Shown: positions 1-37,792 of the stretch, piece after piece
How positions within the stretch are numbered: the stretch's first letter is position 1
Layout of the letters: each line of letters starts with the position of its first letter
From: an uncultured Merdimonas sp.
Lineage (GTDB): Bacteria > Bacillota > Clostridia > Lachnospirales > Lachnospiraceae
Reading direction: 5' to 3'
Length of the DNA stretch: 37,792 bases
Assembly: GCA_944383645.1 (NCBI GenBank)
Contig: CALWQJ010000007.1
Coordinates: 1 to 37,792, forward strand
The notes under the pieces: model-generated
Told to the model about the DNA's origin: nothing
Database searches by the model: none
Seen by the model: the letters and a program-made list of their open reading frames with translations, nothing else
Translations under genes and position numbers: made by a program

Positions 1-14
1 TACTGTACTGTCTT

Positions 15-611
15 CTATCTGTCTTCCGGATTTGCCAGCATGTCGATGGCCTTGGGAAGCAGCACCCACTCTGCCTCCTCCATCACGCGCCGCTGCAAGG
101 TCTCCGGCGTGTCGCCTTCCTTGACCTCCACAGCCTTCTGGAGGAGAATCGGGCCTGTATCGGTTCCTTCATCCACGAAATGCACCGTGGCGCCCGTCAC
201 CTTCACTCCGCGGGCCAGGGCCGCCTCATGAACCTTCAGCCCATAATAGCCGGTGCCGCAGAAGGAAGGAATCAGGGAAGGATGGATATTGATGATCCGG
301 CCCCGGTACTCCTCTATGATTTTCTCCGGAATCACCACCAGGCAGCCGGCCAGAACCACCAGATCCGCCCCGCTGTCCTGAATGGCCTTCAGAAGCGCCT
401 CGTCAAAGGCCTCCTTTGAGCCGTATTCCTTCCGGGACACGCACACGGCGGGCACGCCGTGCTTCTTCGCCCGCTCCAGAGCGTAGGCCTTCGGGTTGTT
501 GCTGATGACAGACACGATCTTTGCATTCCGGATGCGCCCTGTCTCCACCGCGTCCAGGATGGCCTGCAGGTTCGTGCCTCCGCCGGATACCAGAACCGCT
601 GCCTTTAGCAT
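15..611 (-). CDS. purN: Phosphoribosylglycinamide formyltransferase
   Basis: PurN transfers a formyl group from 10-formyltetrahydrofolate to GAR in the third step of cytosolic purine synthesis. The 198-residue length is normal. An N-terminal nucleotide-binding loop, SGGGTNLQA, lies at residues 9-17. The catalytic triad of the family is visible as N108 and H110 ([11 protein letters not shown]) and D151 ([12 protein letters not shown]). The ATG overlaps the purM stop by seven bases (ATGCTAA), and a GGGAG site sits seven bases upstream, so translation is probably coupled to purM. The gene ends 14 bases from the window edge, and the operon may continue beyond it. Confidence 0.97.
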
Positions 612-1630
612 AATGTCACTCCCTTTTCTCCTGCCTGCACCTCGCCCAGGATATAGGGCGTCTCGCCGGATTCACGGACAGCCGCCACGCAGGCGTCCGC
701 CTGGGACGGATCCACCGCCAGAACCATGCCGATTCCCATGTTGAAGGTATTGTACATCATCTGCTCCTCGATGCGTCCGTCCTCCTTCAGCATACGGAAG
801 ATCATGGGCACCTCATAGCTGTCCTTTTTCATGACAGCCCGCGCGCCCTCCGGCAGCATCCGGGGAACATTCTCATAAAAGCCGCCGCCTGTGATATGGC
901 TGCAGCCCTTGATATGCACGCCGGCGTCCTTCACCGTCTTCAGAGCCTTCACATAGATCTTGGTCGGCTCGATCAGGGCCTCTCCCAGGGTTCTGCCAAG
1001 GCTCTCGAAATATGTATTCATATACTCTTCCTTCATGGTGAAGACCTTGCGCACCAGGGAAAAGCCGTTGCTGTGTACGCCCGAGGAGGCGATTCCCACC
1101 AGCACGTCGCCCGCCTTGATATCAGCGCCTGTGATCAGATCCTTCTGATCCACCACGCCCACCGCGAAGCCGGCCAGATCGTACTCGTCCACCGGATAGA
1201 AGCCCGGCATCTCCGCAGTCTCGCCGCCGATCAGGGCCGCGCCCGCCTGGCGGCAGCCTTCCGCCACGCCGCTTACGATGGTCGCGATCCGCTCCGGGAT
1301 ATTTCTTCCGCAGGCAATGTAATCCAGGAAAAACAGGGGCTCGCCGCCCGCGCAGGCAATGTCGTTCACACACATGGCCACGCAGTCGATGCCCACCGTG
1401 TCATGCTTGTTCATCAGGAACGCCAGCTTCAGCTTCGTTCCCACGCCGTCCGTGCCGGACACCAGCGTCGGCTTCTCCATGTTCTTGAAGCTCTCCATGG
1501 AAAAAGCGCCGGAAAATCCGCCCAGGCCCGTAAGCACCTCCGGGCGCATGGTCCGCTGTACGTGCTCCTTCATCAGCTCCACTGACCGGTAACCGGCCTC
1601 AATATCTACACCAGCATTCTTGTAATCCAT
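605..1630 (-). CDS. purM: Phosphoribosylformylglycinamidine cyclo-ligase (AIR synthetase)
   Basis: PurM closes the imidazole ring, converting FGAM to AIR with ATP. At 341 residues it is full length and colinear with the family: [13 protein letters not shown] at the start, the [13 protein letters not shown] segment in the N-terminal half, the [11 protein letters not shown] signature near residue 140, and [13 protein letters not shown] in the C-terminal domain. The ATG follows a GGGAGGG site about ten bases upstream. It is the middle gene of purE-purM-purN, with 29 bases to purE and a seven-base overlap with purN. Nothing unusual is visible. Confidence 0.97.
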
Positions 1631-1659
1631 ACTGTCATTTCCCTCCCGTATCTTCGCGT

Positions 1660-2160
1660 TTAATAATTCTTCCAGCCTACCTCGGAAAGCCGCTCCGCCT
1701 TCTTCTCCACCTGCTCCTTCAGATTCGCAGAATAGGCCTTCAGCCTTTCCAGAAGCTCCGGATCGGAGGTCGCCAGAATCTTCGCTGCCAGAAGTCCCGC
1801 GTTCGCGCCGCCGTTAATAGCCACCGTAGCCACCGGGATTCCGGAGGGCATCTGGACGATGGAGTACAGGGAATCCCTTCCTCCCAGAGACGTGGTGTGC
1901 ATCGGAATGCCGATGACAGGCATGGGGAAAATCGCCGCGCACATGCCCGGCAGATGGGCCGCCATTCCGGCTCCCGCGATAATCACCTTGAAGCCTCTGC
2001 TCTCCGCGCTCTTCGCGTACTCAAAAAATACGTCCGGCTCTCTGTGGGCGGAAATGATCGTCATCTCGAAATCCACGCCCAGCTGCTCCAGCACCTCAGC
2101 CGCCTTCTTCATGATGGGCATATCCGAATCGCTGCCCATGACAATGCCTACCTTAGCCAT
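1660..2160 (-). CDS. purE: N5-carboxyaminoimidazole ribonucleotide mutase
   Basis: PurE forms CAIR, from N5-CAIR in class I enzymes. The 166-residue protein has the family core GSDSD at residues 9-13 and SAHREPD from residue 37, with the conserved His at 39. The GMAAHLPG segment and the PMPVIGIPM strand that line the active site follow. The sequence fits class I PurE, but no purK is present here to confirm the N5-CAIR route. The start codon lies six bases after a GGGAGG site. It is the first gene of the purE-purM-purN unit and has its own promoter at 2244-2272. Confidence 0.96.
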
Positions 2161-2182
2161 AAAGTACCTCCCTGTGATAATT

Positions 2183-2242
2183 ATGAATATTCATTAATGT
2201 TACTTATAAATCTTCCATTTTTCTTTTCTGTTGCTTATAAAT
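2183..2242 (-). repeat. Direct repeat and palindrome in purE leader
   Basis: The untranslated leader of purE holds two near-identical 14-base direct repeats reading ATTTATAAGYAACA on the minus strand (2229-2242 and 2198-2211, one mismatch, 31 bases apart). It also holds a perfect 12-base palindrome, ATGAATATTCAT, at 2183-2194, just upstream of the ribosome site. The leader is too short, and lacks the conserved core, for a purine riboswitch. A protein operator or simple AT-rich coincidence are both possible. Confidence 0.5.
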
Positions 2243-2243
2243 G

Positions 2244-2272
2244 AGTTTACCGTCCGGAACCCATTCTGTCAA
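2244..2272 (-). promoter_or_regulatory. Sigma-A type promoter for purE-purM-purN
   Basis: On the minus strand a perfect -35 TTGACA (2267-2272) is followed, after a 17-base spacer, by a -10 of TAAACT (2244-2249, four of six matches). Transcription would start near 2237 and give a leader of about 76 bases before the purE ATG. The promoter sits in the short gap after the M29 peptidase gene, so the pur genes can be transcribed independently of the upstream unit. Confidence 0.75.
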
Positions 2273-2327
2273 CCCATAAGTGTGCGCGGCTGCCGCATCT
2301 GAAAGCCCCACCCGCCGCTCCCGCGTG

Positions 2328-4409
2328 TCAGCGTGCCTCCTCATCAAAGGGCCGGTTCAGTTCCTCCGTGCCCGGCAGCACAAAACGCCCCTTCTCGATC
2401 AGAGAGATTCTGCCGCCGTCCGGCCGCACCACCGTAATGCTGTCCAGCTCGTCGTAGGGAATCGTGATGTCCGTATGGCAGTTAAAATACGCCTTCGACA
2501 CATCCTCCCTCCGGAGAACCGAGCATTCATTATCCTTAGCCATGATCTGCTTTCCGTCCGGGTTATACGTGGGATTGTCCTCCGACCAGGAATAGCAGGT
2601 GTCGCCCACCGCGAAATGGGGGCCCATCTTCTCCGCGATCAGAATCGGAAGCTTCGGGCCGATCCCGTACCTCTTCGCCGTCATGTAAGCCGTGGTGTTC
2701 GTGCCGATGGCAAACTCGCCCAGGGGCAGGGTGTCATGGTTGAACAGCACGTTGTTTTTGATGAATTTCCGGTTTTCCTCCGGATCCTCAAAATTACGGC
2801 AGCTGTAGGAGGCGATCCGTCCGTCCCGGAACGTAAGCTCCAGATCCAGATATTTCAGATCGTTCAGATAGACCTCGCTTACATGGAGGACGCCTTCCGT
2901 CCCCGCAAGCTTCGGAGAGGTGAAGACCTCGCCCACCGGAATATTCACATCCGCCACGCAGTTTTCAAAGGCCGTCTCCTTCCCCGGATTCTGCGGGCGC
3001 TGAAGCTGAACCCGCAGATCGGTCCGGTTGGCGCCCGCTCCCTTGATCTCCACGTACTCTCCCTCATCCAGGGCGTCGATCAGTTTTTGCTGGATCCCCT
3101 GGTACAAATGGTAATCCAGATTGTTGATCTTTACAATCTCCTCGAAGATCTCCTCAAAATTCTCCCCAATCTCCGGGATCGGCCAGGCTATGATGGTAAA
3201 GCTCCGCTCGTCCCCGGGGATATACTGGTTGACCAGGCGGCCGGACTCGCTGTTGTAAAAGACGCTCAGCTCCTGCTGCTTCTCGTCAAGCTTCAGGGCC
3301 TCCGGGCAGCTCTCGGGAAGGAAGGGCTTCTCCCCAAAGATTTCCATGACCGCCGGCCCCGCGTGGACGGCCGCCAGCTCCTTATACTGCTCGTACGCTC
3401 CGTGAAGAACCGAAAGACGCCGCTCCACCAGCTTCCTGTCCAGATAGAGGGCGCTGTCCTCCTTGTGGTCGAAGACATACTGCTTGCTGGGCGGAGTGCT
3501 GCAGTACCCGGGATTCCCCTGGGGCCTGCGGTTCAGGCTGTGGCGCGCCTCCCGGTAGAGGATGCTCGAAAGGCCCATGTTCTCAAACTGGGCGATGGCG
3601 GAGCGCACCACCCGCTCAAAGCCCAGGGAATAGCGGATGTTGACCGTCTTTTTCTTTCCCAGATCGATCCCGGCGTTCACAAAGCCCAGCCGGTAGCCCT
3701 CCGTGAAGGTGGACGCCATGGCGTCGATCCGCTCCTTCGGCAGCCCCGCCAGGAAGCGGCTTGTCTCCAATTCATTTTCTGAAATATATTCCCCGAAGCG
3801 GTACAGGTACCGGGGATCGCTTAAATCCGCCCCGCAGATGATATCCCGGGCAAAGCTTAAGGAGGGATCCAGCTGTTCCCGGATCCGCCGCGGGATGAAC
3901 ACGTCACAGTAATCGCTCACATACCAGTAGATCGTCTGGCGCAGGCTCTTCACGGACGGAGCCTCCTCCTCAAACCCATTATAGATCTCGATAAACAGCT
4001 CCGCCGCCATCGTCAGATCCTCATACCGCTGCTCCGCCGCCCAGGCAGCCATGCCCCGGATCTCTGTATAGAGAAAGCTCAAAATCTGCCCGTATCCTTC
4101 GCCCAGCAGCCGCACCGCGTACGCCGGATTCGCGTAGCTGCTCTTATAGGCTTCCCCTTCGATATCCGCGTAAAGCCTCCGGTTCTGCTCCTGAAGCCCG
4201 GAAAGCGGCCTTTCCTCCAGGCGGCCCAGCCGTATCGTTTCCGCAAAATCCGCCGCCTCCAGGATAAAATCCGCCGTCCTCTGAAAATAATCATAAAATG
4301 GAGCTGACACGGCTGTCTCTTCCTTCATCGCCCGTATCCGCTCCATTGAAAGAACATACCTCTCCCGGATCTCTTCTTCCTCTTCCCTGCGGTCTGTCTC
4401 CATTTCCAT
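2328..4409 (-). CDS. M29-family metallo-aminopeptidase with long N-terminal extension
   Basis: This is a probable cytosolic aminopeptidase of the M29 (AmpS/PepS, aminopeptidase T) family, which removes N-terminal residues using two metal ions. The C-terminal part carries the family ligand pattern: GEVFTSP with E494, LGEFAIG with E565, EKMGPH with H598, a tyrosine at 606, and CHTDI with H645 and D647. At 693 residues it is far longer than the roughly 410 of classical members. The extra 280 or so residues are N-terminal, start with a charged EEEEE helix and match nothing I recognise. The start at 4409 (MEMETDRR) has GGAGG ten bases upstream; the in-frame extension to 4562 would run through the preceding gene and is rejected. 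It is the last gene of the tail behind the pyr genes. Confidence 0.85.
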   Translation of the reverse strand: MEMETDRREEEEEIRERYVLSMERIRAMKEETAVSAPFYDYFQRTADFILEAADFAETIRLGRLEERPLSGLQEQNRRLYADIEGEAYKSSYANPAYAVRLLGEGYGQILSFLYTEIRGMAAWAAEQRYEDLTMAAELFIEIYNGFEEEAPSVKSLRQTIYWYVSDYCDVFIPRRIREQLDPSLSFARDIICGADLSDPRYLYRFGEYISENELETSRFLAGLPKERIDAMASTFTEGYRLGFVNAGIDLGKKKTVNIRYSLGFERVVRSAIAQFENMGLSSILYREARHSLNRRPQGNPGYCSTPPSKQYVFDHKEDSALYLDRKLVERRLSVLHGAYEQYKELAAVHAGPAVMEIFGEKPFLPESCPEALKLDEKQQELSVFYNSESGRLVNQYIPGDERSFTIIAWPIPEIGENFEEIFEEIVKINNLDYHLYQGIQQKLIDALDEGEYVEIKGAGANRTDLRVQLQRPQNPGKETAFENCVADVNIPVGEVFTSPKLAGTEGVLHVSEVYLNDLKYLDLELTFRDGRIASYSCRNFEDPEENRKFIKNNVLFNHDTLPLGEFAIGTNTTAYMTAKRYGIGPKLPILIAEKMGPHFAVGDTCYSWSEDNPTYNPDGKQIMAKDNECSVLRREDVSKAYFNCHTDITIPYDELDSITVVRPDGGRISLIEKGRFVLPGTEELNRPFDEEAR

Positions 4410-4423
4410 CCTTTTTCTGCCTC

Positions 4424-4735
4424 CTACATTCCTATGATGCCGATTACCGCCCAGCCGATGAACAGAACCCCGTCCAGCACCGCCCCGGCCTGGGAGGAAA
4501 TGTAATACACGTCCTCCTCCTGAAAGCCCCGGACCGCCAGCACAAAGCCTGTGATGCTGCAAAGCAGGGCCAGCATGCCCATCAGCCCCACGGCGCTTCC
4601 CGCCTGCCCGGACAGCTGGTAGGACATAGAAAGGGATACCGCCGTCAGGATCAGGGCCGCCGCGCCCAGGCCCAGAGACGCAAGCCCCTGCCTGGTATGC
4701 TTCTTGTCTGTAAATTTATAATTTCTTCTCGCCAT
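4424..4735 (-). CDS. Small three-helix membrane protein (DUF6142-like)
   Basis: The 103-residue protein has a basic N-terminus (MARRNYKFTDKKHTRQG) followed by three hydrophobic helices at roughly 18-38, 48-68 and 82-102. It resembles small Firmicute membrane proteins grouped as DUF6142, but I give that name from memory with moderate confidence and no function is known. The ATG has GGAGGAG just upstream. The gene overlaps the end of the VanZ-like gene by 20 bases, so the two are probably translationally coupled. The peptidase gene follows 14 bases downstream. Confidence 0.75.
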   Translation of the reverse strand: MARRNYKFTDKKHTRQGLASLGLGAAALILTAVSLSMSYQLSGQAGSAVGLMGMLALLCSITGFVLAVRGFQEEDVYYISSQAGAVLDGVLFIGWAVIGIIGM

Positions 4736-5189
4736 ATTTTCTCCTCCAGCACCGCCGGATCAGCAGGAAAATCAGGTATCCGATGCATCCGCCGACGGTG
4801 TTCAGCAACAGATCGTCGACGTCGAAGCAGCCCACCCGCAGAATCAGCTGCATGGTCTCCGCCAGCAGGCTGGCCGCAAACGACAGCACCGCGATCCTCC
4901 AAAAGCTCTGGAGGCGCTCAAATAAAAGCGGAAGCCCGCAGCCGTAGGGAATGAAGACCACCACATTTCCCACCACATTGAGCAGGACCGCCGGCATGCC
5001 GAGAATGTCCCGGTATGTCAGGAAGCGCCGGATCTCCTGGAACAGCACCAGATTATACCGGTACTCCGCGTGGGCCTCCGTCCTCCCGTAGCTTTCTGAG
5101 AAAAACATGAAATAAATCAGGCACGCCAGATACAACACCAGCAGTACCCGCCCCCCTGTCTTCAGCTTCTTTATGGAATTTCTGCTCAT
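4716..5189 (-). CDS. VanZ-family membrane protein
   Basis: The 157-residue polytopic protein has four predicted helices and the VanZ pattern: a central NVVGNVVVFIPYG segment, ETMQLILRVGCFDVDDLLLNTVGG with the conserved E..Q and DVDD-N-G positions, and a basic C-terminal tail. VanZ of the vancomycin operon gives low-level teicoplanin resistance. Stand-alone homologues are widespread and mostly uncharacterised, so resistance should not be assumed. The ribosome site (GGCAGGG) is modest. It lies between a 50-residue membrane protein and the three-helix protein, whose start it overlaps. Confidence 0.88.
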   Translation of the reverse strand: MSRNSIKKLKTGGRVLLVLYLACLIYFMFFSESYGRTEAHAEYRYNLVLFQEIRRFLTYRDILGMPAVLLNVVGNVVVFIPYGCGLPLLFERLQSFWRIAVLSFAASLLAETMQLILRVGCFDVDDLLLNTVGGCIGYLIFLLIRRCWRRKYGEKKL

Positions 5190-5206
5190 TCTGCCCTGCC
5201 TTTGCC

Positions 5207-5359
5207 TTAGAAAATCAGCTCAGATCTGGACTTTAACAGCCTCGCTCCGTTAATCACCATCAGGATCCCCGCCGCAAGCCCTGTCACCAGAAGAATGATG
5301 CCAAGCGCCAGGCTGCCTGCTCCTGTATTCGTCATCGTCTTATATGCCTTTTCACTCAT
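5207..5359 (-). CDS. 50-residue single-pass membrane protein
   Basis: This is a short ORF of 50 codons starting MSEKAYKTMTNTGAGSLALG and ending ARLLKSRSELIF. It has one strongly hydrophobic helix (about residues 15-39) flanked by a charged N-terminus and a basic C-terminus. A strong GGAGGT lies six bases upstream of the ATG at 5359; a second in-frame ATG at 5365 sits too close to it. The hydrophobic pattern, ribosome site and fit between pyrE and vanZ support a real gene. I recognise no function. It may be a partner of the neighbouring small membrane proteins. Confidence 0.75.
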   Translation of the reverse strand: MSEKAYKTMTNTGAGSLALGIILLVTGLAAGILMVINGARLLKSRSELIF

Positions 5360-5383
5360 CTGCATACCTCCTGCTCTTTCCCT

Positions 5384-5426
5384 GTCCGTCTGCGCGGACG
5401 GCGGCAGCCGCCGCCCCCACAGGCGG
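5384..5426 (-). other. Alternative GC-rich hairpins after pyrE
   Basis: Between the pyrE stop and the 50-residue ORF the sequence can fold as GGCGGC(5400-5405)/GCCGCC(5410-5415) next to GTCCG(5384-5388)/CGGAC(5395-5399). Alternatively CCGCC(5411-5415) can pair with GGCGG(5422-5426). The first and last folds share bases and exclude each other. No U-run follows, so a plain terminator is unlikely. A stability or processing element is possible. Confidence 0.45.
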
Positions 5427-5429
5427 TTC

Positions 5430-6110
5430 CTATTTTACTCCGTACTGTTCGTAGTATGCGTCGATCGCCGCCTTTAATGCGTCGTCAATGATGACTCTTC
5501 CCTGGTACGGGCGGTTGTAGAGATACTCCACCACGTCCGCCATGGTCACAATGGCATTAGCCCGAAAGCCGTAGAGTTCCTCGATTTCCTCCAGGGCGCT
5601 CTTCGTTCCGCCCTTTCCTACCTCCATGCGGTTCAGGGATACCATCAGGCCCAGGATCTCCACATCGGCGGCCCCTCTTACCTTGGGCACCGTCTCCTCC
5701 ATGGATTTGCCGGAGGTGGTCACGTCCTCAATCATGACGACGCGGTCCCCGTCCTTCAAGCTGCTTCCCAGGAAGCTTCCCTTATCCGCGCCGTGATCCT
5801 TCTCTTCCTTCCGGTCGGAGCAGTAGCGGACCTCCCTGCCGTACAGCTCACTGTAGGCCATCGCCGTGGCCACGCTGATGGGAATGCCCTTGTAGGCCGG
5901 CCCGAACAGCACGTCGAAATCGTCCCCGTAGGTGCTGTGAATGGCCTTCGCGTAATATTCTCCCAGCTTCCTTAACTGGGCTCCGGTCACGTACGCCCCC
6001 GCGTTCATGAAAAACGGGGATTTTCTGCCGCTCTTGAGCGTAAACTCACCGAACTTCAGAGCCTGGCAGTCTATCATAAATTCAATAAATTCCTGCTTGT
6101 ACTGTTCCAT
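5430..6110 (-). CDS. pyrE: Orotate phosphoribosyltransferase
   Basis: PyrE joins orotate and PRPP to give OMP in cytosolic UMP synthesis. The chosen start, MEQYKQEF at 6110, gives 226 residues and has GGAGGAG nine bases upstream; a GTG-initiated extension to 6152 lacks such a site. The PRPP-binding loop reads VVMIEDVTTSGKS in the second half, and the FTLKSGRKSPFF segment near the N-terminus contacts orotate in this family. It lies 85 bases after pyrD and is the last recognised pyrimidine gene of the operon. Confidence 0.96.
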   Translation of the reverse strand: MEQYKQEFIEFMIDCQALKFGEFTLKSGRKSPFFMNAGAYVTGAQLRKLGEYYAKAIHSTYGDDFDVLFGPAYKGIPISVATAMAYSELYGREVRYCSDRKEEKDHGADKGSFLGSSLKDGDRVVMIEDVTTSGKSMEETVPKVRGAADVEILGLMVSLNRMEVGKGGTKSALEEIEELYGFRANAIVTMADVVEYLYNRPYQGRVIIDDALKAAIDAYYEQYGVK

Positions 6111-6195
6111 AGCTTCCAACTCCTCCAGTCTGCTTTCTTCCAATTTTAACACAAGTTTCCTGCCTTGTGAACTCCTATTCCCCAGGGTCTGCGGT

Positions 6196-7101
6196 TCATT
6201 TTACGGCCCCGATAAGCTCCCGGATGTCCTCCACCTGGTAACGCTCCATATAGGCCCGGATTCCCTCCACTGTCTCCTTTGCGGCGAAGGGGTTCGCGAA
6301 GTTCGCGGTTCCCACAGACACCGCCGTGGCTCCCGCCAGGATAAATTCCATGGCGTCCTCCCCGTTCATGATTCCCCCCATGCCAATGATGGGCAGGGAG
6401 ACCGCCTGGGCCGCCTGGTATACCATCCGCACCGCCACCGGCTTCACCGCCGGGCCGGACAGGCCTCCGGTCTTATTGGCGATGGCAAAGGCGCGCTTAT
6501 GGATGTCGATCTTCATTCCGGTAATCGTATTGATCAGGGAGAGTACGTCCGCGCCGCCGGCCTCGGCCGCCCGGGCCATCTCCGCGATGTCCGTGACGTT
6601 GGGGCTCAGCTTCATGATCACCGGCTGCTTCGCATGGCGCTTCACTTCCCTCGTGATGGCCTCCAGGGCGTCCGGTTTCTGGCCGAAGGCGATGCCGCCC
6701 TCCTTGACATTCGGGCAGGAGACATTGATCTCCAGCATATCTACCGGCTCATCAGACAGGCGCTCCACCACCTCGCAGTAGTCCTCCACGGTCTTTCCGC
6801 AGACGTTGACAATGATTTTCGTGTCGTACTGCTTCAGAAGCGGAAGATCCCGCTCAAGAAACACGTCGATGCCCGGATTCTGAAGGCCGATGGCGTTCAG
6901 CATGCCGCTCTTCGTCTCCGCGATGCGGGGCACAGGATTGCCCGGCCAGGGCACGTTCGCCACGCCCTTGGTGACAATGGCGCCTAAGGCTCCCAGGTCA
7001 TAGAATTCTCCATATTCTCCGCTGGAGCCGAAGGTCCCCGACGCGGTCATGACCGGGTTTTTCAGCTCCACGCCTGCCAGGTTCACACTCATATTTCTCA
7101 T
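6196..7101 (-). CDS. pyrD: Dihydroorotate dehydrogenase, NAD-dependent catalytic subunit (class 1B)
   Basis: This FMN-containing barrel subunit oxidises dihydroorotate to orotate. At 301 residues it has the class 1 features: an N-terminal NPVMTASGTFGSSGEY segment, the EINVSCPNVKEGG active-site strand with the catalytic Cys of class 1B enzymes, and the C-terminal IGMGGI glycine-rich phosphate site. The pairing with pyrK immediately upstream shows the 1B heterotetramer, in which electrons pass through PyrK to NAD. The ATG overlaps the pyrK stop by four bases (ATGA). Confidence 0.96.
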   Translation of the reverse strand: MRNMSVNLAGVELKNPVMTASGTFGSSGEYGEFYDLGALGAIVTKGVANVPWPGNPVPRIAETKSGMLNAIGLQNPGIDVFLERDLPLLKQYDTKIIVNVCGKTVEDYCEVVERLSDEPVDMLEINVSCPNVKEGGIAFGQKPDALEAITREVKRHAKQPVIMKLSPNVTDIAEMARAAEAGGADVLSLINTITGMKIDIHKRAFAIANKTGGLSGPAVKPVAVRMVYQAAQAVSLPIIGMGGIMNGEDAMEFILAGATAVSVGTANFANPFAAKETVEGIRAYMERYQVEDIRELIGAVK

Positions 7102-7868
7102 AGTTCGATCTCCTCCGCCGCAAAGACAGGGCCGTCCTTGCAGATGCGCTTATTTTTCACGTTCGTATGGGCGTCCACATCCTTGGAGGTGCAGACGCAG
7201 GCCAGGCAGGCCCCGATTCCGCAGGCCATCCGCTCCTCCAGGGAGAGGTAGCAGTCGATTCCCTCCTCCGCCGCGTAGGCCTTCAGGGCGCGCAGCATGG
7301 GCGCGGGGCCGCAGGCAAAGATGGCGTCCGCCTCGAGCCGGTTTTCCCGGACGGCGTCCAGCACATTTCCCTTCGTCCCGGCGCTTCCGTCCTCGGTGGC
7401 CACATAAAGGGCCGCGTTCCGGGATAACTCCTCCTTCAGGAAGAGATCGCCGTTTCGGTAGCCCGATACGATTGTCTTGTCCCCGGACAGCCATTTCGCC
7501 AGCTCCACCATGGGAGGCACGCCGATGTCGCCGCCGATGAGGAGGGGCTTTTCATAGCCCTTATCCAGCGGGAAGCCGTTGCCCAGCGGGCCTATCAGCT
7601 CCAGGGTCTCTCCCGGGCCATAGCCGGAAAATTCCTGTGTGCCCGCTCCCACAGCCCGGTACACCAGGCGAAGCCTTCCGCTCTCCTTGTCCAGCTCACA
7701 GATACTGATGGGCCGGGGCAGAAGCCTGCTCTCGTCGCGGCAGTAGACCGACACGAACTGGCCGGGCCGGGCCTCCCTTACAATATCGTCCGCATGCAGC
7801 CACAGGCTGTAGATCTGCTCTGAAATCTCCCGCTGCTCTAAGATCACAGCCGTCTCCTTGTATTTCAT
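7098..7868 (-). CDS. pyrK: Dihydroorotate dehydrogenase electron transfer subunit
   Basis: PyrK carries FAD and a 2Fe-2S cluster and passes electrons from PyrD to NAD. From the start MKYKETAV at 7868 the protein has 256 residues, the usual length. It shows an FAD-binding barrel with RPISI, a GPLGNGF loop, the GGDIGVPP nucleotide site, and a C-terminal cluster motif C-G-I-G-A-C-L-A-C-V-C followed by a fourth Cys in NKRICKDGPVF. GGGAGG lies five bases upstream of this start. The longer in-frame extension to 7997 overlaps pyrF and lacks family similarity. Ten bases separate it from pyrF. Confidence 0.96.
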   Translation of the reverse strand: MKYKETAVILEQREISEQIYSLWLHADDIVREARPGQFVSVYCRDESRLLPRPISICELDKESGRLRLVYRAVGAGTQEFSGYGPGETLELIGPLGNGFPLDKGYEKPLLIGGDIGVPPMVELAKWLSGDKTIVSGYRNGDLFLKEELSRNAALYVATEDGSAGTKGNVLDAVRENRLEADAIFACGPAPMLRALKAYAAEEGIDCYLSLEERMACGIGACLACVCTSKDVDAHTNVKNKRICKDGPVFAAEEIEL

Positions 7869-7878
7869 AAGCGCCTCC

Positions 7879-8805
7879 CTACCGCGCTTCCAGCGCCTGG
7901 CGGATATCCGCCGCCATGTCTTCCACAGCCGCCCTGGAGGCGTCGCCGAAGTTCTCCGCGCCGAAGGAAGCGTATTTCTCCTGCTTATAGGCGGCAATGA
8001 TGCCCCGGGAGGAATTTACGATGGCTCCCAGTCCGTCCTCGTTGAAGAAGTGTACCAGATCCTTTCCCTGGCCTCCCTGGGCGCCGTAGCCCGGCACCAG
8101 GATAAAGGTCTTCGGCATCAGCTTGCGCAGCACCGCGCCCATCTCTGGGTACGTAGCTCCCACCACGGCTCCCACATAGCTGTAGCTGTCGCCCATATGC
8201 TCCTCTCCCCACTGGGCCACCTTCTCGCCCACCAGCTCGTAGAGGGGACGGCCGTCCACCAGCCGATCCTGGAACTCGCCGCTGGAGGGATTGGAGGTCT
8301 TCACCAGCACGAAGATTCCCTTGCCCTCCTCCTGGCACACCTCGATGAAGGGCTTCACGCCGTCGCTTCCAAGGTAGGGATTCACCGTGGCGAAATCCTC
8401 GTCAAAGGGCACGTAGCACTTGCTTCCCACCTGGACCTTGCCCAGATGGCCCACCGCGTAGGCGGCGGAGGTGGAGCCGATGTCGCCCCGCTTGATATCT
8501 CCGATCACGACCAGATCCTTGGACTTGCAGTAGTCGATGGTCTTCTTATAGGCTTTCAGTCCCTCGATGCCAAACTGCTCATACATGGCGATCTGGGGCT
8601 TCACCGCCGGAATCAAGTCATAGGTCTTGTCCACAATCTCTTTATTGAACCGCCAGATAGCCTCGGCGGCTCCCTCCAGCGTCTCTCCATACTCCTCAAA
8701 GGCCTTCTTCTGGATATGCTCCGGGATATAGGAAAGCATGGGATCCAGTCCCACTACAATGGGAGCCTTCGTCTTCTGAATCTTGGCAATCAGTTTGTTT
8801 ATCAT
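7879..8805 (-). CDS. pyrF: Orotidine 5'-phosphate decarboxylase (long form)
   Basis: PyrF decarboxylates OMP to UMP. The 308-residue protein belongs to the longer PyrF subfamily of about 300 residues, not the 230-residue Bacillus type. It has VVGLDPMLSYIP near the N-terminus and the catalytic Lys/Asp motif DIKRGDIGSTSAAYA in the middle. The ATG at 8805 is preceded by AAGGAGG at eight bases. It is the first gene of the pyrF-pyrK-pyrD-pyrE unit, with a promoter at 8850-8879 and a short leader. No PyrR-type attenuator is visible. Confidence 0.96.
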   Translation of the reverse strand: MINKLIAKIQKTKAPIVVGLDPMLSYIPEHIQKKAFEEYGETLEGAAEAIWRFNKEIVDKTYDLIPAVKPQIAMYEQFGIEGLKAYKKTIDYCKSKDLVVIGDIKRGDIGSTSAAYAVGHLGKVQVGSKCYVPFDEDFATVNPYLGSDGVKPFIEVCQEEGKGIFVLVKTSNPSSGEFQDRLVDGRPLYELVGEKVAQWGEEHMGDSYSYVGAVVGATYPEMGAVLRKLMPKTFILVPGYGAQGGQGKDLVHFFNEDGLGAIVNSSRGIIAAYKQEKYASFGAENFGDASRAAVEDMAADIRQALEAR

Positions 8806-8849
8806 GATGAGATCCTCCTTGGATAATGTTTAAATTTTCTTATGGCAAT

Positions 8850-8879
8850 ATTGTAACACGGGAATTCCTTCCATGCCAC
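8850..8879 (-). promoter_or_regulatory. Extended -10 promoter for the pyr operon
   Basis: On the minus strand TACAAT (8850-8855) is preceded by the extended element TGT. With an 18-base spacer the -35 is GTGGCA (8874-8879, four of six matches). Transcription would begin near 8843, leaving about 38 bases before the pyrF ATG, too short for an attenuator. The spacer contains a GGAATTCC palindrome. Confidence 0.55.
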
Positions 8880-8905
8880 CGGAAAATGAAGCAATTTCTT
8901 CCACA

Positions 8906-8956
8906 GATTACGAGTGCGCATGTGGGCGGAGGACGGTGTGAACCGTAACTCGAATC
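8906..8956. repeat. Branched inverted repeat between hflX and pyrF
   Basis: GATTACGAGT (8906-8915) is complementary to ACTCGAATC (8948-8956) with one bulged base. Inside lies a second perfect hairpin, ACGGT (8933-8937) and ACCGT (8942-8946) around the tetraloop GTGA. No T-run follows on the minus strand, so this is not a canonical terminator for hflX. It lies just upstream of the pyr promoter. Confidence 0.45.
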
Positions 8957-8973
8957 ACCGCAGCCTTTTCCTC

Positions 8974-10215
8974 CTATACGTTTGAGGCTCCCCGCGGCAG
9001 CCAGGCCCGGATATAGATGCCGTCCTCCCGGTACTCCTCCTCGACGATCTGCCCGTATCTGCGCACCCGGGCGATGTCGCCGGCCTGGGCGTAAGGGTAC
9101 ACCCGCTCCACCAGCACGCGGCTCTCCTGGATCATCCGCTCCAGCAGCCCGCGAAGCTCCGGGAGGCCTTCTCCTGTGGCCGCCGAAATCCGAAGGGAAT
9201 GGCTGGCATGCAGATCCTTGGGAAGCTCCCGGTCCCCAGCCAGGTCCTGCTTGTTAAACAGGGTGATCACCGGCTTTCCCGTCACGCCAAGCTCCGCGAG
9301 GGTCTCATAGACCGTCTCCATCTGCGCGTCTATCTGAGGGCTTGCGCTGTCCACCACATGCAGGATGAAATCCGCGTAGCGGGCTTCCTCCAGGGTGCTC
9401 TGAAAGGCCTCCACCAGATGATGGGGGAGCTTTCGGATGAAGCCGACCGTGTCCGTAAGCAGCAGCTCCTGGCCGCTGGAAAGCTCCATGCGCCGGGTGG
9501 TGGGATCGAGTGTGGCAAAGAGCTGATCCTGCGCCAGAATGTCCGCTCCGGTCAGGGCGTTAAGCAGCGTAGATTTTCCCGCGTTCGTATAGCCCACGAT
9601 GGCCGCCACGGGCACCGCCCGCTCCAGCCGCTGCTTCCGCGCCGTATCCCGGTGAAGCTGCATAGCCGAAAGCTCCCGGCGAAGCCTGGCCATCCGGCTT
9701 CGGATCAGCCGCCGGTCTGTCTCCAGCTTTTTCTCTCCCGGCCCTCTCGTTCCGATGCCGCCGCCCAGGCGGGACAGGCTCTTTCCCAGACCGGAAAGCC
9801 TGGCCAGCCGGTAGCTTAGCTGGGCCATCTCCACCTGGAGCTTGCCCTCGCTGGTGGAGGCGTGCTTCGCGAAGATGTCGAGAATCACCAGCGTCCGGTC
9901 CATGACCTTCAGCTCCAGCCTCTCCTCCAGGCCACGCAGCTGGGCCGGCGTCAGCTCGTCGTCGCAGATCACGCCGTCCGCTCCCAGCTCCTCCGCCAGT
10001 GCGCGCACCTCTTCGATCTTTCCCTTTCCGATATAGGTTCCAGGGTGGATAGCCTCCCGGTTCTGAATCACCTGGCCCAGAACCTCCGCCCCCGCCGTGT
10101 CCGCCAGCTCTGCCAGCTCGCAAAGGGAAGCCTCCACATCTTCGTCCTCCCGGGTGCTCACGCCGATCAAAATGACTTTTTCCTTCCGTTCCTGATTTTC
10201 ATGAATTTCTGTCAA
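8974..10215 (-). CDS. hflX: Ribosome-associated GTPase HflX
   Basis: HflX is a GTPase that binds 50S subunits and splits stalled or stressed ribosomes. The 413-residue protein has the N-terminal HflX domain (residues 1-190, including the GGGIGTRGPGEKKLETDRR linker) and a GTPase domain with GYTNAGKSTL (G1), DTVGF (G3) and NKQD (G4). The start is an unusual TTG at 10215, supported by AAGGAGG five bases upstream; there is no in-frame ATG nearby. It lies 79 bases after a glycosyltransferase gene and upstream of the pyr promoter. No convincing promoter of its own was found. Confidence 0.95.
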   Translation of the reverse strand: MTEIHENQERKEKVILIGVSTREDEDVEASLCELAELADTAGAEVLGQVIQNREAIHPGTYIGKGKIEEVRALAEELGADGVICDDELTPAQLRGLEERLELKVMDRTLVILDIFAKHASTSEGKLQVEMAQLSYRLARLSGLGKSLSRLGGGIGTRGPGEKKLETDRRLIRSRMARLRRELSAMQLHRDTARKQRLERAVPVAAIVGYTNAGKSTLLNALTGADILAQDQLFATLDPTTRRMELSSGQELLLTDTVGFIRKLPHHLVEAFQSTLEEARYADFILHVVDSASPQIDAQMETVYETLAELGVTGKPVITLFNKQDLAGDRELPKDLHASHSLRISAATGEGLPELRGLLERMIQESRVLVERVYPYAQAGDIARVRRYGQIVEEEYREDGIYIRAWLPRGASNV

Positions 10216-10230
10216 GGCTGCCTCCTTCTA

Positions 10231-10256
10231 TTTTAACCTGCCCTTTTAACCTGCCC
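10231..10256 (-). repeat. Tandem 13-base duplication upstream of hflX
   Basis: The unit TTTTAACCTGCCC (plus strand) occurs twice without interruption, at 10231-10243 and 10244-10256. The repeat abuts the hflX ribosome binding site. A perfect tandem copy suggests a recent slippage event. Next to it, GCCC-AGA-GGGC could form a very short hairpin. Confidence 0.85.
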
Positions 10257-10294
10257 TCTGGGCTGCCGCTGTCATCCCGCTTCGCGCTTCTCCA

Positions 10295-11221
10295 TCAAGT
10301 TTCCCGCTCTTCCTTCTCCCAGTACGCCCGGTTCATGGTGCAGCGCAGCACCAGCCAGCGGGGAAGGCTCCGGTACGCCTTTCCCAGGCGGTAGCCCAGG
10401 TATTTGCAGCCGCTCTGCCAGACCAGGGGAATTATCAGCCAGGGCTTCCCGATCCGCAGGCAGTGGGACGCCGTCTTCTTCACCAGGCGGATTCCCTCGC
10501 CCTCGGAAGCCAGGCCGCCGAACACCTCTGGATGCTCCGCCTGGGAGACTGCCAGATCAAAATTCCGGTGAAACTGCTGCCGCCCGCTGTAATTATGGGA
10601 GTGGACCACTCTGGCGTCCGCCGCGTAGGCGATGGCAAAGCCGTTTTTGACAAGTCCTCCCGCGTAAATCATATCCTCGTTAAAAATCGTCCTGCGCGGG
10701 AACCCGCCCTGGGCCAGATACGTCTCCCGCTCATACATGGCGCACACATTGGAACAAAAAAAAGTTTTGATCCCAAGCTCCGGCAGATCCGCCGCCGTCT
10801 TCACCCGGCTCTCCTCCGGGTAATTAAAGGACCGCGTGTACCGCTCCAGCTCCCGGCAGTCCTCCCGGGGCAGCTGCCTTGCGTAGGCCGCCTTCACCCG
10901 CCGGTCCGCGAAGGGAGCGCTCAGGCGCTCCACCAGATACTCGTCCGCAGGAAGGGCATCCTGGGTCAGGCACAGCAGATAATCCGCGTCGGAAAGCCTC
11001 GCCGCCCGGTCCCTGGTTCCGCCGTGGTCAAATTCCTCCTTATCCAAGGAGAGCACCTGGAGCTTCGGCCGTCCCGCGAGCAGCTTCTCCACATCGACGC
11101 CGGAACGGGTATTCATGATCCAAATCTTATCCACCGGAAGCGTCTGCCGCTCCAGCCTATGGAGCAGTTCCAGAAATTCCTCTCCCGGGCCGTGTACCGG
11201 GATAATCACATCAATCTTCAT
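10295..11221 (-). CDS. GT2 glycosyltransferase, rhamnosyltransferase-like
   Basis: This is a cytoplasmic or membrane-peripheral GT-A fold transferase of 309 residues. The start MKIDVIIPVHG at 11221 is favoured by GGAG six bases upstream; a longer reading to 11272 would begin inside the terminator hairpin. Features are IIPVHGPGEEFLELL at the N-terminus, LCLTQDALP in place of the usual DxD, and the NEDMIYAGG acceptor-side motif with HSHNYSG after it. This pattern resembles rhamnosyltransferases of the RfbF/RmlS kind. The acceptor cannot be told. It lies after the terminator that closes the polysaccharide block, so its expression may depend on read-through. Confidence 0.85.
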   Translation of the reverse strand: MKIDVIIPVHGPGEEFLELLHRLERQTLPVDKIWIMNTRSGVDVEKLLAGRPKLQVLSLDKEEFDHGGTRDRAARLSDADYLLCLTQDALPADEYLVERLSAPFADRRVKAAYARQLPREDCRELERYTRSFNYPEESRVKTAADLPELGIKTFFCSNVCAMYERETYLAQGGFPRRTIFNEDMIYAGGLVKNGFAIAYAADARVVHSHNYSGRQQFHRNFDLAVSQAEHPEVFGGLASEGEGIRLVKKTASHCLRIGKPWLIIPLVWQSGCKYLGYRLGKAYRSLPRWLVLRCTMNRAYWEKEERET

Positions 11222-11238
11222 CTTCTTCTCCATTCCAG

Positions 11239-11276
11239 AAAAATGGACGAGGCGCCTGTCTGCCCCGTCCATTTTT
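11239..11276. terminator. Rho-independent terminator, bidirectional
   Basis: AAAAATGGACG (11239-11249) pairs perfectly over 11 bases with CGTCCATTTTT (11266-11276) around a 16-base loop. On the minus strand the stem ends in a T5 run right after the LCP gene, a classic intrinsic terminator. The A5 on the other arm makes it symmetric, so it could also act on plus-strand transcripts. Confidence 0.85.
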
Positions 11277-11284
11277 ATCCGGTC

Positions 11285-12502
11285 CTATTCTGTACTGCTG
11301 TCCGTCTCCTGCGCCACTACGCCTGTGTCCGCTATAATCTTTTCGTTGATCTCAAGCACCGTGGGCGACGGATAATAATCCGACTCGTCAAAGAGGAAGC
11401 GGTGAAGCTCCTTCACATTTGCCACCAGATCTGCCGGCACTACCACTTGCTGTCCGTCCATCCTGGCGTCCGCGCGGAGATTGGGGAAGCCGCTGGTCTC
11501 GCCAAGCTCATAGGACATCATGCTGGCTGCCATGCCAATCAGCGTGGTCTTGGGAATATTCGTGGCCACCAGCGGGAAGACCTCGTCGATCATATCATTG
11601 ATCTTGCCCAGACCCGCCGTCCTGGCCTTATCCACAATCTGCTCGATGACCCGGCGCTGACGCTCGGTTCTCTCGAAATCATTATTTCCGACCTTCCGGA
11701 TCCGGCAGTAGGCGGTCGCCTGTACGCCGTACAGCGTCTGAAGCCCTGGCTCCTCGATGAAGCTGTTGTAGGGGTTGATGGAATCATCCTCCGCCTTTTC
11801 CGCGATCTCCGTAGTCTCGTACATGTAGCCGTTGATGGCGTCCACCTCTTCCGGCTTCACGTCGATCTCCACGCCGCCCAGCAGATCCACCGTCTTGATG
11901 AGGGCGGTAAAGTCGATACTCACATAATATTTAATATTCAGGTCCAGGTTCGTATTCAGCATCTCCATGGCCTGCTTGGGACCGCCCTTGGAGTAGGCCG
12001 CGTTGCATTTGCCGTAAGTGTCGTCCGCCCGGTTCAGATAGGTGTCGCGGTAGACGGACATCATCCGCACTTCCTTGGTCTCGTTATTGATACTGGCGAT
12101 GATGATCGTATCGCTCAGCTCTCCCTTCCCAAGGCTGCCCGGCGTTCGGGAGCCCAGTCCGAAAAGAGCGATGTTCGTGTAGCCCTTCAGCAGCTTCGCC
12201 GTATCCTCGTCGATATCCTCATTCATGCTGACATCGTCCGCGTTCACTCCCAGATCCTGCAGCTTACTGAGCTTGCTCAGGCCATAGACGCCGATTCCCA
12301 GCACGAGGATCAGTACGAACTCCACCGCCAGGATCGCGATCAGCCTTCTCTTGCGCTTCGCTTTTTTGATCCGCTTCTGCTCCTTCCGGCTCAGCTTATA
12401 CTCGCCGTACTCGTCCTGGCCCTTCCGCGCTCCGTGTTCCTTATGTCTTCCGTTTCCCGAGTTCCTTTTTCCTGCATTTCTGCCTTTCGTATTGGTTGCC
12501 AT
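11285..12502 (-). CDS. LytR-CpsA-Psr (LCP) family glycopolymer transferase
   Basis: LCP proteins transfer finished glycopolymers from undecaprenyl pyrophosphate to the wall at the outer membrane face. The protein has a long lysine/arginine-rich cytoplasmic tail (about 1-53), one membrane helix (about 54-75), and an extracellular LCP domain. That domain carries LSDTIIIASI, MMSVYRDTYL with the catalytic Arg region, the GKCNAAYSKGG segment, and AYCRIRKVGNNDFERTERQRRVI with the conserved arginines. The start at 12502 (MATNTKG, 405 residues) follows AAAGGG; an ATG at 12532 has no ribosome site. It is the last gene before the terminator and is the likely anchoring step for this cluster's polymer. 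Confidence 0.93.
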   Translation of the reverse strand: MATNTKGRNAGKRNSGNGRHKEHGARKGQDEYGEYKLSRKEQKRIKKAKRKRRLIAILAVEFVLILVLGIGVYGLSKLSKLQDLGVNADDVSMNEDIDEDTAKLLKGYTNIALFGLGSRTPGSLGKGELSDTIIIASINNETKEVRMMSVYRDTYLNRADDTYGKCNAAYSKGGPKQAMEMLNTNLDLNIKYYVSIDFTALIKTVDLLGGVEIDVKPEEVDAINGYMYETTEIAEKAEDDSINPYNSFIEEPGLQTLYGVQATAYCRIRKVGNNDFERTERQRRVIEQIVDKARTAGLGKINDMIDEVFPLVATNIPKTTLIGMAASMMSYELGETSGFPNLRADARMDGQQVVVPADLVANVKELHRFLFDESDYYPSPTVLEINEKIIADTGVVAQETDSSTE

Positions 12503-12532
12503 AACATAACCCTTTCTACTGTTTCCCAACAT

Positions 12533-13942
12533 TTAATAGGCGTTCTTGTTAATAAAGCCTTTGAAAATTGTCAGAAATAAGATTTTTATATCAAACCCCA
12601 GCGTCCAGTTCTCAATGTAATAAAGGTCGTACTCGATTCGCTTGCGGATCGAGGTATTTCCCCGGTAACCGTTGATCTGTGCCCAGCCGGTCATACCCGG
12701 ACGCACCTGGTGTTTAATCATATAACGCGGGATCTCCTCCCGGAACTTTTCCACAAAAAACGGACGCTCCGGACGCGGTCCTACCAGACTCATGTCCCCT
12801 TTTAAAATATTAAAAAGCTGCGGAAGCTCGTCAATGCTTGTCTTCCGTATAATTTTTCCGACTTTGGTGACCCTCGGATCCCCCGGCACCGTCCAGGCGC
12901 CCCGCTCCTTCTTCGGCGACTGCACGTCCATGGAGCGGAATTTGTACATCCGGAAGGTCTTGTTGTGAAGGCCGACCCGCTCCTGGGTATAAATCAGCGG
13001 TCCCGGCGAGGTCAGCTTGATGGCGATGGCTGTGATCAGCATCACCGGCGAGAACAGAATAATCGCGAAGACGCTCCCTCCCAGATCCACGCAGCGCTTC
13101 ATAAACGCGTTGAAGGTATTGGTCAGCGGCACATGCCGGATATTGATGACGGGAAGCCCCATCAGATCCTCCGTATAGGGACGCGTCGGTATGATATTAT
13201 TGTAATCCGGAATAAATTTCGTATGCACGCCGGATTTTTCGCATACCGCCACGATATGCTCCAGCTTGGAGTACTCGCTTAAGCCCAGCGTGATCGCGAT
13301 CTCATCCGGCTTCGCCGCCTCCAGGACCCCGGCGATCTCCTCGGTCCGCCCGATGACCTCCACGCCCCGGTACTTCATGCCGGGCTGGACATTGTCATCC
13401 AGAATGCCCATGATGTCGTAGCCCCATTCGGGATTGGCCTTGATGCGGTCTATATATTCCTCCGCCGCGCGGCTGTAGCCTACCAGAATCATATGCTTCT
13501 GGTTGAAGCCTTTTTCCCGGATATGCTGCAGGGCCAGACGGATGAAATTACGGAAGAGGCACTCCAGCGTGATATTGATCAGATAGAACCAGGCCAGCAG
13601 CATTCGGGAGAAGTGGTTCGTAAATTCCAGATTTCCGCGGAAAAAGAACAGCGCTGTCATGAACAGCACCAGACCTATCGTATTGGCCTGCACAATCTTT
13701 TCCACTTCCACCCGTTTTCTGCGTACGCTTTTGGTGGTGTAAAGGCCGAAAAGGGCATAGATCACCACATAGAGCGGAACCAGCAGGGGCAGGATGCTCA
13801 TATAATGCCGGAATACCAGACCCGATGTGTTGTTCAGAAGCTGGAACTGCACCCACCATGCCAGCATGTATGACACCGCAATGATGCACGCGTCTATCAG
13901 CACGTGCAGGCGGTTGAAATGTCGCTGGTTGTCCTTAATCAA
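12533..13942 (-). CDS. Undecaprenyl-phosphate sugar-1-phosphate transferase (WcaJ/EpsL type)
   Basis: This polyprenyl-phosphate hexose-1-phosphate transferase starts a polysaccharide repeat unit on the lipid carrier. Of the 469 residues, the N-terminal third has four to five membrane helices. A Rossmann-like domain (MILVGYSRAAEEYI to about 260) follows. The C-terminal catalytic domain carries YKFRSMD, the active-site TSIDELPQLFNIL with Asp-Glu, MSLVGPRPERP and VRPGMTGWAQ. The donor is probably UDP-glucose or UDP-galactose by family. The start is TTG, six bases after the stop of the upstream gene, with GGTGAG as ribosome site. Confidence 0.93.
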   Translation of the reverse strand: MIKDNQRHFNRLHVLIDACIIAVSYMLAWWVQFQLLNNTSGLVFRHYMSILPLLVPLYVVIYALFGLYTTKSVRRKRVEVEKIVQANTIGLVLFMTALFFFRGNLEFTNHFSRMLLAWFYLINITLECLFRNFIRLALQHIREKGFNQKHMILVGYSRAAEEYIDRIKANPEWGYDIMGILDDNVQPGMKYRGVEVIGRTEEIAGVLEAAKPDEIAITLGLSEYSKLEHIVAVCEKSGVHTKFIPDYNNIIPTRPYTEDLMGLPVINIRHVPLTNTFNAFMKRCVDLGGSVFAIILFSPVMLITAIAIKLTSPGPLIYTQERVGLHNKTFRMYKFRSMDVQSPKKERGAWTVPGDPRVTKVGKIIRKTSIDELPQLFNILKGDMSLVGPRPERPFFVEKFREEIPRYMIKHQVRPGMTGWAQINGYRGNTSIRKRIEYDLYYIENWTLGFDIKILFLTIFKGFINKNAY

Positions 13943-13948
13943 TCTCTC

Positions 13949-14908
13949 TCACCCAAATCTCTTTGCAATGTTAATCCACAATTCTAACTGAATTTTAACA
14001 TAGGAGGGGAGGTTTTTCCAATGAAATCTCACCTTCCGCCCCTCCCGGCACAGCCGGAAGCCTTCTCTCAGGCCCTTCGCGTAGGTCCTGCCAAAGCCTT
14101 TTTTCATGAAAAAAAGGTATTTAAGGCCAAAGCCTGCCGCCAGAAGCGGCAGATTCAAAAGGATCTGAAGGAACGGCATGTTCTTCCAGATCAGATAAAT
14201 ATTATTGCGCGAGCTTAAGCTCACCTTGAATTCATTATAACGGGAGCCGCTGGTGCCGCTTCCCGCGTGAAGCACCTTCGCGGAGGGGACGTACAGATTC
14301 CGGTATCCCGCGATTCTGGCCCGCCAGCCGACGTCGATGTCTTCCAGATAGGCGAAATGCGCCTCGTCAAAGCTGCCAATCTTCTCAAACAGCTCTCTCC
14401 GGTAGGCCGCCGCTCCCGCGCAGGCCGCAAACACAGCGCCCGGCTCTTCATAGCGTGCCGCCGGCCGGTCCTTTCCTCTCGCGAAGGCCCAGCCCAAAGC
14501 GCAGTAATAATTACCCGCGTCGTCAATCCTTTCCGGATCATACAGAGATATCAGCTTCGCCTGGGCAGAAAACGCCCGGCCGTCCGCCTCAAGGGCGTCC
14601 GCAAGCGCGTCGGTAAAGCCCGGAAGCACCTCGGTATCATTATTCAATAAAATCACGTAAGGCCGCGAGGCTGCCCGGATTCCCTCGTTGACCGCCCGGG
14701 GAAAGCCATAATTCTGATCCAGGGCGATCAGCCGCACGCCGGGAAACTCCCGTTCCACCAGCTCCCGGCTCCCGTCCGCAGAACCGTTGTCCACCACCAG
14801 AAGCTCCGCCTCCGGAGCGTCCGAAAGCAGCGCCTTCAGACAGGCCGCAAGGAACCTTTTTCCGTTGTAATTGGGTATCACGACAGATACCTTATTATCT
14901 GCTCTCAT
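13949..14908 (-). CDS. GT2 glycosyltransferase (WbbL-like)
   Basis: This 319-residue GT-A transferase shows VSVVIPNYNGKRFL, LLVVDNGSADGS, the metal-binding LLNNDTEVLP, and the acceptor-side FAYLEDIDVGWRARIAGY. These are the features of WbbL-like rhamnosyltransferases. A hydrophobic or amphipathic C-terminal segment (IYLIWKNMPFLQILLNLPLLAAGF) probably binds the membrane. The donor is not provable from sequence. The start overlaps the end of the preceding gene by 14 bases and has only a weak ribosome site, which suggests coupled translation. Confidence 0.9.
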   Translation of the reverse strand: MRADNKVSVVIPNYNGKRFLAACLKALLSDAPEAELLVVDNGSADGSRELVEREFPGVRLIALDQNYGFPRAVNEGIRAASRPYVILLNNDTEVLPGFTDALADALEADGRAFSAQAKLISLYDPERIDDAGNYYCALGWAFARGKDRPAARYEEPGAVFAACAGAAAYRRELFEKIGSFDEAHFAYLEDIDVGWRARIAGYRNLYVPSAKVLHAGSGTSGSRYNEFKVSLSSRNNIYLIWKNMPFLQILLNLPLLAAGFGLKYLFFMKKGFGRTYAKGLREGFRLCREGRKVRFHWKNLPSYVKIQLELWINIAKRFG

Positions 14909-16349
14909 ACATCACCGCCCAGGGCTCGTAATAAATGGGATACCCCTCTTTTTTCAGCCGCGCGCAGAGCTCCGGAAGGGAAATCTCCCTTCTGTCCCCC
15001 AGAAGCTCCCTGCGGATCAGAAAGCAGTCCGTGGGACCTTCCAGCTCCTGCTGCAGAACCGCCCTGTGGAAATAGCCGGTATAGTCGGCCTTCAGTCCCT
15101 CCAGTCCCTTCGAAAAGGGATCGCGGACGCCGGCCATCCGGACGCCGCCACGGAGCCGCCGGTCCTTCCCGTAGACCCGGGCGCAGGCCATCCCTGTCTC
15201 CGGCCTCCCGCAGCAGGCAAGCAGCTCCGAAAAGAAGCCTGCATTCACCTTCGCTTTGCGGACACAGGTAAAAAGCACATAATCCTCCTCCCCAGAAATT
15301 GTTACAGAATTATTACATGCCTTATCATAATATACAACGTTTATACCTGTTTGTCCATCAAAATTTTCAAAAGATTTTATTAATAATTCCGAACTTCCGG
15401 GATACCGGACCCTGAAAAATCCATAATTTTCCGTGTCCAGGACCTGTCCGGACCGGCCCGTGCGCTCCAGGTGAGCCGCCACCGCCCGTTTTCCCGCCTC
15501 GTAGGCGTAAAGCTTGCTCTCGGGATTGGCCGCCGTGGAAGCCGCATGACAGCGCCAGGAGTACAGGATTTTCGGGACGTGGACCACCCTCCGGGCGTTT
15601 TCCGTACAGCGCAGGATGAAATCATGGTCCTGGGCGCCGTCGAATTCCTCCCGGAAGCCTCCGGCCTCCAGAGCGATCTCCCGCTTCACCAGGAAGAAAT
15701 GACAGATATAATTATTGCTCCTCAGATACTCCGGGTTGAAATCCGGCTTGAAATGGGGCTGGAAATGCCTGTTCCGCTCCGGATCCAGCTTATCCTCATC
15801 GGTATAGACCGCGTCCACCGGCTCGCCGTCGTTCAGGGCGCGCACGATCTCAAAAAGGGCCCCCGGAAGCAGCAGATCGTCGTGATCCAGAAGGCCCACA
15901 TATTCCCCGGAGGCCAGCTCCAGGGCCGCATTCGTATTGCCGGAAATTCCAAGATTCTCCGAAAGCTTCCGGTACCGCACCCTGCTGTCCCGCCGGGCGT
16001 ATTCCTGCGCGATACGTTCCACCCGGTCCGAGGGGCTGCCGTCCGCGATGCACAGCTCCAGCCGTCCATAGCTCTGGCGCAGCACAGAATCCATCAGCTG
16101 CCGCAGAAAGGGCTCCGGCGTCTCATAGGCGGGAACCAGGATGCTGACAAGCGGCGCGAAGGCAAATTCCGTCTCCCGCTGCCGCTTCGTCTCCTCCTCT
16201 CCGGGAAGCTGGGCCAGAAGCCAGCTCTCATAATCCCGCTCCGCCCGGTTCCGGTCCCGTCTTTCCTTCACCTTCCGGTACAGGGAAAGCATCCCGTGCC
16301 GCCGCACAAAGCGCAGTCCCCGCCCGCAAAGTCCGGTCAGTTTTCCCAT
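14895..16349 (-). CDS. GT2 glycosyltransferase with degenerate second domain
   Basis: The 484-residue protein begins with a basic segment, then a GT2 domain (about 65-300) with LVSILVPAYETPEPF, LELCIADGSPSD, LLDHDDLLLP and the GAQDHDFILRC acceptor motif. After a linker, residues 325-484 align in order with the second GT2 domain of the tandem transferase at 33425-35386. Here the expected LLNND site is replaced by LFTCVRKA and the NDVDFC site is missing, so the second domain looks inactive. AGGAGG lies five bases before the ATG. It overlaps the next GT gene by 14 bases. Confidence 0.9.
   Translation of the reverse strand: MGKLTGLCGRGLRFVRRHGMLSLYRKVKERRDRNRAERDYESWLLAQLPGEEETKRQRETEFAFAPLVSILVPAYETPEPFLRQLMDSVLRQSYGRLELCIADGSPSDRVERIAQEYARRDSRVRYRKLSENLGISGNTNAALELASGEYVGLLDHDDLLLPGALFEIVRALNDGEPVDAVYTDEDKLDPERNRHFQPHFKPDFNPEYLRSNNYICHFFLVKREIALEAGGFREEFDGAQDHDFILRCTENARRVVHVPKILYSWRCHAASTAANPESKLYAYEAGKRAVAAHLERTGRSGQVLDTENYGFFRVRYPGSSELLIKSFENFDGQTGINVVYYDKACNNSVTISGEEDYVLFTCVRKAKVNAGFFSELLACCGRPETGMACARVYGKDRRLRGGVRMAGVRDPFSKGLEGLKADYTGYFHRAVLQQELEGPTDCFLIRRELLGDRREISLPELCARLKKEGYPIYYEPWAVMYESR
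15329..15357 (-). promoter_or_regulatory. Possible internal promoter within a glycosyltransferase gene
   Basis: In an AT-rich patch of an otherwise GC-rich gene, the minus strand reads TGGACA (15352-15357), a 17-base spacer, and TATATT (15329-15334). Each hexamer matches the consensus at five of six bases. It would drive the downstream GT2, sugar-1-phosphate transferase and LCP genes. It may equally be a chance match in AT-rich sequence. Confidence 0.35.
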
Positions 16350-16358
16350 AAATGCCTC

Positions 16359-17033
16359 CTAGAAGGTCACTTCGCCGTCGTGGGCGATCAGGGAAGCCGA
16401 CTGCACCGTATCCAAAGCGCAGACCGCCTTCATAAAGGCGCTTTCTTCCTTTACCCGCACCTCTACAATCATATCCATGCGGCCGCCGGAGATATTGCGG
16501 GAACGCACCTTGTAGAAGCGGCTGTATTTCTTTACCACATCCAGTACACGGGACTCATCCTCCGCGTCAGACAGATTCGCCACCAGCATCATGGGAGCTC
16601 TGGAGGCCGGAATATTCTCCAGCACCAGCACCAGCACCGTTACCACCAGACAGGTCAGAAGAGCCACCTCGTAAAGGCCCGCTCCGCAGATAATGCCCAC
16701 GCTGATGGACCAGAACAGAAATACCAGATCCATCGGATCCTTGATAGCCGTACGGAAACGGACGATGGACAGGGCGCCGACCATACCAAGGGAAATCACC
16801 AGGTTGGACTGCATGGCCAGGATAATCGCAGCCGTGATGACAGACATCGCAGCCAGAGCCACGTTAAAGCCCTTGGAGTAGAAGGACTTCCGGGTCATCA
16901 GCCGGTAAATCAGGAAAATGTAGCAGGCCAGAATGCAGGTCACCGTAAAGGTCGCCATAATGCGTCCGGCAGAAATGTCCATGCTGGTAAATCCTTCCAG
17001 AAACGAGTTCTTAAATACATCTTGAAATCCCAT
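16359..17033 (-). CDS. DUF4956 membrane protein
   Basis: The 224-residue protein has three or four membrane helices between residues 22 and 140 and a soluble C-terminal domain (about 145-224) with alternating strands and helices. The stretch MVGALSIVRFRTAIKDPMDLVFLFW is the conserved core of DUF4956. Its biochemical role is unknown. Proteins of this family are repeatedly found beside VTC-type polyphosphate polymerases, as here, so it may be the membrane partner that anchors the polymerase or passes its product. GGAGG lies eight bases before the ATG. The 86-base gap to the upstream gene holds a 6-base-pair hairpin (17070-17075 with 17084-17089). Confidence 0.9.
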   Translation of the reverse strand: MGFQDVFKNSFLEGFTSMDISAGRIMATFTVTCILACYIFLIYRLMTRKSFYSKGFNVALAAMSVITAAIILAMQSNLVISLGMVGALSIVRFRTAIKDPMDLVFLFWSISVGIICGAGLYEVALLTCLVVTVLVLVLENIPASRAPMMLVANLSDAEDESRVLDVVKKYSRFYKVRSRNISGGRMDMIVEVRVKEESAFMKAVCALDTVQSASLIAHDGEVTF

Positions 17034-17119
17034 TCATTGTTCCTCCAATTTTCTCTCTCTATGAATATACGCTGTTCTCCCGTACAGCGGTTATTCCGGC
17101 TTCAGGTACAGGTACCCCT

Positions 17120-17815
17120 TCAGGCGCGGATCCCGGAAGGGGAAAAGCGTCTGCAGAGGTAATATTTCGAAAAAGCTGTCTGCCGCAGATGGGAAAGCTG
17201 CAGGTTCCGATACAGATGATCCGGCAGAAATTCATCGTATTTGACCTCCAGGATCTGCTTTCCGGCAGGCAGGATCGGCCTTCCCGGAATCTCCCTTTCC
17301 AGAAACGACTGGACCGCGTTCGAAGAGCGGATATTCCGGTCGAATGTGATCCGCGTATTCCCCAGCTTTTCCACAAAGGGGGTTCTATCATATTCCACAA
17401 TCACCTTCGGGCGCAGCAGGCGGGTCCGCATCAGAAGATTCAGCTTCTGCAGCACCGGCGGATGGGAAGGATCAAAGGGCAGCGGTCTGCCCGCCATCAG
17501 CTCCCGGCACTGGTCCACCGTCAGACGGCAGGAAAGCTTCTGCGTCATGCTGTGCTGCTTTCTTTTCAGCTCCAGGCTGATCCGCTCTGCGCTGCCGTTA
17601 TAAATCCGGATGCGGAATTTCTCTCTCGGATCCGTCCCCATCTCATTTTCCCGGTAATAGGTATCCTCAAAATCATCAAAATACAGGCTGCGGATCCGAT
17701 ACGTCCCGTCGGCCCCCGCATGGCTGTCCGGCGCGATCAGGTTCCGGATCCGGTTCTCCAGAAGCGCCAGCTGCATCTCCGACACCATGTATTTGAGCTC
17801 ATTTCGATAATCCAC
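17120..17815 (-). CDS. VTC-domain polyphosphate polymerase
   Basis: The 231-residue cytosolic protein is essentially one VTC tunnel domain, the fold that makes polyphosphate from ATP in yeast Vtc4. The basic and acidic tunnel residues are present: RNELKYMVS at the start with K8, KFRIRIY with R68 and R70, LELKRK with E82 and K84, VEYDRTPF, ITFDRNIRSS, and ILEVKYDEFLP near the end. No membrane helix is present, so it probably depends on the DUF4956 neighbour. The start is GTG at 17815 with GGGAG seven bases upstream. It sits between a CotH gene and the DUF4956 gene. Polymerase activity is inferred from the fold. Confidence 0.9.
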   Translation of the reverse strand: MDYRNELKYMVSEMQLALLENRIRNLIAPDSHAGADGTYRIRSLYFDDFEDTYYRENEMGTDPREKFRIRIYNGSAERISLELKRKQHSMTQKLSCRLTVDQCRELMAGRPLPFDPSHPPVLQKLNLLMRTRLLRPKVIVEYDRTPFVEKLGNTRITFDRNIRSSNAVQSFLEREIPGRPILPAGKQILEVKYDEFLPDHLYRNLQLSHLRQTAFSKYYLCRRFSPSGIRA

Positions 17816-17853
17816 GCTCTTTCTCCCTTCTCCCTGCCGGGCCTTACTGCTCC

Positions 17854-19497
17854 TTACTGATATCCAAGGCCCAGGTACTCCTCAAGGTTCCCGTCAAAGT
17901 AATAGTCCAGAAGCTTCATGCGGTAAAGCGCCATCCTTGTGAACAGCCCGTAGTCCTGTCCGGAATTGCTGTCCGGCCAGCGCTCCTGGTCCCGGGCCAG
18001 CGCTCCGGAATCCACCACCTGGGCAGCCAGCCCCTCGATAGCCTCTGTCAGGCTGTCGTCCGAGAGCGCGCCCTGGCGCAGCTCCTTCCATCTTTCCCCC
18101 ACATAGGAGCGAGAGCCTTCCACATCCAGTTCAATCAGCCGGTCTCCGAAGCTCCAGTTGATCCGTTCGGAGTAGAGGGCCGTGTTCAGCCCCACATCCC
18201 AGATCTTTCCATCTGTTCCCTCACTCAGAGCGTCGCCCCAGGTGATATCCATATCCCAGGGGGCAAAATAGATTTTCTGCGAGGCGCCCCTGTTTTTGGA
18301 CACATAATACATATTTTTCCCGCGGTTGTCAATTCCCAGCACCGCCTGCAGATAGATCCAGACGTCCAGCGCCCCCTCCTGATCCGTAAGCAGCGGCGCT
18401 TTTTCCGCAAACTCCTGATCATCGGCCAGATCGCGGAGCTCCAGATAGGACAGGAGCGGTTCCCAGGCGCTTCTGTCGATGGAGGAATGCACGCCCTTCA
18501 GCTCATAGCCCGACAGGGTCTCCCCCCAGGCCTCCTGGCTTAGCAGCTCTTCTGTGGGCTCGCTCTGCGGCGTCACCGATTTGTAGGAATATTCCTCCGG
18601 GGCGCCCTCTCCCTCCTTCGTCCGGTCCAGCTGCCGGGAATCCACCGGCTCCATCAGCGCGTACAGGCCCCAGTATTCATGATTGAAGAATACCTCCACA
18701 TAGGTCATCCGGGTGCCGAAATAGGCGTTTGGAAATTCCTGCTGAACCGCGCCGATCTGCGACCAGATATCCGCGCTCAACTTGTCGCGGATTTTGGAGG
18801 AATCGCTGTACATGGCGTTCAGCAGCCACTCGTCATCCGTGCGGAGGCCGAAGAGGGATTTTTTGTCCTCCACAATCTCTCCCTTTTTATTCTGCTTCTT
18901 CAGGTTCAGCTTATACCCCTTTTTTTCATAGGTCCGGCTGGTATTCCCGCGGATATTGGCCTCCAGGATGCTGGAGGAGGTCCAGTCAGCCTTTGTCCCG
19001 CTGTCCCAGAAATAGACGCTTCCGCCGAAGACCTCCATATCCGCCGCGGCCTCCGTCTCGATGGAAACCACCGGAAGGCCTGTCACGGTCAGCCAGCATT
19101 CCTGATATTCCTCTCCGCGGACGGCGTAAAACCGGAAGCGGTCTCCGTTTTTTATGGCCTCCTGCTTGTCCGCGTCAGTGAAATCCTCCTCAAAGAGCAG
19201 ACTGACGTCTGCGGCCAGGCTGGTCAGCGTTCCCGTCTCCCACTCCTTCGTCTCCATATTGAGAGGCAGGTAGAAGGTGGACGTCCCAATATCATAGGGA
19301 AGCTGCTCTCCGGAAAAGGCCAGCCCGGTAAAAAATGGCTCCGCCGCCTCCGTATGGGTGGCCAGAAGCTGCGCGGTCTCCCCGGCCGTCCCCGCATGGA
19401 AGGCCACCGGCCCCCGCAGGAGCGGCCACAGAAACAAAAAAGACAGACAGCCTGCCAGCAATATCAAATTCAGAAAAAGAGCCATCCGTCTCTTCAC
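17854..19497 (-). CDS. CotH-family kinase, membrane anchored (first copy)
   Basis: CotH is an atypical kinase that phosphorylates spore coat proteins in Bacillus. This 547-residue protein has an N-terminal signal anchor (residues 6-27), so its domain should lie outside the membrane. It keeps the family blocks: IRGNTSRTYEKKGYKLNL (182-199), WLLNAMYSDSSKIRDKL, EVFFNHEYWGLYALMEPVD, GIDNRGKN with D390, and APWDMDITWG with D415 and D417. The spacing of the two acidic sites matches the catalytic and magnesium aspartates of CotH. The start is GTG, overlapping the upstream paralogue's stop by four bases (GTGA). The substrate is unknown; a spore role is not implied by the context. Confidence 0.9.
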   Translation of the reverse strand: MKRRMALFLNLILLAGCLSFLFLWPLLRGPVAFHAGTAGETAQLLATHTEAAEPFFTGLAFSGEQLPYDIGTSTFYLPLNMETKEWETGTLTSLAADVSLLFEEDFTDADKQEAIKNGDRFRFYAVRGEEYQECWLTVTGLPVVSIETEAAADMEVFGGSVYFWDSGTKADWTSSSILEANIRGNTSRTYEKKGYKLNLKKQNKKGEIVEDKKSLFGLRTDDEWLLNAMYSDSSKIRDKLSADIWSQIGAVQQEFPNAYFGTRMTYVEVFFNHEYWGLYALMEPVDSRQLDRTKEGEGAPEEYSYKSVTPQSEPTEELLSQEAWGETLSGYELKGVHSSIDRSAWEPLLSYLELRDLADDQEFAEKAPLLTDQEGALDVWIYLQAVLGIDNRGKNMYYVSKNRGASQKIYFAPWDMDITWGDALSEGTDGKIWDVGLNTALYSERINWSFGDRLIELDVEGSRSYVGERWKELRQGALSDDSLTEAIEGLAAQVVDSGALARDQERWPDSNSGQDYGLFTRMALYRMKLLDYYFDGNLEEYLGLGYQ

Positions 19498-21086
19498 TCT
19501 ACATACTCCTTCAAATCCAGGTAAGCCAGCGGATCCTGGAGCTGTTCATCCAGGAAGGCCATCCGCCCGCAGGCCAGCTCCTTCAGGCTCTCATAATCGC
19601 CGTTGTGCCCGCTGCTTACCCAGCGGGCTCCATCCCGGTCAAAGGCTCCGGAATCCACCACCTGATGGGCGTACGAGTCAATATGCTCCGTCAGCCATTC
19701 ATCCGAATACACCGTCTGGCGCAGCTCCTGCCAGCGCTCCTTCACCTTCTCCCGGGCGTTCTCCACGTCCAGCTCTATCAGCCGGTCGCCCAGCTTCCAG
19801 GCAATCCGCATGGTCAGGATCTCCTCGGAGAAACGGGTCCGGTTGCCCGCGTCAAAATCATGCACATTTCCCCAGGAATAATCCATATCCCAGGGCAGGA
19901 AGCGCAGCCGGTACTGCCCGTCCTCCCAGACCGCCGGATAGAAAATATTTCTCTCGATATTATCCATGCCGATGACCGCCTGCAGATACAGCCAGACATC
20001 CAGCGCATTGTCCACATCAATCAGATCCGGAACCGCTTCCTTAAAATCGGAATTGTCTCCCTCCAGATAAGCCAGATAAGCGTTCAGAAGCTCAAAATCC
20101 TCCTCTGTCTGCTCTGTCCAGCTTCCCTTCAGTTCGAAGACGCCCGGGTCCTTCTGCTTGTACAGGTATTCCACCGGCTGGGCCTCGTTCTCCTTTGTCA
20201 GGTCCAGCTGCTTGTAATCCACCGGCTCCATCAGCCCGTAGATTCCATAATATTCGCCGTTCTGGAAGACCTCGATATACTCCATATGATACCCGTAAAA
20301 GCCCTCGGAGTCAATCTCCAAAGCTCCGGATTCGTTCCATACGTCCAGAGAAAGCTTGTCGCGGACCTTCGTGTCCTCGCTGTACATGGCGTAAAGGAGC
20401 CATTCGTCATCCTCCCGCATTCCCAGAAAGGAGAGGTGGTTCTGCCGTAAGGCACCGCTTCCCGTCTGATTTTTCTTATACAGCGTCATCTTATAGGACT
20501 TCTTCGGATTCAGCCGGCTGCTTCCGCCCCGGATATGGGCGCTCATGACGCTCTCCGTCACCCAGTCCGCCTTGGAATCCGCCTCATAAAAGCGCATGGT
20601 TCCGTAGATTTCCTCATAGCGGATCTCCGCCCCGGTATCCGTATCCAGCGTCAGGATCGGCAGTCCGGTAAACACCAGCGCATACTCCCGGCAGACGTCT
20701 CCCTTCACTGCCAGCAGCCGGTAGCTCTTCCCGGACCGGACGGCCTCCTGCTTGTCGTCCTCCAGCGGATTGTCGAGAAGCCAGACCTTTACACCGGAGA
20801 CCGCCGCCTGAAGAGTCCCTCTCTCCCAGGAGGGCTCGTCCATATCCACCGGCAGATAAAAGGTGCCGGAAGCCCTGTCGCAGGGAAGCTCCTCCCCGGC
20901 GAAGATAAGTCCCGGCAGAATCTCCTCCTCCGTAACCGTCCGGCCGTCCATAAGCGCCTCCGCCCTCTGCCCGGTCAGCGCCTGCGTCCCCATATCCGGC
21001 AGCTCCGGCGGAAAAGCCACAAACCGCAGGTATCCGCAGATAAGCAGAAGCAGTCCGATTCCAAGCGCTGTCCTTCGATTCCGCAT
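19494..21086 (-). CDS. CotH-family kinase, membrane anchored (second copy)
   Basis: This paralogue of the next gene has 530 residues from the start MRNRRTALG at 21086, chosen for AGGAG six bases upstream. A longer reading to 21188 would start inside the gtrA gene and cross a hairpin. It has a signal anchor (about 6-22), IRGGSSRLNPKKSYKM, WLLYAMYSEDTKVRDKL, EVFQNGEYYGIYGLMEPVD, GMDNIERN with D375, and LPWDMDYSWG with D400 and D402. Both acidic sites are intact, so both copies look active. It is the first gene of the kinase/polyphosphate module and lies 88 bases after gtrA. Confidence 0.9.
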   Translation of the reverse strand: MRNRRTALGIGLLLLICGYLRFVAFPPELPDMGTQALTGQRAEALMDGRTVTEEEILPGLIFAGEELPCDRASGTFYLPVDMDEPSWERGTLQAAVSGVKVWLLDNPLEDDKQEAVRSGKSYRLLAVKGDVCREYALVFTGLPILTLDTDTGAEIRYEEIYGTMRFYEADSKADWVTESVMSAHIRGGSSRLNPKKSYKMTLYKKNQTGSGALRQNHLSFLGMREDDEWLLYAMYSEDTKVRDKLSLDVWNESGALEIDSEGFYGYHMEYIEVFQNGEYYGIYGLMEPVDYKQLDLTKENEAQPVEYLYKQKDPGVFELKGSWTEQTEEDFELLNAYLAYLEGDNSDFKEAVPDLIDVDNALDVWLYLQAVIGMDNIERNIFYPAVWEDGQYRLRFLPWDMDYSWGNVHDFDAGNRTRFSEEILTMRIAWKLGDRLIELDVENAREKVKERWQELRQTVYSDEWLTEHIDSYAHQVVDSGAFDRDGARWVSSGHNGDYESLKELACGRMAFLDEQLQDPLAYLDLKEYVE

Positions 21087-21111
21087 CATCCGCTCCTTTC
21101 CGCTTTTCACA

Positions 21112-21136
21112 GGCAGACAGGCGTCAGCTGTCTGCC
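21112..21136 (-). other. Intercistronic hairpin between gtrA and cotH
   Basis: GGCAGACAG (21112-21120) and CTGTCTGCC (21128-21136) form a perfect nine-base-pair stem with a seven-base loop. No U-run follows, so it is not a typical terminator. It marks the border between the aminosugar-like module and the CotH module and could be an mRNA processing or stability element. Confidence 0.65.
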
Positions 21137-21174
21137 GCGCCTGCCCTCTGCCCCTCTCTCCGGCTCCCCGTCCT

Positions 21175-21603
21175 TCAGTGCTTCTCAATGAAAATCTTTC
21201 TTGTGATGAAATTATATACCATCACCACAGCAGTCGCAAAGATTTTCACCACCATGTAGGCGTACCGTGAATACGCCGCCAGCGCCTGGCTCTGCTCCAT
21301 CAGGTGCTCCAGCCAGGAGGTCCCGCCCCACATACAGAGCTGGTTGATGCCCAGGCCAATCAGGCTCAAGACCACGAACACGATGAACTGTACGACCTTG
21401 TTGGCCTCCTTGTCCGCGTCGAAAACCACAGTAACACTCAAGATATAATTTACGATTGTCGAAATGGTATAGGAGACGCCGCTGGAAATCAGCGAGGGGA
21501 TTCCCACCAGCTCCGTCAGTCCGACCATGATGGCGTAGTCGATGAAGAAGCAGAGGAAGCCCACGGCTCCGAATTTGATGATTTGTGCGAGTAGTTTTTT
21601 CAT
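21175..21603 (-). CDS. GtrA-family membrane protein
   Basis: The 142-residue protein has four membrane helices and the GtrA pattern: an N-terminal IIKFGAVGFLCFFIDYAIM helix, VSYTISTIVNYILSVTVVF, and a C-terminal KIFATAVVMVYNFITRKIFI. In phage serotype conversion GtrA is thought to flip undecaprenyl-phosphate-linked sugar made by GtrB. The DPM-like transferase at 24932-25912 is a candidate GtrB-type partner. CGGAG lies seven bases upstream of the ATG. Confidence 0.92.
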   Translation of the reverse strand: MKKLLAQIIKFGAVGFLCFFIDYAIMVGLTELVGIPSLISSGVSYTISTIVNYILSVTVVFDADKEANKVVQFIVFVVLSLIGLGINQLCMWGGTSWLEHLMEQSQALAAYSRYAYMVVKIFATAVVMVYNFITRKIFIEKH

Positions 21604-21619
21604 AATGGTTCTCCGGTTT

Positions 21620-21955
21620 TTAAAGGTAATAGATAAAAATGCCAGTCAGAATCAGAAGGTTTCCGATTACTTTTCTTTTTGTAATCTTTTCTCCAAAAAA
21701 GAGCCTGCTCCAAAGCATAACCAGTAAAAATCCTACTGAGTCTATTACAGGACCATTTTTATAATCCACACCCCGATACGCAAAGACTGTCAGAAGTGTA
21801 GACAGCACCATCATTCCATATCCGATAATGACCCAGGGATTCAGATATTCTCTCCAGACAGAGGAATACTCTTTCAATGCACTTTTTTTCAGAAGGATCT
21901 GTGAAAATGATGCCACAATCACAGAACCCAGCAGCAAAAGATAATATTCATTCAT
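21620..21955 (-). CDS. Half-size EamA/SMR transporter, ArnE/ArnF-like (subunit 1)
   Basis: The 111-residue protein has four membrane helices in the small multidrug resistance/EamA half-unit arrangement, with KKSALKEYS after helix 1 and a final LFFGEKITKRKVIGNLLILTGIFIYYL. The GE(K/R) near the start of helix 4 is typical of this superfamily. It overlaps the next half-size gene by eight bases, which suggests a heterodimer, as for ArnE/ArnF (flippase for undecaprenyl-phosphate aminoarabinose). Drug efflux is an alternative, but the glycosyltransferase context favours lipid-linked sugar. Confidence 0.82.
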   Translation of the reverse strand: MNEYYLLLLGSVIVASFSQILLKKSALKEYSSVWREYLNPWVIIGYGMMVLSTLLTVFAYRGVDYKNGPVIDSVGFLLVMLWSRLFFGEKITKRKVIGNLLILTGIFIYYL

Positions 21956-22298
21956 CCGTATTCACCAAAACTGTTCCTGCCAGGACAATCAGTACGCCCA
22001 GCACATTGTTAATTGTTATCCTTTCATGGAAGAAAACTACCGCCCAGACAAGCGACCACAGAATGGCCATAGAGCGGTTCGCATACGCAACTGACAGATC
22101 AAATCTTTTGATCATCTGCTGCCAGAGAATTGCATAGACGCCAAGGATTGCCATTTCCAGTCCATAAAAAAAGATGAACTGCCAGGAAAACATCTCGTAC
22201 CCTGCCGCGCCCTTGGCCGCCACGCCCGACAGGGTATAAATTACAATGACAAGCTGCAGAATGATGATGCTTTTCAGACTGATTCGTTTCTTCTCCAT
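21948..22298 (-). CDS. Half-size EamA/SMR transporter, ArnE/ArnF-like (subunit 2)
   Basis: This 116-residue, four-helix partner of the preceding entry starts MEKKRISLKSIIILQ at 22298, one base after the GltS-like gene's stop, with GGAG ten bases upstream. A longer reading to 22391 overlaps that gene and is rejected. It contains VAYANRSMAILWSLVWAVVFFHERITINNVLGVLIVL, the C-terminal signature of the EamA superfamily. Unlike its partner it has Glu rather than Gly-Glu at the helix 4 entry. Pairing as a heterodimer is inferred from the gene overlap. Confidence 0.8.
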   Translation of the reverse strand: MEKKRISLKSIIILQLVIVIYTLSGVAAKGAAGYEMFSWQFIFFYGLEMAILGVYAILWQQMIKRFDLSVAYANRSMAILWSLVWAVVFFHERITINNVLGVLIVLAGTVLVNTDE

Positions 22299-22299
22299 T

Positions 22300-23682
22300 T
22301 TATAGCTTCTCCAGTATCTCTTTTTCACCTGGCCGGAGTGCATCTGCCTTTTCCTTCGCGATGCCATACCGTATTCCCGAGAGCACCACACACAAGGCTG
22401 CGGCTGCCGTCAGCACAAGCCCTGCTACCAGCCCGTATCCCTGGAGCACCAGAAGCGGCAGAAATGTCACACAGGCAATATCTATAAAAGAAATAAAAAT
22501 CCACGCAAAGCCAGAGTCTTCCAAGACGCCGCTCTTAAATTCCGGATCTACTACCCGCAGGAGCAATACCGCAATACTCATTACGCCTGTTGACCAGCCG
22601 AATATGTAGATTCCACGTTCTACCCAAAAATTTCGGAAAAATTTCCGGGAAATGATGAAAAAGAACAAAACTACAAACACTGTCCCCAGCAGGCACAAAA
22701 GCAGCATGGGTTTCCAATATTGAATCACTACTCCAATATTAATCGTTGCCACTCCAAATCCCACCAGATAATCCGCTGCGCAGCTTCCGATTCTCGAAAT
22801 AACTCTACGGTCTACATATTCATTCAGACTGCACCATTTCAAAATTTTCTGGACAACTAACCCGCACACAAGAGCCAGACCATAAATCGGTATTGAAATA
22901 TTCGGAAACCATTTAACGATATAGAAATTGATCAAATACGCTCCGCCTACCGAAACCATAACCAGCCCCAGATGCCAGGTCAGCGGATCCAGGGACATGG
23001 GGCTGATCGTATTCTCGCCCATGGACGTCCTGTTTTCTTTATATATCAGGCCTGTCTTCATATCCTCCGGCATGGCACTGATTTTTCTGATAATCCGTGT
23101 ATAGCCCCTGCGAGCGCAGAAATTAATAATCGCAATTCCCCCAAAAATGCCAAGAAGAAGGCCAAAGGTAGCAAAGGTCTGCCCGATAGTCAGAGCATCA
23201 CTCCAGCCCGCGCCTTCCAGCATGCTTCCGATCGCCGCCGCTGTTCCATGTCCGCCAACAAAGCCTGCAGGCATCATCAACGCAAAACAGCTGTGAATCC
23301 CGGGGAAAAGTGCTCCCAGAACAAAAATGCCAAACAGGATAGCCACTCCATATTGACCTATCTCGGAAGCTGTATTCAGAAAAAATGTATCTCCCACACC
23401 GTCCAGCATCTTTTTAAAGCTTGCTTTTTCCTGCCTTCCAAGATACATGGTAGCAAACAGTACCGCTATCAGAATTCCAGAATAGGAAGAAGCCTGGGAA
23501 CTGAGCGGAAGAATATCGAGACCAAAAGGCCCTCCTGCCACTCCAAGGAAGCCAGCTATCAACGCTGTGGGAATATACAGATTTTGAAACAATTTTATCT
23601 TTGTCCTTATTACCTTAGCTATAAAAATCAGCAAAGACATCAGACAAATATCATACAGTAATGTTACTGGGGTAAACTCCAT
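22300..23682 (-). CDS. GltS-like sodium/glutamate symporter family protein
   Basis: The 460-residue polytopic protein has ten or more membrane helices and the GltS reentrant motif PAGFVGGHGTAAAIG near residue 150, with an inverted second half. GltS carriers import glutamate with sodium. The start ATG at 23682 has GAGG seven bases upstream; a TTG two codons earlier is less likely. A carrier inside a polysaccharide operon, directly beside an ATP-grasp ligase, is unusual and suggests a linked role. Substrate identity is inferred from the family only. Confidence 0.85.
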   Translation of the reverse strand: MEFTPVTLLYDICLMSLLIFIAKVIRTKIKLFQNLYIPTALIAGFLGVAGGPFGLDILPLSSQASSYSGILIAVLFATMYLGRQEKASFKKMLDGVGDTFFLNTASEIGQYGVAILFGIFVLGALFPGIHSCFALMMPAGFVGGHGTAAAIGSMLEGAGWSDALTIGQTFATFGLLLGIFGGIAIINFCARRGYTRIIRKISAMPEDMKTGLIYKENRTSMGENTISPMSLDPLTWHLGLVMVSVGGAYLINFYIVKWFPNISIPIYGLALVCGLVVQKILKWCSLNEYVDRRVISRIGSCAADYLVGFGVATINIGVVIQYWKPMLLLCLLGTVFVVLFFFIISRKFFRNFWVERGIYIFGWSTGVMSIAVLLLRVVDPEFKSGVLEDSGFAWIFISFIDIACVTFLPLLVLQGYGLVAGLVLTAAAALCVVLSGIRYGIAKEKADALRPGEKEILEKL

Positions 23683-23697
23683 AACCAATCCTCTTTT

Positions 23698-24969
23698 CTA
23701 TTCTGTTATATTTCTGTCATAATTAGGGAGCTGATTGTGGTATATCAAACTGCGCCCATCTTCTCCCGTCACTTGGAATGTCTCAAAGAGCCGTTCCGTC
23801 TGCCTGTCAATTTCCTCCCGAGTATCTGCCTGAAGATACACTCTGGCCACATAAGGCTTCGCCCCTACACCATGGCTAATCACTTCTCCTTCACTGTAGT
23901 AAATAATAGATTCCTCAGGATGGATTTTCGCAATTGCTTTCTCTGCTTCTGACAGATCACATATTTTTCCTTCGTATCCGTGAAAATACAAACCCGCAGA
24001 ATGTTTCGGAAAATGAGCGTCATGCTTTTTCAGTTTTTCTCTCATGCGCCCTTCCTCATACACATAATCCAACAGCAGTTCCTCAATGTCAAAGCCGCTT
24101 CCATAGGTCACCAGTTCATGTTCATAGCCAAATAAACGGCCCGCGCACTCGCAAACCTCTATTCCCTGCCCGGCTTTGTAAAAAAACTGCATGGATAAGG
24201 GACCTGTTTGAATTCCTGTATAATCAGCCACTTTCTTTATAATCTTTCTTGCTTCTTCGTAAACAGCGTCAATCACACGGGAAGGGTAACATACACGGCT
24301 CACATGCGGAATATCCCCCTTAATCTCCACAGATTTTTCGCGATCTGCCAGACTCAGTGTGTATACCTCGCCATCTGCCATCCAGTTCATCATGTTGAAT
24401 TCAAGACCATCGTTATAACTTTCTACAAGAATATCATCCGGATAAGTAGAATATTGTGAAACTCGATCAAAAAGCTTCCGTATCTCCTCTGCGCTGTCCA
24501 CAATATAAATTCCTCTGGAACCATATCCGTTTACAGGCTTAATAACCACAGGATAAGAAAAATCTTTTATCTCTTCTTCTCTAAATCCCCGATGAATCTT
24601 CCTCGATTTCGGCGTTGGAATTTCCAACTCATCAAACATTTTCTTCATTTCAGATTTTGCACGCAGATATACAGATTTTTCTGATGTACAATAGGTTTTT
24701 AATCCAGCTTTTTCCGCTATCTTTACAAGATATTCGAACAGAATATCCGAAAAAGATGCAATAATTCCATTGATTTTCTCAATTCTGCAGACTTCTACTA
24801 TCTCATCGACCTTTCTGATATCGATATCATAAGCCTTATCGGCATATTTCTTTGCCGGTCCATCTGGATAACCGTCACAGACTACAGTATAGATTCCTCT
24901 TTTTTTTGCTTTATTCACTAATTCAATAAACTCATCCATTGAGCCCAGAATCATCAGTCTCTGTTCCAT
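23698..24969 (-). CDS. ATP-grasp carboxylate-amine ligase
   Basis: The 423-residue cytosolic ligase has an N-terminal pre-ATP-grasp Rossmann domain (MILGSMDEFIELVNKAKKRG), a central ATP-binding loop YPVVIKPVNGYGSRGI at about 140, the LVESYNDGLEFNM strand, and a metal-binding IEVCECAGRLFG stretch at about 270. ATP-grasp enzymes of this type activate a carboxylate as acyl phosphate and join it to an amine, such as an amino acid. The substrate is not determined. The start overlaps the upstream glycosyltransferase by 38 bases. The context suggests acylation of the aminosugar made by the aminotransferase at 25935-27065. Confidence 0.88.
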   Translation of the reverse strand: MEQRLMILGSMDEFIELVNKAKKRGIYTVVCDGYPDGPAKKYADKAYDIDIRKVDEIVEVCRIEKINGIIASFSDILFEYLVKIAEKAGLKTYCTSEKSVYLRAKSEMKKMFDELEIPTPKSRKIHRGFREEEIKDFSYPVVIKPVNGYGSRGIYIVDSAEEIRKLFDRVSQYSTYPDDILVESYNDGLEFNMMNWMADGEVYTLSLADREKSVEIKGDIPHVSRVCYPSRVIDAVYEEARKIIKKVADYTGIQTGPLSMQFFYKAGQGIEVCECAGRLFGYEHELVTYGSGFDIEELLLDYVYEEGRMREKLKKHDAHFPKHSAGLYFHGYEGKICDLSEAEKAIAKIHPEESIIYYSEGEVISHGVGAKPYVARVYLQADTREEIDRQTERLFETFQVTGEDGRSLIYHNQLPNYDRNITE

Positions 24970-25912
24970 TTTCAGAACACTCTCCTTTTCTATCTACATT
25001 AATCGTTCTTTTTATTACATACTGAGGAGCGCTGTTAATACACATAAAAATTCTTCCGACATATTCTCCTATAACGCCCATAAACAAAAGAACTACTCCA
25101 AAAAAAATCATCATAAAACAGATAATAGAAGCATATCCGGCCACCATGCTGGGATCCATAAGTTTTCTAATACCCACAACAAAGGCAGAGATAAAACCAA
25201 TAAATGAAAATAGGATTCCTAAAATTCCCGCAATCCGCAAAGGGAAGACTGTGAAATTGGTAAAATTAGACCACAGCTTTATTAGCTTTTTTAAATTATA
25301 TCCAGATTGCCCCTCACTTCTCTCAAAATGTTCGATCTCCACATTGGCAATTTTTCCAGCTGTTCTCAAAAACAGCCCTTCCATAAACGCATAAGGATGT
25401 GTATAGTTAATCAACTCATCACGAATATATTTTCTGGTAACCCAAAAACTTGTAAAGTCCAGATCTTTTGGCTTTCCCATTACAATATGTTCAAATATAT
25501 TATCCATTTTCGTAAGAAGGTTTCGAAATGCCGAATGCTTTTTCTTTTTATACTTTCCCAGTACAAGATCGTATCCTTCCTTCAATTTATCAAGCAAAAC
25601 AGGAATATTTTTAGGATGTGTCTGCATATCATCATCCATATTGACAATGATATCTCCTTCAGCATAATTCAATGCAGTCAGCTGTGCATTTGCCTGTCCC
25701 GTATTTTTAGCCAAGTCTATAACCTTGATGTCTGAATTTTCTTTTCCAAGCTTCAGTATTCTTTCACAGCTTTCCGGATTTGGTGAACAATCGTTCACCA
25801 GTACAAATTCATACTCTGTAACCCCTATTTTTGCAAATACTGCTCTTGTCTCCTCAATCAGACAGTTAAGCATATGTGTGGAATTGTAACATGGAACAAT
25901 GACAGAAATCAA
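24932..25912 (-). CDS. Polyprenyl-phosphate glycosyltransferase (DPM/ArnC/GtrB type)
   Basis: The 326-residue GT2 enzyme makes a polyprenyl-phosphate-linked monosaccharide. Features are ISVIVPCYNSTHML, VNDCSPNPES, the catalytic VNMDDDMQTHP at about 95, the SFWVTRK segment, and two membrane helices near the C-terminus (about 230-255 and 265-290). The YNLKKLIKLWSNFTNFTVFPLR helix joins the domains as in GtrB. The start is TTG at 25912, with GGGAGG eight bases upstream and no closer ATG. It can pair with GtrA or the ArnE/F-like proteins. The sugar is unknown, but the flanking aminotransferase suggests an aminosugar. Confidence 0.9.
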   Translation of the reverse strand: MISVIVPCYNSTHMLNCLIEETRAVFAKIGVTEYEFVLVNDCSPNPESCERILKLGKENSDIKVIDLAKNTGQANAQLTALNYAEGDIIVNMDDDMQTHPKNIPVLLDKLKEGYDLVLGKYKKKKHSAFRNLLTKMDNIFEHIVMGKPKDLDFTSFWVTRKYIRDELINYTHPYAFMEGLFLRTAGKIANVEIEHFERSEGQSGYNLKKLIKLWSNFTNFTVFPLRIAGILGILFSFIGFISAFVVGIRKLMDPSMVAGYASIICFMMIFFGVVLLFMGVIGEYVGRIFMCINSAPQYVIKRTINVDRKGECSENGTETDDSGLNG

Positions 25913-25934
25913 TTTTTCTTCCTCCCGGCAACTG

Positions 25935-27065
25935 TTATCTGCAATAAAAGTCTTTTATTTTGTTTGCAATGTATACAACCTTTTCTTCTTCCAGTCCATA
26001 ATACATTGGCAAACGCACCAGCCGTTCACTTTCTTTTGTTGTATACCTGTCTTCTCCGCAGAACACACCGAATTTTTTGCCCGCAGGAGCTGTGTGAAGC
26101 GGGATGTAATGAAATACCGCAAGAATTCCCTGTTCTTTTAAGAAATCAATCAAATGTGTTCTCTCGTCCAAATCCTTTGCTTTAATATAAAACATATGTG
26201 CATTATGCGCACAATTCTCAGGAACAACAGGCAGCGATATCACCCCTTGCTTTTGCAAATCCGTAAGCAATTCATAATAAAGATTCCAAGTTTTCATCCG
26301 ATTATCAAAAATTTTATCTGCCTGCTCAAGCTGCGCCCACAAATAAGCTGCATTCAAATCACTTGGCAAATAAGAGCTTCCTGCATCCACCCAGGTATAT
26401 TTATCAATTTGCCCTCTGAAAAATTTTGAACGATTGGTTCCTTTCTCACGAATAATTTCTGCTTTTTCGATATAATTCGGATCACGTATGAGAAGAGCTC
26501 CTCCTTCTCCCATACTGTAATTTTTGGTTTCGTGGAAACTATAGCATCCAAAATCTCCAATTGTTCCTAGCATTTTCCCTTTATAAGTACTCAGTAATCC
26601 CTGAGCTGCATCCTCTACAATTTTGAGATTATATTTAAGAGCAAGTTCCGTTATTTTATCCATTTCGCAAGAAACGCCTGCATAATGTACAGGTACAATT
26701 GCTTTTGTATGCTCTGTTATTGCATTTTCTATTAGATTTTCGTCTATATTCATAGTATCTGGCCGGATATCAACAAATACCGCCTTAGCTCCCCGCAATA
26801 CAAATGCATCTGCGGTAGACACAAATGTATATGACGGCATAATGACCTCATCTCCCGGCTTAATATCCAATAAAAGTGCGGCCATTTCCGTGGCATGCGT
26901 ACATGATGTAGTCAAAAGCGCTTTTGAAGTTCCCGTTTTTGACTCTATCCATTGACTGCATTTTTTAGTAAATGGCCCATCTCCACAAATCTTCTGATTG
27001 TCTATTGCCTGTCTGACGTATTCCAGTTCATTTCCCACAAATGGTGGATTATTAAAATAAATCAT
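25935..27065 (-). CDS. wecE: dTDP-4-amino-4,6-dideoxygalactose transaminase (WecE/RffA-like)
   Basis: This 376-residue PLP enzyme of the DegT/DnrJ/EryC1/StrS family is closely similar to enterobacterial WecE: GDGPFTKKCSQW, GDEVIMPSYTFVSTADAFVLRGAK, RPDTMNIDENLIENAIT, IVPVHYAGVSCEMD, VEDAAQG with D152, and SFHETKNYS with the PLP lysine K181. EKGTNRSKFFRGQIDKYTW and FHYIPLH follow in the C-terminal half. WecE uses glutamate to aminate dTDP-4-keto-6-deoxyglucose, giving dTDP-Fuc4N. ArnB belongs to the same fold family. AAGGGG lies nine bases before the ATG. It stands just before the lipid-sugar transferase and the ATP-grasp gene. Confidence 0.93.
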   Translation of the reverse strand: MIYFNNPPFVGNELEYVRQAIDNQKICGDGPFTKKCSQWIESKTGTSKALLTTSCTHATEMAALLLDIKPGDEVIMPSYTFVSTADAFVLRGAKAVFVDIRPDTMNIDENLIENAITEHTKAIVPVHYAGVSCEMDKITELALKYNLKIVEDAAQGLLSTYKGKMLGTIGDFGCYSFHETKNYSMGEGGALLIRDPNYIEKAEIIREKGTNRSKFFRGQIDKYTWVDAGSSYLPSDLNAAYLWAQLEQADKIFDNRMKTWNLYYELLTDLQKQGVISLPVVPENCAHNAHMFYIKAKDLDERTHLIDFLKEQGILAVFHYIPLHTAPAGKKFGVFCGEDRYTTKESERLVRLPMYYGLEEEKVVYIANKIKDFYCR

Positions 27066-27068
27066 CTT

Positions 27069-28778
27069 TTATTTCCCCTTCTCACTAATTTTCCATACTG
27101 GTAATTCTATATAAAAAATGGGTGCCCTATCTTTCTCCTCCCATTCTATCTCAATATTCTTCTTCTCGTAATACTGATCTATCCTGCTTGATGGATGCGC
27201 CATAATCAAGTATATATTATCTCTTTCCAACAATGCTTTGTCAACCTCATTAATTCCAAAATACCCCAAGCTCTCTTTTCTTAAAGGTGAAAATGTCAGC
27301 CAGCCTCCCATTGTAAATCCATTTGAAACGCTAAAATCCCTAATTATTTTTACTTCTTCCGTATAACCTGCCGTAAAGCTTACCGGATAAAAATACACGT
27401 TTTCCCTATTCTTTTCAAAAAAGGCATTTGTCTCTTCCATTTGACGATTATTTTCTACAAACTGAATCTCTTCCGTTCTTACAGAGATAAATTTTACCAC
27501 AGATAACCCTACAGCCACCCCCCACACACATAACTTGAACATTTTATGAGCCAAAAATTTAAAATCATCTGCCTCTTTACTACCCTGATACCAGACTGCC
27601 AGTGAACAAATCAATTCAATTAAAAGCAATCCGGCTCCTACTCTGTCTGGAAGCCTCCCTTCATACCCCAAATAGATCCATAAAATTCCTTCAATGAGCA
27701 AAATACTAACACTCAAGAATATTTCTTTTTGTTTTTTCTTCCATGCTCTTATAATATTGTAGAACAACAACAGTTTTGCAAGAAAATTAAGAAGTAGATT
27801 ATCTTCCGCCAAAAAACCTTTAAGCGTAAGTTTTAATCCGTTTTTAACTCTCTGAAGAAAAGTGTGACTATTTTCCCACTGTTTTTGAGCATATTGTGCC
27901 ACCTGAACCATTTTCCCATTTTCTATTTCTTCGACAAAATAGAGATTATATCTCTCCAAATTGATAACATCGCATTCCTTCATTCCAATAGAATCATAGA
28001 ATTCTTTATTTTCTATATAATTCGGAACTCCATAATAATCATAAACAACCGAACGCGCTTCATTAAATTCCTTATAATTTCTCCATTCTTGACTATCATA
28101 AGCCTCATTTTCAATAAAAATAACAGCTCCTAAACCTATTAAAGCGATTAAAAGAATTCCAATTTTTTCTTTTAAACAAAGTCCTCTTTTGAACAAAAAA
28201 AGAATTCCGCCAAAAGGCAGCGCCATCATAAACACACTTGAACGTATGCAGTAAGTCAGCCACATGAGAATCAAAACTAATATATAATCACGAATACGAA
28301 TACTCGTTTTCTCCGTCGGATCAACTGTGTAATAAATGTATATTGCAGTACCAGCTATTACGGCAGCTACCGTAGTAAACTGGAATTCTGCAAAATGTTT
28401 TAAAAACACCAATGTAAAAAGGAGCAGATATCCTAAGGTTTCCAAATAAGGATTTACATTCTTTCTTATACACATAGAATGTATTCTATATATAATTAAT
28501 ATATAGCAAAATATTATTAATCCTAGCCAAATTAACGCATACCAGTCCATCCCCGGTAACACCGAATAGATAATGCTCAACAATTTTCCAAGCGCATACT
28601 TTACAAAAATCAAATGCCCATCGGGCGTTCCTGTAATAGCTCCAGCTGCAATATCACGCATTGTTGTATCATCATTAATGCCATAAACAACCGGAACACT
28701 ACAAAAAATAATAGCAAAATATATAGCCATTATTGTAAAGCATATCCATCCAGCATATCGTTTTTGCTGTTTTTCCAT
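27069..28778 (-). CDS. Polytopic membrane protein with NDD loop, GT-C-like (AT-rich copy)
   Basis: The 569-residue protein has about ten membrane helices and a soluble C-terminal domain. Directly after helix 1 is VYGINDDTTMRDIAAGAITGTPDGH (N35-D36-D37). An acidic pair in the first outside loop is the hallmark of GT-C glycosyltransferases such as ArnT, which take sugar from polyprenyl phosphate. The family itself is not one I can name. It is a diverged paralogue of the next gene upstream but visibly richer in A and T. It lies three bases from the aminotransferase gene, with GGGAG before its ATG. The transferase function is an inference. Confidence 0.7.
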   Translation of the reverse strand: MEKQQKRYAGWICFTIMAIYFAIIFCSVPVVYGINDDTTMRDIAAGAITGTPDGHLIFVKYALGKLLSIIYSVLPGMDWYALIWLGLIIFCYILIIYRIHSMCIRKNVNPYLETLGYLLLFTLVFLKHFAEFQFTTVAAVIAGTAIYIYYTVDPTEKTSIRIRDYILVLILMWLTYCIRSSVFMMALPFGGILFLFKRGLCLKEKIGILLIALIGLGAVIFIENEAYDSQEWRNYKEFNEARSVVYDYYGVPNYIENKEFYDSIGMKECDVINLERYNLYFVEEIENGKMVQVAQYAQKQWENSHTFLQRVKNGLKLTLKGFLAEDNLLLNFLAKLLLFYNIIRAWKKKQKEIFLSVSILLIEGILWIYLGYEGRLPDRVGAGLLLIELICSLAVWYQGSKEADDFKFLAHKMFKLCVWGVAVGLSVVKFISVRTEEIQFVENNRQMEETNAFFEKNRENVYFYPVSFTAGYTEEVKIIRDFSVSNGFTMGGWLTFSPLRKESLGYFGINEVDKALLERDNIYLIMAHPSSRIDQYYEKKNIEIEWEEKDRAPIFYIELPVWKISEKGK

Positions 28779-28779
28779 T

Positions 28780-30564
28780 TCACTTCTCCCTTACCTCAAA
28801 ATCATACACTTCAAACACCCTTTCTCCATAATCCAGGGTGTCCACCAGCTCCCGGCCCAGATAATCGTCTCCATAGATGCTGGTATAATAGCGGTCCATA
28901 TACCTCAGATTTACATTTTCTAATGATATCACATATACATGATCCTTTTCAACAATATCTGTCTTGGGGTCAGATATGCCAAGCTTCCCGCACTTTTCAT
29001 TTTCCAGAGGGGAAAACGTATGCCAGCCGCCCACAGACAGAAGATTGGTAAAATCAAAATCTCTGCGCAGCGTAAAATTGTCTGTATAAGTCTCAATGGA
29101 AAAAGTTGTCATAAAATAGACATTTTCCATATGCTCTGCCATATACCGGTTGACATCAAGAAACTCCTCATTGTAGCTGCTGCGCCAGCCCACAGTTCCC
29201 TCTACTGTCTTCCATTCCGTCCCGGCTCCCCAGGCCAGAAGCAGGCAGCAGACAGCCGCCGCTCCTCCTGACAGCCAGCGGGCGGCGCCGGAGCGCCCGC
29301 TTTCGTTCTGAAACAGACCGCGCAGGATTTCCCAGCCGACGGCCAGCATGCTCAGAAGCTGAAGCAGGAACATTCCGTAGCAGACCCGTTCCACAATCCT
29401 TCCACGGAAGCCCAGATACAGCCAGAACAAGGCCGCAATTCCATTGATAAAAAGCGCCAGCGCAAACTGCTTCCGATTTTTCCAGAGCCCCAGAACCAGA
29501 ACCGCTGCCGCCGCCAAGTAGCTCAGATAGCTTAAAGGAGCGTAAAATCCATTGGTCAGATGTTCCAGCACCTTCTGCACGCCCATATACAGGCGGTCGC
29601 GGGCAGAATACTGCTGATTATATTCTTCCTGCGCGTTCACCGCCAGCTCATGCATGGTTTCGCTGTAAAGATCATCGCAGAGATACAGGGAATACCGCTG
29701 CAGATTCTCTACTTCTTCCGGCGACAAATCCAGGGATTCATAAAATTCCTGGTTGTCCTCGTAGTTTTTCAGGCCATAATAATCCATGATTGTAGAGCGG
29801 TCTGTATTATAGGAAAGGAATTCCTGCCATTCCTGCGAACGGTAAGCGTATTTCTCCACGCCCAGAACAGCCGCTGTTCCCAGAATCAAAGCCAGAAGCA
29901 CGCCCCAGTGGCGGAGCCCAAAGGGCCATTTTCCGGCGTGCAGTTTTTCCCAACGAAAAGAACCGTGTCTCCACCAGAAACACAGGGCTGCCGCCGGAAG
30001 CACCATCATAAATACAGAATCGCGTACGGACAGACAAAGAAGAAGGAGAAAAACGGAAACTCCCTCTTCACACAAATTTTGAAATCTGTCTTCAGTTGTC
30101 GATGTATAAAACAGGAAAATTCCTGCCACTCCGGCAAAGGCTGCCGTCACTGTCCACTGGAACACTGCAATATGCCGAAGTCCGATGCAGGTAAAAAGAA
30201 GCAGCGCTGCCGCTGTGTAGACAATCTTCCAGATAATAGACTTTTTCTCTGCCAGTCCCCGGTATAAGATCACAGCCAGAGAAAAGAGAATAATTCCAAT
30301 CATTACGATTCCGTACCAGTCCCATCCCGGAAAGCCTCTGTACAGACCACTGATCAATATTCCCAAAACATATTTTACAAAGATCAGATGGGCGTCCGGG
30401 GTGCCGGTAATGACTCCCGCCGCCACATTCCGCATTGCCACGTCATCATTGATGTCGTAGATAAACGGCATTCTGGTATACGCAAAGGCAAAATATACTG
30501 CCGTTATCAAAAGCGCAAGCAAAAAAGCTGCCGCCATACGGGCTTTTGTCCCCATTCGCTGCAT
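28780..30564 (-). CDS. Polytopic membrane protein with NDD loop, GT-C-like (second copy)
   Basis: The 594-residue paralogue of the adjacent protein shares the first-loop motif IYDINDDVAMRNVAAGVITGTPDAH (N39-D40-D41), the FVKYVLG and PGWDWYG segments, a central SLDLSPEEVENLQRYSLY region and a C-terminal GGWHTFSPLENE. About ten membrane helices are present. GC content is closer to the flanking genes than that of its partner. GGGAGG precedes the ATG, and one base separates the two copies. It is probably an outside-acting glycosyltransferase by topology, but this is unproven. Confidence 0.7.
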   Translation of the reverse strand: MQRMGTKARMAAAFLLALLITAVYFAFAYTRMPFIYDINDDVAMRNVAAGVITGTPDAHLIFVKYVLGILISGLYRGFPGWDWYGIVMIGIILFSLAVILYRGLAEKKSIIWKIVYTAAALLLFTCIGLRHIAVFQWTVTAAFAGVAGIFLFYTSTTEDRFQNLCEEGVSVFLLLLCLSVRDSVFMMVLPAAALCFWWRHGSFRWEKLHAGKWPFGLRHWGVLLALILGTAAVLGVEKYAYRSQEWQEFLSYNTDRSTIMDYYGLKNYEDNQEFYESLDLSPEEVENLQRYSLYLCDDLYSETMHELAVNAQEEYNQQYSARDRLYMGVQKVLEHLTNGFYAPLSYLSYLAAAAVLVLGLWKNRKQFALALFINGIAALFWLYLGFRGRIVERVCYGMFLLQLLSMLAVGWEILRGLFQNESGRSGAARWLSGGAAAVCCLLLAWGAGTEWKTVEGTVGWRSSYNEEFLDVNRYMAEHMENVYFMTTFSIETYTDNFTLRRDFDFTNLLSVGGWHTFSPLENEKCGKLGISDPKTDIVEKDHVYVISLENVNLRYMDRYYTSIYGDDYLGRELVDTLDYGERVFEVYDFEVREK

Positions 30565-30579
30565 GTCTTTTCCTCCCTG

Positions 30580-31542
30580 CTATTCGATGGTTTCTTTTTT
30601 TTCTTCCGCCCTGATTCTCTCAAAACTCTCCTTCGCCTGGATCAGCCGCATCTCAAAGTCCTGCTTGTTCTTCTGCTCCATGCTCTGGAGCACCAGGCCC
30701 GCGAACAGGGACTGCAGGGCCGCGATCAGCACAAAGCCGCAGACGATGAGCGTCGGGAAACGGGGCACCAGGCCTGTCTGCCAGTATTCCACCAGAATCG
30801 GAATCAAAAACACCACCGCCAGCACTGCCAAAATTCCCGAAAGGAGGGAAAAGAAGGCCAAAGGCTTGTAATTCTTGTAAAGGCTCAAAATCCGGCTTAA
30901 AACCTTCAGGCCGTCGGAAAAGGTATTGAGCTTGGAGACGCTGCCCTCCGGGCGGTCCCGGTAATCGATCACCACATGATCCACCTGCATGTGCTTGTCC
31001 GCCGCGTGAATGCTCATCTCGGTCTCAATCTCAAAGCCCCGGGAAAGCACCGGGAAGGTCTTCACGAACTGATAGCTGAAGGCCCGGTAGCCTGTCATAA
31101 TATCCTGGATATTCGTGTCAAAGAACCGGTTAATACAGTTTTTTACGAAAGAATTTCCAAAATTGTGGAAGGGCCGCTTGTTTTCCGTATAGTAAGTGGA
31201 GGACAGTCTGTCGCCCACGACCATATCGGCCTGGCCTTCCGTGACCTTGCGGACCATCTCCGGGGCCGCCTCAGCAGGATAGGTGTCGTCGCCGTCCACC
31301 ATGATGTAGACCTCCGCGTCGATCTCCCGGAACATTCTCCGGATGACATTGCCCTTGCCCTGCTGGTACTCATGGCGCACCACAGCGCCGGCCGCCGCCG
31401 CAAGCTCCGCCGTCCCGTCCGTGGAATTGTTGTCATAGACATAGACCACCGCCTCCGGCAGGACTCTCCGGAAATCCTCCACGACCTTTTTTACCGTTTT
31501 GCTTTCATTGTAGCAGGGGACAAGCACCGCTATCTTATCCAT
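30580..31542 (-). CDS. GT2 glycosyltransferase, DPM1/GtrB-type with two C-terminal helices
   Basis: The 320-residue protein begins IAVLVPCYNESKTVKKVVED, continues with VYVYDNNSTDGTAELA and the catalytic YIMVDGDDTYP at about 93, and ends with two membrane helices (about 230-250 and 265-285). This is the layout of dolichol/polyprenyl-phosphate glycosyltransferases. The GYRAFSYQFVKTFPVLSRGFEIETEMSIHA segment is typical. GGAGG lies nine bases before the ATG. Its product could feed one of the GT-C-like proteins on either side. Confidence 0.9.
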   Translation of the reverse strand: MDKIAVLVPCYNESKTVKKVVEDFRRVLPEAVVYVYDNNSTDGTAELAAAAGAVVRHEYQQGKGNVIRRMFREIDAEVYIMVDGDDTYPAEAAPEMVRKVTEGQADMVVGDRLSSTYYTENKRPFHNFGNSFVKNCINRFFDTNIQDIMTGYRAFSYQFVKTFPVLSRGFEIETEMSIHAADKHMQVDHVVIDYRDRPEGSVSKLNTFSDGLKVLSRILSLYKNYKPLAFFSLLSGILAVLAVVFLIPILVEYWQTGLVPRFPTLIVCGFVLIAALQSLFAGLVLQSMEQKNKQDFEMRLIQAKESFERIRAEEKKETIE

Positions 31543-31558
31543 ATCCTACGTCCTCCGT

Positions 31559-33385
31559 CTATGATAATCCACTGCCGTCTTTCCTCCACGCCGTCCAAAT
31601 AAAGTAAATCAAAAGAGGCGCGCAGGCGATAAACGGGTAATGGTACCGCATCTTCACCACAGGGCCAAGTAAATTTGTCAGGAAATACGCTCCAAAGGGG
31701 ACGAGAACCCAGGCTCTCCTCCACTGCTTCCCGTAAAGCGCCAGAAGGCAGGCAAAAAGCCACAGCCAGGTATAGGCTCCCAGGTTAAAGAGCGCCGATA
31801 TCACCGGAACCTTCTGGAAGGAAGACTCGTTTCCGATTCTTCTGTAGAATTCCGAAAGAGCCGGAAGCTTCGATTCCATCTCCACATCGATATCTTCCCG
31901 GAAATCCTTGCAGTAATATTCAAAATAATCCTTCCCCTTATCCGTCTCCTCGATGGAATTGCCCGGATACCAGTACCCGAAGGTATTCGCCAGGAAGGCG
32001 TCTATATACATTTTCTTATGCCGCATGCCTACGGAAAGCCAGGCCTTCAGGAAGGGGCCGGGATCTGCCGCAAATTTTTTTCCGTTAAAATAAGCCTTCA
32101 CCGGATCTGCGAACCGGGAAAGGTAGGAATTCAGCCCTTCCTCATCAATAATGGAACGAAAGGCCTCCTTCTCCTCCTCCGTCAGCCCCTGGTTATCCAG
32201 GCTCCAGACACGGGCGGCGGACTGCATCAGCACGCTGCACATTTCCCGCGGGTCGCTGGGCTCGATTCCAAGGGCGCCGTACACCGGGCCGTTGTAAATC
32301 CCGTAGAGGCCCAGACAGATCACCGCCAGAAGCAGCATCCTTTTCCAGAAGCGCCGGAACGCAAAGAGCAGGAACGGCACCGTGAGAAGAAAGGTGTGAA
32401 ACCCGTTATTGCGCAGGGCAAACAGGAAAAATACGTTGACACAGAACAGCGCCATCCTTTTCCAGGAGGAAAAGAAAGCTCCCCTGTTCTCCGCCATCCA
32501 AAGCAGCTGCACGATAAAGACTGCGAACACCGCCGTGAAAAGTGAATCCTTCGTGGCGCAGAGCGCCATCAGACTATTCACCGGATGAAAGCCCAGAAAC
32601 AGAAGGCTTCCAAGCTGCAGCCAGCGGGGCGCTCTTCTCTGGCGCAGAAACAGGCAGACGACTGCGTAAAGCAGAGACATCACAATCATCTGAACCAGCG
32701 AGTATAAGAGCGCTCCCGTCTGGTTTCCGGCCTGCCCGCCGCCGGACAGCGCGTGCCCCAGCATCCGCGTCACACCCAGAAGGGCCGTGTGCAGGATCGG
32801 ATGATGGCCTGTCACCTCGCCGTCCACAAAGGCCGCCAGCTGCCAGCCACAGTCATAGGAAAAGATCCCCGGCCAGGCCGCCAGAAGCACCGGGACCCAG
32901 GCCAGAAAGAGGGCACTGGCGCAGAACAGATAAAACTGCCGATCCGAGAGCTTCGCAAGCCAGAGGCCGTTTTCTTTTTTCTGCACGCCCCCGCCAGACA
33001 GCGCCCTTAAGCCAAAGCCCGTACAGACGCCAAAAAAGGGTGTCAGGCACAAAAGCGCCGGAAAGACTTCCGGATTCCAGATGGTATCCGTGTAATTCAG
33101 GGAAAAGCCAAAGGCCGCAAGCGCCGCGAAAAGAAATCCTCCGGCCAGGGAAAAAACGGCCAGTCTCCGGGATACTCTTTCCTGGAAGAACCGAAGCCCC
33201 AGATACAGAAAGGCGCCAAAGGCAAGGAGGGCAAGCACACTGTTGGAAAACATGGTGCTCTCCCCACGTATCTGGTAAAGCAGGTTGAAACCCGTGACAG
33301 CCAGGAAGGCCGCAAGCGCCGCTATGCTTTTTCTTATAGTTCTGCCGGTTCTGTTTTCATCCCAGGACGACTGTCTTCCCGCCAT
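31559..33385 (-). CDS. DUF6020-like polytopic membrane protein
   Basis: The 608-residue protein has twelve or so membrane helices. Conserved-looking loops are AAWPGIFSYDCGWQLAAF, TGHHPILHTALLG, GFHPVNSLMALCATKDSLFTAVF and LRNNGFHTF. These match my recollection of the DUF6020 family found in Firmicute polysaccharide clusters, probably GT-C-fold transferases. No activity is established. GGGAG lies just before the ATG. It stands between the DPM-type transferase and the tandem glycosyltransferase. Confidence 0.78.
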   Translation of the reverse strand: MAGRQSSWDENRTGRTIRKSIAALAAFLAVTGFNLLYQIRGESTMFSNSVLALLAFGAFLYLGLRFFQERVSRRLAVFSLAGGFLFAALAAFGFSLNYTDTIWNPEVFPALLCLTPFFGVCTGFGLRALSGGGVQKKENGLWLAKLSDRQFYLFCASALFLAWVPVLLAAWPGIFSYDCGWQLAAFVDGEVTGHHPILHTALLGVTRMLGHALSGGGQAGNQTGALLYSLVQMIVMSLLYAVVCLFLRQRRAPRWLQLGSLLFLGFHPVNSLMALCATKDSLFTAVFAVFIVQLLWMAENRGAFFSSWKRMALFCVNVFFLFALRNNGFHTFLLTVPFLLFAFRRFWKRMLLLAVICLGLYGIYNGPVYGALGIEPSDPREMCSVLMQSAARVWSLDNQGLTEEEKEAFRSIIDEEGLNSYLSRFADPVKAYFNGKKFAADPGPFLKAWLSVGMRHKKMYIDAFLANTFGYWYPGNSIEETDKGKDYFEYYCKDFREDIDVEMESKLPALSEFYRRIGNESSFQKVPVISALFNLGAYTWLWLFACLLALYGKQWRRAWVLVPFGAYFLTNLLGPVVKMRYHYPFIACAPLLIYFIWTAWRKDGSGLS

Positions 33386-33424
33386 GCTCTCTCCCTGCTT
33401 CTGCCTTTCTTTGCTTATATTTAC

Positions 33425-35386
33425 TTATTTAATCGTATAATCCGAGTAGTCCAGAGAGAAGTTCGGGTTGAAATAGGGATCGCCCGCGTCCAGATCCGCC
33501 TTCCATTTCGTCCGGAACAGATCGACCTCGTGCTGGAAGCGCTTCATCTTCTCGCCCTCCTCCATGCCTCTCGTCTTGGACTCATAATGATACAGCTCCG
33601 CGAAGGGAGTGAATACATTCAGGTACCCGGCGTGGCGCAGCTTCAGGCAGAAGTCCACGTCGTTGAAGGCCACACTGAAGGTCTCGTCGAGACCTCCCAC
33701 CTCGTCGTACTGGGCCCGGCTCACCAGCAGGCAGGCGCCTGTGACAGCCGTCACATCCTGAGCGTAGCAGAGACGCCCCATGTAGCCCAGATGCATCTTG
33801 TCGTCCTTGTAGTGGGTATGACCCGCCGCCCGGTGGGCTCCCAGCCCTATGACAATGCCCGCGTGCTGGATCGTGTTGTCCGCGTAGTAGAGCTTCGCGC
33901 CCACAGCGGCCACGTCCGGGCGCTGGGCGTACATCAGCATCTCCTCCATCCACTCCCGGGTAATAATCTTCATGTCATTGTTCAGCAGCAGCACATATTT
34001 GCCGTTCGTAAAGGTGACGCCGAAATTATTGATACGGGAATAGTTGAAGTCTCCCTCATACTTCACCACCCGGATCTTCGGATTGTGCTCCAGCGCCTTA
34101 TAATAGTCGAAGATTTCCTTCGTCTCGCTGTTGTTCTCCACAATGACAATCTCGTAATTCTCATACGTAGACTTGTTTACGATGGACTCCACGCAGCGGG
34201 ACAGGTCCTCCATGTGGTCCTTATTGGGGATCACGATGGAAATCAGCGGCCGCTCCAGCAGCGGATAGCGGATCCGGAAAATCGTCGGGAAGGCCCGGGT
34301 GCTCTCCACCTTCGCGTCCATGCCGTACACGTCCATGATAAAATCATGGACGGCCCGCTTGGCCGCGTCCACCGCGTAGGTCTTCGCGTTGATATCCTGG
34401 GCCACGGAGGCCTTGTGGGATCTCCAGTAATAGAGAGCCTTCGGCACATGGTACACCTTCTTCGCCTTCCAGGTCAGGCGCAGGATCATGTCGTGATCCT
34501 GGCTTCCGTCGTACTGGCTGCGGAACAGCCCCGTCTCGTCCAGAAGTTCTCTGGAAAAGGCGGAAAAATGGCAGATATAGTTGTTGCCGCGCAGGTTATC
34601 GATGGCAAAATCCGGCTTGAAATGCAGCACGATCATGTGGTCGATGCTGTCGCCCTCGAAGGTGATCTCATCGCAGTAAATATAATCCGCGCCCGTCTCA
34701 TTGATGGCCTTCACATACTCGTAGAGCACAGCCGGGTGCAGGATATCGTCGTGATCCAGCAGGGCAATGTAATCGCCCGTGGCCAGCTTCAGGCATTCGT
34801 TGGTGTTGCCCGAGATGCCCTCGTTGTGATCCAGCACATGGTAGATGATGCGCGGATCCTCCGCGGCGTATTTCTTACAGATCTCTCCTACGTACGCGTG
34901 CTCGTGGTCGCTTCCGTCCGCCAGGCACAGTTCCCAGTTCTGATAGGTCTGGGCCTTCACGCAGTCCAGAAGCTCTGTCAGAAACTTCTCGGGCGTATTG
35001 TAAAGAGGGGTCAGGATGCTGAATTTCACCATATTGGGGAAGACCGCTTCTCTCTGGCGCTTCGCCTCCTCCGGCGACGGAAAGCTGGCCGTGCCGTGGC
35101 GCTTCATATTCTTACGCTCCTGCACCTTGCTTCTTACCTTGCGCATCAGCCCCGGAATGGAGCCGTAGCGGGTCAGCCGGTCCCTGGTCTTCTCATAGAA
35201 GTGAAGCCCTTTTCGCAGGGGCGTCGCCAGCTTCCAGGCAAAGCTGCCCTTGATCCGGTTCAGCTTGAACTGGAGCTCCTCGATCTCTTTTTCACATTCC
35301 TCTATCTTGCTTACGAGGACCTCGGACTTCTCCCGCTCGGCCTCATACAGCTTTTTGTAATCCTTCTGTAATTCCTGATTGTCCAT
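33425..35386 (-). CDS. Tandem two-domain GT2 glycosyltransferase with coiled-coil N-terminus
   Basis: The 654-residue protein has an N-terminal coiled coil (about 1-45), then GSFAWKLATPLRKG, then two GT2 domains. The first (about 120-370) has FSILTPLYNTPEKF, LLDHDDILHP at 209-218 and GSQDHDMILRLTWKA. The second (about 380-610) has LISIVIPNKDHMEDL, VLLLNNDMKI and AFNDVDFCLKLRHAGY. Both active sites look intact, so it may add two sugars or two linkages. The start ATG at 35386 has GAGG six bases upstream; a GTG four codons earlier overlaps the ABC gene's stop. Confidence 0.92.
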   Translation of the reverse strand: MDNQELQKDYKKLYEAEREKSEVLVSKIEECEKEIEELQFKLNRIKGSFAWKLATPLRKGLHFYEKTRDRLTRYGSIPGLMRKVRSKVQERKNMKRHGTASFPSPEEAKRQREAVFPNMVKFSILTPLYNTPEKFLTELLDCVKAQTYQNWELCLADGSDHEHAYVGEICKKYAAEDPRIIYHVLDHNEGISGNTNECLKLATGDYIALLDHDDILHPAVLYEYVKAINETGADYIYCDEITFEGDSIDHMIVLHFKPDFAIDNLRGNNYICHFSAFSRELLDETGLFRSQYDGSQDHDMILRLTWKAKKVYHVPKALYYWRSHKASVAQDINAKTYAVDAAKRAVHDFIMDVYGMDAKVESTRAFPTIFRIRYPLLERPLISIVIPNKDHMEDLSRCVESIVNKSTYENYEIVIVENNSETKEIFDYYKALEHNPKIRVVKYEGDFNYSRINNFGVTFTNGKYVLLLNNDMKIITREWMEEMLMYAQRPDVAAVGAKLYYADNTIQHAGIVIGLGAHRAAGHTHYKDDKMHLGYMGRLCYAQDVTAVTGACLLVSRAQYDEVGGLDETFSVAFNDVDFCLKLRHAGYLNVFTPFAELYHYESKTRGMEEGEKMKRFQHEVDLFRTKWKADLDAGDPYFNPNFSLDYSDYTIK

Positions 35387-35394
35387 GTTCTCCC

Positions 35395-36144
35395 TCACAT
35401 CAGTTTCTCGTTCGGATCCTCGTAGGCGTCGCAGACCTCCTCCGCCTCGCCCATCATACGGATATGTCCCTTGTCGATCCAGATAGCACGGTTGCAGATT
35501 TCCTTCACCTGCTCGATGCTGTGGGACACGAAAAGCACCGTCGTATTCCGATCCATCATCTCGCGGATGCGTTTTTTACATTTATTCTGGAACTGGTAGT
35601 CTCCCACCGACAGGATCTCGTCGATGATCAGGATATCCGCGTCCACAATGGTGGCGATGGAAAAGCCCAGCCTCGCCAGCATACCGGAGGAAAAGTTCTT
35701 GATGGGCACGTCTACGAACCGCTCCAGCCCGGCGAAGGAAATGATATCGTCGAAGCGCTCCTCCAGCATCTCCTGGGGATAGCCGATCAGAGCCCCGTTC
35801 AGGAAGATATTCTCCCGGGCTGTCAGGTCGTGGTCGAAGCCGGCTCCCAGCTCAATCATGGGAGCGATGGTCCCTGTGGTCTCCACGCTTCCCTTCGTGG
35901 GCTTTAAGACCCCCGCGATAATCTTCAGCATGGTGCTCTTTCCGGAGCCGTTCATGCCCACCAGGCCCACGGAATCGCCTTTTCGCACCTCGAAGCTGAT
36001 ATCCTGGAGCGCCCAGAATTCCTCGTAAAAAAGCTGATGCTTCAGCGCCCGGATCACGTATTCCTTGATATTGTCCACCTTCTGCTTGGAGAGATTGAAG
36101 CACATGGACACATTATTTACTTCTATGGCATTCTCTATCTTCAT
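35395..36144 (-). CDS. Polysaccharide ABC exporter, ATPase subunit (Wzt/TagH type)
   Basis: The ATPase drives export of a lipid-linked polysaccharide across the membrane. Of its 249 residues, Walker A is GMNGSGKST (63-71), the signature is NFSSGML (150-156), Walker B is ILIIDE (171-176) and the switch is VSHS. The LFYEEFWALQDISFEVRKGDSVG segment is typical of this subfamily. It lacks the C-terminal carbohydrate-binding domain of O9a-type Wzt, so export is probably not tied to a terminal cap. GGAGAG precedes the ATG. The permease gene lies nine bases upstream. Confidence 0.94.
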   Translation of the reverse strand: MKIENAIEVNNVSMCFNLSKQKVDNIKEYVIRALKHQLFYEEFWALQDISFEVRKGDSVGLVGMNGSGKSTMLKIIAGVLKPTKGSVETTGTIAPMIELGAGFDHDLTARENIFLNGALIGYPQEMLEERFDDIISFAGLERFVDVPIKNFSSGMLARLGFSIATIVDADILIIDEILSVGDYQFQNKCKKRIREMMDRNTTVLFVSHSIEQVKEICNRAIWIDKGHIRMMGEAEEVCDAYEDPNEKLM

Positions 36145-36153
36145 GGTTCTCTC

Positions 36154-36942
36154 CTATATTTTCAAAATGAAGCTGTCCTGGGATTTCTTAAAGACCAGGG
36201 AGCCCACGATCAGCGCGATGGCGCACCAGGCAAGGCTCTGCACATGCAGGATGGCCGGGGGCGTCACCCCGTCCAGCACCACGGCGCGGAAGATCTTGAT
36301 AAAGGCCGTCAGCGGATTGGCATCTACAATGAACCGCACCCAGGCCGGAGCGTCATCCAGGATCGACATGGGATAAATCACCGGGGTCAGGTACATCCAG
36401 GCCGTGGTCAGCACACTGTACAGGTGCATCAGATCCCGGAAGCTCACAGCCGCCGCTGACAAAAACAAACTGACTCCCGTGGAAAACAGCAGCACATACA
36501 GAAGCGGCAGCAGCGCCAGCAGAATCGTCGGCGTCACCCGGGAGCGGGTCACCACCATCACGATCACCAAAGCGATCATGGAAGCCAGCAGATTCACGCC
36601 GCTGGACATGACCTTGGAGATCGGGAACAGGTACTTGGGCACGTAGACCTTCTTGATCAGCTCGCCGCTGTGGACGATGGAGCCCATGGCGATGCTGGTA
36701 GACTCGTTGAAGAAGTTAAAGATCACCTGGCCGCAGAGCAGGTACACCGGGAAATTCTCCACTTCCCCATATCTCTGAAAAAAGTAGGAAAAGACAATAG
36801 ACAGCACTGTCATCATCAGAAGAGGATTCAGCACCGTCCAGAGAAGTCCCAGAATAGACCGTCGGTATTTTGTTTTGATATCCCTCATCACCAGCTGGTC
36901 GATGAGAGCCCTGTATTTGACAAAGACGCTAAGCAAGCTCAC
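36154..36942 (-). CDS. Polysaccharide ABC exporter, permease subunit (Wzm/TagG type)
   Basis: The 262-residue ABC-2 type permease has six membrane helices. It begins with an amphipathic KYRALIDQLVMRDIKTKYRRS segment and LGLLWTVLNPLLMMTVLS, as in Wzm/TagG. Loops SFRDLMHLYSVLTTAWMYLTPVIYP and ANPLTAFIKIFR are conserved. The start is GTG at 36942, with AAAGGA seven bases upstream, and overlaps the preceding gene by 14 bases. With the downstream ATPase it forms the exporter of the cluster. Confidence 0.94.
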   Translation of the reverse strand: MSLLSVFVKYRALIDQLVMRDIKTKYRRSILGLLWTVLNPLLMMTVLSIVFSYFFQRYGEVENFPVYLLCGQVIFNFFNESTSIAMGSIVHSGELIKKVYVPKYLFPISKVMSSGVNLLASMIALVIVMVVTRSRVTPTILLALLPLLYVLLFSTGVSLFLSAAAVSFRDLMHLYSVLTTAWMYLTPVIYPMSILDDAPAWVRFIVDANPLTAFIKIFRAVVLDGVTPPAILHVQSLAWCAIALIVGSLVFKKSQDSFILKI

Positions 36943-37750
36943 GGCGGTATCCTTTCTGAATCAGGCTATTCAGCACGGCGATCAGCACAAAAGCTCCAAG
37001 CCATACGAGTCCGAAACGTAAGGGGCTGAATACAAGCGCCTCACTGTTTGGCCGGGGCGTGGAGTAGTAAGCATTGTTAAAAATGAAAAGCTCCGTGCAG
37101 AGGGCGATATAGACCGACGCCAGGAAGGTCAGAATATTTCCCTTCCCGAAGATCACCTTCAGAGGGCCCTTCGCGTCGTGCTGCAGCTTCCAGATTCCGG
37201 AGGAATAGATATCCTCCTCCTCGATCCGCAGCCTCCGGTTCTCCTTTTCCAGAGCGTGGGTTTCCTTCATGGCCGCGTCCAGCTTGCCAAGAAGCTGCTC
37301 CTTTTCCTTTTCGGAGACACTGTGCTTCTTGATCTCCTGCCAGTATTCCTTTTCCGCCAGCCCCAGCTCCAGCACCTGGAAGCGGACCCTGGCGCTTTTC
37401 AGCTTCAGGGACAGGGCTTCGTCCACGAAAAATTTTGGATCTTTATGAAGGTACACAAAAATCGGCTCAAAATCCACATCGCTGTTGGTCTTGATCCGGG
37501 AAAACTCAATCACTTTCGTCTCTCCGTCCTCGTAGGTCAGGGCAATCTCTTCAAGGCGGACCATGCTGCTGTCCTCCAAAAGCGGGTCAAAGCGAAAGCC
37601 GCAGCTGTGCTCGAAGACGCTCAAATCGAAGTCCAGCGTCACCATCTCGCCCAGGGAACAGGTATAGGGAACCGTCAGAGAATCCTCCGGACGGAAATCC
37701 TTTCCCGTATCGATAAAGACCTCCGCGGTCAGCTGTATCTTTTCTGCCAT
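36929..37750 (-). CDS. Membrane protein with N-terminal beta domain and coiled coil, unknown function
   Basis: The 273-residue protein has a strand-rich N-terminal domain (about 1-125), a charged coiled coil (about 132-180) and two membrane helices (about 205-226 and 243-263), so the first 200 residues face the cytosol. Just after the coiled coil, SGIWKLQHDAKG resembles GSFAWKLATPLRKG of the tandem glycosyltransferase, sharing S-x2-W-K-L. I recognise no family. It overlaps the permease gene, so it may be an accessory or scaffold of the exporter. The ribosome site before the ATG is weak and the upstream reading frame ends one base away, which suggests coupling. Confidence 0.78.
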   Translation of the reverse strand: MAEKIQLTAEVFIDTGKDFRPEDSLTVPYTCSLGEMVTLDFDLSVFEHSCGFRFDPLLEDSSMVRLEEIALTYEDGETKVIEFSRIKTNSDVDFEPIFVYLHKDPKFFVDEALSLKLKSARVRFQVLELGLAEKEYWQEIKKHSVSEKEKEQLLGKLDAAMKETHALEKENRRLRIEEEDIYSSGIWKLQHDAKGPLKVIFGKGNILTFLASVYIALCTELFIFNNAYYSTPRPNSEALVFSPLRFGLVWLGAFVLIAVLNSLIQKGYRRELA

Positions 37751-37751
37751 C

Positions 37752-37792
37752 TTATCTCTTCAACTCCCTTAAGCCGCCCCATTTCTGATCCT
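37752..37792 (-). CDS. C-terminal end of an upstream gene (partial), perhaps RmlC
   Basis: An open frame enters from the window edge, reads DQKWGGLRELKR and stops with TAA one base before the next start codon. The tight spacing makes a real gene end likely. The tail resembles, from memory, the end of dTDP-4-dehydrorhamnose 3,5-epimerases in related bacteria, which would suit this cluster, but twelve residues cannot prove it. Confidence 0.35.
   Translation of the reverse strand, partial: DQKWGGLRELKR

Follow-up and report, generated by a model that had tools for sequence, protein, structure and literature searches.

ATP is scarce outside cells, and how kinases acting there are supplied with energy-rich phosphate is an open question. 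For spore CotH, which uses ATP in vitro, the ATP source is termed an unanswered question (PMC7821199). The question is raised again by a DNA stretch of 37,792 nucleotides from an uncultured Merdimonas sp. (contig CALWQJ010000007.1), referred to as the window. Within it, genes for a putative polyphosphate polymerase, its constant membrane partner and predicted exported kinases form one cassette, and this combination of three parts makes the problem of extracellular phosphate supply testable.

Gene content and organization of the locus

The cassette is transcribed from the minus strand in the order CotH-1, CotH-2, VTC, DUF4956, and polysaccharide genes lie on both sides of it:

19494-21086, minus strand: CotH-1, signal-anchored CotH-family kinase, 530 aa from the ATG at 21086 (frame open to 21188)
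17854-19497, minus strand: CotH-2, signal-anchored CotH-family kinase, 547 aa, GTG start
17120-17815, minus strand: VTC (polyphosphate polymerase) domain protein, 231 aa, soluble, GTG start
16359-17033, minus strand: DUF4956 membrane protein, 224 aa
14895-16349, 13949-14908 and 10295-11272, minus strand: three downstream glycosyltransferases (Pfam)
12533-13942, minus strand: downstream sugar-phosphate transferase (Pfam)
11285-12532, minus strand: downstream LytR-CpsA-Psr protein (Pfam)
21175-36942, minus strand: upstream polysaccharide genes (Pfam: GtrA, two EamA, ATP-grasp, glycosyltransferases, DegT aminotransferase, DUF6020)
35395-36942, minus strand: upstream ABC-type export pair (Pfam)

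The downstream polysaccharide genes together span 10295-16349 (minus strand), and three ORFs without a known family are interspersed among the upstream ones. An AAGGAG motif precedes tandem ATG codons of CotH-1 at 21089 and 21086.

A preliminary description of this DNA, made from the sequence alone, had placed four adjoining genes in 16359-21086, one pair overlapping by four bases, and had assigned them to three families. ORF and Pfam analyses confirmed this layout (the CotH-2 start overlaps the CotH-1 stop at 19494-19497) and all family assignments, each exceeding the curated Pfam cut-off. CotH-1 and CotH-2 matched PF08757 with E values of 2.4e-39 and 1.2e-38, respectively (bit scores of the pair 133.8 and 136.2, cut-off 23.8), VTC matched PF09359 (E 1.1e-36; 127 bits, cut-off 23) and DUF4956 matched PF16316 (E 3e-13; 50.3 bits, cut-off 30.6).

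CotH kinases

Both CotH proteins are predicted to be anchored in the membrane and located outside the cell rather than in the cytosol. Their peak 19-residue hydropathy windows reach 2.14 (CotH-1, from residue 7) and 2.45 (CotH-2, from residue 5), and an N-terminal hydrophobic segment was found in 107/113 CotH-labelled ORFs of relatives, 5/113 of these labels being wrong. The second CotH profile used for labelling also matches LTD domains, which mislabelled loci L129-L132 and L111 (Pfam-tested for L129, L131 and L111; assumed for L130 and L132); among the subset of labels subjected to Pfam testing, all ten doubtful ORFs and that of L052 were true CotH.

The aspartates described initially as intact are conserved in both copies. 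The AlphaFold model of CotH-2 (pLDDT 92.1) has as its best Foldseek match the CotH of B. cereus (5jd9/5jda; E 1e-17, TM 0.75 by target). D390 and D415 of CotH-2, kept in 48/50 and 50/50 aligned proteins, respectively, fall on NFDG and PWDYD in the alignment with 5jd9; their counterparts in CotH-1 lie in MDNIERN (D375) and PWDMD (D400). Of the two motif aspartates, one presumably has a catalytic and the other a metal-binding role, and we take D228 of B. subtilis CotH to be that of the NFDG motif. The D228Q variant of the B. subtilis protein is catalytically inactive (PMC7821199).

The window proteins share fold and catalytic aspartates with the spore-coat kinases of Bacillus (5jd9/5jda; PMC7821199), but they are 530-547 aa long and predicted to be membrane-anchored outside, whereas the solved spore-coat chain has 359 aa. 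A further difference concerns substrates: a screen of 120 loci for nearby genes of Ser-rich, CotB/CotG-like proteins yielded only three candidates (same-strand ORFs), and a Ser-rich substrate is therefore no feature of the module.

Putative VTC polymerase

The VTC domain covers residues 4-220 of the 231-aa protein, in which the Pfam scan revealed neither an SPX domain nor a second family. Nineteen columns are invariant among 31 aligned VTC proteins; the invariant tunnel residues include R4, E6, K8, K66, R68, R70, K84, K93, R144, R155, E190, K192 and K217, and besides R68, R70 and E190 thirteen other charged positions do not vary. At least 90% of the 31 proteins retain E82. A profile built from these proteins matches yeast Vtc4 (3g3q) with an E value of 9.7e-21, and its ten matches with E <=0.1 are all Vtc2, Vtc3 or Vtc4. 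Counting along the profile alignments, R68 and R70 correspond to Vtc4 R264 and R266, and E190 to E426, the latter being placed in a weak second alignment stretch. Joint mutation of R264, R266 and E426 inactivates Vtc4 (PMC9911596). The peak hydropathy of the window protein (0.45 over 19 residues) leaves no hydrophobic window, and just 1/124 VTC proteins of relatives passed the membrane-segment test, in agreement with the soluble polymerase carrying tunnel residues that had been described.

VTC cannot be the sole polyphosphate enzyme of this genome because a separate PPK1 (715-residue frame) is present. In a sample of 249 genomes, PPK1 was found in 12/37 genomes with VTC versus 25/212 others (p 0.004), and it was absent from 25/37.

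DUF4956 membrane protein

The DUF4956 model, of middling confidence (AlphaFold pLDDT 79.4), contains five long predicted membrane helices (residues 22-49, 54-73, 79-96, 100-117 and 121-140), consistent with the membrane protein proposed at the outset, followed by a C-terminal alpha/beta domain (148-217). A conserved RFR motif lies at residues 92-94, with block pLDDT values of 65-71 around it; R92 and R94 occur in 104/104 tabulated relatives. DUF4956 proteins of Hymenobacter and Sinorhizobium plasmids, encoded where no VTC gene was found nearby, retain the motif as well, which is therefore not restricted to VTC loci.

Similarity to MgtC falls below the Pfam cut-off. The 50 Foldseek matches listed for the model, none with E <=0.001, belong to small soluble domains of ACT-like or related type; no channel fold was recognized among them, nor any Vtc membrane domain. 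The DUF4956 profile gave no match to Vtc1 with E <=10.

Conservation of the gene neighbourhood

The grouping of the four genes as one module depends on whether their neighbourhood recurs, and genome counts demonstrated that it does. VTC and DUF4956 occur in the identical 37 of 249 Bacillota genomes, without exception (Fisher 5e-45). DUF4956 lies within 6 kb of 43/44 VTC genes of this sample, the 44th being situated at a contig end. The same linkage was observed at 62/64 VTC matches in 61 relatives and at 83/84 VTC copies (54/54 with full flanks) of 80 named loci. These 80 were the best among no fewer than 583, a choice biased to near relatives.

The third partner is more variable. CotH is found near VTC at no fewer than 42/64 matches in the relatives (a lower bound), at 28/44 VTC genes of the 249-genome sample and at 50/54 full-flank named loci. 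At some loci its place is taken by Cthe_2159, a mostly exported family (N-terminal hydrophobic segment in 21/25 proteins) whose Pfam description is that of a carbohydrate-binding family, not of a kinase. One or the other family is encoded in 37/37 genomes with VTC versus 9/212 others, and on the same strand within 6 kb of 38/44 VTC genes; neither lies within 6 kb of the other six. In the G-genome set, CotH was present at 20/40 copies, and CotH or Cthe_2159 at 26/31 full-flank copies. Of all 85 full-flank VTC copies, six lack both partner families and another two carry an LTD protein instead; the first 20 regions had been picked for having no CotH found near VTC.

On a quick VTC tree of 89 copies, in which 35/119 inner branches are weakly supported, CotH placement and gene order changed at least 14 times (counted without a shuffled control) while the linkage persisted, which makes mere inheritance an unlikely cause of it. 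Profile searches also revealed VTC, DUF4956 and CotH in a row in Nonomuraea (Actinomycetota), and VTC relatives occur in five plasmid records and four unannotated phage-labelled records. The neighbourhood is far above chance and no accident.

The polysaccharide setting

The preliminary description had also set the module in a polysaccharide operon. Such an operon was not supported as part of the module's definition, whereas the conserved neighbourhood, the predicted locations of CotH (outside) and VTC (inside) and the retention of catalytic residues were. Glycosyltransferase family 2 was the commonest of 119 Pfam families among neighbours, yet it was found in only 11/118 proteins (118 of 169 picked neighbours were covered). 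Same-strand relatives of the window's glycan genes were detected by a scan of low sensitivity at 8/59 CotH-labelled loci, two of which (L129 and L131) are mislabelled, and at 0/10 loci with Cthe_2159 only; the difference is not significant (p 0.59). A polysaccharide operon was consequently rejected as the common denominator of the module, within the sensitivity of that scan.

A link to Pel biosynthesis was rejected as well. PelG is encoded in 2/37 genomes with VTC versus 6/212 others, i.e. there is no association, and pelG lies beside the set in just one genome of the phylum sample. Pfam scans of 30 window proteins gave no match to pel or DUF4832 families, and no PelG match was obtained in the window's 92%-complete genome. 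The polysaccharide setting looks local to the window and lies outside the module at most other loci seen.

Relationship to known systems

The original statement that no such system had been described was too strong. CotH, the polyphosphate polymerase and DUF4956 have been published as accessory genes of Gram-positive pel loci (PMC7112168, PMC12345266). The resemblance consists of the same three adjoining families, a predicted-secreted CotH and a polysaccharide operon alongside; the window differs in having two CotH genes, no pel or DUF4832 match and no PelG. The analyses reported in PMC12345266 failed to locate the arrangement beyond the Pel locus, in contrast to the single pelG-adjacent case in our phylum sample. 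In S. intermedius the triad corresponds to SIR_1594-1593-1592 (PMC12345266); SIR_1592, there termed MgtC-like with an ACT domain, is identified here as DUF4956 from PMC7112168 and the shape of the protein. Deletion of DUF4956 or CotH lowered aggregation by more than 50% in one medium, and no such loss is reported for the VTC deletion in the available text; the amount of Pel was raised in the DUF4956 mutant and reduced in the CotH mutant (PMC12345266).

VTC and CotH genes, together with a glycosyltransferase gene, are also present in NELoc-2 of C. perfringens (PMC2879425) and in a like-ordered locus of a Planococcus maritimus plasmid. In NELoc-2 each VTC gene is followed by one for a membrane protein of 222-226 aa, probably DUF4956 judging by place and length. 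Loci of this type differ from the window in what comes after CotH, namely genes for an unnamed protein, a HEAT-repeat protein and a glycosyltransferase; HEAT repeats gave no Pfam match among the window proteins scanned.

The yeast VTC complex (Vtc1/3/4; PMC9911596) shares the polymerase domain and links synthesis in the cytosol to a membrane partner that carries basic residues. Unlike yeast VTC, the window polymerase has neither an SPX domain nor a membrane helix, and DUF4956 occupies the place of the Vtc membrane domains. The set is not a member of the eukaryotic VTC complex but may work alike.

Proposed function and alternative readings

With moderate confidence, we propose that the four genes form a surface-phosphate cassette, the bacterial equivalent of a VTC system that couples synthesis to export, to which an outside user is attached. 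The cassette recurs in many bacteria and, judging by sequence, probably makes polyphosphate inside the cell. Cytosolic VTC would build the polymer from ATP, as homology and conserved residues suggest, and would dock on its constant partner DUF4956. The RFR motif probably sits where a membrane helix meets the cytosol and may feed the polyanion into the membrane or across it, by analogy with yeast, where basic residues of the upper channel do so. An outside membrane-anchored protein would then receive the polyphosphate: the window's CotH pair might employ it for phosphorylating proteins or glycan of the surface, or might anchor it there, and in sister loci Cthe_2159 would substitute as the receiver. 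The local polysaccharide operon would be incidental to this copy, its polymer being one possible acceptor. DUF4956 is most likely the membrane partner of VTC and perhaps the exit route, and the exported protein, CotH or Cthe_2159, most likely uses or binds polyphosphate. If true, this would give a role to DUF4956 and a bacterial counterpart to the yeast synthesize-and-export machinery.

It is unlikely that polyphosphate exported via VTC and DUF4956 replaces ATP for the extracellular CotH kinases, although CotH is predicted outside at the many loci where it lies near VTC, both its aspartates are conserved and the ATP source of the spore enzyme is unanswered. The solved CotH is bound to AMP with Mg2+ (title of 5jda), and the spore kinase works with ATP in vitro. 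Moreover, a role as CotH donor is less likely than polyphosphate export in general because Cthe_2159 can substitute for CotH and because of the S. intermedius deletion phenotypes. The latter weigh against a simple VTC-DUF4956-CotH chain, since such a chain predicts like phenotypes and, in the available text of PMC12345266, VTC loss is not reported to mimic CotH loss. It is similarly doubtful that VTC polyphosphate, leaving through DUF4956, feeds extracellular kinases in a self-contained system of which the Cthe_2159 form is a non-kinase version.

The control of Pel by CotH phosphorylation has been proposed (PMC7112168). Extended to the module, CotH would tune polysaccharide output by phosphorylating proteins of the surface or of synthesis, while VTC and an MgtC-like DUF4956 handle internal phosphate supply. 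The sub-cut-off MgtC similarity and ACT-like domain of DUF4956, read likewise in PMC12345266, and the altered Pel amounts in two S. intermedius mutants agree with such regulation. We nevertheless regard it as improbable, as few module loci showed a polysaccharide operon in the scans and by eye, PelG shows no association, and neither the inseparability of VTC and DUF4956 in 249 genomes nor the exported nature of the usual third partner is explained by it. Finally, it is very improbable that the VTC protein, of a tunnel-fold family that is catalytically diverse and for whose bacterial VTC members a limited literature search found no measured activity, is a triphosphatase or transferase in a cassette making no polyphosphate, given that all three positions whose mutation inactivates Vtc4 are conserved and that the ten profile matches are exclusively Vtc proteins.

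Organization of the cassette

The four genes of the cassette lie on the minus strand in the order listed below, and each product scored above its cut-off in a Pfam scan that covered 30 of the 36 translated ORFs of the window, two of these 36 being probably spurious plus-strand frames.

19494-21086, minus strand: CotH-1, CotH kinase
17854-19497, minus strand: CotH-2, CotH kinase
17120-17815, minus strand: VTC, polyphosphate polymerase
16359-17033, minus strand: DUF4956 membrane protein

The set (16359-21086) is flanked by a GtrA gene on one side and a glycosyltransferase gene on the other, within a long polysaccharide locus encoding an ABC-type export pair, glycosyltransferases, a sugar-phosphate transferase and a LytR-CpsA-Psr protein. 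In the draft genome, which totals 2.7 Mb, the window makes up contig C7; the nearest named relative of its VTC among the matches listed comes from Lachnoclostridium sp. An131 (85% identity), which points to a gut Lachnospiraceae as the probable source. PPK1 is encoded elsewhere in the genome, which fits a dedicated, location-specific role of VTC. Further CotH domains, distant from VTC, were noted on contigs C42, C94 and C125 (frames of 516-830 aa).

Membrane proteins of the window that gave neither a Pfam nor an NCBIfam match are encoded at:

22300-23688: 462 aa, in the interior of the polysaccharide locus
27069-28778 and 28780-30564: two adjacent, mutually similar proteins of 569-594 aa, with a stretch around YDINDD or YGINDD in common

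A protein named DUF6056, encoded near a CotH gene of a Pseudobutyrivibrio plasmid, is perhaps a relative of the latter pair.

Conserved linkage of VTC, DUF4956 and CotH

In 61 relatives, DUF4956 was located within 6 kb of 62 of the 64 VTC matches and in every such case followed VTC on the same strand; of the two exceptions, one is a weak partial match. CotH was found within the same distance and on the same strand at a minimum of 42 of these matches. In 249 genomes sampled evenly across the phylum, VTC and DUF4956 occurred in the identical 37 genomes, neither ever alone (Fisher's test, 5e-45), and the only VTC lacking a near DUF4956 is at a contig end, as is the DUF4956 of that genome. CotH was present in 35 genomes, 31 of them with VTC, and within 6 kb of 28 of the 44 VTC genes. 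Conservation of the neighborhood supports the preliminary description in treating the genes as one module. Cthe_2159, another mostly exported family, was present in 26 genomes (21 with VTC). One or the other family was encoded in all 37 VTC genomes, compared with 9 of the 212 others, and 38 of the 44 VTC genes had a member of either family on the same strand within 6 kb.

Named loci, the best 80 of at least 583, gave a similar picture: DUF4956 was near 83 of 84 VTC copies, the remaining copy being at a contig end. With at least 3.5 kb available on both sides (54 loci), DUF4956 was detected at 54, CotH (called by our own profiles, partly checked with Pfam) at 50, and CotH or Cthe_2159 at 51. 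A quick tree of 89 VTC copies implied at least 14 changes in CotH placement and gene order (no shuffled control), and a linkage outlasting such reshuffling argues for a shared function. The cassette is real and widely conserved, and it is little studied.

Exchange of the exported partner

Twenty regions were fetched for having no CotH detected near VTC. Cthe_2159, a carbohydrate-binding family according to its Pfam description, was encoded on the same strand in 13 of them, and an LTD surface protein adjoined VTC in four others (Pfam-tested in two); three contained neither. The following arrangements were distinguished among the comparison loci:

L118-L125, L127, L128, L135-L137: sister cassette, with Cthe_2159 replacing CotH after VTC-DUF4956 and frequently a two-component pair as well
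L129-L132: third partner type, in which an LTD or LRR-LTD protein comes after DUF4956-VTC (tested with Pfam for L129 and L131)

A two-component pair adjoins the cassette at some loci (clusters of 10 and 8 among the 80 named loci; others judged by eye). The variation of the outside partner indicates a constant core of VTC and DUF4956, with CotH, Cthe_2159 or both as the exported partner.

Residues and topology of the encoded proteins

An alignment of 31 VTC proteins contained 19 columns without variation, of which 16 hold charged residues, and in a profile search of structures all ten matches with E up to 0.1 were Vtc2, Vtc3 or Vtc4. Joint mutation of R264, R266 and E426 is described as inactivating Vtc4 (PMC9911596). 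Counted along profile alignments, these residues correspond to R68, R70 and E190 of the window VTC, the last pair falling in a weak second alignment stretch.

The predicted model of CotH-2 (pLDDT 92.1) matched Bacillus cereus CotH (5jd9 and 5jda, E 1e-17); D390 is kept in 48 and D415 in all 50 of 50 aligned proteins. An N-terminal hydrophobic segment is present in CotH-1 and CotH-2 and absent from VTC. Among relatives it was found in 107 of 113 CotH-labelled ORFs, 21 of 25 Cthe_2159 proteins and one of 124 VTC proteins; four of the six CotH-labelled ORFs without it start at a contig edge and two are short pieces.

The DUF4956 model shows five predicted membrane helices followed by an alpha/beta domain at the C terminus, which resembles ACT and microcompartment domains (all listed structure matches with E > 0.001). 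R92 and R94 do not vary among the tabulated relatives (84 near, 20 far), and all five plasmid-borne copies carry RFR; the far, Cthe_2159-linked clade mostly has RFRS.PG rather than RFRTAIK. By the positive-inside rule, this motif would face the cytosol. Table 4 of the NELoc-2 paper (PMC2879425) lists, after the VTC genes, two membrane proteins of 222-226 aa named tubulin/FtsZ GTPase; judged by place and length, these are probably misnamed DUF4956 proteins.

Proposed working of the cassette

Homology and conserved residues suggest that cytosolic VTC would build polyphosphate from ATP. DUF4956, its constant membrane partner, would perhaps serve as the exit, given the pairing, the topology and conserved basic residues, which we compare with those described in the yeast VTC channel (PMC9911596). 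The exported partner may then use, transfer or bind the polymer. We consider the chances of this export-and-use scheme to be about even, and use of polyphosphate as the direct phosphate source of CotH, as envisaged in the preliminary description, to be unlikely. Searches of the open-access literature brought up no polyphosphate-donor model.

The deletion phenotypes of Streptococcus intermedius reported in PMC12345266 count against the scheme: lower aggregation is described for DUF4956 and CotH deletions, not for VTC deletion, and the former two move Pel in opposite directions. The mismatch may reflect another source of polyphosphate, a polyphosphate-independent role of DUF4956 and CotH, or an insensitive readout.

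Earlier descriptions and occurrence outside Pel loci

The assumption that no system of this kind had been described goes too far, since the triad is in print as Pel accessory genes (PMC7112168; PMC12345266). In the available text of the papers searched it appeared solely in that role, and VTC and CotH genes together in NELoc-2 (PMC2879425; PMC11677781); PMC10657179 concerns VTC of eukaryotes. The components are known and their combination is partly published.

According to PMC12345266, the arrangement was not found away from the Pel locus. Two observations bear on this statement. PelG was not associated with VTC (2 of 37 VTC genomes versus 6 of 212 others, p 0.34), pelG adjoining the module in one genome of the 249 (G161), and several cassettes are apparently free-standing (ORFs judged by eye). 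In near relatives of the window and on Pseudobutyrivibrio xylanivorans plasmid pNP95, the module lies amid glycosyltransferase genes, as it does in the window. Nonomuraea gerenzanensis (Actinomycetota) encodes VTC, DUF4956 and CotH in a row on a single strand (CotH by our own profiles, ~1e-15).

No VTC was detected adjoining DUF4956 on a Hymenobacter plasmid or a Sinorhizobium plasmid. On the latter (pSymA; locus L163, 3272-5639), DUF4956 adjoins an ORF that, read from the sequence by eye, resembles a caspase-fold protein. VTC relatives were also seen on four unannotated phage-labelled gut contigs (MT836222, MT838813, MT837266 and MT835527), which may be bacterial DNA.
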